A stretch of DNA of 41,579 bases from Microscilla marina ATCC 23134 (lineage in GTDB: Bacteria; Bacteroidota; Bacteroidia; Cytophagales; Microscillaceae), in assembly GCF_000169175.1 (NCBI RefSeq), contig NZ_AAWS01000068.1:1-41579 (forward strand). The letters are read 5' to 3'. The position numbers and the translations under genes are program-made. Under the pieces are notes generated by a model, which was given only the letters and a program-made list of their open reading frames with translations, searched no databases and was not told the origin of the DNA. Positions 1-41,579 of the stretch are shown one piece after another. Each line of letters starts with the position of its first letter. Positions within the stretch are counted from its first letter, which is position 1.

Positions 1-512
1 TGGCTGCAAAGCAAATACCCGCAGTGTTTCTCTGATAAAATATCTACATTGGACACCGACACGCTAGGGCGGTAACGATCTACAAATGAGAAGGTTAGCT
101 TGTAGATACCATCAGGAATTCTTTTCGTCTTTAAATACTGCTGCCGAGAATACCCGTGAAAATCTAAGTTGCTTACATCGAAGTAATCCGACAAATCGGA
201 GCCATTCATTGTTTGGCTAGGTCCCAAATCGAGCAAGGGCAAATAGTTAGCCCTGGTTTGGATGACAATTCCCCGCCCATCCATACTTTCCAATTTGATA
301 CGTAAATAACCCGCATAAGCGGTCACTCCATTTAATATAAGATGGAGAGTAAGGGCGCTAGAATAGCTATAGGAGTGTAAAAAGGGGCTATGAGGAGGAC
401 TGACTGTGGCGATTAACTTGACGCTATAGTTTCGTTGAGCAGTGGTGTGATCACTGGCTCCTAAAAGCAAAGCTCCCACAATTAGGAGGCACTTGAATAA
501 ATGGATGCGCAT
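1..512 (-). CDS. TANFOR-domain secreted protein, 5' part only (runs off window)
   Basis: Reading the minus strand from an ATG at 512 gives an open frame of 170 codons to the window edge. Residues 1-26 form a signal peptide (hydrophobic core LLIVGALLLGA, ending TTAQ). The mature start reads RNYSVKLIATVSPPHSPF, followed by a tyrosine- and serine-rich stretch; this is the start of the TANFOR domain seen near the N-terminus of large exported Bacteroidota surface proteins, usually written YPV-x(5)-T-x-PPYS. In that family the domain precedes fibronectin or other repeats in proteins handled by the Sec and often T9SS pathways. The rest of the protein is outside the window, so its final role cannot be stated. 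The neighbouring T9SS cargo gene fits a surface or gliding context. An exact TAnnTTTG -7 box lies 217 nt upstream. Confidence 0.7.
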   Translation of the reverse strand, partial: MRIHLFKCLLIVGALLLGASDHTTAQRNYSVKLIATVSPPHSPFLHSYSYSSALTLHLILNGVTAYAGYLRIKLESMDGRGIVIQTRANYLPLLDLGPSQTMNGSDLSDYFDVSNLDFHGYSRQQYLKTKRIPDGIYKLTFSFVDRYRPSVSVSNVDILSEKHCGYLLCS

Positions 513-728
513 TACCTTGGTTTGGTTTAAGTAGTTGGTTTTGAGCTTTAGCCATTAGCTTTTTTGTTCCTGGCTTTTAGGCTCTGTCGAACTTTAACTG
601 TTAGCCTTTTCTTTATCTTGGCTATTGACTGAAAGGCTATCGATTAGATATACCCATCTCAGTGGTGGTTTTGGACAGTTTTAACAAAAAACATTTTGAA
701 AAATATGGAAAGGCAGGCATTACTTGTT

Positions 729-736
729 CAAAGATA
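729..736 (-). promoter_or_regulatory. Bacteroidota-type -7 box (TATCTTTG) ahead of the TANFOR gene
   Basis: On the minus strand this octamer matches the Bacteroidota -7 consensus TAnnTTTG exactly. A TTG lies 25 nt further upstream, a little beyond the usual 17-23 nt spacing. It would give a leader of about 210 nt for the TANFOR gene. The short consensus occurs by chance, so this is tentative. Confidence 0.3.
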
Positions 737-792
737 GTCATTTTAAGTAGGTTTACGCTCACAATTTGCCCTTGAAACTGTCGGGGTAAGGT

Positions 793-2406
793 TTAATTCG
801 TTTTCTTAGTTTTTGGAAAATTCCAGACAAAACCAATGCTGTTAAGCAAGTTTATTCGACCTTCAGACAAGGTCCCCTTTTTGAAACGAGCCCTTTGGTA
901 AGCTGCCCAGACGTTTAAACTGCCCAATATTGGATCTCTTTTAGGAATATTGAAATGCCCATGTTCAGCCCTAAATGCCTTCAATTGTTTAAACCTTACT
1001 TCCCACGCCTGTTCTAACACGGGGGGTTTTCCTTTATATGACCAAGCAAAATCAATATGGTCAAGCAACGCTTTCCGGTTTGGTTTGAGCTTTCCTTTTT
1101 TTAAGAGTGCTCTTTGAGTACCTACCCAATTTCTCAATACTGGTTTGTCTGTAGGTACTTGAAAATGCCCCTCTATACGCTTAAATTCCTTGAGCTCATT
1201 AAATCGTTTTGTCCAACGATTTTCCTCGTCTAATAATTTTGCCTCAACTCCATCATTTGGACTCACTCCAATCTCCTGAAGAAGATTTACTTTGTCTGAA
1301 TCCAGCTTGTTTTTTCTAAGACGATGCCTTTGTGTCGTAGCCCAATCTGCGAGCTCTTTTAACTCCTCTGAACTATGAGGTACCCGAAAATGTCCATGTT
1401 CAGTATGAAAAGCCTTAAGTTTTTCCAGCATCTTTAGCCAACCTCTCTCGGTTTCTTTACTTTCCCAATCAAAACCAATGCTGTTGAGTAACTCTATATG
1501 TTGTTGGCTTGCCAGACCTTTTCTATAGTAATACCTTTGGGTAACTAACCAAGTACACAAGACAGAAAGTTCCTGATTAGTTCTGGGTACCCTAAAATGC
1601 CCATGTTCCGCATAAAAGGCTTTGAGTGCCTCAAACCTTTCAAGCCAACGTTTGTCTCTAACCACCGAAGCCCTGGCTTTGTCTTCCCGTGACCACTCAA
1701 AACCAAGCCCATCAAGAAGAACCTTGCGATGGGGCAAAATCTTCCCTCCTTTAAACCTCTCTCTCTGGGAAAGAACCCAATGTGCTAAAGTTTTAGTTTC
1801 CTTGATTTCTGAAGAAGGGTTACAATGCCCATGCTTGGTCTGAAATGCCTTTAGCTCAGCAAATCTATCATTCCATAAGTCATCATATACAGGCAAGCTT
1901 GACCATTTTTCTTTTAATGACCAGGAGAATCCGATGCTATCCAGTAATTCAATACGTTTTTTAGATAGCTTGCCCTGTTTACGGCGCCCGCGTTGTTTGC
2001 TCTCCCAACAACTTAGCTTTATCCCTTCTGGAGTTTGACGGCTTGCCGTAATATGCCCTGTTTTTTTAAAATAAGCCGACAGCTTGTCAAAAGTTGTCAT
2101 CCAAACCCCCTCTTTTTTGGACAAATGACTGTATTTTGCTGAAATTACCTGCTTCTGCACTTGCCAGGTAAACCCCAACTTGTTCAACAACTCTTTTCGC
2201 CACGAAACCATTCTCATCTTATTGATTCGTTGAGCAGATACCCAATTTCCCAAGGCTTTGTTTTTCGCCCACCCAACGGGTACTCTACAGTCTCCGTATA
2301 TTTTTTTGTAGGCCTTCAGCTCTAGGTAACGCACGTACCATTGCTCATCGCGCCAGTCCCAGCTATGGGGTTTGTCAAAAGGGTAAGTCCATTCTTTGTC
2401 TTCCAT
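793..2406 (-). CDS. Helicase-associated (HA) repeat protein without a helicase
   Basis: A 537-residue protein made almost entirely of seven tandem ~65-residue HA repeats. Each unit reads roughly W-x(3)-F-x(2)-L-K-A-F-x(4)-GHF-x-VP, then L-x(2)-W-x(3)-QR, then KG-x-L and LL-x-x-IGF-x-W. Units start near W25, W101, W169, W235, W308, W378 and W447. HA domains normally follow a superfamily II helicase in bacteria and are thought to bind nucleic acid; here there is no Walker A, DEAD box or other catalytic motif. I chose the ATG at 2406 (MEDKEW) over a TTG 18 nt upstream. Repeats 4, 5 and 7 are the closest to consensus and repeat 2 the most diverged. The gene stands alone between two surface-protein genes. 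A DNA- or RNA-binding role is inference. Confidence 0.8.
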   Translation of the reverse strand: MEDKEWTYPFDKPHSWDWRDEQWYVRYLELKAYKKIYGDCRVPVGWAKNKALGNWVSAQRINKMRMVSWRKELLNKLGFTWQVQKQVISAKYSHLSKKEGVWMTTFDKLSAYFKKTGHITASRQTPEGIKLSCWESKQRGRRKQGKLSKKRIELLDSIGFSWSLKEKWSSLPVYDDLWNDRFAELKAFQTKHGHCNPSSEIKETKTLAHWVLSQRERFKGGKILPHRKVLLDGLGFEWSREDKARASVVRDKRWLERFEALKAFYAEHGHFRVPRTNQELSVLCTWLVTQRYYYRKGLASQQHIELLNSIGFDWESKETERGWLKMLEKLKAFHTEHGHFRVPHSSEELKELADWATTQRHRLRKNKLDSDKVNLLQEIGVSPNDGVEAKLLDEENRWTKRFNELKEFKRIEGHFQVPTDKPVLRNWVGTQRALLKKGKLKPNRKALLDHIDFAWSYKGKPPVLEQAWEVRFKQLKAFRAEHGHFNIPKRDPILGSLNVWAAYQRARFKKGTLSEGRINLLNSIGFVWNFPKTKKTN

Positions 2407-2478
2407 AAGACCTAAAATAAGCAATATTTTGGAAATGTTCAGGTTTTGATGGTTATTTTAACCGCTCATTTTAACTTC

Positions 2479-2511
2479 AAAAAAAGCCTGTAACCAAGGC
2501 TACAGGCTTTT
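2479..2511 (-). terminator. Rho-independent terminator of the SprB-like gene
   Basis: An 11-bp perfect stem (2482-2492 with 2501-2511) around an 8-nt loop is followed on the minus strand by a run of U (seven A on plus at 2479-2485). It lies about 75 nt past the stop of the 1552-residue gene. It has T residues on the plus-strand side as well. Confidence 0.8.
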
Positions 2512-2584
2512 CTTAAGCTATATTCAAGTAGTAGAATAGAATACCCATTACTTCCTCCTTGTCATTTCAAGTGGCATAGTCTCT

Positions 2585-5500
2585 CTACTCCACCACCACC
2601 TTCACCATTTTCTGGCTGGTAGGGGTTTGTATCCTCACCACATACACCCCCTGGGTCATTTCAGGAATGTGGAGCGACCAATGGTAATCGGTTTTTCCAC
2701 TGCCTTTGATCGGTTGCGGGTAACGCCAACGGTTGCCCGACGAAATGTTGAAAATTTCTACCGACACCGGGGCGGTTTGCGCCAAAGAGACCCCAATGTT
2801 TATCTTGCCATTACTCACCGGGTTAGGTGATACCTGGGCGGTGATCTTTTGGCTTGCCTTGCCAGCCTGAGCAAAACGCTTCCCTTCGGGTTTCACTACC
2901 GTTACCTGGCGTTCGAACACGTCCTGGCAACCCCCCAACGAGGCATATAAACGCACGGTGTAAGTTCCTTCTTTGGGAACCAGTAAATTTTGTTTGGGAT
3001 TGGTCACGGTGCTTTCTAACAAGAACACGTCTTGATCGAGCCCCTCAATGTCCCAAAATAGGGTGGTAGGTGCCGGGCGGCAAATCTCTATCAGCACTAC
3101 TGTATCGCCTACGACTGCGTCGGAAGGCATTAGAAAATCAGCCTCGAAAGCGTTCGCCGAGTTTGCCAGCTTGTACTCACCGCTGCCACTGCAACCTGCG
3201 GTGGTGGTCACAGTCAGGAAATAGGTATCCGCCGTGTTTACGGTCACCTGGGGCTCGCTGCTGCTAAAGTTCCCACTCGCCGAAGTCCAGGCGTAGGTAG
3301 CAATGGTGTTGCCCGCCGGAATGGTTGGCTTTAAAGTCACACTTTGCCCGGCGCATACTGTGCTGCCTATCCCCAGGTCTACGCTGATTGGCAGGGGATT
3401 TTGAAGTACAAAACCTGCTTGCCGAGTACAACCCTGGGCATCAGTCACTACTACGGTGTAGGTGCCCGCACCAAGGTTGTCAAAAGAAGTGGCTCCCGCA
3501 GTCAGCCCTTGGTCCCAGACGATTTGGTAAGGTTCAGTACCTCCGCTGATGGCAATTGCCAGGCTCCCATTGGTTCCGTTGTGGCAGGTAGGATCCCCAC
3601 TCGTCTGACGGGTAATGAGCAAAGATTCGGGACCGGGCACGAGCACCCGCTCGAAACGTATACAGCCCTTGGCGTCCTGGGTCTGGAAATCGTGGTAACC
3701 CTTCGTTAGGCCACTGAGCTTTAGGGTAGTCGCATCTTGCCAGGCAATCTGCCCAGTTTCACTGCTGTTTACCCAGTTCACAGTAATCGGAAACTCTCCA
3801 GCTACGCTAAAAGTAGCCACACCGTCTTTTGCCTCCGCACAACTCACCGGGGCAATGTTTTGGTTGGTAACCGTGGCGGCATCAGCGTTGGATAGCTGCA
3901 CTACCTGGGTCACCGAACAACCCAAGGCATCGGTTACAATCATTTCGTAAGCGCCCCCTTCGGCATTCGTCAGGCTCGCCGAAGTGCTCCAGGTTTTTAA
4001 GGTCCCCAAGGTTGCTTCATATTTTTTCCAAGTGTAACTATAAGGCGTTGTCCCTCCGGTCGCTACCACCGTTGCGCTGCCGTTGGGCAAACCACAGGTA
4101 GCCGTGGTGATACTGGTAATGTTGGCTTCCAGCTGAGCGGGTTCAGTAATGGTAAAACTCAAGGTTTGCTGGCAACCCTTGTGATCAGTCGCCTCTATGG
4201 TATAACTCCCCGCTGCCAGACCCCGCAGGGCAATCTGACGGTTGCTAGTCCAGTGGAACCAGTCGGTTTCGGCGTAGGGTGCCCCATTGACTAAGATGGT
4301 ATAAGGCTCGGTGCCCGCATCGTTGCCCCCTTTGGCCTCAAAAATATATTCCCCGTTGTAGCCTCCCTGACAACTGACGTGGGTAATTTGCTGCTGAGTC
4401 AGCGTAAGCGGCAATGGTTCTTTGATGGTGACAGTAGTACTGATCGTACAGTTTTCGCCGTCACGGGCGTACAGGGTATGGTCGCCTGCGGCAAAGCCAC
4501 TGAAGGCCGCTGATGCCTGAAAGTTGGTGCCGTCTTTAGAATAGGTATAGCCACCCCAACCCCCGGCTACCGCCAGGCTCAAACGACCATCGTTGCCCCC
4601 GTGACAAGACACCGAATCTACTGTAAAAGAAGCGACCTCAAAGGCAAAAGCCACCGCAGGTTCGTCTATAGTGGTGGTCGTTTCGTACCAACCCCCGGTC
4701 ACAAAATTGTGGCAACCTTTGCTGTCTTTCACCCGGAGCGCGTAAGCACCCGCCGGGCGGTTATCCAAAGTAGCCGTGCCTTCAGTCGCTCCCAAAGTAA
4801 TTTCTCCAGTAATGGCAGTACCAGTTCCATCTACCCATTGAATCGTATAGGGCTTGACACCACCGTTAATGGTAGCAGCAATGCTTCCGTTGCTTTCGCC
4901 TTTACAGGTCACCCGCTCCGGAGTAAGTGCGGTAGTGAGCACGGCGGGTGCCTGTAGTTGAATGGGTAGGCTAATGTACTCGCAGGTTTTGCTGTCCACT
5001 ATTCGAATGCTGTAGTTGACACTTCCCCCCTGGAAGTTTACTGGGCGCAAGCCTGTAAACAAAGCCGAAACGCCCGTTTGGGTGGCGATCTTCGAGCCGT
5101 TTTCGTTGAGTTCTATGCTGTAGTTGCCGTTGCCGCCCGCTACATTGTCTACCCTGATTTGTCCGTCTTCACCATCGGCACAAGTGACGTGGTAGGTAGC
5201 AAAACGGAGTACTGGGGTAATCGTTGCCGTCAAAGTTTCCGGGGCGGTGAGGGTCACACTGCCCAAGACCTTGGCGGGTTGGGGGCAATTGTTTTGGCTA
5301 ATTTCTACGCTGTATGCCCCTTCCGCCAGTCCGGTGAATACCACCGAATCACCTACGGTGACCCCGGTAAGTGAGGTGGTGCCAAAGCCCATAAAAGTAG
5401 GAGCATTGACCACCACTCCGCCTTGTTTGAGCACCAAAGTATAAGCGGTATTGGGGGCTGTAGCGTTGCCTGTAGTTACTTTTACGCCCAGTCTTCCGTC

Positions 5501-7243
5501 GCTGCCGCCTTTACAGGAAATGGCGTGGGTGCTGCCCGTTTGTGGAATCCCCGCCAGGGTACCCGCTACAGGCACCAGGTTGGTCAGGGTTTGAGGAGTG
5601 GTAATGTCGTAGTTGCCTCCACTGCTACAAGAGTGCTTCAACTTAAAAGTATAGCTGCCCGCAGGTAAGCCTGTAAAAGTATACCCTCCCGAAGCATGGG
5701 TAATGCCGTTAGCGGTGGCGTGGGCGGTACTTGCCCCGTCTTTATAAGCTTCTATAGTGTAGGTGCCACTCGTATTGCCTTGGGTAAAACTCACTCCGAT
5801 ACTACCCGTGCCACCTTCGCAAATAATGGGTGCCGAAACTGCCGAAGTAGCCACCGTGGTGGGTGGATTGGACAAGGTAATGGCTCCAGGGTTGGGCAAA
5901 GTAACCAAAGTGTTGGCTCCACAACCCGATTCTCTAATTTCAAAATGGTAGCCTGCGGCATCCAGCCCCCCAAAGGTGTGGGGACCTGGTGACAAATTGG
6001 GGCGGGTTTCGGCGAGGGCACCATTGCGGTATTTTAAAATCGTATATTTATGAGCCGCAGATTGTGCCGCAGCTCCCCCACCTGCGGTGAGTACAATTTG
6101 TCCATCGGCTGCACCAATGCAACTGGGGTCACGTCTTTGGGCGGTTTGCTCAGTGAGGGTGACTGGAGAGGGGGATTTGATTTTGATAAGGTATTTTTCA
6201 AAACAATAGCGTTGCCCTCCAATCAAGTTTTCTATAGCTAGAGTATAGTCTCCATTATTTAGGTCAAATTTGTTGGCTGATGCATCATCAGGAAAAGTAT
6301 GAGAAAGTTGGGTTGGAGAGATATTCATCACTGCTTCGGGCAATAGACTAAAAGCCTTATCAGGAGGCATCGTCTCATCCACTACATCATCATTAGCAAG
6401 ACTATAATAATAATTGCCTACTACATTTTGATTAAAGGTCACATTAATTTTGCCGTTGCCCAAGCCTCCCACGCTACAAGTACTATGAGTGACGTTAATT
6501 GATCCTACTATCACCCCATTGATCCTCAGTGGAATTGTTTCAGTAGGTACCCAAGTAGGACTTTGGGTATTGGTATAAGCATCAGGAGCTGCTTGGGAAA
6601 CATAAACAGGCAAAGCAGGCCCGACGGGAGCCACCAACTTACCATAACGAAAACCCCTTGCCCGATACAATATATTAGCAACTGTTGGCACATTAATGAC
6701 CAAAGACGGTACAGTAGTATAAGCTGTCCCTCCACTGGTATGGGCAGCATCTACCCAAGTAGCTCCGCCATCGGTAGATTGTTGCCAGTGGTACTGGTCA
6801 ATCCTATCATTGTCTCCCATCACTAAGTTCAAGGTAAAGCTACTCCCTGAACACACTGTGTTGTTATCAATCTTGGGCTCATGCATCAATTGAGGCGTCC
6901 ACCTAAATGCAAATACCCGGTTGCTACACTCATTGGTATTGAGCGGTACTACAGTTTGATCATAAAGCACCCCCGCATCGTAATCGGAAAGGGTGGTTAC
7001 TTCGGTGGCATACTCACACCCTCCGTCTTGCACCAAAGGGTCAGGGTAGAAATGCCCTTTTGAAATTCCAGGTAGTTTGTTTTCCCCATTAAAAAATATA
7101 ATGTAAGATTCGGAAGCACCTATGCCAGAGGTAGTGACGGTAATATTGCCCGCAATTTGGGCTTGGGCAGTGAATTGAATGCCCGCCGAGAGTAAAAAAA
7201 AGGTGATAAAGTGCTTGAATGTCGTAATCGTTGTAAATTTCAT
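2585..7243 (-). CDS. Giant SprB-repeat surface protein with T9SS type A sorting domain
   Basis: A 1552-residue exported protein. Residues 1-29 are a signal peptide ending AQAQ. The centre contains about nine or ten SprB-type repeats, each beginning with a C-x-G-x(2)-(D/N)-G motif and continuing V-x-GG-x(2)-PY-(S/T)-(I/Y)-x-W; clear examples start VTCKGESNGSI, VSCHGGNDGRL and PTCHNGTNGSL. Two PKD/Ig-like modules follow (one starting STVCAGQSVTL). The last ~85 residues form a T9SS type A C-terminal sorting domain (VSPNPVSNGKI at its start, GVYVVRIQT near its end). Proteins of this plan are secreted by the PorV/SprA machinery and attached to the cell surface; SprB itself is the mobile gliding adhesin of Flavobacterium. 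No sprF/porP-like partner follows here, so a role in gliding is not shown; a general adhesin is equally likely. Confidence 0.9.
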   Translation of the reverse strand: MKFTTITTFKHFITFFLLSAGIQFTAQAQIAGNITVTTSGIGASESYIIFFNGENKLPGISKGHFYPDPLVQDGGCEYATEVTTLSDYDAGVLYDQTVVPLNTNECSNRVFAFRWTPQLMHEPKIDNNTVCSGSSFTLNLVMGDNDRIDQYHWQQSTDGGATWVDAAHTSGGTAYTTVPSLVINVPTVANILYRARGFRYGKLVAPVGPALPVYVSQAAPDAYTNTQSPTWVPTETIPLRINGVIVGSINVTHSTCSVGGLGNGKINVTFNQNVVGNYYYSLANDDVVDETMPPDKAFSLLPEAVMNISPTQLSHTFPDDASANKFDLNNGDYTLAIENLIGGQRYCFEKYLIKIKSPSPVTLTEQTAQRRDPSCIGAADGQIVLTAGGGAAAQSAAHKYTILKYRNGALAETRPNLSPGPHTFGGLDAAGYHFEIRESGCGANTLVTLPNPGAITLSNPPTTVATSAVSAPIICEGGTGSIGVSFTQGNTSGTYTIEAYKDGASTAHATANGITHASGGYTFTGLPAGSYTFKLKHSCSSGGNYDITTPQTLTNLVPVAGTLAGIPQTGSTHAISCKGGSDGRLGVKVTTGNATAPNTAYTLVLKQGGVVVNAPTFMGFGTTSLTGVTVGDSVVFTGLAEGAYSVEISQNNCPQPAKVLGSVTLTAPETLTATITPVLRFATYHVTCADGEDGQIRVDNVAGGNGNYSIELNENGSKIATQTGVSALFTGLRPVNFQGGSVNYSIRIVDSKTCEYISLPIQLQAPAVLTTALTPERVTCKGESNGSIAATINGGVKPYTIQWVDGTGTAITGEITLGATEGTATLDNRPAGAYALRVKDSKGCHNFVTGGWYETTTTIDEPAVAFAFEVASFTVDSVSCHGGNDGRLSLAVAGGWGGYTYSKDGTNFQASAAFSGFAAGDHTLYARDGENCTISTTVTIKEPLPLTLTQQQITHVSCQGGYNGEYIFEAKGGNDAGTEPYTILVNGAPYAETDWFHWTSNRQIALRGLAAGSYTIEATDHKGCQQTLSFTITEPAQLEANITSITTATCGLPNGSATVVATGGTTPYSYTWKKYEATLGTLKTWSTSASLTNAEGGAYEMIVTDALGCSVTQVVQLSNADAATVTNQNIAPVSCAEAKDGVATFSVAGEFPITVNWVNSSETGQIAWQDATTLKLSGLTKGYHDFQTQDAKGCIRFERVLVPGPESLLITRQTSGDPTCHNGTNGSLAIAISGGTEPYQIVWDQGLTAGATSFDNLGAGTYTVVVTDAQGCTRQAGFVLQNPLPISVDLGIGSTVCAGQSVTLKPTIPAGNTIATYAWTSASGNFSSSEPQVTVNTADTYFLTVTTTAGCSGSGEYKLANSANAFEADFLMPSDAVVGDTVVLIEICRPAPTTLFWDIEGLDQDVFLLESTVTNPKQNLLVPKEGTYTVRLYASLGGCQDVFERQVTVVKPEGKRFAQAGKASQKITAQVSPNPVSNGKINIGVSLAQTAPVSVEIFNISSGNRWRYPQPIKGSGKTDYHWSLHIPEMTQGVYVVRIQTPTSQKMVKVVVE

Positions 7244-7285
7244 GATGGATAGATTAAAATAGGTAATCTTTGTATCGTTTGATCA

Positions 7286-7324
7286 AAAAGAAAAAACAGA
7301 AGCCAGCGACAAATGCTGACTTCT
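7286..7324 (-). terminator. Terminator of the kelch lipoprotein gene
   Basis: Arms 7298-7307 and 7315-7324 pair over 10 bp (one G-U pair) with a 7-nt loop. On the minus strand the stem is followed by a U-rich tract (A-rich plus strand 7286-7296). It begins about 20 nt after the lipoprotein stop codon and separates that gene from the SprB-like gene. Confidence 0.75.
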
Positions 7325-7343
7325 TGCCCCTCAATATTTTTAT

Positions 7344-8819
7344 TTATTTAGTGGGATCAAACTCCCATACCGAAGCTCTTAAGGTACCTCCTTCTCTAAT
7401 ATAAATTTTATCTCCTACGACAAAAGCTTCTGAATATAAAGGAGTGCCCACCCGGTTTGCTAAACCTTGTTTCTTCGCCCAGATATCAGTGGCTGGAGTA
7501 TACTCCCAAAATATATAACCATCATCAGATGAAGAAGCAACGTAACCTTTACCATCCAACACCATTCCACCCAAAATTACCTTTCCAGGAAATTCCTTCA
7601 AGGAACTCCAAGTATCAGCTACAGCATTATACTTCCACACTTTCTCGTTAGCTTTTACCAAATAAGCCACATTATTCAGAACAAAAACAAAATCTGCTCC
7701 TGCCATGGGTAAGTTATTTTTCTTTGACCACACACCAGTATCTATTTCCCAAAGCTCACTTGCAGCAGGTCTAATCACATATCCTTTACCTCCCAAAGAA
7801 AAAGACCACTCTGATCCATTGGGACTATCCCCTGCAAAATCAGCAATTTTACTCCATTGATTAGTAGTAGAGTTGTACTGCCAAAAATCCTTTTTACCTT
7901 TTCCATCTACATCACCGCCTAAACCAACGAATGCAACACCATTAATTACAAAACTGATTGATAATGACCTCTTACCCCCAGAATAATTGGCTTTTTGTGT
8001 CCAAACATCATTGGTAGCATCGTATTCCCACAAATCATCCAAAGCCGTTGAAGATGCCGAACCAGACCTGCCCAAACCTATATAACCCTTGGTTCCGATG
8101 GTAAAACTTACTGCTTCAGTTCTTGCCACTCCCCCAAAATCCTTTTTCTGTGTCCACAAACCACCTAGGTAAGTAAAATCAGTGGTAGAAGCAGCCTCTA
8201 GCCCTTTGATCGTTGCGGTGATTTTATTGACGCCTTCGGTTACCCCAGCAGGGACCACTACTTTTATTTCAGTTTCAGCTACACTAATAATGCTAGTAGC
8301 GGCGGTAGTGCCAAATTTAATGCTTGTTTCAGCGGTGGTGGCGTTGAAGTTGGTTCCCTTGATGGTGATGGTATCGCCCTGCCCGGCTTCGGTGGGGGTA
8401 AACTCAGTAATGGTGGGGCTGTTGGTAGTGCTAAAGGTTTTATCTTCGCCGTAGACTGTTCCTTGGGCATCGGTGGCGTAGGCGCGCACGTGGTAGGTTT
8501 TGCCCGCAGTAAGCCCAGTCACGGCGTGTTCGAATGCCCCTGCTTCGGTTTTTGCTCCCAGCGAATGTTTGCCCGCCGAGTTGAGGTCAGGGCTGGCAGT
8601 TTCCCCCCAGACAAAACCGTGGTCGGTAATGCCTCCATCGCCTACGGTCGAAATGCTTCCTTTGAGGGTGACCGAGGTAAAATCTACAGAAGTAGGAATA
8701 AAAGTACTCAGGCTGGTCTGGGCAGGTTGTTGAGGGTCTTCCTCTTTTTTCTTACAACCAAGGGTGAACAAAAATAAAGCTGACAACAGCCAAGGTAATT
8801 GTTTTTGGATTAATCGCAT
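7344..8819 (-). CDS. Lipoprotein with FN3-like, IPT/TIG and kelch-propeller domains
   Basis: A 491-residue protein if started at the ATG at 8819. That start gives a clean lipoprotein signal peptide with lipobox FTLG-C22, followed by KKKEED; a longer upstream extension in frame lacks such sense. Residues ~35-130 are a Bacteroidota FN3-like module (VTLKGSISTVGDGGITDHGF, then HVRAYATDAQG). Residues ~135-215 are an IPT/TIG domain (PTITEFTPTEAGQGDTI, IKGTNF). Residues ~215-491 hold kelch-type repeats (LWEYDATNDVWTQK, FWQYNSTTNQWSK, WKYNAVADTWSSL, FWEYTPATDIWAK) that should fold as a beta-propeller. Such lipoproteins are usually outer-membrane or surface ligand-binding proteins; the ligand is unknown. 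Confidence 0.85.
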   Translation of the reverse strand: MRLIQKQLPWLLSALFLFTLGCKKKEEDPQQPAQTSLSTFIPTSVDFTSVTLKGSISTVGDGGITDHGFVWGETASPDLNSAGKHSLGAKTEAGAFEHAVTGLTAGKTYHVRAYATDAQGTVYGEDKTFSTTNSPTITEFTPTEAGQGDTITIKGTNFNATTAETSIKFGTTAATSIISVAETEIKVVVPAGVTEGVNKITATIKGLEAASTTDFTYLGGLWTQKKDFGGVARTEAVSFTIGTKGYIGLGRSGSASSTALDDLWEYDATNDVWTQKANYSGGKRSLSISFVINGVAFVGLGGDVDGKGKKDFWQYNSTTNQWSKIADFAGDSPNGSEWSFSLGGKGYVIRPAASELWEIDTGVWSKKNNLPMAGADFVFVLNNVAYLVKANEKVWKYNAVADTWSSLKEFPGKVILGGMVLDGKGYVASSSDDGYIFWEYTPATDIWAKKQGLANRVGTPLYSEAFVVGDKIYIREGGTLRASVWEFDPTK

Positions 8820-9205
8820 GGAAATTGAATTTACAAATTCGGATTTAAGTAAGTGAAAAGCTTTCTTAATATTTATACCCAAATCATACCGTTGATTTGG
8901 ATACTTTTTTAATGAAAAAAATAAATATAGAGGCAAATATCGCCATTAAAGGGATAGTTGGACAAGGATGAAGGTCTTTTGTGGAAGGGAAAAGGGTTAA
9001 GAATTCAAAAATAGCCAATCAAGACATAAAATTCAGGTCTTTTTGTGCCATAATATGTCAGGCGTAGGTTTTATTGATTTGTAAAGAAGAGAATAGCCTT
9101 ATTTGGGGTTGTATGAGTGGTGTTGTCTTGAAAATTCACGATTTGCAAATTTATTCGCAAAATGCAAACACCCCATCAGCTACTCAGAGAGCTCATGGGG
9201 TATGT
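8820..9205. other. Non-coding gap between host lipoprotein and prophage left end
   Basis: The gap contains the leader of the lipoprotein gene and the end of the prophage. I see no gene on either strand. A TAAATTTG on the minus strand (9145-9152) matches the -7 consensus but is about 325 nt from the lipoprotein ATG. An imperfect hairpin (9170-9201) sits at the prophage side. This is where the prophage meets host-type DNA; I found no obvious direct repeat or att site there. Confidence 0.5.
9170..9201 (-). terminator. Possible terminator after the methyltransferase gene
   Basis: Arms 9170-9181 and 9190-9201 pair over 12 positions with one mismatch. On the minus strand the stem is followed by a T-rich stretch, 5 nt after the methyltransferase stop. 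The tail is not a pure U run, so this is moderate evidence. Confidence 0.45.
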
Positions 9206-10267
9206 TTATAATGTGTTTTCCACCTCCTCAATCCCCCTAAAAATCTCCAACACCAGTGGCACCACTACCGGGTTTCCGTAGCCTTTGATCGACTCATTTC
9301 GGAGGCGAGGAAGGGTAATTCCGTCCACAGGGGCGGGAAACCCATCATCTCCGCCACAAACCGGGGATTGAGTTTGCCAATTGGGGCGGAACCTGTAGTC
9401 TTGCCTTGGGGCGGGGTAGGTATATCGCCATTTAGGTTGGCAACGGGCAGTAGCTTCATAGTCGCCATCCTGCCCAAGTTCAGGCTGTAGCTGTTCTTGC
9501 CATCTTTGCTCTGCCGTCTCCCATTGGGGGTAAGGGTACAGAGGCTGCCTGGTTCCTGGGTAGTGGGGGTAGGCAGCAGCGAATGAAACATGGCATAGTC
9601 TAGTATACTGTTGGGGCGTAGTTTGCCTGCCATTCGGCTTGTCATGGTTTTGGCTCCCATTGCTTTGAGGCGTGCTACTCTTTCGGGATGATCGCGTTGC
9701 ACTACGGTGGGTGTAGGCCAAAAACCAGACCCGGTCTCTTCGGTGGGGCGCTTCAACGGCACAAGCCGGAATAACCATCGGTTGGACGCTATAACCGAGG
9801 GCTTCGAAGTCTTCACATATTCGGTGGATAACGGCTTCGGCTTCCATTGTTCGGTGTATTGTTTCGCCCTCAGCATTGGCCCCGCTTTCCAGGTGAGTAA
9901 CACGCGGCTGGAGTACCATCGTGGCGATTCCAGCAACGTTTTCACCCAGCACCCAAGTGGGTCTGATCTCTCGTATAGCGCGGAGCATTTCCGGCCAGAG
10001 ATAACGCTCGTCGTTAATTCCTTTGCGTTTTCCAGCCTGGCTGAATGGCTGGCAGGGAAATCCTCCGGTAAGGAGGTCGATTTGCCCGTAATAGGGACTG
10101 AAGTCGATTTGCCTGATGTCTTCATAATGGGTGCTGTCTGGCCAGTAATGGCGGAGAATGGTTTGGCAAAAGGGGTTGTTTTCGACGGTGAAAACATTAA
10201 CCCAGCCCATCCTTTCGGCGGCTAAATCGAAGCCGCCCAGACCACTAAAGAGGCTGGCGTGTCTCAT
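9206..10267 (-). CDS. C5 cytosine DNA methyltransferase (phage type)
   Basis: A 353-residue DNA (cytosine-5)-methyltransferase that transfers a methyl group from SAM to C5 of cytosine in a short recognition site. Motif I is FSGLGGFDLA (7-16), motif IV GGFPCQPFS with catalytic C72, motif VI GENV (E109), motif VIII RRDRVWF (176-182), and motif X near 329 (GYGNPVVVP). The target-recognition region between motifs VIII and X is rich in Tyr, Pro and Gln and low in complexity. All catalytic motifs are intact, so it is probably active. No cognate restriction enzyme is next to it, as is usual for phage orphan methyltransferases that protect phage DNA. It is the last gene of the structural block. A 310-codon frame lies inside it in the +1 frame (see separate entry), which constrains much of its sequence. 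Confidence 0.92.
   Translation of the reverse strand: MRHASLFSGLGGFDLAAERMGWVNVFTVENNPFCQTILRHYWPDSTHYEDIRQIDFSPYYGQIDLLTGGFPCQPFSQAGKRKGINDERYLWPEMLRAIREIRPTWVLGENVAGIATMVLQPRVTHLESGANAEGETIHRTMEAEAVIHRICEDFEALGYSVQPMVIPACAVEAPHRRDRVWFLAYTHRSATRSSRKSSTPQSNGSQNHDKPNGRQTTPQQYTRLCHVSFAAAYPHYPGTRQPLYPYPQWETAEQRWQEQLQPELGQDGDYEATARCQPKWRYTYPAPRQDYRFRPNWQTQSPVCGGDDGFPAPVDGITLPRLRNESIKGYGNPVVVPLVLEIFRGIEEVENTL
9265..10197 (-). CDS. Overlapping ORF nested in the methyltransferase gene (+1 frame)
   Basis: An ATG-started 310-codon frame lies entirely inside the methyltransferase gene on the same strand, shifted +1. It does not look like a random shadow: it carries SGRKCSALYERSDPLG (68-83), three PTPT/PTPP motifs at 160-164 (WPTPT), 208-212 (LPTPT) and 259-263 (IPTPP), DGKNSYSLNLGRM (232-244), and KLNPRFVAEMMGFPPLWTEL (275-294). 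From memory, the same motif series occurs in many proteins listed beside or over phage-type C5 methyltransferases in Bacteroidetes and other phages, which suggests selection in this frame too. Its function is unknown to me. The first third overlaps methyltransferase motifs IV-VI, the rest the target-recognition region. It may be a true dual-coding gene or a by-product of strong composition constraint. Confidence 0.5.
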   Translation of the reverse strand: MFSPSKTTPFAKPFSAITGQTAPIMKTSGKSTSVPITGKSTSLPEDFPASHSARLENAKELTTSVISGRKCSALYERSDPLGCWVKTLLESPRWYSSRVLLTWKAGPMLRAKQYTEQWKPKPLSTEYVKTSKPSVIASNRWLFRLVPLKRPTEETGSGFWPTPTVVQRDHPERVARLKAMGAKTMTSRMAGKLRPNSILDYAMFHSLLPTPTTQEPGSLCTLTPNGRRQSKDGKNSYSLNLGRMATMKLLPVANLNGDIPTPPQGKTTGSAPIGKLNPRFVAEMMGFPPLWTELPFLASEMSRSKATETR

Positions 10268-10365
10268 AAATAAAAATTGTGTTTATACTATTGGTTTTCA
10301 GTATATTACTAGCAGTTTATACGTACACCACAGCTACCAACTATTGACTGAACGCTGTGGACTAT

Positions 10366-10962
10366 TTATCTTGAATCTTCGGGAAGCGGGCTGGTATCAG
10401 TAAACGCGTCCGCTTTATCTTGATTGAGCCTTAACTCCACTGCCTCGTCTGAAATACATTCCAGCGTGTAAGGCTTAAACTCAATGCCTCCTTCGGGGTC
10501 GCCAAAGCGCGCCGACAAGATGGCAAGCTCCCGAATGCCAAAGGCACCAAGTAGTTCATTGTTTACCTTGAGGCTGCTGCGTTTCCTGATAAGTTTCATC
10601 AACCTGCGTAGCTCATCCAGCGGAGCGCTGCCTGCTTGTTCGCTGACCAAAAAGCCCCGAATGGTGAGTTTAAAATTGTCCAGCCCCATATCCTCCAATA
10701 CATTGGTTTCGGCGTTCACCATTTGATTGATCACAATAGATTTAGAGGTACTCACCTCAATGAGCGGCTCCAGGGGAAAAGCATAATCATCCAGCTTCAG
10801 CGGCATCATAATAGGCGTGCTCAACAAACTTTGTTTTTTGCCCTTACCCAAAAGCGCCAAAGGGGTATAGCTTTCTAATAGCTTGCTTGGTTTGGTGAGC
10901 CCTGGATACACAATAAATCGCCCGAAGGCTCTTTGGTATAATTGGTTTAAGTCGTAGGTCAT
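10366..10962 (-). CDS. Phage tail/baseplate-associated protein, DUF6046-like
   Basis: A 198-residue soluble protein with no signal peptide or membrane segment. A central stretch (PLEPLIEVSTSKSIVINQMV, then GTV-like DNFKLTIRGFLV) resembles the DUF6046 proteins that in Bacteroides Mu-like prophages lie just after the tail tube, chaperone and tape measure genes and probably belong to the tail tip or baseplate hub; the assignment is by context and remembered pattern and is moderate. In a complete phage a tape measure would be expected between the chaperone and this gene; none is present. Starts at the ATG at 10962, 285 nt after the chaperone extension, across a repeat-filled spacer. Confidence 0.55.
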   Translation of the reverse strand: MTYDLNQLYQRAFGRFIVYPGLTKPSKLLESYTPLALLGKGKKQSLLSTPIMMPLKLDDYAFPLEPLIEVSTSKSIVINQMVNAETNVLEDMGLDNFKLTIRGFLVSEQAGSAPLDELRRLMKLIRKRSSLKVNNELLGAFGIRELAILSARFGDPEGGIEFKPYTLECISDEAVELRLNQDKADAFTDTSPLPEDSR

Positions 10963-10963
10963 T

Positions 10964-11275
10964 TAGTCGGGAGTTAGGAGTTGGTAGTCGGGAGTTTTTT
11001 ATTATACGATTATTAAATTTGCAATAATGAGAGTAAGTGTTTCATACTCATTAATTTCTGTTACTTAAGATTTCAGAATATAGCAGTGAGCCATCGCACT
11101 ACGTTCGATTCCTTAAGGATTGAGCATTTGAACAAACAGACGCGTGAGCCATCTGCGACGGGCTAAAGCTAATGAGAGCTTTGCTCCACTCCGCCGCACG
11201 GAGAAGCTCATGGCTAAGGACTTGAGGCTGTAACTGAAAACTCTCGTCTACTGACTATAGACTCCCGACTGACTC
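10964..11275. repeat. Dispersed intergenic repeat cluster 1
   Basis: The spacer is bracketed by oppositely oriented copies of a short motif: AGTCGGGAGTT twice at 10966-10996, and its reverse complement GACTCCCGACT at 11260-11270. Between them lie blocks AAAGCTAATG and GGCTGTAACTGAAAA that recur at 14080-14125. The right end runs into the 3' end of the chaperone frame, so the last codons of that gene (VSQSGVYSQ) are repeat sequence. No gene is seen in it. Confidence 0.6.
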
Positions 11276-11466
11276 ACATTCAATGCGGTTTGCTTGCGTT
11301 CTTCCTCTCTGATGTATTCCAACAGGGCAATCTGACGGGCAAACTCGTCGTCTGAAAGCGAATCTATCTCGGTGCTGCTCAGGGAAAAATAGTACCGCAA
11401 AAAGCCTTCGTGGATGGCTTCCCATTGTTCCATGTCCACTTTTTCGCCTTTGATGCGGTACTCGGC
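11248..11466 (-). CDS. Tail assembly chaperone -1 frameshift extension
   Basis: This frame has no convincing start of its own (only a GTG at 11439), but is open right up to the end of the upstream chaperone gene in the -1 frame. It encodes VAEYRIKGEKVDMEQWEAIH, then a helical stretch ending REEERKQTAL. In lambda G/GT, Mu gp41 and many other tailed phages the second chaperone domain is made only by -1 slippage, and the arrangement here fits exactly: the heptamer A_AAA_AAG immediately precedes the zero-frame stop. The extension would add 73 residues to give a 279-residue fusion. Its last ~10 codons lie inside a dispersed repeat, so the natural C-terminus may have been replaced. Confidence 0.75.
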   Translation of the reverse strand, partial: AEYRIKGEKVDMEQWEAIHEGFLRYYFSLSSTEIDSLSDDEFARQIALLEYIREEERKQTALNVSQSGVYSQ

Positions 11467-12086
11467 TACTTTTTTACCAGCTCTACTATTTTCCGGGTTT
11501 TAAGTTCCTGAATTGCAGCAAGTACGCCCATATAGGCAAAGTCGTCCTGGCGGAGCCCGTTCAGGTCGCCTTCCTGCCAAATCATTTCCAGCAAGTGCAT
11601 TTCAGTGCCAAAAGGTTTGTTGGCGGTGTTGCGTTTTTCGGCTTGTTTGCGTTGCCTGCGGCTAGGTTTTGCCACCTTACCCACAAAGCCTTTGACTTTA
11701 AGTTCGTAGAGGTTTTCGTCTGCCAGGAAACGGGTTTCGGCATCGGGTATTTCTACCCAAGGCTCAAACTCATTCAGGGCAGCTTCATACAAATCTTCGT
11801 TCACAAGCCAGGCTTCATTGCCCGCCAGCCAACAGCTCTTAAAGAGTAAATCTTCAAAATCAATGGTGGTTTTGCCTTTTTTAAACTGGGCAATGGCCAC
11901 CCGCATAATGGGTAAATCAGGTCGGCGCAGCCAAAGCCTGTGTCCTTCGCCATCATCGGCGGCAAGCACTTCTCCAAAGGTAACTTTCCACTGAGCTTCT
12001 TCTTCTTTGGAAGGTGGAGTGCTTCGGTACTTTTGTTCTCCGTGAGTAAAAAATTCGGGAGCAGTATTTTCTTTTATTTGTGTCAT
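11466..12086 (-). CDS. Phage tail assembly chaperone (zero-frame product)
   Basis: A 206-residue acidic protein placed directly after the tail tube gene, where contractile and siphophages encode the tape-measure chaperone. It starts MTQIKENTAPEF, has an N-terminal beta-rich half (LWLRRPDLPIMRVA) and a basic linker (KPSRRQRKQAEKR near 150), and ends IVELVKK. The final codons GTA AAA AAG TAG contain the slippery heptamer A_AAA_AAG (11475 down to 11469) for -1 frameshifting into the next frame. Function in guiding tape measure assembly is from family knowledge and position; sequence similarity to named families is weak. The tape measure gene itself is missing. Its first five residues and leader match the 14156-14626 gene, suggesting a duplicated start region. 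Confidence 0.7.
   Translation of the reverse strand: MTQIKENTAPEFFTHGEQKYRSTPPSKEEEAQWKVTFGEVLAADDGEGHRLWLRRPDLPIMRVAIAQFKKGKTTIDFEDLLFKSCWLAGNEAWLVNEDLYEAALNEFEPWVEIPDAETRFLADENLYELKVKGFVGKVAKPSRRQRKQAEKRNTANKPFGTEMHLLEMIWQEGDLNGLRQDDFAYMGVLAAIQELKTRKIVELVKK
11469..11475 (-). promoter_or_regulatory. -1 ribosomal frameshift site A_AAA_AAG
   Basis: The heptamer reads in zero frame as GTA AAA AAG with TAG next. Slippage by -1 continues as AAA AAA GTA GCC GAG TAC into the downstream open frame. This is one of the most efficient slippery sites known in bacteria, and the adjacent stop codon would favour pausing. Confidence 0.8.
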
Positions 12087-12115
12087 GTTTTAAAAAAAGA
12101 TTGTTAAAAATTGCT

Positions 12116-12205
12116 GGTATTGTTCAATTGTTCGCAAAGCGACTCAGAGTGGCTTCGCCCAACCATAAAACCATTTAACAATAAGCGAAGCGCAACAATT
12201 GAACA
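12116..12205. repeat. Intergenic repeat with CCCAACCATAAAACCAT core, copy 1
   Basis: The spacer between tube and chaperone genes holds GGCTTCGCCCAACCATAAAA flanked by an inverted pair (TGTTCAATTGTTCGC near 12120 and GCAACAATTGAACA near 12191). Related copies lie at 12655-12715, 14640-14775 and, inverted, 24960-25005. Such spacers are unusual in compact phage structural operons. Confidence 0.6.
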
Positions 12206-12208
12206 CTG

Positions 12209-12637
12209 CTACTGCCTGCTAATCTTCCCAATACTAATAGGCAGTTCAACTTCCATAAAGTCATCACCTTGCTCCATGGTAAGTTCATACTCAGTTACTT
12301 CTACATTATTCAGAATATGAGTGACTACCAGCCCATTCTCAGCATATACCAGGGTAATATCAAAAGGATCGAGGTCGGTCAGGTCAGCTCCACCGTTCTG
12401 GATGGCGGCTTTTTCTAAGGCAATCACTTCCCGAAACAACAGCTTGATGCTGCCCTCGTATTCTTTCTTTCCCTTGGCACGGGCAATCGGGTCTTTACCC
12501 CGCCCGTGGATGTTTGCCTTGCTTTTTGACACCTTGTATTTAAAGCCGCGAAAGCCGTCTACAATTCGCCCAAACAGGGTGATCGTTACATCTTCCCAGC
12601 CTATTTCAAAGGGGAGTTGTGAGGAGTTATTAGCCAT
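12209..12637 (-). CDS. Phage tail tube protein (contractile tail)
   Basis: A 142-residue beta-rich protein directly after the sheath gene, the position of the tail tube (Mu gpM, P2 gpFII) in contractile phages. It opens with a GWEDVTITLFGRIVDGF stretch, contains FKYKVSKSKANIHGRGKDP (the typical tube-family positive loop with G-x-G), and ends with alternating beta segments (VEVTEYELTMEQGDDF). Length is normal for tube proteins. Tube subunits stack as hexamers inside the sheath and form the DNA channel. Gene order and pattern agree; the identification is good though not from a search. Confidence 0.8.
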   Translation of the reverse strand: MANNSSQLPFEIGWEDVTITLFGRIVDGFRGFKYKVSKSKANIHGRGKDPIARAKGKKEYEGSIKLLFREVIALEKAAIQNGGADLTDLDPFDITLVYAENGLVVTHILNNVEVTEYELTMEQGDDFMEVELPISIGKISRQ

Positions 12638-12654
12638 TTTTTAAATCTTTAAAT

Positions 12655-12715
12655 TGTTCATTGTAGTGGTGTTGTATTGCATGGCTTTGCCCAACCATCT
12701 AACCATACTTTTTTA
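12655..12715. repeat. Intergenic repeat, copy 2 (short)
   Basis: Holds GGCTTTGCCCAACCAT, close to the core of copies at 12150 and 14707, in the spacer between sheath and tube genes. Confidence 0.5.
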
Positions 12716-13927
12716 ACTTGGATTCACAAACCCCAAATCAATGGTGATTTTTTGCGCCATGCCCACGGGTTCAATGTCAATTTTCACCTTGAGCTCGGCA
12801 GTGGCAATCACGTCCTGGTCAGGGTCAATCAGCGGAGTGACCGAAGACACCTCTCCGTTGTTGGTCATTTGCAAGTCCAGGGCTTTTTTGATGTCCTGCT
12901 CAAACGCCTTCACCCTGGCCACAGGTAACTTGCCTTGCTCCAGCTGAAAATCGTCCAGGAGTTCCTGCACATACACATTGTAGGCAATGCGCGCCACCTT
13001 ATCTGCCACCCTGCCCCGGCCAATGCTGTTGTAGTCGGTGATGAGCGCAATGGCCACCGGGTCGCCGTTGAGGTAATACCCGGCACGGTTGGCAAAAGCA
13101 CGGGGGACAATGTAGCCGCGTTGGTGCAACAAGTTGAGGTTGCCCTGTCCATACTCTTCTACCGTTTTTTTAGGCGTAGCAGCCGTGACGATATACGCCT
13201 TTTGAATGCCTAAGTCGCCGTCTTTTACCCGCCCAATGTTGCGTTGCACAGGCACCCCGGCTACTTTGCCCAGTACCAAGCCCAGCCAACTGCCTTCGTA
13301 AGTATCGTCGTGCCAACCCAAACACACCGATACCCGGTTGGCGGTTTGAGTGCGTAAATTACTCACTGCCGAAGCATTGCCCTGAAAGTCGCGCCCTTCC
13401 AATATCACCTGCACAGGTTGGTGCAATGCCTGTTGAGTATTGATAAGTAGTTGGGCATTTGCCAAAGCCGCCAGGATATCAGGGTCTAACTCTTCGCTGG
13501 GGCTGGCGTTATACGCCGCATCGGGTACCCTGCCCACTCCCAATAGTTTGATGTTGCCTTGTTTTTGGTTGAGCAAATCAGGGGCATAGTTACCAGCGGT
13601 ATCCAGCATTTCTGCCATCGTTACTGTTTTGGGGGCAAGCATCAAGTAGAGTTCAGCTCCTTCACCCGCCTGACGGTAAAAGTCTACACAATGGGCGTAT
13701 ACTTTCAGCGAATTGCTGGTGTCATATTCGGCAGTAATGCCTTTTTTCTGCACATCTTTGATCCCGAAAAAGGGACCAATGACTGTCCCCAAATCAAACC
13801 CTGCATCCCCTGAAAGGGGCACGGCAACGCCCGAAAGCAGCATGGCCGCCACCCCGTCGTTGCTAAAACCCGCCCCGCCGAGTTGCCCATCCAGGTAATT
13901 GACCGAAACGTCTGGTAAGTTGTTCAT
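12713..13927 (-). CDS. Phage tail sheath protein (DUF2586 type)
   Basis: A 404-residue contractile tail sheath protein. It starts PDVSVNYLDGQLGG; the middle contains VQVILEGRDFQGN and TANRVSVCLGWHDD, and the C-terminal half has YIVPRAFANRAGYYLNGDPV followed by YNSIGRGRVADKVARIAYNV, features typical of the DUF2586 sheath family of Bacteroidetes Mu-like and related phages. The sheath surrounds the tail tube and contracts to drive it through the cell envelope. The gene is intact, with an ATG start at 13927 and the tube gene following 75 nt after its end. The presence of sheath plus tube establishes a myovirus-type tail. Confidence 0.88.
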   Translation of the reverse strand: MNNLPDVSVNYLDGQLGGAGFSNDGVAAMLLSGVAVPLSGDAGFDLGTVIGPFFGIKDVQKKGITAEYDTSNSLKVYAHCVDFYRQAGEGAELYLMLAPKTVTMAEMLDTAGNYAPDLLNQKQGNIKLLGVGRVPDAAYNASPSEELDPDILAALANAQLLINTQQALHQPVQVILEGRDFQGNASAVSNLRTQTANRVSVCLGWHDDTYEGSWLGLVLGKVAGVPVQRNIGRVKDGDLGIQKAYIVTAATPKKTVEEYGQGNLNLLHQRGYIVPRAFANRAGYYLNGDPVAIALITDYNSIGRGRVADKVARIAYNVYVQELLDDFQLEQGKLPVARVKAFEQDIKKALDLQMTNNGEVSSVTPLIDPDQDVIATAELKVKIDIEPVGMAQKITIDLGFVNPS

Positions 13928-13935
13928 AGTTTTTT

Positions 13936-14144
13936 TAGTTGGTAGTTAGTAGTCGGGAGACCATAGTTAGTAATGTAGTATTATTAGATTTGCAAAAGTG
14001 ATTAAGCTTCGGCCTGTGAACTTTATACCTATCTAAAATCAACGTGCTATAAAGTTGGTTACCTGCTTAAAAAACAGCCTCAAGCTAAAAGCTAATGGCT
14101 AAAAGCTTAAGGCTGTAGAAACTCCTGTCTACCAACTCCCAACT
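13936..14144. repeat. Dispersed intergenic repeat cluster 2
   Basis: The whole 229-nt spacer is repeat material. Its ends are an inverted pair (GTAGTTAGTAGTCGGGAG at 13942-13959 and CTCCTGTCTACCAACTCCC at 14122-14140). Inside is a strong hairpin from ACAGCCTCAAGCT to AGCTTAAGGCTGT (14073-14116, one mismatch), whose loop carries AAAGCTAATGGCTAAAAGC. Blocks are shared with the 10964-11275 spacer. No coding sequence is seen. Confidence 0.6.
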
Positions 14145-14155
14145 TTGGACTATTT

Positions 14156-14626
14156 CTACTTCTTTGCTTTCACTCCAGCCGTACCACTTTTGCGTACTGT
14201 AGTTGCCGCTTTTTTAGCCTCGGCTGCTTTTTCCTCTGCTTTTACCTGCTTTGTGAGGTTTGCCGAAATATCATCCTTATCTTCTACATTATCTTCCACT
14301 ATGGGCTCACTCTCCACTACTTTTTTAGCAGTGGCTTTCGCCGAAGTTTTGCCTACCTTGGGGGTGGCTTCTTCTTCCTCTACATCTTCTATCACTCCAA
14401 AGGCTTGTTCCTGGCGACCTTCGGCATATTCGGGGTTTTGAAACCGAAAAATGCGGGTGTGGAACTTATGCGAGTGCTTGACCGCGAGGCTCTGACCGCC
14501 AGGGTCATCGGCAAAAATATTGGTGTCTGAGAGCACCAGTAGGGTTGCCTGATCACGGTAGCGCTGAAAGGCTTCGGGTAATATTGCCCGAAGCTCTTCT
14601 TTGTTGTATTGTTTGATTTGTGTCAT
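14156..14626 (-). CDS. Phage protein between capsid and sheath, Lys/Glu/Ala-rich tail
   Basis: A 156-residue protein I cannot assign to a named family. Residues 1-75 look folded (VLSDTNIFADDPGGQSLAVK, then HTRIFRFQNPEYAEG). Residues 80-156 are a low-complexity charged tail, acidic first (VIEDVEEEE) then Lys/Ala-rich, probably disordered. The position between major capsid and sheath is occupied in Mu by gp35, so a head-tail or decoration role is possible but unproven. The start MTQIKQ and its leader closely match the chaperone gene at 12086, which points to a copied 5' region. Confidence 0.6.
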   Translation of the reverse strand: MTQIKQYNKEELRAILPEAFQRYRDQATLLVLSDTNIFADDPGGQSLAVKHSHKFHTRIFRFQNPEYAEGRQEQAFGVIEDVEEEEATPKVGKTSAKATAKKVVESEPIVEDNVEDKDDISANLTKQVKAEEKAAEAKKAATTVRKSGTAGVKAKK

Positions 14627-14639
14627 GTTTAAATTGTTA

Positions 14640-14775
14640 TGATTGTTAAAAAAATAATTGTTGGGATTGTTAGATTGTTAAATAGTTCGCAAGGCGCAGT
14701 AGAATGGCTTCGCCCAACCATAACATAGAGCCATAAAACCATTTAAAATGGAACAATGAGCCGTAGGCAACAACA
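14640..14775. repeat. Intergenic repeat with CCATAAAACCATTT core, copy 3
   Basis: The spacer upstream of the 156-aa gene holds GGCTTCGCCCAACCATAACA, then GAGCCATAAAACCATTTAAA, both related to the 12116-12205 spacer, and several short ATTGTT units. No coding sequence is seen. Confidence 0.55.
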
Positions 14776-14783
14776 ATTGAGTT

Positions 14784-15671
14784 TTACCCCACGATCGCTC
14801 CAACTGCCCGGTTAGCTTTGGGCAACGCCACATAGTACATGCGGAAGCCCACTTCGTGTTGGCGCAAACGAGGGTTGTTTTCAGAGCGCTGCCAGTACAT
14901 TTTTACCTCCCGGTCGCGTGCCTTAAACATCTCAGAATTTACAAAACCCACGCTGGCAATGCGGTCGGTGCCAGGGTTGTATAAGCTGCCAAAAGCTTTC
15001 TTGATGCCACTGTCGGCATAATAAGGCAAAGAGGTGTATTCGCCGATCATAAAGCCATACAAACGCAGGGGTTGCCCTTCTCTAATATTTGCGTATTGGT
15101 CACGAAAGCTTTCGTGGGTAGTAATCAAATCCTGGATGTGGGCAGGCGAAAGAATCAATTCCCTGCCTTGCTTGGGTACATTGTTATCATCCCAGCGTCG
15201 CTTGAGATGAGCCACATCGCCAGGCACCATGCGGTTACGGGTAATCCCATCTTCGCTCACGGCTTCGCCACTGGTCACAATCACCGGAGTGCGCGCGGTA
15301 TTGCTCGCCGGAGCAAAAGCGTGAATGGCTTTGTCGCCCGTTGCCTCGCGCATTGATTCGGTGTGCTTGGTGGTGGTTTCGCCCATTTTATCAATCGAAA
15401 TGGCGTACAAGGTATCGTCCGACACCGAGGTGTTTTCGGTGTCAAACTTGTCCAGGCTAATGGCCACATCCGAGTCTACATCGTTTACCGTAGCAATGGG
15501 GTAAGTACTGTTATTGATGAGCACCTTGGGGTCAGCCCCCAATTCGGTGAGGTGAATCACTTTGTTATTGACCAGATCGCTGCGATCCGGGATGCGATTC
15601 ATAAATGAAGTATCCTTTCTGAACTTGCGAATTACCTCACCCGTCCAGATTTCCTTATGAACTCCTGCCAT
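14784..15671 (-). CDS. Major capsid protein
   Basis: A 295-residue phage major capsid protein, predicted to have an HK97-type fold. It begins MAGVHKEIWTGEVIRKFR, followed by HLTELGADPKVLINNSTYP, a pattern typical of capsid proteins of Bacteroidetes Mu-like prophages. Later segments include DDTLYAISIDKMGETTTKHT (the E-loop/spine region) and MYWQRSENNPRLRQHEVGFR near the C-terminus. It follows the protease-scaffold gene, as in nearly all tailed phages. Length is normal for this group, ATG start at 15671, no sign of damage. 415 copies would be usual for a T=7 head, but the T number cannot be read from sequence. Confidence 0.85.
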   Translation of the reverse strand: MAGVHKEIWTGEVIRKFRKDTSFMNRIPDRSDLVNNKVIHLTELGADPKVLINNSTYPIATVNDVDSDVAISLDKFDTENTSVSDDTLYAISIDKMGETTTKHTESMREATGDKAIHAFAPASNTARTPVIVTSGEAVSEDGITRNRMVPGDVAHLKRRWDDNNVPKQGRELILSPAHIQDLITTHESFRDQYANIREGQPLRLYGFMIGEYTSLPYYADSGIKKAFGSLYNPGTDRIASVGFVNSEMFKARDREVKMYWQRSENNPRLRQHEVGFRMYYVALPKANRAVGAIVG

Positions 15672-15726
15672 AAAATTTTGAATATTTAGTGTAAATGTTT
15701 TGAAATAATCGGAAGTCTGATAAAGC

Positions 15727-15750
15727 TCCTGACTCCCGACTACTGACTAA
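15727..15750 (-). repeat. Dispersed CTCCCGACTACTGACT motif, single copy
   Basis: Reads CTGACTCCCGACTACTGACT on the plus strand in the spacer upstream of the capsid gene. It is the same motif that brackets the spacers at 10964-11275 and 13936-14144. Confidence 0.55.
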
Positions 15751-15790
15751 AAAACTATACTAGGATTAAAGTGATTTTAGGATTTATAGG

Positions 15791-15834
15791 ATTAGCTGAA
15801 GCTGAGCTCAGCACAGCAAAGCTGTAGCTTCGGT
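15791..15834 (-). repeat. Dispersed hairpin repeat (ACCGA-CTACAGC-GCTGTG), copy in prophage
   Basis: On the minus strand reads ACCGAAGCTACAGC, then GCTGTGCTGAGCTCAGC, ending AGCTAAT. Two related copies on the plus strand lie at 38547-38590 and 40400-40446, in ordinary chromosomal spacers. The CTACAGC and GCTGTG parts can pair as a short hairpin. Confidence 0.6.
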
Positions 15835-15902
15835 TGATTAATGTTGGTATTCAGACAATTAGTCAAAGTCCATCCTCAAAACCATTTTTGTTTAAGTATA
15901 AC

Positions 15903-17180
15903 TTAGAGCACTGGCTCAGTACCGTATTCCTTGCGGAACAGCTCTTTGTAAAGCACCGGGTTTTCGTTTTTGATCAGCATCAGTTTTTCCGGAAACTTGT
16001 TGGACAGTTCGCTAAAGCTTAACTCCTCAAAACCAGCACTTGCCCCGGCTTCGTTGCTGGTACCCATGGCCTTGATCTTACTGACCAGGTTGGGGTGGGT
16101 AGGCATATCGGCAAGCGTATCGCGCACCATGTCATAGTTGTCATAGGCGTGGTTAAGCCATTTTTCCTTTTTTACCGGAGCAATTTTCCCTTCTTTGATG
16201 GCATTCTCTACCAAGGCAATGGCTTCGTGTTTTTTCATTTCGGCTACCTCGTCGTGTAACCTTTTCTTTTCGTTTTCCAGGTTTTCGACATTGGTTTTGT
16301 AGCTTTCAATTTTGAGGTCAAGCGATTTAAGGCGTTTGATCTCGTTGCGAAGTCCTTCGACATGGCCAAGAATGCCGTCGCGTCCGGCATCGGTGGGTAG
16401 CCCACAGGCATTGAGCACAGCGGTCAGGTCGCCTTTATAGCCCAGCACCTCATTACGAAGTTGTTCTGCCTGTTCAGATGTTAAACTCATAGGGTGATTT
16501 GTATTTGTAGGTTCAGGTAAAAATTTTATGGGGTATTGATTGAAAATATCAAAGAGGCTTGCCACATCGTTTTCGGCAGCAGCCACTGATGTAGCCATGC
16601 TTTTCTTTCTGGGGTGTTCAAACACTTCATCCACAAAGCCTTGTCGTTTTGCCTCAGCTGCACTCAGCCAGGTCGTTTGGTTCATCATGGCTGATAGCGT
16701 ATCCACCTTTTGTCCGGTGCGGGTAGCAAGCAAAGTGAGCAACATTTCTTTGACCTGCATCAAGGTTTCGTGTTGCCCTGCCTCGTTGGGGTTAGTGCTG
16801 TTTTTGCCCCCAATAAAAGGGTTGTGGAGCATCAATTTGGCAAAATTGCACATGCCTACTTTTTTGCCGCATACCGCAATCAGCCCCGCAATGCTCAGGG
16901 CAAGCCCGTCTACATAAGTATCAATGCGCACCCCAGGCGTACTTTGGTTGATGTTGAGAATTGCAGCGCAAATAGACAAGCCATCAGTAATTTTGCCGCC
17001 GGGCGAGTTGATGCGTACATTGAGGCGGCGGTACCTTCGGGCAAGCGAGTACAGTTCTTTTGCAAACCGTTGCTCGGAGATACCCTTACCTTCTTCATTT
17101 ACCCCGATTTTGTCATAGAGTAAAATATGGGCAACCTCTCCTGCGGCGTTCCGAATGTCAAAATATTTGTATTCTTCCAT
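15903..17180 (-). CDS. Prohead protease (ClpP/S14-like) with C-terminal scaffold domain
   Basis: A 425-residue fusion of head maturation protease and scaffold. Residues ~15-190 form a ClpP-like serine protease: RINSPGGKITDG (57-67) is the substrate groove, Ser96 lies in DGLALSIAG and His119 in LMLHNPF, matching the nucleophile and general base of the family. After a linker, residues ~231-425 form a coiled-coil scaffold (KRLKSLDLKIESYK, ENEKKRLHDEVAEM) ending TEPVL. An in-frame ATG at 16490 (M231, MSLTSEQAEQ) could start a separate scaffold, as Mu gpZ is made within gpI. The protease processes scaffold and capsid proteins during head assembly. It follows the 92-aa gene by 10 nt and precedes the capsid gene. 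Confidence 0.85.
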   Translation of the reverse strand: MEEYKYFDIRNAAGEVAHILLYDKIGVNEEGKGISEQRFAKELYSLARRYRRLNVRINSPGGKITDGLSICAAILNINQSTPGVRIDTYVDGLALSIAGLIAVCGKKVGMCNFAKLMLHNPFIGGKNSTNPNEAGQHETLMQVKEMLLTLLATRTGQKVDTLSAMMNQTTWLSAAEAKRQGFVDEVFEHPRKKSMATSVAAAENDVASLFDIFNQYPIKFLPEPTNTNHPMSLTSEQAEQLRNEVLGYKGDLTAVLNACGLPTDAGRDGILGHVEGLRNEIKRLKSLDLKIESYKTNVENLENEKKRLHDEVAEMKKHEAIALVENAIKEGKIAPVKKEKWLNHAYDNYDMVRDTLADMPTHPNLVSKIKAMGTSNEAGASAGFEELSFSELSNKFPEKLMLIKNENPVLYKELFRKEYGTEPVL

Positions 17181-17190
17181 GCAGTTTCGC

Positions 17191-17469
17191 CTAGCTCAGT
17201 GCCGTGGCCGTATCGGTGTCAATGTTGTATGTAATCGGTTTCCAGGGGGCATCCCCATCTTCCTGGGCGGCAAGCGCGGCAAACTGTGAAGTGCTCACCG
17301 CAGCGAGTTGCACTGCCCCACCTGTGGCATCGGTCACCGTGGCAAGCAGCCCCGGTGCGAGTGTGCGCACATCAGGATTGCTGCCCGTGGTGTTGGTCCC
17401 ATTTTTCAAGTCCAGTATTTCGGCGCGACTGCCTGCCACGTGGCAATCGCCTGTGTATCTTAAAGCCAT
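17191..17469 (-). CDS. Small phage protein, possible head decoration protein
   Basis: A 92-residue protein ending 10 nt before the protease gene. It is Ala/Thr/Gly-rich and beta-prone (LAPGLLATVTDATGGAVQ), with a possible C-terminal extension ending TDTATALS. Small beta-rich proteins next to the protease or capsid in phage operons are often decoration proteins that trimerise on the head surface; that role is suggested by size, composition and position only. It is the first gene of the second structural segment, so transcription of the capsid-tail half probably starts in the 522-nt spacer upstream. Confidence 0.5.
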   Translation of the reverse strand: MALRYTGDCHVAGSRAEILDLKNGTNTTGSNPDVRTLAPGLLATVTDATGGAVQLAAVSTSQFAALAAQEDGDAPWKPITYNIDTDTATALS

Positions 17470-17600
17470 CAGTTTTCTTTGTTTGGTTTGGGCAGCTATT
17501 AAGCAAGGAATGAGCAGGGTAAAAAGAGGGGTTTTATGGGAGTGTAGGTTTGCTGGTATACGAGTGTAATAATAAGCTATTTTATAGATCGAGAGCAGCT

Positions 17601-17646
17601 AAAAACAACAAGCTGGCAGAGCGATTAACTCCATCAGCTTGTTGTT
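17601..17646 (-). terminator. Long-stem hairpin, likely terminator for leftward transcripts
   Basis: Arms 17604-17615 and 17635-17646 pair perfectly over 12 bp (AACAACAAGCTG with CAGCTTGTTGTT) with a 19-nt loop. On the minus strand the stem runs into a short U tract (GTTGTTTTT). It would stop minus-strand readthrough from the accessory block before the capsid operon. It could equally be a regulatory stem-loop. Confidence 0.5.
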
Positions 17647-17938
17647 GGTTTTCAAATTTAAAGCCCCAGTAGCGTACATTGGCATTCTACCATTCTTCGT
17701 TGATTTTAACATCATATAAGCTGTCTTTGCCAAAATCACACTTACCATAATGCAATAGAATAGCAATGCTATAGGCAAATGATAACAAATGGTAAAAACA
17801 GTGGAGGTTTTTTGGGGTGAATCAGGATATATTGGGGTAGTTTGGTTTATTTGGAGAGCGTAATGTGCGTTTTGTAAGAAACCTTATTTGCTTCGCTGTC
17901 AGGTAATTAAGTCCTGGGTAGTGGAGGCATGTTTGTCG

Positions 17939-17955
17939 TACTTTGATTCAAAGTA
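17939..17955. promoter_or_regulatory. Perfect palindrome TACTTTGATTCAAAGTA, candidate operator
   Basis: A 17-nt perfect dyad (8-bp arms around one T) lies 36 nt upstream of the ATG of the 82-aa gene. Its left half, TACTTTG, is one base short of the -7 consensus TAnnTTTG, so a bound dimer would cover the promoter. No repressor gene is adjacent. Confidence 0.4.
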
Positions 17956-17991
17956 AAACACAGTTGAACTATTACCAAATACAATAATAAT

Positions 17992-18240
17992 ATGAATAAT
18001 AAAGATCAAATGAATGCCCAGGCAGCATTGTATACCCTGCTTACTGTACGCAGTGAAGAACTCTGCAAAGAACGGTTGCTTGCCGAAAGAGCCCTGGAAC
18101 AGGCTAAAGATTCCCGGTCTTTGGTAGAGGTAGTTTTTTATGAAAAAGAGCTCGAAATTATTGATAGACTAGACGGAGAACTCAGCCTCTTGATGGAACA
18201 AACCGAGCAGCTTGCGGAGGCAAATCGTGAGGCAGGCTAA
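17992..18240 (+). CDS. Small coiled-coil protein of unknown function
   Basis: An 82-residue, Glu/Leu-rich, fully helical protein with strong heptads (EELCKERLLAERALEQAKDS, then LSLLMEQTEQLAEANREAG). No family is recognised. ATG start at 17992 follows an A/T-rich leader with a perfect palindrome at its promoter region. It is on the plus strand, opposite to all structural genes, within the accessory block. A regulator, an antidefence peptide or an adaptor are all possible; nothing in the sequence decides between them. Confidence 0.55.
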   Translation: MNNKDQMNAQAALYTLLTVRSEELCKERLLAERALEQAKDSRSLVEVVFYEKELEIIDRLDGELSLLMEQTEQLAEANREAG

Positions 18241-18330
18241 GCAAAAGAATGTCCCGTCAATTTTAGATGAAGTCAGTGGAGCACTCTTTTAGGTGGATTC
18301 AACCAAAAAAATAAAAGATAGAATTAATAA

Positions 18331-18631
18331 AACGAACGACTATTATTCATATACCTGCATAAGCCAGCAACGTCTTGCCCACCTAAAGGTCAAGACTGGA
18401 TTAACTACTACGATCTCGACAAAGGAGAGTGGCGCAAACTATACATCGTCCGTTTAAACGAATTGAATATTTTATTTGAGCCCGGTAAATGAGGAGTTTG
18501 AATACCACACCCTGCGCTTCAAAAAACTGAGTTATGAGGCAGTGAAACAACAAGCCATTGTTTACTTCGACCAACATAAAATACTTACTACCCTGCACCT
18601 AAAAAAGGTATTACGTGAAGCAAGTTATTGA
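18331..18631 (+). pseudogene. Frameshifted remnant of an unidentified gene
   Basis: Two adjacent plus-strand frames look like one broken protein. The first encodes GQDWINYYDLDKGEWRKLY, then IVRLNELNILFEPGK and stops at 18490-18492. The second, shifted, continues NEEFEYHTLRFKKLSYEAVK and ends LHLKKVLREASY at 18629-18631. Codon use and amino-acid composition are natural across the junction, and neither half has a good start. I do not recognise the family. A single indel near 18485 would restore the frame. The other ~190 nt up to the next gene at 18829 show nothing. Confidence 0.4.
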
Positions 18632-18828
18632 GCAACTAAGGATTCTACCAATGAACAGCCATGCTTAACTTATTATTCCCAAATAGGGAGTTTTTCTCTA
18701 AATGGTTATTTAACGCTTGTTCTTGTTAATTTAAATGATTAATAATCAATTGCTTAATCTCTTTGTTTGGTTTTTGCCAACTATCAAACTAAATACTTAA
18801 TACAAAATTTCACGATTAATCATTAACA

Positions 18829-19260
18829 ATGAGCACTACAACAAACACTAAAATTACCGATATTTATAGAAGCAACTACATCAGCGCTGATTTAATGGCT
18901 TCAGAAGGAATTTTCATTATTAAAAGCAAAGGACATTGTCCAAGAAAAGATTTCAAAGGTTTACTTCAGGAAGTTGGTCAACATGCCAAAAAATACCAAG
19001 TGGGTAAATGGTTTTTAGACTTACAAAATTTTTCAGCAAGCCCCGAAGACATTGATTGGGTGGTGGATGAATGGATTCCTAAAATTACCAAAACCATAGG
19101 CTGCAAACACTACATTGCCTTTACTTTTCCTGAAAACGTAATTTATCAATTTGGATTCTCACGCCGTTTGAATAAACTGTTCCCAAGTGGTTGCTTGCAT
19201 ATCATGCCTATTGCTGCCAAAGCTCATGCGGTGAAGTGGCTTCAGGAATGCGATCAATAG
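18829..19260 (+). CDS. SpoIIAA-like (STAS-fold) protein
   Basis: A 143-residue protein resembling the SpoIIAA-like family common in Cytophagales. Marks of the family are GKWFLDLQNFSASPEDIDWV (the conserved W-x-x-D-x-R/Q strand then an S-x-E-D-x-x-W helix), WIPKI, and a second strand with IAFTFPENVIYQFGF. These proteins share the STAS/SEC14-type fold; functions are poorly known and probably involve ligand or protein binding. The gene has its own start and seems intact; no terminator or operon partner is apparent. Host-like cargo inside the prophage accessory block is the likeliest explanation. Confidence 0.55.
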   Translation: MSTTTNTKITDIYRSNYISADLMASEGIFIIKSKGHCPRKDFKGLLQEVGQHAKKYQVGKWFLDLQNFSASPEDIDWVVDEWIPKITKTIGCKHYIAFTFPENVIYQFGFSRRLNKLFPSGCLHIMPIAAKAHAVKWLQECDQ

Positions 19261-19984
19261 TGTAGTATATATTGCCTGATTTGTAGTGCAATCATATACA
19301 ATCCAAGGGGCTCTTAACTTTTGACAAATAGTGTCAACGTTAGATAATTTGACACACATCTCCCAAGCGGGATTTTTTCTAACTTTTACCTTTAAAAAAT
19401 AACAAATTGAATAATATTTAATTAGCTTTAACACTGATCGCTTATTTAATCGATAAACAGGCAGAATTTGTTGTTTTCGCCCTACCCTGAGGGTCATTGG
19501 ACTCAGATGCGAGTCAATTCGAACAAGAAAGCTTCCAGGTAGCCATACTTTCAATACCTACCTCTACTTAGTCAGATGTTATTCCCCCGAAAGAACTCTC
19601 CCCAACACTACTACAGCACCTTGATCAGAAAGATAGTTTTACTTCAACAACAAAACAAAAGAAACTTTACCGTTGAAGCCACCTACTGCCCTTGGTATAG
19701 CCCTGATAAGATTGACATCAACCTAGAGAATTTAATGATTTCAATTTTTATGGTTTGTTTAAAGGATATTTTGTGATGTTTTATTCAATCCCTTGGCAAC
19801 AGTTAATTTTAAAAAGTTTTTACTTGGTTGAAATGTTAAAAAAAACAGCAAAGATATTTTAAATTACCAAAAAGAAACATACCTTTGCAATGCATAGCTG
19901 GTTAAAGGATCTTGGAGGATAGGTAGATGCTAATCTACTTTCCTTCAAGTTTTTTTTACTTTAGAGAGGGACAACTGGTGGTGT
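19261..19984. other. 724-nt gap, no convincing gene
   Basis: Several short open frames exist on both strands, none with family-like features. Structures seen: an inverted repeat GTGTCAA/TTGACAC near 19331-19354, an inverted pair GACTC/GAGTC near 19500, and a -7-like box followed by a hairpin and T-run (19880-19960). The sequence is A/T-rich. Confidence 0.4.
19880..19960 (+). ncRNA. Possible small transcript: TAnnTTTG box, then hairpin and T8
   Basis: TACCTTTG (19880-19887) matches the -7 consensus. About 45 nt later GTAGATGCTAATCTAC forms a 6-bp stem, followed by TTTCC and a run of eight T (about 19952-19959). A transcript of about 65 nt would have no coding capacity. No proper -33 TTG is in place, so this is weak; the hairpin could just be a stray terminator. 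Confidence 0.2.
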
Positions 19985-20695
19985 TTACTCCTTCTCTACC
20001 ACCTTCACTTTATACTTCCCCGCGAGTACATCGGTCAAAAAGACTTCAAACATATCTGCATTCCAACCTATTTTAAGTATTACTCCATCGCCATCACCAC
20101 GGCTTACTATCTGAAAGTAAAGCAATCGAAGCTGAGATAAAAACACCTGGGCAGTGGCGGCGGCTGAGTTCGGGAAAACTGTGTTGAGCTTGCCTTGCAC
20201 AGGTATTTTCGCTTTGGTTTCGTAATAAGCAAACAAAATGTCCAGCGATAGATCCAATGCTTCTATGATCTCCGGGTTTGCCTTTCCCCTGGCAGTGAGT
20301 TCTTCTTTGAGTTTGGCTGCCATAAAAGCAAAGAACTGTTCCAGGTCATAAGAGAGTGCCACCCCCACTTTATCTGCTGATTCCTTCAGAAATTGGATGC
20401 CACCTACGGCATATTTGCCCTCGATGAACACCGTTTTGGTGTCGCCCAAGGGCAATATTTGCCTGGTCTCTACACGGGCAAAAGTATCGGGTAGCACCTC
20501 CCGTAGTTTTTGGGTGAGCTTGTTTGCCACAAAACGAGGCAATACCATTTTTTCAGGGCTAAGTTTTTCATCCGGGGTTTTGCTTACCCGAATAATTTTG
20601 TGGCAACCTACTACCAGACAGGTTCCTACTATTAATACGCCCAATAGAAGCACTAGCCTTTTGTGTTTGGTTTTAATTTTTGTCTCAATGTTCAT
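19985..20695 (-). CDS. Lipoprotein, third gene of putative lysis-type cassette
   Basis: A 236-residue protein with a basic N-terminus (KIKTKHKR), a hydrophobic segment (LVLLLGVLIVGTCLVV) and a lipobox-like LVVGC with Cys31, so probably an outer- or inner-membrane lipoprotein. The rest is helical and soluble (KESADKVGVALSYDLEQFFA, AAKLKEELTARG). No family is recognised. It follows the two-TM holin-like gene by 33 nt on the same strand. In phage lysis cassettes a lipoprotein after the holin is often the outer spanin, but at ~205 mature residues this is much longer than usual spanins. A role in lysis or superinfection exclusion is inference. Confidence 0.55.
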   Translation of the reverse strand: MNIETKIKTKHKRLVLLLGVLIVGTCLVVGCHKIIRVSKTPDEKLSPEKMVLPRFVANKLTQKLREVLPDTFARVETRQILPLGDTKTVFIEGKYAVGGIQFLKESADKVGVALSYDLEQFFAFMAAKLKEELTARGKANPEIIEALDLSLDILFAYYETKAKIPVQGKLNTVFPNSAAATAQVFLSQLRLLYFQIVSRGDGDGVILKIGWNADMFEVFLTDVLAGKYKVKVVEKE

Positions 20696-20728
20696 AGTAT
20701 TTGTTTAAATTATAATTGATATGAAGTG

Positions 20729-20977
20729 TTATTCGTTGGTAGAGTTCATTCTTCTTGTAAAGAAATAGGTAGCAAGCATGGTCATCAAGGTGTTGATGGT
20801 TCCTACAATGCCTCCAATAGTGGGGTTATCTTTAGCGTTGAGTGAAGCAGGGTTGACTATGACCGTGATGGTGATGGCACAAAATGACACAATGATGGCG
20901 CACCCTACGAGAAAGGGTAAGAAGCTGAAGAACTTATCGCCTATAGCACGAGTAGTTTTTTTTATAAGGTTAGTCAT
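20729..20977 (-). CDS. Small two-TM membrane protein, holin-like
   Basis: An 82-residue protein with two membrane segments, about 16-42 (FFSFLPFLVGCAIIVSFCAI) and 53-73 (IGGIVGTINTLMTMLATYFF), a short polar link (NPASLNAKDNP), a basic N-terminus, and a basic/polar C-terminal tail (TRRMNSTNE). This is the class II holin layout. Its ATG overlaps the end of the upstream gene by 8 nt, implying translational coupling. Holins permeabilise the inner membrane to trigger lysis. No endolysin gene is in the window, so either the cassette is incomplete or the protein does something else. Confidence 0.5.
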   Translation of the reverse strand: MTNLIKKTTRAIGDKFFSFLPFLVGCAIIVSFCAITITVIVNPASLNAKDNPTIGGIVGTINTLMTMLATYFFTRRMNSTNE

Positions 20978-21593
20978 TGGTGTAACTTTTATACTTCAAA
21001 CCTTTAAACTTGCCATTAGCAGCATTGAATAGCGGAATAGCATTGTTTTTATAAATCTCAATAAAATCTGCCACAATACTCAATGCATTGTATGCCCTGA
21101 GTTTTTTATGTTTTTTTGTAGCTGAAGATAGTTCGTTGCTGATAGTTTTGACTGCCATAAGGGCAGTGCCTGAAACAATCAGGTCATAATAAGCAACTAG
21201 CCTGAGGTCAATGCCACTATGTTTTACCTTGTAATGATACCGTTCAAAGAACAACCTACGCAAGTGGTTATAAAACTTTAAAAACTCAGCATTGCTTTTG
21301 TCTTCCAGTTCCTCACCAAAAGGAATAACATTGTTTATAATGGTCTCGGTAAGAGCGCTAAATAAACACTCTGTGTAGACCTTAATGACTTGCTTATAAA
21401 ACTCATTTGCTGCTTTGCGTTGCTGTACATACATGTCTATATCAAACAAGAGCTGAATGACTGGATGCTCGGTGAGATTGATTTGTTTTACCTTACGCTT
21501 ATCTCTCCATTGGATAAACTTCTTTCTAAAAAAATCACCTGCCACGAATGTACTGATGATAACAGATACTCCATACTTGGCAATAAGCTCCAT
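20970..21593 (-). CDS. Membrane-anchored protein of unknown function
   Basis: A 207-residue protein with one N-terminal membrane segment (YGVSVIISTFVAGDFF, residues 6-22) followed by a basic patch (RKKFIQWRDKRKVKQ) and a long helical cytoplasmic domain (YVQQRKAANEFYKQVIK and others), ending YTND. No family is recognised. I chose the ATG at 21593 because AAAGAGG lies at proper Shine-Dalgarno distance, rare in this window; an upstream TTG at 21632 is less likely. It heads the three-gene minus-strand cassette and is divergent from the 160-aa gene at 21769. Confidence 0.6.
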   Translation of the reverse strand: MELIAKYGVSVIISTFVAGDFFRKKFIQWRDKRKVKQINLTEHPVIQLLFDIDMYVQQRKAANEFYKQVIKVYTECLFSALTETIINNVIPFGEELEDKSNAEFLKFYNHLRRLFFERYHYKVKHSGIDLRLVAYYDLIVSGTALMAVKTISNELSSATKKHKKLRAYNALSIVADFIEIYKNNAIPLFNAANGKFKGLKYKSYTND

Positions 21594-21768
21594 AGCGCCA
21601 ACCTCTTTTGTTTTAATAAATGAACAAATCAAAAATGTAGTATTACCTCCTAGTTTGGCAAACTGTGTATATCAAATGGTGATATTATGAGCATAGGTAG
21701 GTACTATGTTAGCATTCAATGTTTTTTTGTAAATTAGAGGTAGAAACACAAAATACTATGAACAAATA

Positions 21769-22251
21769 ATGAATAAGATGATAAAAGTGGATCAAGTAAC
21801 ACTTACAGAGTTAGAGCGGGTTATTGAAAGAGTTAACGACTCTCTTACTGAAACCCCTACTGAGCGAAGGCAAAACGACTTATTGCGTAATTTCAAATAC
21901 TTGCAGCGGATTAGGTATGGTTCTATGGCAATCATGAGTCAGGTATTAGCTTATAAGTATTATTACCGCCCTCGTTCAGTACACACTATAATTAATAGAG
22001 GACTTGATAAAATAGCTAATCCTGCATTTGTAGAGACAAAAATAAGTGTCAGTGAGCTTTTTACTATTAGGGAACACATAAAGTCATCGCCTTACTGGAT
22101 GGATGGTAAGCGGCGTCATCAAGATGTTCAGGCTGCTTTTATAAAGTGGCAAAGCTTAGGAGAAGTTAGCTTTGTATGTAGCTTGCTAGGTTACATATAT
22201 TACCTGCGCCCAAATACCGTAAGGTTGATTTTAAAGAGTAGCCAATTATGA
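21769..22251 (+). CDS. Internally duplicated 160-aa protein, unknown function
   Basis: A soluble protein with two related halves. Residues ~10-80: TELERVIERVNDSL, then RRQNDLLRNFKYLQ and YYYRPRSVHTIINR. Residues ~88-158: SELFTIREHIKSSP, then KRRHQDVQAAFIKW and YYLRPNTVRLILKS. The shared core is an alpha-helical unit with a Tyr-Tyr-x-RP-x(2)-V-x-x-I motif, which could be an HTH-like domain with the second helix ending at RP. No known family is recognised. The gene is followed by a 52-aa gene that overlaps it by ATGA, so the two are co-translated. Divergent from the membrane cassette; a regulatory role is a reasonable guess. Confidence 0.6.
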   Translation: MNKMIKVDQVTLTELERVIERVNDSLTETPTERRQNDLLRNFKYLQRIRYGSMAIMSQVLAYKYYYRPRSVHTIINRGLDKIANPAFVETKISVSELFTIREHIKSSPYWMDGKRRHQDVQAAFIKWQSLGEVSFVCSLLGYIYYLRPNTVRLILKSSQL

Positions 22252-22406
22252 AAAAAACAATGCATAATCCTGCCCCCATCAAAATCCCACTTGCCTGCAA
22301 AATATGGGGGCACAAATGGCAAGGCGACAGCCTCAAAAGGCGTTGTACCCGCTGTGGCAAAACCCAGGTATCGAGGTATTCGGTGGAGGGGTGGGTAGAT
22401 GTTTGA
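22248..22406 (+). CDS. Small zinc-ribbon protein (DUF1660-like)
   Basis: A 52-residue protein whose ATG overlaps the TGA of the preceding gene (ATGA), which decides the start. It has the pattern C-x(2)-x-GHKW then RRCTRCGKTQ: ACKIWGHKWQGDSLKRRCTR around 16-35. Short phage and prophage proteins of the DUF1660 group have the same C-x(2,3)-GHK/W ... C-x-x-CG layout and probably bind one zinc. Function unknown. The tight coupling with the 160-aa gene suggests they act together. Confidence 0.65.
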   Translation: MKKTMHNPAPIKIPLACKIWGHKWQGDSLKRRCTRCGKTQVSRYSVEGWVDV

Positions 22407-22506
22407 GGATTTTGGCAACTACATAAAGAAGCGCTTCAATAGACACTGAAACGCTTCTTTATTCAATGGGCTAATAAACTTGTAAGGTCTGGATACTTAA
22501 AGTTGC

Positions 22507-23299
22507 TTAATTACCTGTAATTTTAAAGTTAATGGGAATCATTTTTCTTGTCCTCGCTGTTACTCCTCTTTGCCTGGCAGGAATCCACTTAGGTCCTTCC
22601 TTGATTAAACGAATGGCTTCTTTGTCACACCCTGAGCCAATGCCTTTAAAAACTTGAAAGTTAGACAAACTACCGTCTTTCTCTACATAAAACTGTATGT
22701 AAACACGTCCTTCTACTCCCAGTCTACGAGCTTCGTCAGGATAGCGTAGATTTTTCTTAAGATAATCATATAAAGTATTTTTTGAATCTTATTTTGGGCT
22801 TTGCTATATGATCACTAATAAGAATAGCTGTTGATACTTCTTTGGTGTCATTTCATGAAGTGTCTATCATAAATAATCTACGGTTTAGCCACACGTTTGC
22901 TTTACCATCTTTAAAGTTCGATGCATTACTGTATTTGAAGGGTAAAACCGTTTTTCCTTGTGAATTGATATAACCATAAAGCTCTGATTTTTTTGCTAAA
23001 ATCAATTGACTATCAGGGTTAGGGACTGATATCATTTGATATGTAAAACCTGTAATGCCGTTACCATCAGTAGTATATAATGCATATTTCTTGTCTTTTA
23101 TAACAATCAATCTTTTACTGTTTTTCAGAGAGGCTACTCTGATATAGTCATATTTGGCAGGTATTTTTACTTTACCATTTTTATCTTTATACCCCCACTT
23201 GCCCTGTGCATTTTGAAACGTTGTAGCCTTTTGAGCTAAAGAGGTGTGATCAAGGGTACATAAAAAACAAAGTAAAATAATAAAAAAATGTGTTCTCAT
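22507..23299 (-). pseudogene. WG-repeat/TonB C-terminal-domain protein, broken by TGA and a frameshift
   Basis: The 5' part (23299-22853) is a clean 148-residue frame with a signal peptide ending SLAQ and WG repeats (GKWGYKDKNGKVKIPAKYD, LYGYINSQGKTVLPFKY), ending FMIDTS then TGA. Reading on past the stop gives NDTKEVSTAILISDHIAKPK; one base later a second frame opens (DSKNTLYDYLKKNLRYPDEA) and encodes a full TonB C-terminal domain (GVEGRVYIQFYVEKDGSL, FKGIGSGCDKEAIRL, MIPINFKITGN) to the stop at 22507. So a GGA-to-TGA change (DTSGN is common in WG repeats) plus one extra A near 22790 explain everything. WG-TonB fusions occur in Cytophagales as envelope proteins. The short product may still be made and exported. 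Confidence 0.75.
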
Positions 23300-23502
23300 T
23301 GTTTGATAGTTTTGGTGAATACTGCTTACACTAGTCAGAAACTTATTTTAACTATAAATATTTATTGGAATCGGACAAAATCAAATGAATTCTATCTTTA
23401 ACTTTATTTGCTATTGTACTCTGACCTTTGTTGTTTTTTGTTGGGTTTTTATGCCAGAGGTGGTTAATAGGCAGTTATAACCACCCCTTTATTATACATT
23501 TC

Positions 23503-23691
23503 CTATTCTTGTTTTTTTGTAAGAATGATCTTTTCAGCAGAAAAAGGCTTGGAATATAGATTATCTATCCCATCAATCGTCAATGCTACTGGCAAATACC
23601 AACCTGAAAATACCCACAGAGGTGCGCTTTTGTAGTGCTTGGCTCTGTTAAATATCTTTTTGAAATTTTCTGGCAGGGATTGCTCACTCAT
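23503..23691 (-). CDS. Small protein of unknown function
   Basis: A 62-residue protein starting MSEQSLPENFKK at 23691. The ATG overlaps the TGA of the preceding short frame as ATGA, which favours this start over a longer in-frame extension. It has one moderately hydrophobic stretch (APLWVFSGWYLPVALTI) and no known motif. Nothing in the neighbourhood defines its function. Confidence 0.4.
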   Translation of the reverse strand: MSEQSLPENFKKIFNRAKHYKSAPLWVFSGWYLPVALTIDGIDNLYSKPFSAEKIILTKKQE

Positions 23692-23871
23692 TTCAAATTC
23701 ACAGGAGGTGCAGCGGGTAGCAGCCTTCTTTTTCTCAGAGGAAAAATTAAGAAAAGAAGACCTGCAAAGGTAAAAAAAGTAGTCATCAGGGTTGTACCCT
23801 CTTCTCCGCAATTAGGGCACTGTTCAGGTATATCATAAGTATCAAATTGAGCCTATCAAGGAATTCTTCAT
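23688..23871 (-). pseudogene. Frameshifted small membrane protein with CPNCG zinc ribbon half
   Basis: A minus-strand frame encodes DTYDIPEQCPNCGEEGTTL, one membrane segment (FFTFAGLLFLIFPL) and a basic end (RKRRLLP), stopping at 23688. Its frame has no start, but an ATG at 23871 (MKNSLIG) lies one base out of phase, so a single indel near 23855 would give a ~60-residue protein. It overlaps the next gene by ATGA. Alternatively translation starts at the internal ATG (MTTFFTF) to give 33 residues. Confidence 0.35.
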
Positions 23872-23909
23872 AGTTTCTAATAATTATATACCGTTTTTTG
23901 CTATGTTCA

Positions 23910-23928
23910 ATGGATAATTATTATCCAT
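23910..23928. promoter_or_regulatory. Perfect 19-nt palindrome ATGGATAATTATTATCCAT
   Basis: Nine-bp arms around a single T, in the gap between the accessory block and the gp37-like gene. There is no U-tract on either side, so it is a better operator than terminator candidate. Confidence 0.3.
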
Positions 23929-23982
23929 ATATTCTAAAAATAGTTTTTAACCAACAGACAACTGCCTAATAATCTTGCACTA

Positions 23983-24462
23983 CTATCTTAAATTGAAACC
24001 TAGATTAACTCCACCAATCTTCTCCCTTTCCACCTGCGCCCCATAATCCTTGTAACTCATTTCATAGCTTTGCTCCACCCTGTACAAATAGCCGTTGCCA
24101 TTCACGGTGCGCCTGCTTGTTTGGGTAAGCGTACCAAACTTACCCGATTGCCAACCGTGGAGCTGGGCGGTGATGACTTGGGAGAGCAACAGTATACCTT
24201 TGCCTGTGGTAACCTTGGTCCCGGTGGTAGTGGGACGGTAGTCTTTGCAACCAAGGTGCAGGGTAAAACTAGACTTGACCAGTAGCACCTTGTCCCCCAG
24301 TGGGCTGGTGTCTTCGCGGGTGATTTCCAGGTAGGCGGCAGGCAAAGGGTAAGGAAATTTTTCGCTGGTATTATCAAATTGTCCTTCCCACAAGTTAAAA
24401 TGGCGGATGCCTACTTCAGGAGATTTTAGCCGAGCTTCCAGTGCGTTGTATAAATTGATCAT
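23983..24462 (-). CDS. Phage tail terminator-like protein (Mu gp37-like)
   Basis: A 159-residue protein starting 2 nt after the gpG-like gene. It begins MINLYNALEARLKSPEVGIR, then has FPYPLPAAYLEI, a beta segment (SSFTLHLGCKDYRP) and RVEQSYEMSYKDYG near the C-terminus. Proteins of this size and alpha-beta layout, encoded just after the gpG/gpS-like gene, act as tail terminators that cap the tail and join it to the head (Mu gp37, P2 gpR). Assignment is from position and general pattern. It is the last gene before the accessory block. Confidence 0.55.
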   Translation of the reverse strand: MINLYNALEARLKSPEVGIRHFNLWEGQFDNTSEKFPYPLPAAYLEITREDTSPLGDKVLLVKSSFTLHLGCKDYRPTTTGTKVTTGKGILLLSQVITAQLHGWQSGKFGTLTQTSRRTVNGNGYLYRVEQSYEMSYKDYGAQVEREKIGGVNLGFNLR

Positions 24463-24464
24463 TT

Positions 24465-24953
24465 CTACTTAAATACTTTGTCTAACTCTACACTTACAAA
24501 ATCTTCAATGGCTGCCCAAAGTTCCGGAGGGAGTGGTTCTTTACCTGGAATGGGCATAAATTGTCGTTGGGGCAGGTGGGCGTGCCTACGGTGGCTACGT
24601 ACCCTTACCGAGCCGTTACGCCCCCTCCGGGTATAGGTGCGAACGGTCGCAGCGCCTTTAGCCCCTTCATTGTGGAGCTGGGCAAGGTGAACGTTGCCAC
24701 TTGCTGCCTGCCGATCGCTGCCCACCCTAATTACTCGCCAATTGGCTTCTCTTACTTTAAAAGAAGCTTTGAGTTTGCCAGTATCATTAAGTAAAGGTTT
24801 GCGGTTGTTGGGGTTTTGGCGGGGTTGCCAGGCGCTGCCCCGGTACGACTCACTGGCAAAATTGCCTTGAACATAGCGCAGCATTAGCCGTCCTATCCCC
24901 TGGGGCACCCCACGCATCACTTTTCTAAACTTTCGCTCGTTGATCATCAGCAT
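24465..24953 (-). CDS. Virion morphogenesis / tail completion protein (Mu gpG-like)
   Basis: A 162-residue basic protein of the phage virion morphogenesis family (Mu gpG, P2 gpS). The diagnostic core is LLNDTGKLKASFKV (about 54-67), then VGSDRQAASGNVHLAQLHNE, then an Arg-rich region (RTYTRRGRNGSVRVRSHRRH) and PQRQFMPIPG. The N-terminal (ERKFRKVMRGVPQGIGRLM) is helical. These proteins take part in tail completion or head-tail joining. Start ATG at 24953, 56 nt after the portal stop; an ATG 6 nt downstream is equally possible. Confidence 0.8.
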   Translation of the reverse strand: MLMINERKFRKVMRGVPQGIGRLMLRYVQGNFASESYRGSAWQPRQNPNNRKPLLNDTGKLKASFKVREANWRVIRVGSDRQAASGNVHLAQLHNEGAKGAATVRTYTRRGRNGSVRVRSHRRHAHLPQRQFMPIPGKEPLPPELWAAIEDFVSVELDKVFK

Positions 24954-24959
24954 TTAGAT

Positions 24960-25005
24960 TCTATGGTTTTATGGTTCAATGGTTTTATGGCGTTAGCGCA
25001 AAGCG
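24960..25005. repeat. TATGGTTTTATGG repeats, inverted copy 4 of the intergenic element
   Basis: Reads CTATGGTTTTATGGTTCAAT then GGTTTTATGGCGTTAGCGC; the reverse complement contains GCCATAAAACCATT, as in the 14640-14775 spacer. It fills the short gap between the portal and gpG-like genes. Confidence 0.5.
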
Positions 25006-25009
25006 TCGT

Positions 25010-26863
25010 TTAGAGTTTGATGAGTGTCTTGTTACCCCTACCATCACTGTATATCGCTTCGCTTAGAGATAGCTTGATTGGTTGCTCAAGTTGAGTCAAA
25101 GTATATTTCTTTGCTGTTCCCTTTTTAATAAAAGCAATGGTGGCGTGGGGCTGGTAGGTTTCATACTGCAAAGTATGTTTGAGCTCCGCCTTTAATGCTT
25201 CGTGGAGTGCTACCAAGGCAGGGCTTGTCACCTCAAACTTAAGTACTTCATAGTCCTTGTCCTTTTGCTCAAACACCGAAATCGCGGTGAGTTGTACCTC
25301 AAGCGCTTTTTGGGTAGCAGCAGAAAGCAACGCTTCAAGTTTTTTTGAGGCATTGGGCAAGGCGTGTAGCCCATACAAGGCAGTGATGTGAGGCGTGTCT
25401 TCATAGCCGTAGACTCCAGCCTTGGGGCAGATGTATAAGTCGTGTACTTCGATGTCTGGCAGTAGGCTTGCCCATAGCTTTTTATCTCTAATGGGCAGGG
25501 TCACCGATCCATACTTAAAAAAGTCCTGGTTTTTGGCAACTTCGACATTAGTATCAAGATTACTCGTACTATCCACTTGATTGCCTGTTTCCTGATTAGC
25601 TTCAGAATCCGTGGCAGTGTTAGTGTTTGTATCATTCTCAGCATTCTTTTTTACTACTGCCTTCATATTTTGGTCTACTGGCAAGGTTGCCTTCTTTTTT
25701 ACCTTGATTCCCGTAGCTTTTTCAAACTCGGCAGTGCTTACCTCAAAATGGCTCAGGGCAAGCTCCAGGGCTTTCTCAGAGATACTTTTCTTTTGGCGCT
25801 GGAGCTCGCGTAGGTAAGTATCCAGAAAAATAAACGAATGCCCGGTAAACGGGTAATTGAAGTCCAGCAGGCGGGGAAAGAGTTCTTCATTCACTACCGA
25901 CTCTACCCTTGCCATATCGTATTCTCTGATTTCTTCGCTGGGCGTTTTGGCAATGCTGTCTTTATTCATGTAGGTTTGGGCACCGCCATCGGTATCATTG
26001 CTTAACTTGACGTGCCCCTGAATGATTTTGAGCAGCTTCTTGCTTGCCTTCTCATCCATTTTGTCAAAGGTATCAACGGTACCACCCCCTCCGGAGGGAA
26101 AAGCAACCTCTACCTTTTCTTCAATATCAAACACTCCATTGAGCTCTTCTTCTACATTCAGTAAGGCATCCAATACTTCACGGCGTTCTTCCCCTTCCTT
26201 GTCGGTATGCACTATTTTGTAAGGCTTGCCATAATCCCGATTAAATTCAGCGTGCTTTACCAAGGCATCTCTGCTGAGAATGGCATAAGGAGCCGCGTAC
26301 AACAGCAAGCCCAGAGGAAAGCGTTTGCTATGGCAGAAGATGTACCAACGCTTCAGATAATCGGCGCTAAAATCAATGCCTTCCTGATAGGCAGAGAAAG
26401 GGTAAGGCAGTACCAGCTTCCGAGAAGGAATAATGTTGCGTCGCTCAACGGTGTTGATTTCTTTGATTGAATAGTTATCATGTAAATCTTGCCCTATCTC
26501 AATCAGCGAGTAACCAAAAAACTCTGCATCGAGCACCGCATTGATGAAATCATCGAACCAACTGCCTCTTAATTTTTTGGTGGCAACCTCCTGATAATTA
26601 CCGTCAGGGTCAAGCACCAGAAAAGGCTCACCCAGTACTTTGTTTTTGCGGTTGTTGATGGCGGTGATTACTTCGGCATCGATGCACACCATATCATAGA
26701 CTTCCATCAAAGGATAGGTGCGGGGCATTACTGGGCTTTCGGCAATGCGCCAGGCTTGCATCCAGTCGGCAATGGTTACCCGGTCCCTGCCGTATTGAAA
26801 CACTGAGGCAAAAGCGCTCAGGTGATGAGCAGCAGTAGCTCGTTTTTTTGTTTTTTTAGACAT
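25010..26863 (-). CDS. Portal protein (DUF935, Mu gp29-like) fused to a 2H phosphoesterase domain
   Basis: A 617-residue fusion, started at the ATG at 26863 (MSKKTKKRAT); a GTG 45 nt upstream is in frame. Residues 1-~390 are a DUF935-type portal (TIADWMQAWRIAESPVMPR, CIDAEVITAINNRKNKVLG, LDAEFFGYSLIEI, KHAEFNRDYGKPYKIV). The portal forms the dodecameric ring through which DNA enters and leaves. Residues ~395-450 are a low-complexity linker (Asn/Thr/Asp). Residues ~455-617 are a second domain with two H-x-T motifs, H492-I-T (DTPHITALYGLH) and H573-A-T (QPHATIAFIKKG), the signature of 2H phosphoesterases such as LigT and the phage anti-CBASS enzyme Acb1. Both catalytic histidine/threonine pairs are intact. 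Portal proteins with fused Acb1-like domains are known in another portal family. Degradation of a cyclic nucleotide signal is inference. Confidence 0.8.
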   Translation of the reverse strand: MSKKTKKRATAAHHLSAFASVFQYGRDRVTIADWMQAWRIAESPVMPRTYPLMEVYDMVCIDAEVITAINNRKNKVLGEPFLVLDPDGNYQEVATKKLRGSWFDDFINAVLDAEFFGYSLIEIGQDLHDNYSIKEINTVERRNIIPSRKLVLPYPFSAYQEGIDFSADYLKRWYIFCHSKRFPLGLLLYAAPYAILSRDALVKHAEFNRDYGKPYKIVHTDKEGEERREVLDALLNVEEELNGVFDIEEKVEVAFPSGGGGTVDTFDKMDEKASKKLLKIIQGHVKLSNDTDGGAQTYMNKDSIAKTPSEEIREYDMARVESVVNEELFPRLLDFNYPFTGHSFIFLDTYLRELQRQKKSISEKALELALSHFEVSTAEFEKATGIKVKKKATLPVDQNMKAVVKKNAENDTNTNTATDSEANQETGNQVDSTSNLDTNVEVAKNQDFFKYGSVTLPIRDKKLWASLLPDIEVHDLYICPKAGVYGYEDTPHITALYGLHALPNASKKLEALLSAATQKALEVQLTAISVFEQKDKDYEVLKFEVTSPALVALHEALKAELKHTLQYETYQPHATIAFIKKGTAKKYTLTQLEQPIKLSLSEAIYSDGRGNKTLIKL

Positions 26864-26901
26864 TTGGCAATCATTTGTAATGTGTATGTAACTTTTAAAT
26901 T

Positions 26902-27519
26902 CTACCACCCTTTATAATCATTCCCCCGGCTATCCTGCCTGTCGTTGCCAGGTTTCACTTTCCCACCCGCAATCAGTATCCCCCGGTCCCCCGGAGGTTC
27001 TTGAGGCAACTGTGTAGGACGTTCGTTTTTCATATACACCTTGCACCAGGCAATCGCGTCGTCATAGAATTGCCTAAACTGACTGGCAATCTCTACGGGG
27101 CTATTGGCAGGAACCACTCTATAAAGAGCAATGTCTACGGCAAAATCACGTACAATCGTACTGCGGGGATCGGTGGTCAGGGGCTGCCAATAAGCAGGGT
27201 TATCGCTGGATGGAGTAATACCTTGGTTGGCTTTCACTGCCCTATAATATTGAACCTCTGGAGGCAGGTTGGTGTCCCCCACAGCGTTTACCCACGCCAG
27301 TTCCCCCGCCGCAAAGCTTTGGCCAGTGCCGTTATAGGCAAACAGTCGGATAAATATTTTTGGCAACGAAGACCGGGCAGCCATGTACTCCCCCATTTCT
27401 TCGATGGCCGATTTTTGGGCTTCGGCAAGCTTGCCCCAATCCCCTTCTATAAAATCAAGCAAGTCCGCCTCGCTTAACCTTCGGCGGTAGTCGTAGCGGT
27501 GTAAAAAGTTAGAATGCAT
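26902..27519 (-). CDS. gp36-like (DUF1320-type) head-tail joining protein
   Basis: A 205-residue protein started at the ATG at 27519, inside the last codons of the terminase gene (11-nt overlap); an upstream frame extension lies wholly within terminase and is unlikely. The N-terminal part (LSEADLLDFIEGDWGKLAEA, then IEEMGEYMAARSS) and the C-terminal helices (DFAVDIALYRVV, QFRQFYDDAIAWCKVYM) fit the DUF1320/gp36 family, whose members act as head completion or connector proteins. Between them sits a ~70-residue insert (YNGTGQSFAAGEL to AYWQPLTTDP) that is not usual for the family. It ends 39 nt before the portal start. In Mu gp36 lies after the capsid, so the order here is rearranged. Confidence 0.6.
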   Translation of the reverse strand: MHSNFLHRYDYRRRLSEADLLDFIEGDWGKLAEAQKSAIEEMGEYMAARSSLPKIFIRLFAYNGTGQSFAAGELAWVNAVGDTNLPPEVQYYRAVKANQGITPSSDNPAYWQPLTTDPRSTIVRDFAVDIALYRVVPANSPVEIASQFRQFYDDAIAWCKVYMKNERPTQLPQEPPGDRGILIAGGKVKPGNDRQDSRGNDYKGW

Positions 27520-29128
27520 CTTTTGATCGTTTTCTTGGTACAGTTTGCGTTTTGCGTTGGCTGGTGCCCTTCCCTCTGAACTTCTTGTATGCTTTCGCAA
27601 ATTTTGCCACAAAAAAGTAGCGCAAGGCATCTGAAATGTGCCCAAAGGGTTGGTAGCGAATTTTGAGTTTGGTGTCTTCGATCGTTTTCTTGCTGATGGT
27701 GCCATCCTCCGCCTCTTTGGTGTATTCAAACTCCCGAATCACCGTTTTGCAACGAGCTTTGTCTACGTGTACCCGAATGCCATAGCTCTGCTTTTCTAAG
27801 ATCAGGTTGATGAAGTCCCCACTCTCCGAAACCCCTGGTGCCTTGATCAGCACCATATCACGCAGGCTGGTAAAGTAAGGTTTGAGCTGCTCAAAAATCA
27901 CCTTAAAATCGGAGCGCTTGTCCCTGGTTTTGGTTTGCTGGTTTTTGCCCGATGGATCACCGTGGATATAGATTCGCCCCTGGTGGGATTGGTATATTTT
28001 CAAAAAATCCTCACAAGTATGAGGGGTGGTGTTGCGAGGGGTTTTATTAAGTATCTCGTCTAAAATATACACATCAATCATTCCTTCCTCTGGGCGTACA
28101 AATACCTGAATGACTACGCAAGTCACATAAGGGTGCACATTGAAATCCCAGGTAATATCCAGGGGGTGGGCAGGGTCATACACTGCATCGTAATAATGTC
28201 CCGTATGCACGCTGGCGTCCCATTGTTTCCAAAACTCGCCTCCACTTTTGGCCAGAGGGTCACCATAAATCAGCATCCCGTGCCGATGAGAGGCAAGGTT
28301 GGCTTCCTGTTTTTCTATATAGTTGGAGGGCAGGTTTTTGAGGTTTAGGTGAGTCGCCGAAATCACTACAAACTTAGAGTCCCCGCCTACTTTCTTTTTA
28401 AAGTACTGGGGTGGATTGTAAATCTTTGCCTTGATTTCTTCTTCATACTCGCTCAACTCAAACCAATCGTTGATCCAGGGCACCTTGGCAGGTGATGTAA
28501 AAATATACAAAGGATTAAAAGGGAGGTTAGCGACTACAGGGCTTCCTTCATCATATTCCTCACTAGTAAGTGCCTGTGTTGCCTCACTGATATAAAGCCC
28601 TTGTTGGCGAAGCCTTCCTAGAATTACCTCCTGCACGGCTTCCTCACGGGTGTCCTTGGTTTCATCCAAAATCGCCCAGGCAAACTCTTTCCCATCGTGG
28701 GCTTTGTAGTTTTCCAGGCTACCAATGAACACCACGCAGCCATTCCAAAAACTAATCTTGTTGCGGTAACTCTTAAAAGCGTGCCCTTCCCGGCTAAAGT
28801 GCCTGGGGGGTTGGGTACCCACCACATAGTCGCCCTGCCCCAGGTATTCGTCATATTCTTCCAACCCCAAATCTTTCCAGACCAAAAAGACCCGGTACAA
28901 GGTAGAGTCAGTGAGCTGCATATCGGTGTTGGCGCCCATAAAACCAAACACTCCGGGAAAGTTGGTAATCAAACGAAACGAGATTAAACCAGCCCCGTGC
29001 GTTTTGCCTGCTCCCTGCCCCGCCATAAACAAGTTGACCGGGGTGCGTGATGCATAAATATCAAACTGGGGCTTACTGGGGCGAACGATGAGTTTGGCAG
29101 AAGGAGAACTATTTTTTTTAGTTGCCAT
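27509..29128 (-). CDS. Terminase large subunit
   Basis: A 539-residue DNA-packaging motor and nuclease. Walker A is AGQGAGKTH (G37-T43, K42), Walker B AWAILDE (D155, E156). The nuclease half has ITWDFNVHPY (D328) and IYIHGDPSG (D391), the acidic positions expected of the RNase H-like fold. Overall length and motif spacing are normal, so it is probably functional. The enzyme translocates phage DNA into the prohead through the portal using ATP and cuts concatemers or flanking DNA. It follows the small subunit gene by 18 nt and overlaps the gp36-like gene. Confidence 0.92.
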   Translation of the reverse strand: MATKKNSSPSAKLIVRPSKPQFDIYASRTPVNLFMAGQGAGKTHGAGLISFRLITNFPGVFGFMGANTDMQLTDSTLYRVFLVWKDLGLEEYDEYLGQGDYVVGTQPPRHFSREGHAFKSYRNKISFWNGCVVFIGSLENYKAHDGKEFAWAILDETKDTREEAVQEVILGRLRQQGLYISEATQALTSEEYDEGSPVVANLPFNPLYIFTSPAKVPWINDWFELSEYEEEIKAKIYNPPQYFKKKVGGDSKFVVISATHLNLKNLPSNYIEKQEANLASHRHGMLIYGDPLAKSGGEFWKQWDASVHTGHYYDAVYDPAHPLDITWDFNVHPYVTCVVIQVFVRPEEGMIDVYILDEILNKTPRNTTPHTCEDFLKIYQSHQGRIYIHGDPSGKNQQTKTRDKRSDFKVIFEQLKPYFTSLRDMVLIKAPGVSESGDFINLILEKQSYGIRVHVDKARCKTVIREFEYTKEAEDGTISKKTIEDTKLKIRYQPFGHISDALRYFFVAKFAKAYKKFRGKGTSQRKTQTVPRKRSKDAF

Positions 29129-29146
29129 GATTGTTCTATATCTTTT

Positions 29147-29641
29147 TTAATCCTCTTTTTTGTGTGGATTTTCGATCATTACCTGAAAACTTTTGGTAGT
29201 GATTTCCCCTGAGTGCTCTAATTTCTGCTTGCCATAGCCCAGATGCCCTCCTCGAGCTCCAAGATAATCTACAATGGCTTTGGTATCAGGTGGGAGGTAC
29301 TTTTTTACTTTAACAATTTTAAAATCATTTTTCCCTAATCGTACCACGACTTCTTCTTCATAAGTCATCCCTTGTATTCTTTGTAAAAGTTTACTTTCGG
29401 CAAACTCACAAGATACATCTCTAACGTCCCGCCTAATTGCCTGGAGAAACTTTTCATCGTTTTCCAGCCAACGGTAGACAGAGCCACGGTTAACTTTTGC
29501 CATGTCACAAGCAGTTTGAATAATGCCTAGGCTTTTTTCCATAGCTTTTAAAAAGTCAGCTTTCTTTTGGGCAGTTGATCGTTGATTTCTTTGGGTAGGC
29601 GGTTGAGAAGTGTTAAGTTTTTTCTGAGTGTTTTTGTTCAT
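29147..29641 (-). CDS. Terminase small subunit (HTH)
   Basis: A 164-residue protein, started at the ATG at 29641 (MNKNTQKKLNT) rather than a GTG at 29674. An N-terminal HTH reads DFLKAMEKSLGIIQTACDMA then VNRGSVYRWLENDEKFLQAI, followed by a helical assembly region (FAESKLLQRIQGM) and PPDTKAIVDYLGARG. This is the usual layout of small terminases of Bacteroidetes phages: recognise the packaging site and stimulate the large subunit. Family name by pattern; the large subunit gene follows at once. Upstream lie a sigma70-like promoter and palindromes. Confidence 0.8.
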   Translation of the reverse strand: MNKNTQKKLNTSQPPTQRNQRSTAQKKADFLKAMEKSLGIIQTACDMAKVNRGSVYRWLENDEKFLQAIRRDVRDVSCEFAESKLLQRIQGMTYEEEVVVRLGKNDFKIVKVKKYLPPDTKAIVDYLGARGGHLGYGKQKLEHSGEITTKSFQVMIENPHKKED

Positions 29642-29664
29642 AGTGTTTATTTTCAAACCCTGAT

Positions 29665-29746
29665 ACGTGCGCACGCATGTAAGTCCGTCTCGATCGTCTC
29701 AAGACCGTTGGTTTATAAATATACAAACACTATAAAGAAAAGTCAA
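29665..29746 (-). promoter_or_regulatory. Putative promoter and operator region of the terminase operon
   Basis: On the minus strand TTGACT (29741-29746) and TATATT (29718-29723) are separated by exactly 17 nt, a canonical sigma70-like spacing though not the Bacteroidota consensus. Downstream in the leader are a direct repeat GAGACGATCGAGACG and a 10-bp palindrome CGTGCGCACG (29666-29675), possible repressor sites. The promoter call is tentative. Confidence 0.35.
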
Positions 29747-30098
29747 TTTAAGTTATCAATGCTCACACATTTGTCATTTTACAGTTTTGTCAGCGCGGTA
29801 TTTTTCGTAACTTACGTTCAATGTTGTATGATAGTATATAACAAAAAGTTCAAGGTGTATTGAGGTTGATCGTCTTACACCTCTGGGCTATTCACATAGA
29901 AAACAGAATACGTGTAAACCATGCAAAACGAAGGTAAAAAAAATAAAACAAAGAAATGTCAAAACCTATTGGAGAATAAATCAACAGGTTGGACTAATCA
30001 GGTCTGCTTATCCGGTTTTCCATCTAAAGTACAAATATCAACGGATATATTGTTTCAACTTGAATTTCCACAAGAAGAAGAGTTAAGTCTCACTTTTC
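29747..30098. other. Gap with no recognisable gene
   Basis: A short plus-strand frame at 29921-30118 is not convincing because its right end overlaps decayed coding sequence on the other strand. Apart from the terminase promoter region at its left I see nothing here; some of it is probably further decayed sequence of the ParB-like pseudogene. Confidence 0.35.
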
Positions 30099-30669
30099 CT
30101 AGTAGGAGCTTTGGGTAACAGGGGAGGGAGCTGAAGCGGTTTCATCTAAAAGTTCACCGTCTCAAACTTGAATTCAGGGAAAGTTGAGGTCATACTTACT
30201 GTTCAATGAATTCAGCAAGCCCTTGTTGGGTCACCTCGCCGTAGCCAGAGGAATAGAGGAGCACCAACTTGGCGGCTTCTTCTTTGGGGTCTGCCTCGAT
30301 GATAAGGGCAGGTAGTTCTGTGGGGATAGTAATTTCGTAGAACTGATTTTATCCGGTATCGGCATCGTGTACCTTAGTCCCACCTTGGGCTTCAATGCAC
30401 CGAAGTACGGTTTGTCGTCTACACACCAGTGGTTGCCAGTGCTGTCATGCCATAGAAGGGTACCACAAACTGGTTGTTCACCAGTGGCTGACCACTTTTT
30501 GGTATTGTTCATTGGTAGATGCCTTGATGTTTTCGTGCTGGATAAACTTCATTGCTTTCCAGTCAATCATTTCTAAGCCTAAAATGCGGGAATGTAGTTT
30601 TTCGGGAGTGGAGGTTTGATCTTTTGTTATAATTGAGCCTCGATTTAAAAAGTAGTGTTCATAAAGCAT
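30099..30669 (-). pseudogene. ParB-like N-terminal domain protein, multiple frameshifts
   Basis: Starting at the ATG at 30669 the minus strand encodes HSRILGLEMIDWKAMKFIQH then NEQYQKVVSH, after which the coding frame changes at least four times: VNNQFVVPFYG; STGNHWCVDDK and YFGALKPKVG; IEAQGGTKVHDADTG; FYEITIPTELPALIIEADPK then EEAAKLVLLYSSGYGEVTQQ and GLAEFIEQ; FPEFKFETVNF; LLDETASAPSPVTQSS. Together these match the ParB/sulfiredoxin-like domain that precedes DNA methyltransferases or stands alone in phages and plasmids (D-G-K-H-R region and the YSS-Y-x(3)-T-x(2)-G motif). No methyltransferase part remains. The many indels show it has been unselected for long. Confidence 0.65.
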
Positions 30670-30861
30670 TTGGTAACTGTGATTACCAATGCTTACGAAT
30701 ATAGCAACAAACTATTTAACTAATAGAAAATTTGACAAAACTTTAACCATTACATACCATTTATTAAAAAAAATTAAGAGGTTACTAAAGTGGTTACTAT
30801 GGTGGTAGATGTGTTTTGTAAGGCATTTATTATAAGTGAGTTATATGTAAAGAGCAGAGTT
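30670..30861. other. A/T-rich gap before the tRNA fragment
   Basis: No gene is seen. The expected 5' half of a tRNA is not found in the 80 nt before the fragment at 30862, which is why the tRNA is called partial. Confidence 0.4.
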
Positions 30862-30903
30862 CTGGCAGTGTAGAGGTCATCAGTTCGAATCTGATATTCT
30901 CCA
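30862..30903 (+). tRNA. 3' part of a tRNA gene (partial; probable att site)
   Basis: The T-arm is perfect: ATCAG, loop TTCGAAT, CTGAT (30879-30895). It is followed by ATTCTCC and the discriminator A (30896-30903), the 3' acceptor strand. The matching 5' strand (GGAGAAT) and a paired anticodon arm are missing upstream. A tRNA 3' end without the 5' part is the classic trace of integration by a tyrosine recombinase. The amino-acid identity cannot be read. Confidence 0.75.
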
Positions 30904-30908
30904 CTCAG

Positions 30909-30934
30909 AACCGTCTTTTAGACGGTTTTTTTTT
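30909..30934 (+). terminator. Terminator after the tRNA fragment
   Basis: AACCGTCT (30909-30916), loop TTT, AGACGGTT (30920-30927), then seven T. An 8-bp perfect stem with U-tract, directly behind the tRNA 3' end, as for native tRNA genes. Confidence 0.9.
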
Positions 30935-31009
30935 GCTTTAGCATGTAGGTTTGAGTAGTTTTATGTAGTAGCTGTAGGTAGCTAAATAGGTAGCTAAAAA
31001 AATAAGTAT

Positions 31010-31180
31010 ATGGGCTTCAGTACTCTTTTCTTACTCAGAAAAAATCTCATTGATAAAACAGGGCTTGTCCCAATCCATTTAAGAATTAGTCTGTCCTATA
31101 ATCACCAAAATGTTTTAACCATTGCCAAGGCACTTCATAAAAAAGCCAACAAAATTTCTGTCGGCTTTGGTCTTAAGTAA
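31010..31180 (+). pseudogene. Tyrosine integrase, N-terminal arm-binding fragment
   Basis: A 56-codon frame beginning MGFSTLFLLRKNLIDKTGLV then PIHLRISLS matches the start of Bacteroidota phage/transposon integrases, where the arm-DNA-binding domain reads F-x-L-R-x(4)-K-x-G-x-x-PI-x-LRI. After residue ~31 the match is lost and the frame ends at 31180, so the catalytic domain is gone. It lies 107 nt right of the tRNA fragment and points away from it, the normal place of int next to att. A TAGGTTTG box lies at 30946. Confidence 0.6.
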
Positions 31181-31370
31181 CCATCCTATAATAGGAGGCA
31201 AAGGTAATAACGGTTGAAGATAACCCCCACTGCCTCGTGCAAAATAAAACCCTTCTCCTTATTTTTTTGTAGGAATTTTCCTTTGTACTGAAGGTTGATT
31301 AATTCAGGCTATCTTCTACCTGACAGGTATGGAATAGTAAGATGACGCTGAAAACCTGACATGTGTGTAA

Positions 31371-31955
31371 TTAAGTTTTCACGGGTATAACCGTCCCAAA
31401 CCCCACACTTACCTTATGCCCCAAGCCAATGTTTTTGGGCAACAATACTTCAGTCTCAAAATTGAGATCAAAAGCGGCAAAACGTTGGTCTTTGTACCTC
31501 GCCCAGTGTTGGCGGTGGAGCTGAGTAATTTTTACCTCAAAGCGGGCGCCGATGTGCCATTGCACGCTCTTGGCAAAACTAATGATATTGCTCACCAGCT
31601 TTTGCTCCAAAAACAACAATTGATCGGTTTGGTACTTGAGTTGTTGGTATTGGGCATAGTTTTCCTGGTTGAGCCCCAGCCAGCGGTAAATGCGGTATTT
31701 TTGGGGTGGGTGCAGGGTTTTTAGTTCCAGCTCGCGCATATCCAGGCGGTCAATGCGCATGGCCAGTGCCCGGTCGTGGAGGCGCAAGCTCCAGTCGGTT
31801 TGGTCAAACAATTTATGGATTTCTTCTACCCCTTTGTGCACACAAAGCAACACAGGGTGCCCCTTGATACATTTGTATTGAATTTTGGGGTAACGATACA
31901 GGTATTTTTTGTTGTGGAGGTGGTTATGAAACCAGTGGTGTGATCGAATCGCCAA
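31371..31955 (-). CDS. Cas6b-like CRISPR RNA endonuclease, orphan, N-terminus probably frameshifted
   Basis: The 194-residue frame carries the Cas6b layout: N-terminal WFHNHLHNKKYLYRYPKIQY (FHNHL ... YRYP-x-IQYK), an acidic strand (GVEEIHKLF), WLGLNQENYAQYQQL in the middle, IISFAKSVQWHIG, and the C-terminal Gly-rich RNA-binding loop LPKNIGLGHKVSVGFGTVIP. Cas6 cuts CRISPR precursor RNA within each repeat; the likely catalytic His is in the FHNHL region. The start here is only a TTG. In another frame just upstream (about 31958-32005) the strand encodes IFLPLKHLSVSKF, which looks like the missing N-terminal strand, so the gene is probably broken by one indel near 31950. No other cas gene or CRISPR array is in the window. 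Confidence 0.65.
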   Translation of the reverse strand: MAIRSHHWFHNHLHNKKYLYRYPKIQYKCIKGHPVLLCVHKGVEEIHKLFDQTDWSLRLHDRALAMRIDRLDMRELELKTLHPPQKYRIYRWLGLNQENYAQYQQLKYQTDQLLFLEQKLVSNIISFAKSVQWHIGARFEVKITQLHRQHWARYKDQRFAAFDLNFETEVLLPKNIGLGHKVSVGFGTVIPVKT

Positions 31956-32276
31956 AATTTGGATACTGAAAGATGTTTCAGGGGTAAAAAAATAGTAGCC
32001 TGACGGCTATGGTGTCTCCACGAGCTGATCGCAACCTTGAAAAGCACTGAAGGGGCGGTTTGGCTTTGCTGAGCACCGACATTGCAAAGCATCACATTTA
32101 TGAAATACGCTCTTAAAGAAGAATACTTCGAAACCCCTTTGTTTCAAGAGACAGTACAGGCTTATTTTGATACGGTGTTGCAAGTGATTTGGCAAGACTA
32201 TATACTGCTCCCCAAAAACTGGACATTGAAAATGCCTAAATTTAGAATACTGGCTTAAAATGTCTAACTTTAGCTC

Positions 32277-32564
32277 ATGGCAAAGTACAAAAAGCATTCA
32301 GCTTCCTTTAAAGCAAAAGTTGCGTTGGAAGCGCTTAAGGAACAGAAAACGATGGCTGAATTATCTTCTGAATATAAGGTTGCTGCTTCCCAAATTTGTA
32401 AATGGAAACAGGCACTTCTAGAATTAGCTGAGGGTGTTTTTGCCTCCCCATCCAAGCAAAAAAAATCAGAGGAAGAACGCCAAAAAAAGGAATCTTTATT
32501 GTATGAACAAATTGGTCAGCTTCAGGTAGAATTAACTTGGCTAAAAAAAAAAGTTCAAGCCTGA
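32277..32564 (+). CDS. IS3-family transposase OrfA
   Basis: A 95-residue HTH/leucine-zipper protein: MAKYKKHSASFKAKVALEAL, then TMAELSSEYKVAASQICKWK (the HTH) and a helical C-terminus (LYEQIGQLQVELTWLKKK). OrfA binds the IS ends and, alone, represses transposition. It overlaps OrfB by 28 nt. A run of ten A (32543-32552) near its end is the -1 slippery tract that makes the OrfAB transposase. Confidence 0.88.
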   Translation: MAKYKKHSASFKAKVALEALKEQKTMAELSSEYKVAASQICKWKQALLELAEGVFASPSKQKKSEEERQKKESLLYEQIGQLQVELTWLKKKVQA

Positions 32565-33394
32565 CTCTTGAAGAACGAAGGCAATTAGTGAGAAGTGATC
32601 CAAAATTAAGTATTGCCCAGCAATGCAAGCTTTTAGGGATTACTCGGTCTAGTTACTATTATGAGCCATTAGGAGAAAGTGCTGAAAATCTTTATTTTAT
32701 GCGTTTAATGGATGAGCAATATTTACAAACACCTTTTTATAGTTATCGTTTGATGTGGGCTCGCCTTCGTTCTTTGGGGCATGAGGTGAATAAAAAGTGT
32801 ATTCGGCGTTTGTATAAAAAGATGGGGTTAGAAGCGATTTATCCTAAGCCTGACCTATCCCGTAAGCATCCAGAGCACCAGCTATATCCATATTTGCTTC
32901 GGAATGTCTCTATTGAGAGACCTAATCAAGTGTGGAGCACTGATATTACTTATGTACCGATGAAACAAGGTTTCTTGTACTTGGTGGCAGTAATGGATTG
33001 GTACAGTCGTTATGTGTTAGCTTGGGAACTGTCTAATAGTTTGGAAATGAGCTTTTGCCTCAATGCACTTGACAGTGCTTTTCAAAATGGTCAGCCAGAA
33101 ATTTTCAACACTGATCAAGGAACCCAATTTACTGCAAATGCATTCGTGAAGCGTTTGTTAGACAAAGGCATACAGGTAAGTATGGATGGTAAAGGAAGAG
33201 CTTTGGATAATATTTTTATTGAAAGACTTTGGAGAGATGTAAAATGTAATCACATTTACATCTATGATTATGAGGATGGGCTAAGTTTGTATCAAGGGTT
33301 GAAACAATATTTTATATTGTATAATGAGCGAAAACCTCACTCTGCTCTCACCTACAAAACCTCAGCACAAGTCTATTTTCAAATATTAGAATAA
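32537..33394 (+). CDS. IS3-family transposase OrfB (DDE integrase domain)
   Basis: The frame, 285 codons from a TTG at 32537, is translated mainly as the C-terminal part of OrfAB after -1 slippage on A10. It carries an HTH_21-type segment (IAQQCKLLGITRSSYYYEPL) and the integrase core with D136 (VWSTDITYVP), D193 (FNTDQGTQFT) and E229 (IFIERLWRDVK), 35 residues separating the last two: an intact DDE triad. The end NERKPHSALTYKTSAQVYF is typical. The element is probably competent. Confidence 0.92.
   Translation: MAKKKSSSLTLEERRQLVRSDPKLSIAQQCKLLGITRSSYYYEPLGESAENLYFMRLMDEQYLQTPFYSYRLMWARLRSLGHEVNKKCIRRLYKKMGLEAIYPKPDLSRKHPEHQLYPYLLRNVSIERPNQVWSTDITYVPMKQGFLYLVAVMDWYSRYVLAWELSNSLEMSFCLNALDSAFQNGQPEIFNTDQGTQFTANAFVKRLLDKGIQVSMDGKGRALDNIFIERLWRDVKCNHIYIYDYEDGLSLYQGLKQYFILYNERKPHSALTYKTSAQVYFQILE
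32543..32552 (+). promoter_or_regulatory. A10 slippery tract for OrfA-OrfB -1 frameshift
   Basis: CTA AAA AAA AAA GTT in the OrfA frame becomes GCT AAA AAA AAA AGT in the OrfB frame after a -1 slip. Homopolymer A sites are the usual frameshift signal of IS3-family elements. Confidence 0.8.
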
Positions 33395-33555
33395 TTAAAT
33401 TATGGTTTAATTTGCCATATTCTAATATTTCAAATTTTTGACGTCCAACCATTGGAGAGTACCTTATTCTATTCAATTCATTTCGGCTTAATCGGATCAT
33501 TCAGAAATCAAAACCACCGCAATGGCAGAGGCAATCATCAATAAACCGCTCAACT

Positions 33556-34113
33556 ATGTCTAATTCTGTTTTACCCCCCATAGAGGGACTAGAGTATGTG
33601 CCCGATTTTGTAAATAAAAAAGAAGAAAAGCAGCTGCTGAAGGAAATAGCCAGTGCCACCTGGGAAGACCTCTATGTGAGACGAGTACAACAATATGGCT
33701 ATAGGTATCACTTCCTTAAGCGTACAATGGATCACGTGTCTACACATACCCCCTTGCCCGGTTGGGCTGCCCAACTTACCCACGCTTTTCTAATAAAGCA
33801 ATATTTAAACACCCTACCCGACTTATTAATCGTAAACGAATACAAAGTAGGAGAGGGGATTAAGCCTCACATAGATAGTCCACTGCTTTTTGGTGAAACC
33901 ATTTTGATTGTAAGCCTGGGGGCAGACTGTATCATGGAGCTTGAGCCAATGCCAGAGGCTGGACAAGGTAAGCAGACCTTGTCGTTGGCAGCCCGTAGTT
34001 TGCTGGTGATGCAAGGCGAAGTCCGCCACCATTGGCAACATAGCATTGTAAATGTACAAAAGCGCAGGGTTTCGCTTACTTTTAGAACAGTAAAAGATGA
34101 ATATAAAAAATAA
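33556..34113 (+). CDS. AlkB-like 2-oxoglutarate/Fe(II) dioxygenase
   Basis: A 185-residue enzyme of the AlkB family, which removes methyl lesions from DNA, RNA or protein by oxidative demethylation. Iron ligands H105 and D107 (GIKPHIDSPL) and H162 (HHWQHSI) and the 2-oxoglutarate-binding arginines R171 and R177 (RRVSLTFR) are in place, so it is probably active. YEYKV-like VNEYKVGEG (93-101) is the family's substrate lid motif. It is closer in length to eukaryotic ALKBH and short bacterial homologues than to E. coli AlkB. First gene of a three-gene plus-strand operon, 3 nt from the next gene. Confidence 0.85.
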   Translation: MSNSVLPPIEGLEYVPDFVNKKEEKQLLKEIASATWEDLYVRRVQQYGYRYHFLKRTMDHVSTHTPLPGWAAQLTHAFLIKQYLNTLPDLLIVNEYKVGEGIKPHIDSPLLFGETILIVSLGADCIMELEPMPEAGQGKQTLSLAARSLLVMQGEVRHHWQHSIVNVQKRRVSLTFRTVKDEYKK

Positions 34114-34116
34114 GTA

Positions 34117-34635
34117 ATGATGAATGATGATGTAGACACTTCGCTGATGTTGCGAATAGTGACAAATGTATTGGACAACGATTGGGAAACCGCTTGGTTA
34201 AAGTTAACAACTGACCCAGGTGATGCGCGTTTGGTTTTACCCAAACCTATTAAACTAAGGAGCATTCACTTCGCTGTCAATGATGCTTATGAGGCAGTAG
34301 AAAAACACAAGCAAGAGGCTGTCAATATAGCCTATTGGGACGAGCGGGAAGCTTATTTGATCCAGGCATTGGGTAAACCTGTAAGCGTAGCCGTGAAAGA
34401 AGAGTTGCAGGCGGAATTAGACGGTATTATTGAAAAAAAACGTGATCTATTGCACCGTAACCTGGCTTCCCCGTTAGGCCCTCCTAATTTGGTTCAACAG
34501 TATGGTTCAGTTGCCCGCTGTTTGGTTGATGTACTGAAAATAAATGATCCTGAAAGCGTGATTGAGAATGCCTTGATTCACGATATTGGGCAACTTTTTA
34601 AGCAACGCATAGCCAACACAATTCGCCCTGAGTAA
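34117..34635 (+). CDS. Unknown protein, paralogue A
   Basis: A 172-residue soluble, mostly helical protein. It starts 3 nt after the AlkB-like gene (MM start). Its ends match the next gene: N-terminal LMLRIVTNVLDNDWET and C-terminal VLKINDPESVIENALIHDIG with LFKQRI. Middle region carries Lys/Glu-rich helices (ELQAELDGIIEKKRDLL). No known family is recognised. The tight operon suggests a shared process with the dioxygenase, or simply a stable co-expression unit. Confidence 0.6.
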   Translation: MMNDDVDTSLMLRIVTNVLDNDWETAWLKLTTDPGDARLVLPKPIKLRSIHFAVNDAYEAVEKHKQEAVNIAYWDEREAYLIQALGKPVSVAVKEELQAELDGIIEKKRDLLHRNLASPLGPPNLVQQYGSVARCLVDVLKINDPESVIENALIHDIGQLFKQRIANTIRPE

Positions 34636-35147
34636 TGATTGAGGAAATAAATACAGCATTGGTATTAAAAGTAATTGACGAAATGTTGCGCAATGACCTG
34701 GAAACCATTCGGGCAAAGGTAACAACTGATGAAGATTATGCCCTTTTGTTTTTGCCTCATCCTCCCAGTCTCGACCTTCTCGAAAGAGTATACAACACTG
34801 TTACTTGTGCTTATAATGGAGTATATTATGGTATAGAAAAAGGCAAGAGGGCGATGCAACAGCATGAACGACTCGCCTATTTGGAAAAAACACTAAAAAG
34901 CTGGAAGTACAAGCTTCCTTACTTCAATAAAAAAAAGCAAGTACTTCGGGCAGAAATGGAACGTATCCAGGATGAGTTTTCACAAGAGATATTATCTCCT
35001 GCTACTCCTGATTGGTTACAAGATATAATAGGTTTGGCAGCACTATTTGTTATATTGATGAAGATAAACGACCCTGAAGGTGCTTGCCAAAATGCCTTGA
35101 GCCACGATATTGAAAAGTTTTTGCAAAACAAGGTCTCCAAAGAGTAA
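34635..35147 (+). CDS. Unknown protein, paralogue B
   Basis: A 170-residue helical protein whose ATG shares one base with the upstream stop (TAATG). N-terminal LVLKVIDEMLRNDLETIRAK and C-terminal LMKINDPEGACQNALSHDIE then KFLQNK match paralogue A (KINDPE, NAL-x-HDI), so the pair arose by tandem duplication. The middle region is diverged and rich in Lys/Glu (LKSWKYKLPYFNKKK). Function unknown. Confidence 0.6.
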   Translation: MIEEINTALVLKVIDEMLRNDLETIRAKVTTDEDYALLFLPHPPSLDLLERVYNTVTCAYNGVYYGIEKGKRAMQQHERLAYLEKTLKSWKYKLPYFNKKKQVLRAEMERIQDEFSQEILSPATPDWLQDIIGLAALFVILMKINDPEGACQNALSHDIEKFLQNKVSKE

Positions 35148-35193
35148 AAACGGCAAGGTTACTTTCCCTTGTTGCTTTTACCTTTTACTCTTT
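35139..35193. terminator. Bidirectional terminator between convergent genes
   Basis: Outer arms AAAGAGTAAAA (35139-35149) and TTTTACTCTTT (35183-35193) pair perfectly, and the inner GGCAAGG pairs with CCTTG-TTGC, giving a long imperfect stem with A and T runs at its ends. It covers the stop codons of both converging operons. Confidence 0.65.
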
Positions 35194-38100
35194 TAAAACA
35201 CATACCTCGCCCCAAATTGAAACTGTCGGGGTGGGGCGGCATTTCTGATGGTTAAATTGCCCGAAGCACGAGGTCCCACCTGAATCTGGTTGCTTTGACT
35301 GGCATTGTTTGAAAATCCACTCAGGTTCTCTGCATCAAACACGTTAAACACATCGGCGCTTATCTCGAACTTGTGGCGACTGTTTTTACCCAAAGGTATT
35401 TGATAACGCAAACTCAAGTCAAATGTATTAGACCAAGGCAAGCGGTCGCTGTTGCGGGGTTCTCCTGGCGAGCGGTCACTGTTTCCCACATAAGCATCAC
35501 CAAACGACCTGCCATCGCCGTTGAGGTCGGTGGTGCCAAATATACTGGCATCAGGAATACGGTTGATGGGTTGCCCGCTTTGTAGCAAAAATGCGGTAGT
35601 AACCGTGAAATTTTTAATAGGAAAAAAATTGATCACCCCATTGATCACATGGCGGCGATCGTTGAGGGCGGGTCCCCACTCTGCTTCAAAATTGTTGGCA
35701 TCCATTGCCCTGAAGTTAATGTCTTCAGTGTTGTTTTCCAGCAACGACAAAGTATAGGTAAAACGGTAACTCACTTTACTTTTGCCTTGGGCTTTCTGGA
35801 GGTTAAAACTCGCCCCCCAATAGGTAGACCTCCCGGCGGTTTCTGATACAACCACATTGCGTGCTATGCCACTGATGCGTTGTCCGTTGATGATGGCATA
35901 ACTGCCATTGGCATCGGTAAGTATGGGTACTGGGCGGGTAAAATCCGCTTCGGTTTGGGTGCGTACTGGCTTTGCCTGGCTAGGGCTAAACGGTTTGGGA
36001 GCATTGAGGTTGCGCAGCCTAAACAAGTTATACGACTGATTGTGCACCAGATCAACATAAAACAAAAAATCGCGGTCAAACTCATATTGATACCCCAACG
36101 ATATTTGATGGGTATAAGGGTTTTGCCAGCCATTGGGCGATAATATGCGGCGTTCGTTGCTGAATATATTATTTCTTTCGTTTTGCAAGGCGGCAGGTGC
36201 CTGAAGGTAGCCCACATTGTCTACATTTGCCGTAAGATTGCCATCAAAAACGAGTTGGTTCAAATCTGCCGATGGATCGATCAGGTCTTGTGCCTGTAGC
36301 TGTTGCAATTGTAACAGGTAATTGTCAGACCTGGTGTTTTGCTGTAGGGCATCGCTATACACCGCATACAGTATTTTTTCAAAAAAAGTGCCTATACCAC
36401 CTCTGATCGAACTCGACGCATTCAACTTATAATTGAAACTAAAGCGAGGCGCAATGTTATTAAAATCTCCTTTGCCTGCTCCGGTTTGCGATAAGTTATC
36501 AAAATCGTAGCGCAGCCCCAAGATCACATTCAAGCGCGAGGTGACCGAGTACACATCCTCTACATAAGCACTGTAAATGTTTTGTGTACCCCCAAACGAG
36601 TTGGGTCTGAGTTCTACGCTGGCGCTGAGTACCTGCACTGTAGCGGGTACATCGTCAATCTGGAGGTTTGCCCCTTTGTTTTGGGCAATAATTGAGGCAA
36701 GTTCAGCATTGGTGGGCAAGACGGTATAGTTGCCATTGATGTTGCCCCCGCCAAACAACGAGTGCTGGGCACTCAGGAGCTCAAGGCCGGCTTTGATGGT
36801 GTGTTGGCTGTTCAGCGAGTATTCCAGCTTTTGCTGAATTTGCCAGGTTTTTTCGTGAGAGTCAAAAATAAACCCCGGGTGTCCCAATACCGCTGCAGGA
36901 AGATTATTGACTAAAATATTTACCTGAGGGCTTTCCCCGTTTTGAGGCCTGCCATAGTTCCAGCGAAAGCGGGCAAACTGCACATTGCTTTCCCAGGTCA
37001 GTTGTTTGCCCGTATAGAGATTTTTTAATGCAATCAACGTCGAGTTTCTATCTTGCAAACTTGCCGCAGAAGGAAACAAAGTGCCTCCTTCCAAACCGCC
37101 GCCTTGCCGTTCAATGGCACTTATGCCCACGTTTGCCCGCAAAGTAGTAGACCAGTACTTGCTCCAGAAATGATCTATTTTACCCGAAAGGTAGGTAAAC
37201 CTGTTTTGCCCCCTCACGGTTTCGTTTATATTGAGGTCGGGCGAGTTGAGCAAGTTGTCTTTTACATCGATGGTTTGCTCTGCATTGATGTAGTAGAAAG
37301 TCTTGTTTTTAATCAAAGCTCCCCCTAGCCCAAATCCTGTTTGGTAACGTTGAAAACCATCTTTTACCTGATTGCCGCTTAAATCGCGTTGGGCAAATTC
37401 TGAGGGGGAGTCAATGACCGACCCAGGACGGACAAGCAAAAAAACTTCGCCGCTTAACTGATTGCTGCCCGAACGCGAAGTGATATTGACAATGCCATTG
37501 CCCGTGAGCCCAAACTCAGTAGAATAGTTGTTGGTAAGCACCGTAATGTTTTTGGTAAATCCTACAGGAATGGCAAATTTTTGCCCACCCAAAAAGCGTT
37601 CGTTATTGTCCATGCCATCTATCATATAATTGGTAAACAGACTATTGGCCCCGTTGATGCTGATGTTGGGAGCTTCGGGATAAAACCCTGTGGCCTGGGT
37701 AATGTTGGGCAAACGATACAAAGCCCGGGTAATGTCGCGCCCCTCTATAGGCAACGCCTGAATTTCTTTGAGCTGGAGGTCTGAGGCTACTTCGGCATTG
37801 ATGGTGTTTATTTTAGAAGTGGCCGCCGATACTACTACTTCATCGAGTTGTTTTGAATTTTTGCGGGTCAACAACAGTTGCACACTGGGTTTTGCCTGGG
37901 CACGGAGATCTATCCCAGTGATTTTGGCGGCTAAGTATTGCCCATTTTCTGGCACGCTTACCTGGTAAGCCCCCAGCGTAGACAAACCCCTAAACCATAC
38001 CTTGCCCTGGGCATTGCTCACGCTTTGGGTGCGGTAACCAATGGCAGGGTTTTCAAGGTATACCTGAATGTTTTTTACTGGCTGGAGGTCAGGCAAGCGA

Positions 38101-38204
38101 AGAAGACTTACCTCTAAGTTTACCTGAGCCCAACCAAACGAAGCAAGGCTTAGCAAACAGCCGATATAAATGAGGGTAATTAGTTTTTTCACAGTTGTTA
38201 TCAT
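35193..38204 (-). CDS. TonB-dependent outer-membrane receptor (Oar/SusC-like)
   Basis: A 1003-residue protein if started at the ATG at 38204, which gives a signal peptide (27 residues, ending FGWAQ); the upstream in-frame extension has no such sense. Residues ~28-120 are a carboxypeptidase-regulatory-like/transthyretin-fold domain (LPDLQPVKNIQVYLENPAIG), then LDEVVVSAATSK, a plug domain (~170-290; LPIEGRDITRALYRLPNITQ, SINGANSLFTNYMIDGMDNN), and a beta barrel of about 700 residues ending in the aromatic FQFGARYVF. These receptors take up large or scarce ligands with energy from TonB. No SusD partner is adjacent, so it is nearer the Oar type than a polysaccharide-uptake SusC. The ligand is unknown. 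Confidence 0.9.
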   Translation of the reverse strand: MITTVKKLITLIYIGCLLSLASFGWAQVNLEVSLLRLPDLQPVKNIQVYLENPAIGYRTQSVSNAQGKVWFRGLSTLGAYQVSVPENGQYLAAKITGIDLRAQAKPSVQLLLTRKNSKQLDEVVVSAATSKINTINAEVASDLQLKEIQALPIEGRDITRALYRLPNITQATGFYPEAPNISINGANSLFTNYMIDGMDNNERFLGGQKFAIPVGFTKNITVLTNNYSTEFGLTGNGIVNITSRSGSNQLSGEVFLLVRPGSVIDSPSEFAQRDLSGNQVKDGFQRYQTGFGLGGALIKNKTFYYINAEQTIDVKDNLLNSPDLNINETVRGQNRFTYLSGKIDHFWSKYWSTTLRANVGISAIERQGGGLEGGTLFPSAASLQDRNSTLIALKNLYTGKQLTWESNVQFARFRWNYGRPQNGESPQVNILVNNLPAAVLGHPGFIFDSHEKTWQIQQKLEYSLNSQHTIKAGLELLSAQHSLFGGGNINGNYTVLPTNAELASIIAQNKGANLQIDDVPATVQVLSASVELRPNSFGGTQNIYSAYVEDVYSVTSRLNVILGLRYDFDNLSQTGAGKGDFNNIAPRFSFNYKLNASSSIRGGIGTFFEKILYAVYSDALQQNTRSDNYLLQLQQLQAQDLIDPSADLNQLVFDGNLTANVDNVGYLQAPAALQNERNNIFSNERRILSPNGWQNPYTHQISLGYQYEFDRDFLFYVDLVHNQSYNLFRLRNLNAPKPFSPSQAKPVRTQTEADFTRPVPILTDANGSYAIINGQRISGIARNVVVSETAGRSTYWGASFNLQKAQGKSKVSYRFTYTLSLLENNTEDINFRAMDANNFEAEWGPALNDRRHVINGVINFFPIKNFTVTTAFLLQSGQPINRIPDASIFGTTDLNGDGRSFGDAYVGNSDRSPGEPRNSDRLPWSNTFDLSLRYQIPLGKNSRHKFEISADVFNVFDAENLSGFSNNASQSNQIQVGPRASGNLTIRNAAPPRQFQFGARYVF

Positions 38205-38388
38205 CAATTGATTGAGAAAGCCTGGAAAGCCCGGTTGAGCTAAACCAATGCCAGATACTGGCGCAAAATATCGTGATAATTTATTGAAGTTTGCAAGAGG
38301 ACAGCCGATAAAATAAATAAAATGCCTGGAGGTGTTCGGGGTGGGGGACATCGTTTGAATCAACGCCGGGCTATTCGAAAAAAATGTG

Positions 38389-38396
38389 TACTTTTG
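38389..38396 (+). promoter_or_regulatory. Bacteroidota -7 box (TACTTTTG) for the ceramidase-like gene
   Basis: Matches TAnnTTTG exactly and is followed by GCC, a context common in Cytophagales promoters. No clear -33 TTG is present. It would give a leader of about 230 nt. Confidence 0.35.
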
Positions 38397-38546
38397 CCGA
38401 TTGCCAAGCACGAGTGCTTTGGGAGCTAAGTAAATTCTACATTATTTCGAGTTTATTTTGGCGGCTGTCAAACCTCCAAAAAACGAGCATAGCCTAAGCT
38501 ACGTGAGTTTTTTTAGGTGAAGTCAGCAGGCAAAAGAGACTGGAAA

Positions 38547-38590
38547 ACCGAGCCTACAGCTATGCTGTGGCGAGCTCTGCGAAGCTAATG
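38547..38590 (+). repeat. Dispersed hairpin repeat, copy 2
   Basis: Reads ACCGAGCCTACAGC, then GCTGTGGCGAGCT and GAAGCTAATG; related to the copies at 15791-15834 and 40400-40446. Confidence 0.6.
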
Positions 38591-38634
38591 TGTAAGGGAT
38601 TTAGTACCCAGAGCACGAACACCTTGTAGTTTAC

Positions 38635-40050
38635 ATGAGCATTGATATGATGAATCCAGGCGTTAAAAAAGCATTGAGAATAACTAAAAAAATCACCTTT
38701 TTCTTTTTAAAAGCATTAGGTATTTTTATCCTGCTGTTGTTGGTTTTTATTGGGGCAAACCTGACCAAAATAGACCGTACCCCCTACAAAGAAATGCCCT
38801 ACTACCGCACCACTATGGAGCGTATAAAAGCGCTAAAAAATACACCTGCTCCTGTGGTAAGCAATCAAACCGATTCAATAAAAGCAGGCTGGGGCAAGGC
38901 AGATTTTACGCCCAACCACCCGGTACACCTGGCAGGCTATGGCGACCGCTACGGCAATAGCGTAGGTTTACAGGATTCGCTGCGGGCAAGGGCTTTTGTG
39001 TTTGATAATGGCAATCGTAAAGTAGCGATGGTTACCATAGACTTACTCATAGTGCCCCCTACCATACTTGCCGTAATACACCAACAGCTCTCAACCATTG
39101 GTTTTGCCAAAGAAAACGTATACTTTTCGGCTACCCATAGCCACAATAGCGTAGGACATTGGGGATCGAGAGTCGTAGGGCGGTTGCTTGCCGGAAGTTA
39201 TGAGCAAAGTGTTGTAGATAATATAGCCCGTGCGGTGATCAGGGCGATCAAACAAGCCGACCAAACCAAAGAGTACGCCCAACTCGGATATGTGAAAATA
39301 AACGCTAAAGACTTGCTATACAATCGCCTGGTGCGCGAAAAAGGCATTGTAGATCCTTGGTTGCGCTTGCTAAAAATAAAAAAGCAATCGGGCAAGGTAG
39401 CCACACTTTTTACCTTTGCCGCCCACTCTACCTGCTTCGCCTCTGAGCGCAAACCTATTTCGGGTGACTATCCCAATCGAGTCATTCAGTTGTTGGAAAA
39501 AAGCCCTCAAATAGATTTTGCCGCATTTTTTGCTGGAGCCATGGGCAGCCATGCGCCTATAGATGTGCCCGGTGGCAACGACTATGAGCAACTGGAAAAT
39601 ATATCGACGAAAATGTCGGCGTTGGTGCTCGATAAAATAGACAGTGTTTCTACCAAAGCCAACAAGCAATTGTTTATGCGTTCGCTCAAGATAGACTTGC
39701 GTGCTCCACAAGTAAAAATCTCAGAAGATTGGCGTTTACGCCCCTGGTTGTTTTATGCCTTGTACGGCGATTACCCGGCTTATATCACGGCATTGCGTCT
39801 GGGTGATTTGGTATTTGTAGGCACTCCTTGCGACTTTTCGGGTGAGTTAGTGCCCCAGTTCGATGCTGTGAGCCAGCGCAAAGGAGTAGAAACTATTATT
39901 ACCAGTTTTAACGGAGGCTATGTAGGCTACATTACCTATGATAAGTGGTACAACGTAAACGAACCTGAAACCCGCCACATGAACTGGTTTGGGCCTTACA
40001 ATGGGGCTTATTTTACCGAAGTAATCCAAAAAGTAATTGAAACCATGTAG
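38635..40050 (+). CDS. Membrane-anchored neutral/alkaline ceramidase-like hydrolase
   Basis: A 471-residue protein with one N-terminal membrane anchor (residues ~22-43, FFLKALGIFILLLLVFIGAN). From ~85 it resembles the N-terminal catalytic part of the neutral/alkaline non-lysosomal ceramidase family: IKAGWGKADFTPNHPVHLAG opens the domain, VAMVTIDLL and FSATHSHNSVGHW carry the metal-binding His pair (THSH), and FAAHSTCFAS and GDYPNR follow. Family members hydrolyse the amide bond of ceramides or related lipids. The C-terminal Ig-like domain of true ceramidases is absent (family length is usually ~650-750), so a different amide substrate is possible. Probably periplasmic. Confidence 0.75.
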   Translation: MSIDMMNPGVKKALRITKKITFFFLKALGIFILLLLVFIGANLTKIDRTPYKEMPYYRTTMERIKALKNTPAPVVSNQTDSIKAGWGKADFTPNHPVHLAGYGDRYGNSVGLQDSLRARAFVFDNGNRKVAMVTIDLLIVPPTILAVIHQQLSTIGFAKENVYFSATHSHNSVGHWGSRVVGRLLAGSYEQSVVDNIARAVIRAIKQADQTKEYAQLGYVKINAKDLLYNRLVREKGIVDPWLRLLKIKKQSGKVATLFTFAAHSTCFASERKPISGDYPNRVIQLLEKSPQIDFAAFFAGAMGSHAPIDVPGGNDYEQLENISTKMSALVLDKIDSVSTKANKQLFMRSLKIDLRAPQVKISEDWRLRPWLFYALYGDYPAYITALRLGDLVFVGTPCDFSGELVPQFDAVSQRKGVETIITSFNGGYVGYITYDKWYNVNEPETRHMNWFGPYNGAYFTEVIQKVIETM

Positions 40051-40064
40051 TAGTTAGTTGGGAG
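40048..40064 (+). repeat. GTAGTTAGTTGGGAG motif, copy outside the prophage
   Basis: Related to the GTAGTTAGTAGTCGGGAG motif that brackets the prophage spacers at 10964-11275 and 13936-14144. It overlaps the stop codon of the ceramidase-like gene and shows that the motif is a host-genome repeat. Confidence 0.4.
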
Positions 40065-40178
40065 CTTTTACAGCGTCCACCAGGAGCTGAGTATTTTGGG
40101 TTTTATACCAAATCGTTGCCATTACCTGTACACTAATTTTTTTGTATGTCTACGTCTAAAAGCCATCACTGTCCCCTC

Positions 40179-40200
40179 CTCTTGGTCTTAAGACCAAGAG
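40179..40200. repeat. Perfect 22-nt palindrome CTCTTGGTCTT/AAGACCAAGAG
   Basis: Two 11-nt halves with no spacer. A second, looser inverted pair with the same GGTCTT/AAGACC core follows at 40233-40259. No T-run follows, so these are more like operator or repeat hairpins than terminators. Confidence 0.55.
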
Positions 40201-40317
40201 AGCGGGTAACGATAGCGAAGAACATGCATTGTGTTGGTCTTGCCAAAAGCTTTAAGACCACTACAAGTGAGTTTGTATGGGTTTTCAATAAGACTTGGTT
40301 TTACACTTTGCTCTGCC

Positions 40318-40375
40318 AGTTTCTACTGGTTTTATAACTCGTTGATTTTAGCGGTTTATAAAATCGGTAGAAACT
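40318..40375 (+). terminator. 19-bp hairpin upstream of the VOC gene
   Basis: Arms 40318-40336 and 40357-40375 pair over 19 positions with two mismatches (AGTTTCTAC ... GTAGAAACT) around a 20-nt loop. A T-rich stretch follows (CTCGATTTTGTTAG). It may end the ceramidase-like transcript, or be a dispersed hairpin element. Confidence 0.4.
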
Positions 40376-40399
40376 CTCGATTTTGTTAGTTGCCTATAA

Positions 40400-40446
40400 A
40401 CCGAATCTACAGCAGCTTGCTGTGATGAGCTTAACGTAGTAAGGTG
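40400..40446 (+). repeat. Dispersed hairpin repeat, copy 3
   Basis: Reads ACCGAATCTACAGC, then GCTGTGATGAGCT and AAGGTG; related to copies at 15791-15834 and 38547-38590. Confidence 0.55.
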
Positions 40447-40501
40447 TACCGAAAACCTAGCATCTAGTCCCTAGAACCTTAAACTATAGAATAAAAAAAA
40501 T

Positions 40502-40909
40502 ATGACACAGAAAATCGCCAATATTGTTTTGTTGGTAAACGACTACGACGAAGCCATTGAGTTTTATACCAAAAGCTTAGGGTTTACCCTCATAGAAGAC
40601 ACCGTGATGAGTGAAACCAAAAGATGGGTCATAGTGTCGCCGCCAGGGGCTACCGAGAGCCGTTTGCTGTTGGCAAAAGCCAAAAACGACGCCCAAAAAA
40701 TAAGGGTAGGAGACCAGACTGGACAAAGGGTATTTTTGTTTTTGCATACCGATGATTTTTGGCGTGATTATAAAAAAATGACCGAAAATAAGGTCAGGTT
40801 TGTAAGGGAGCCCAGCGAGGAGACTTATGGCACAGTAGCGGTGTTTGAAGACCTCTATGGCAACTTGTGGGACCTGGTAGAACCCAAAGAAGCAGGAATA
40901 AACGAGTAG
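40502..40909 (+). CDS. VOC-superfamily (glyoxalase-like) protein
   Basis: A 135-residue protein with the two beta-alpha-beta-beta-beta modules of the vicinal oxygen chelate fold: first IANIVLLVNDYDEAIEFYTK with LGFTLIED, second VFLFLHTDDFWRDYKKM with YGTVAVFEDLYGNLWDLVEP, the usual C-terminal signature. Members are metal-dependent glyoxalases, dioxygenases, resistance proteins or unassigned; the metal ligand positions would be E127 and others. Substrate cannot be read. ATG start with an A-rich leader. Confidence 0.88.
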   Translation: MTQKIANIVLLVNDYDEAIEFYTKSLGFTLIEDTVMSETKRWVIVSPPGATESRLLLAKAKNDAQKIRVGDQTGQRVFLFLHTDDFWRDYKKMTENKVRFVREPSEETYGTVAVFEDLYGNLWDLVEPKEAGINE

Positions 40910-41011
40910 CAAAAAGTAAGTTAGTGTTGAATAACTCATGCAAATTTTACTACAGAGGGACTATGAACTGCAGACTGAATACGATGATACATATAATTAA
41001 AAAATAATGAA

Positions 41012-41579
41012 ATGAAGAAAACCCATTCGTTGCCTGTTTTATTCACCCTGTTTTGCCTGGGGTTTGCTTTTGACTCCCAAGCCCAAAGAAAACAGTATGT
41101 AGCCAAAAACTCCACGGTTAAGCTTGATTTTGCCACCAAAGCAGGGAGTATTGTAGGTGAGAACCAAAGTGCTACAAGTGCTCTAAACCCCAAAACCGGA
41201 CAAATGTTATTTACGGTACCTGTCCAGGCGTTTAAGTTTAAGCGAGCCATTGTTCAAAAGTATTTCAATTACCCAGGATTGGTTTATTCAAAAAAATATC
41301 CCTTCATTAAATTCAAAGGGAAAATTGTTGACTTTGCTAGAATTAAACTTAGAAAAAAGCGGGAATATGCAATAGTCATAGAAGGTGAGCTGACCATGCG
41401 TGGAGTAACCAGGTCTATCAAAGCTACCGGACAACTTAAAACTGGCAGAAAAGAAATAGTAGGCTTTGCTCAGTTCAATATTCCTGACATTAGCAAATAT
41501 GGCTTATGAAAAGTAAATGGCAAACCTGTGATCCAGGCGGTGCGTGGGGTAGGGGTAGACGTAACCGTAAACGCCATAT
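41012..41579 (+). pseudogene. YceI-like periplasmic protein with in-frame TGA (runs off window)
   Basis: Residues 1-25 are a signal peptide (ending DSQAQ). The mature part follows the YceI family, a lipocalin-like fold binding isoprenoids: TVKLDFATKAGSIVGENQ, LMFTVPVQAFKFKRAIVQ-like FTVPVQAFKFKRA, YPFIKFKGKIVDF, VEGELT-like IEGELTMRGVTR, and GFAQFNIPDISKYGL. At 41507-41509 comes TGA, yet the frame goes on with the family's typical ending KVNGKPVIQAVRGVGVDVTV up to the window edge. So a nonsense change, or a 3-nt insertion, truncates the protein by at least 24 residues. Confidence 0.7.

What the first reader, a model, noticed from the sequence alone, without database searches (positions are those of the whole stretch)
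25010..26863. Portal protein carrying a C-terminal 2H phosphoesterase: possible virion-borne anti-CBASS enzyme
Residues ~455-617 show two H-x-T motifs 81 residues apart (PHITALYGL and PHATIAF), the LigT/2H signature shared by Acb1, which destroys cyclic oligonucleotide alarms of CBASS. A polar low-complexity linker separates it from a DUF935 portal. Fusion to the portal would place 12 copies at the DNA entry vertex, or let the enzyme act when portal protein is made late in infection. Known portal fusions to Acb1-like domains involve a different portal family, so this may be a separate invention.
Basis: partly seen in the sequence, partly recalled or inferred. Interest (0 to 1): 0.75.

Follow-up and report, generated by a model that had tools for sequence, protein, structure and literature searches.

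The report
Phage portal with built-in nucleotide-cutting enzyme
Prophages of a marine bacterium make a DNA-entry (portal) protein with an apparently intact nucleotide- or RNA-cutting enzyme fused to its end; this may blunt host defences, and fusions of this enzyme type to phage portals have been reported before.

Summary
ORF 26863..25010 (-) joins a Mu-type portal (PF06074, E 1.8e-43) to a C-terminal 2H phosphoesterase (PF13563, E 1.3e-10) with H492-x-T and H573-x-T; AlphaFold2 gives a confident 2H fold (pLDDT 90). All 5 Mu-type portals found in this Microscilla genome carry it, as do 2 of 3 in a congener, under purifying selection (dN/dS 0.14).

The anti-CBASS reading is possible but not shown. 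The domain misses the Acb1 cut-off (25.3 against 27 bits) and the RNA 2',3'-cyclic phosphodiesterase cut-off. Of 29 scanned fused relatives, 3 have lambda-type portals but 11 have tRNA CCA-adding enzymes, which favours RNA-end work. For it: an Acb1-like residue pattern by the active site and a type III CBASS operon in the genome.

2H fused to portal or MuF, and its use against nucleotide signalling, are already in print (PMC5512222, PMC9503650). What looks new is a Mu-type portal carrying 2H where kin carry MuF, with no MuF over the Pfam cut-off in the genome. Verdict: real, a new variant of a known kind; substrate undecided.

The parts
25010..26863 (-). Mu-type portal protein with C-terminal 2H phosphoesterase domain, 617 aa (stop included)
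25706..26707 (-). Portal_Mu (DUF935, PF06074) domain, residues 53-386
   Evidence: 149.6 bits; genome coordinates
25538..25699 (-). polar linker, residues ~389-442; highest dN/dS of the three parts (pooled 0.275)
25013..25537 (-). 2H phosphoesterase domain, residues 443-617
25382..25390 (-). first catalytic motif H492-I-T494
   Evidence: H and T invariant in 70 of 70 rows of A4
25139..25147 (-). second catalytic motif H573-A-T575
   Evidence: H and T invariant in 70 of 70 rows of A4
26902..27729 (-). head-tail adaptor of the Mu gp36 type (start uncertain)
27509..29128 (-). terminase large subunit (weak profile match, genomic position)
29147..29674 (-). terminase small subunit
   Evidence: phrog_309, 3e-14
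24465..24953 (-). Phage_tail_S / tail completion (gpG-like), directly after the portal where several relatives have MuF
   Evidence: compare
23983..24462 (-). phrog_6911 protein of unknown function, last gene of the module shared by the five elements
15903..17180 (-). head maturation protease
14784..15671 (-). major capsid protein
12713..13927 (-). tail sheath (contractile tail)

Best explanation
A Mu-type portal whose C-terminus serves as an effector slot. Related long portals carry a MuF domain there, in two of three cases followed by a further domain of toxin or nuclease type; here it holds a 2H phosphodiesterase with an intact active site. Shown by computation: the fusion, the fold, the catalytic residues, maintenance by selection in seven copies, and no MuF over the Pfam cut-off in the genome. 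Inferred: it is a counter-defence part that opens phosphodiester or cyclic phosphate bonds in host-made nucleotide signals (cyclic oligonucleotides of CBASS or type III CRISPR type). It would act mainly as fresh portal protein late in infection, when abortive defences fire; in the virion the portal C-terminus should face the capsid lumen (recalled from other portals), so action on entry would need release.
For: Fusion and fold. Catalytic H/T invariant in 70 of 70 aligned domains; an Hx[TS] pair kept in 72 of 72 extracted domains. All 5 portals found in the genome and 2 of 3 of the congener carry it. 2H dN/dS 0.136, portal 0.049, linker 0.275. Effector slot: L198 portal-MuF, L199 portal-MuF-CdiA_C, L193 portal-MuF-PBECR2 (PBECR2 below its cut-off); no MuF over cut-off in the genome. 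Signal-cleavage lean: the first three PDB sequences are Acb1 entries 9q2g and 9q2y (one BCSR5 protein in two forms) and 7t26; profile match to T4-type Acb1 96.9%; six residues before the second His there is Phe, Tyr or His in 70 of 70 family rows and 8 of 8 Acb1 rows but 1 of 17 chromosomal 2H, the position of Acb1 F107, a base-stacking residue; F89 invariant where Acb1 has W74. The genome holds CD-NTase, HORMA, TRIP13 and SAVED-CHAT genes. No RNA ligase or CCA enzyme among the window ORFs that were scanned.
Against: Acb1 profile below cut-off (25.3/27 bits for the domain). Best PDB fold match is Usb1, an RNA exonuclease. In predicted viral structures the best matches are other phage 2H proteins (4e-12, 7e-12), Acb1-named ones coming at 7e-5. 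Best NCBIfam match is RNA 2',3'-cyclic phosphodiesterase, itself below cut-off. 11 of 29 scanned fused relatives carry CCA tRNA nucleotidyltransferase, pointing to RNA ends. Acb1 lid residues not found conserved (by eye). LigT-like PDB chains score almost as well as 7t26. The -6 residue was singled out after seeing the sequences. Not all ORFs of the window were scanned. The portal normally stays in the capsid, so delivery is unproven. A CBASS operon in a lysogen does not show that the phage meets it.
Confidence: 0.4

Rival explanations
1. RNA-end enzyme: the 2H domain opens 2',3'-cyclic phosphates on tRNA or other RNA cut by host defence nucleases, as part of RNA repair.
For: 11 of 29 scanned fused relatives join the domain to a CCA tRNA nucleotidyltransferase; one of them (L078) also has a tRNA ligase CPD match over its cut-off elsewhere in the protein. 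Best NCBIfam match is TIGR02258 RNA 2',3'-cyclic phosphodiesterase. PMC7824862 assigns jumbo-phage 2H enzymes to 2',3'-cyclic phosphates and RNA repair (passages).
Against: No RNA ligase, kinase or CCA enzyme beside the portal fusion among the ORFs scanned. The CCA fusions, with two free-standing rows, form a supported set (98/93) without the portal clade, though a joint clade of CCA and Mu-portal rows is not rejected (p 0.21). TIGR02258 cut-off missed.
Confidence: 0.3
2. Structural stand-in: the domain replaces MuF in head assembly at the portal and its enzyme activity is secondary or lost.
For: It sits where MuF follows or is fused in several relatives, and the genome has no MuF over cut-off.
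Against: Catalytic residues are invariant in all copies and across the distant family. The domain has a higher dN/dS than the portal. Free-standing relatives are common (49 of 92 ORFs are 260 aa or less, two of them cut by a contig end).
Confidence: 0.15
3. Usb1-like RNase effector that attacks host RNA, a counterpart of the PBECR or CdiA_C domains on other portals.
For: Best PDB fold match is Usb1. Sister portal architectures end in CdiA_C or a weak PBECR2 match. Proposed in PMC5512222 (passage).
Against: Fold rank alone does not give specificity: TM 0.63 against 0.57-0.61 for several other 2H enzymes. No immunity gene was looked for.
Confidence: 0.1

Closest known systems
2H domains fused to portal or MuF in phages (PMC5512222, PMC9503650)
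   Same: 2H phosphoesterase fused to a phage portal; proposed packaging and action on host nucleotide signals or RNA
   Different: The passages read do not say which portal family; Fig. 5B and the supplements were not seen. Here it is the Mu type (DUF935) with no MuF detected.
Acb1 (T4 gp57B, FBB1 Acb1, BCSR5 Acb1 9q2g)
   Same: 2H fold, HxT pair, aromatic or His six residues before the second His, aromatic at the W74 position
   Different: Below the Acb1 Pfam cut-off; 17% identity over 100 columns; a KKGxxxKY stretch after the second motif; no conserved lid Trp/Glu found; fused to a portal, whereas T4 57B is a separate gene
RNA 2',3'-cyclic phosphodiesterase (LigT/ThpR, TIGR02258)
   Same: 2H fold and motifs, best NCBIfam match
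   Different: 31.7 bits against a cut-off of 65.7; part of a phage portal
Mu-type portal fused to MuF (L193, L198, L199)
   Same: DUF935 portal with a long C-terminal extension
   Different: MuF, in two cases with CdiA_C or a weak PBECR2 match, instead of 2H
phrog_113 (portal family of PHROGs)
   Same: Its profile holds a stretch matching residues 75-173 of the 174-residue domain (4.6e-17), so that set probably already held at least one such protein
   Different: Annotated only as portal protein

Membership tests
2H phosphoesterase superfamily | two Hx[TS] motifs | tested here: met
   H492-T494 and H573-T575
2H phosphoesterase superfamily | 2H fold | tested here: met
   AlphaFold2 pLDDT 90.2; the 36 PDB matches at E<=0.001 are 2H proteins by title or general knowledge
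2H phosphoesterase superfamily | profile over curated cut-off | tested here: met
   PF13563 41.9 (whole) and 45.4 bits (domain), cut-off 27
Acb1 (PF23474) | profile over curated cut-off | tested here: not met
   21.8 bits whole protein, 25.3 domain, cut-off 27
Acb1 (PF23474) | base-stacking aromatics and adenine Glu/lid (Y12, W74, F107, W147, E141) | tested here: inconclusive
   W74 position Phe in 70 of 70, F107 position Phe/Tyr/His in 70 of 70; E141/W147 counterpart not seen by eye; Y12 not covered by the alignment
Acb1 (PF23474) | cleavage of CBASS cyclic nucleotides | not testable with these tools
   needs assay
RNA 2',3'-cyclic phosphodiesterase (TIGR02258) | equivalog cut-off | tested here: not met
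   31.7 bits, cut-off 65.7
Mu-type portal (PF06074) | profile over cut-off and place after terminase and adaptor | tested here: met
   149.6 bits; gene order
Mu-type portal (PF06074) | assembles as portal in virions | not testable with these tools
   needs particles or induction
Phage polyvalent protein (PMC5512222) | two or more effector domains in one polypeptide | tested here: not met
   only portal plus one enzyme domain found

The most novel reading that the evidence does not exclude
Mu-type prophages have exchanged the MuF domain at the portal C-terminus for a signal-degrading 2H phosphodiesterase that disarms type III CBASS, making the DNA-entry vertex itself a counter-defence device, invented apart from the lambda-type portal-2H fusions.
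Probability: 0.15. Interest if true: 0.7.

Novelty: new variant of a known kind. Interest (0 to 1): 0.42.

Why it matters
If active, it ties a required virion part to counter-defence. The MuF-to-2H exchange on the same portal type gives a direct test of whether the portal C-terminus is an effector slot. The wider family, which also fuses to CCA-adding enzymes, offers a testable split between signal cleavage and RNA repair in phage 2H enzymes.

Tried and rejected
Close relatives of the domain or of the whole protein in IMG/VR: none confirmed. In plasmids: no match to the domain. The whole-protein search of phage records matched 57 records; all 40 rows shown match the portal part only. The domain alone finds 13 phage records; I read six of them: five uncultured megaphage stretches and Maribacter phage Colly_1, five free-standing and one (L025) with a longer C-terminal part. 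A portal alignment was too diverse to scan with, so the portal census used genomes. The full-length fold from five near-identical rows was poor (pLDDT 35.3) and is not used. The quick tree was not optimal: constrained trees scored higher. It is superseded, from which nine long or near-duplicate rows were dropped. The idea that the other four elements are packaging-only satellites was rejected when capsid and sheath genes turned up farther off or on another contig. PADLOC has no match for the domain, which says little, as it lists defence rather than counter-defence proteins. A wider motif ending in Tyr or Phe (67 of 70 family rows, 6 of 8 Acb1, 0 of 18 chromosomal) was set aside for the single -6 residue: its Tyr/Phe at -3 is common to 16 of 17 chromosomal proteins, its last columns were in the search pattern, and for L001 the tested segment did not reach the second motif.

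Full report
Observation. Window 25010-26863 (-) encodes 617 aa. Pfam finds Portal_Mu at 53-386 (1.8e-43) and 2_5_RNA_ligase2 at 489-595 (1.3e-10); Acb1 (1.7e-4) and LigT (1.1e-3) fall below their cut-offs for the whole protein, while for the domain alone LigT passes (24.2 against 23.3 bits) and Acb1 does not (25.3 against 27). The catalytic motifs are H492-I-T and H573-A-T. An HMM made from 67 relatives without the Microscilla rows scores the domain at 146.6 bits, against 8.2 for the best of 1000 shuffles. The AlphaFold2 model has mean pLDDT 90.2. Its PDB matches include human Usb1 first (3.3e-6), a poxvirus cGAMP phosphodiesterase (1.5e-5), phage BCSR5 Acb1 (6.3e-5), YjcG, a cyclic phosphodiesterase, LigT and FBB1 Acb1 (2.6e-4). 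Among predicted viral structures the first two matches are free-standing phage 2H proteins (4.1e-12, 7.1e-12); the first Acb1-named one comes at 6.9e-5. Fold is settled; specificity is not.

Copies. The window is a whole 41.6-kb contig of a 9.77-Mb genome. The genus is taken as Microscilla because its congener G395 holds contigs of the same lengths (11226 and 19984) as the named records of L110 and L109. All 5 Portal_Mu genes found in this genome carry the 2H domain, and 2 of 3 in G395 do. In Bacteroidota, 44 of 395 genomes hold Portal_Mu. A profile of the five own domains matches 1 of 395 genomes, the own one; the broader A3 profile matches 18 of 395, the matches in the other 17 lying in open frames of 218 aa or less. 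A 2H HMM over the 34 loci L168-L201, which do not include the own-genome copies, hit only the two G395 fusions L200 and L201; portals without a locus were not scanned this way, but none of them outside the own genome has an open frame over 520 aa.

Effector slot. In three of four annotated relatives looked at, terminase, adaptor, portal and a MuF or gp7-type gene follow each other (MuF confirmed by Pfam in L160 and L163; the adaptor place is only a misc_feature). In the fourth, FPSV-S1, the next gene is a 253-aa protein annotated as gp29-like, not MuF. Here gpG follows the portal directly. No MuF passes its cut-off in the genome (best 15.3 bits, cut-off 29.6, on C16 some 65 kb from that contig's portal). 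The three other Portal_Mu frames over 600 aa end in MuF: L198, L199 (plus CdiA_C, 32.6 bits, cut-off 26.6) and L193 (plus PBECR2 at 20.1 bits, cut-off 27.1). So 2H sits where MuF sits in kin. That it is a functional slot is inference.

Selection. Over seven copies (5 plus 2), pooled dN/dS is 0.049 for the portal, 0.275 for the linker and 0.136 for 2H. The catalytic residues are identical in the five own copies. Linker dS is 0 between the window and C4, though portal dS is 0.22, which suggests recombination.

Wider family. An alignment with megaphage and Maribacter phage proteins found 374 relative stretches in IMG/VR, of which the best 80 were kept, and 12 loci in genome contigs: 92 loci. In 49 of 92 the stop-to-stop ORF is 260 aa or less, two of these being cut by a contig end (L055, L095); 43 are longer. 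I scanned 29 of those 43 by Pfam, plus L109 and L110; 12 were not scanned, several being near-copies. Of the 29, 11 carry a CCA-type nucleotidyltransferase (PolyA_pol with its RNA-binding domain) and 3 a lambda-type portal: L101 (phrog_10963 1.5e-19), L112 (phrog_21 4.1e-48) and L114 (phrog_21 2e-41), whose Pfam portal scores are below cut-off or absent. Others carry LPD38, LPD1 or a LigD-type primase over cut-off, or ParB or RelA/SpoT matches below cut-off. An Hx[TS] pair is present in 72 of 72 extracted domains; 20 of the 92 loci, mostly near-copies, were not extracted. The A4 alignment (70 rows: the window plus 69 of these 72) has H, T, H, T invariant. The KKG stretch is conserved too, but it was in the search pattern, so that count is biased.

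Acb1 or RNA? For Acb1: PDB sequence search with A4 lists Acb1 chains first (6.6e-7 and 7.3e-5, both BCSR5; 2.9e-4, 7t26), with LigT-like 2fyh and 1vdx close behind (4.9e-4, 5.5e-4); hhalign to eight T4-type Acb1 gives 96.9% over 100 columns at 17% identity. Six residues before the second His stands Phe, Tyr or His in 70 of 70 family rows (34, 27 and 9) and Phe or Tyr in 8 of 8 Acb1, against 1 of 17 chromosomal 2H proteins. In Acb1 this is F107, a base-stacking residue (PMC9117128, passages; match by spacing). The residue was picked after seeing the data. Against: below the Acb1 cut-off, no conserved lid residue found by eye, best fold match Usb1, best NCBIfam match RNA 2',3'-cyclic phosphodiesterase, and the CCA fusions. 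The careful tree (77 rows, rooted on Acb1 by my choice) has a long, fully supported branch between Acb1 and the rest, and puts the Mu-portal clade in a supported set (96/94) with free-standing and CCA-fused domains, away from the lambda-portal ones. AU tests reject none of: Mu plus lambda portals p 0.066, Mu plus CCA 0.21, Mu plus Acb1 0.35. The place of the clade is open.

Host context. The genome has a CD-NTase over cut-off in an operon with cyclase (5e-166), HORMA (3.3e-7), TRIP13 (1.7e-101) and a SAVED plus CHAT effector, next to a caspase-like gene: a type III CBASS by content (type label recalled). This makes an anti-CBASS role sensible but is not a test.

What is in print. PMC5512222 (passages read) reports 2H fused to MuF or portal, says these versions were never seen with RNA ligases, and proposes an Usb1-like RNase or nucleotide-signal degradation. 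PMC9503650 (passages) says portal- and MuF-fused 2H may be packaged and counter SMODS and CRISPR signalling. PMC7824862 (passages) places jumbo-phage 2H and CCA enzymes in RNA repair. Paper searches (listings, beyond the papers named; passages of one more) showed no paper on a DUF935-2H fusion; none of the 10 listed papers contains DUF935. Figures and supplements were not seen. phrog_113 already contains a matching stretch.

Verdict. A real, conserved, probably active enzyme domain on a portal. The general kind is known; the Mu-type portal with 2H in MuF's place is a variant. I lean to nucleotide-signal cleavage (0.4) over RNA-end repair (0.3), chiefly because no repair partner was seen among the neighbours scanned.

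Noticed in passing
G000:C49 (L154:5911-11902): Type III CBASS-like operon in the host genome: CD-NTase, HORMA, TRIP13, SAVED-CHAT effector, with a caspase-like gene alongside.
   Followed up: partly
window 17200-23900 and G000:C4, C16, C9: The late operon is split: capsid to portal is about 9 kb in the window but about 64, 60 and 78 kb on C4, C16 and C9, apparently at the same place. On C4 the gap holds ORFs that by eye look like restriction-modification, transposase and secreted proteins. A fifth portal (C45) and a fifth capsid gene (C63) lie on separate contigs.
   Followed up: partly
L007:5332-12388 (G000:C4): Families of four or five direct repeats of 127-300 nt, 1.4-2.1 kb apart, left of the packaging module; stretches like window 17740-17980 match in all six other elements examined, several times in the four own ones. 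Possible cargo cassettes.
   Followed up: partly
L036, L044, L050, L051, L056, L065, L068, L078, L081, L087, L096: IMG/VR proteins fusing a CCA-type tRNA nucleotidyltransferase to this 2H family, some with ART-PolyVal or GNAT domains.
   Followed up: partly
L199:1243-3573, L193:214-2664: Mu-type portals with MuF plus CdiA_C, or MuF plus a below-cut-off PBECR2 match, at the C-terminus.
   Followed up: partly
L001 (G000:C5:112768-113217): 991-aa host open frame with a strong 2H match (1.8e-35); its flanks look by eye like an endonuclease/exonuclease domain and a nucleotidyltransferase.
   Followed up: no
window 25538-25699: Linker without synonymous differences (dS 0) between the window and the C4 copy although portal dS is 0.22; C9 and M152 also share a linker type: sign of recombination among copies.
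   Followed up: partly
window 9206-17180: Tail set looks incomplete: sheath, tube-like and hub genes but no long tape-measure ORF in this stretch, then a C5 DNA methylase at 9206-10267.
   Followed up: no
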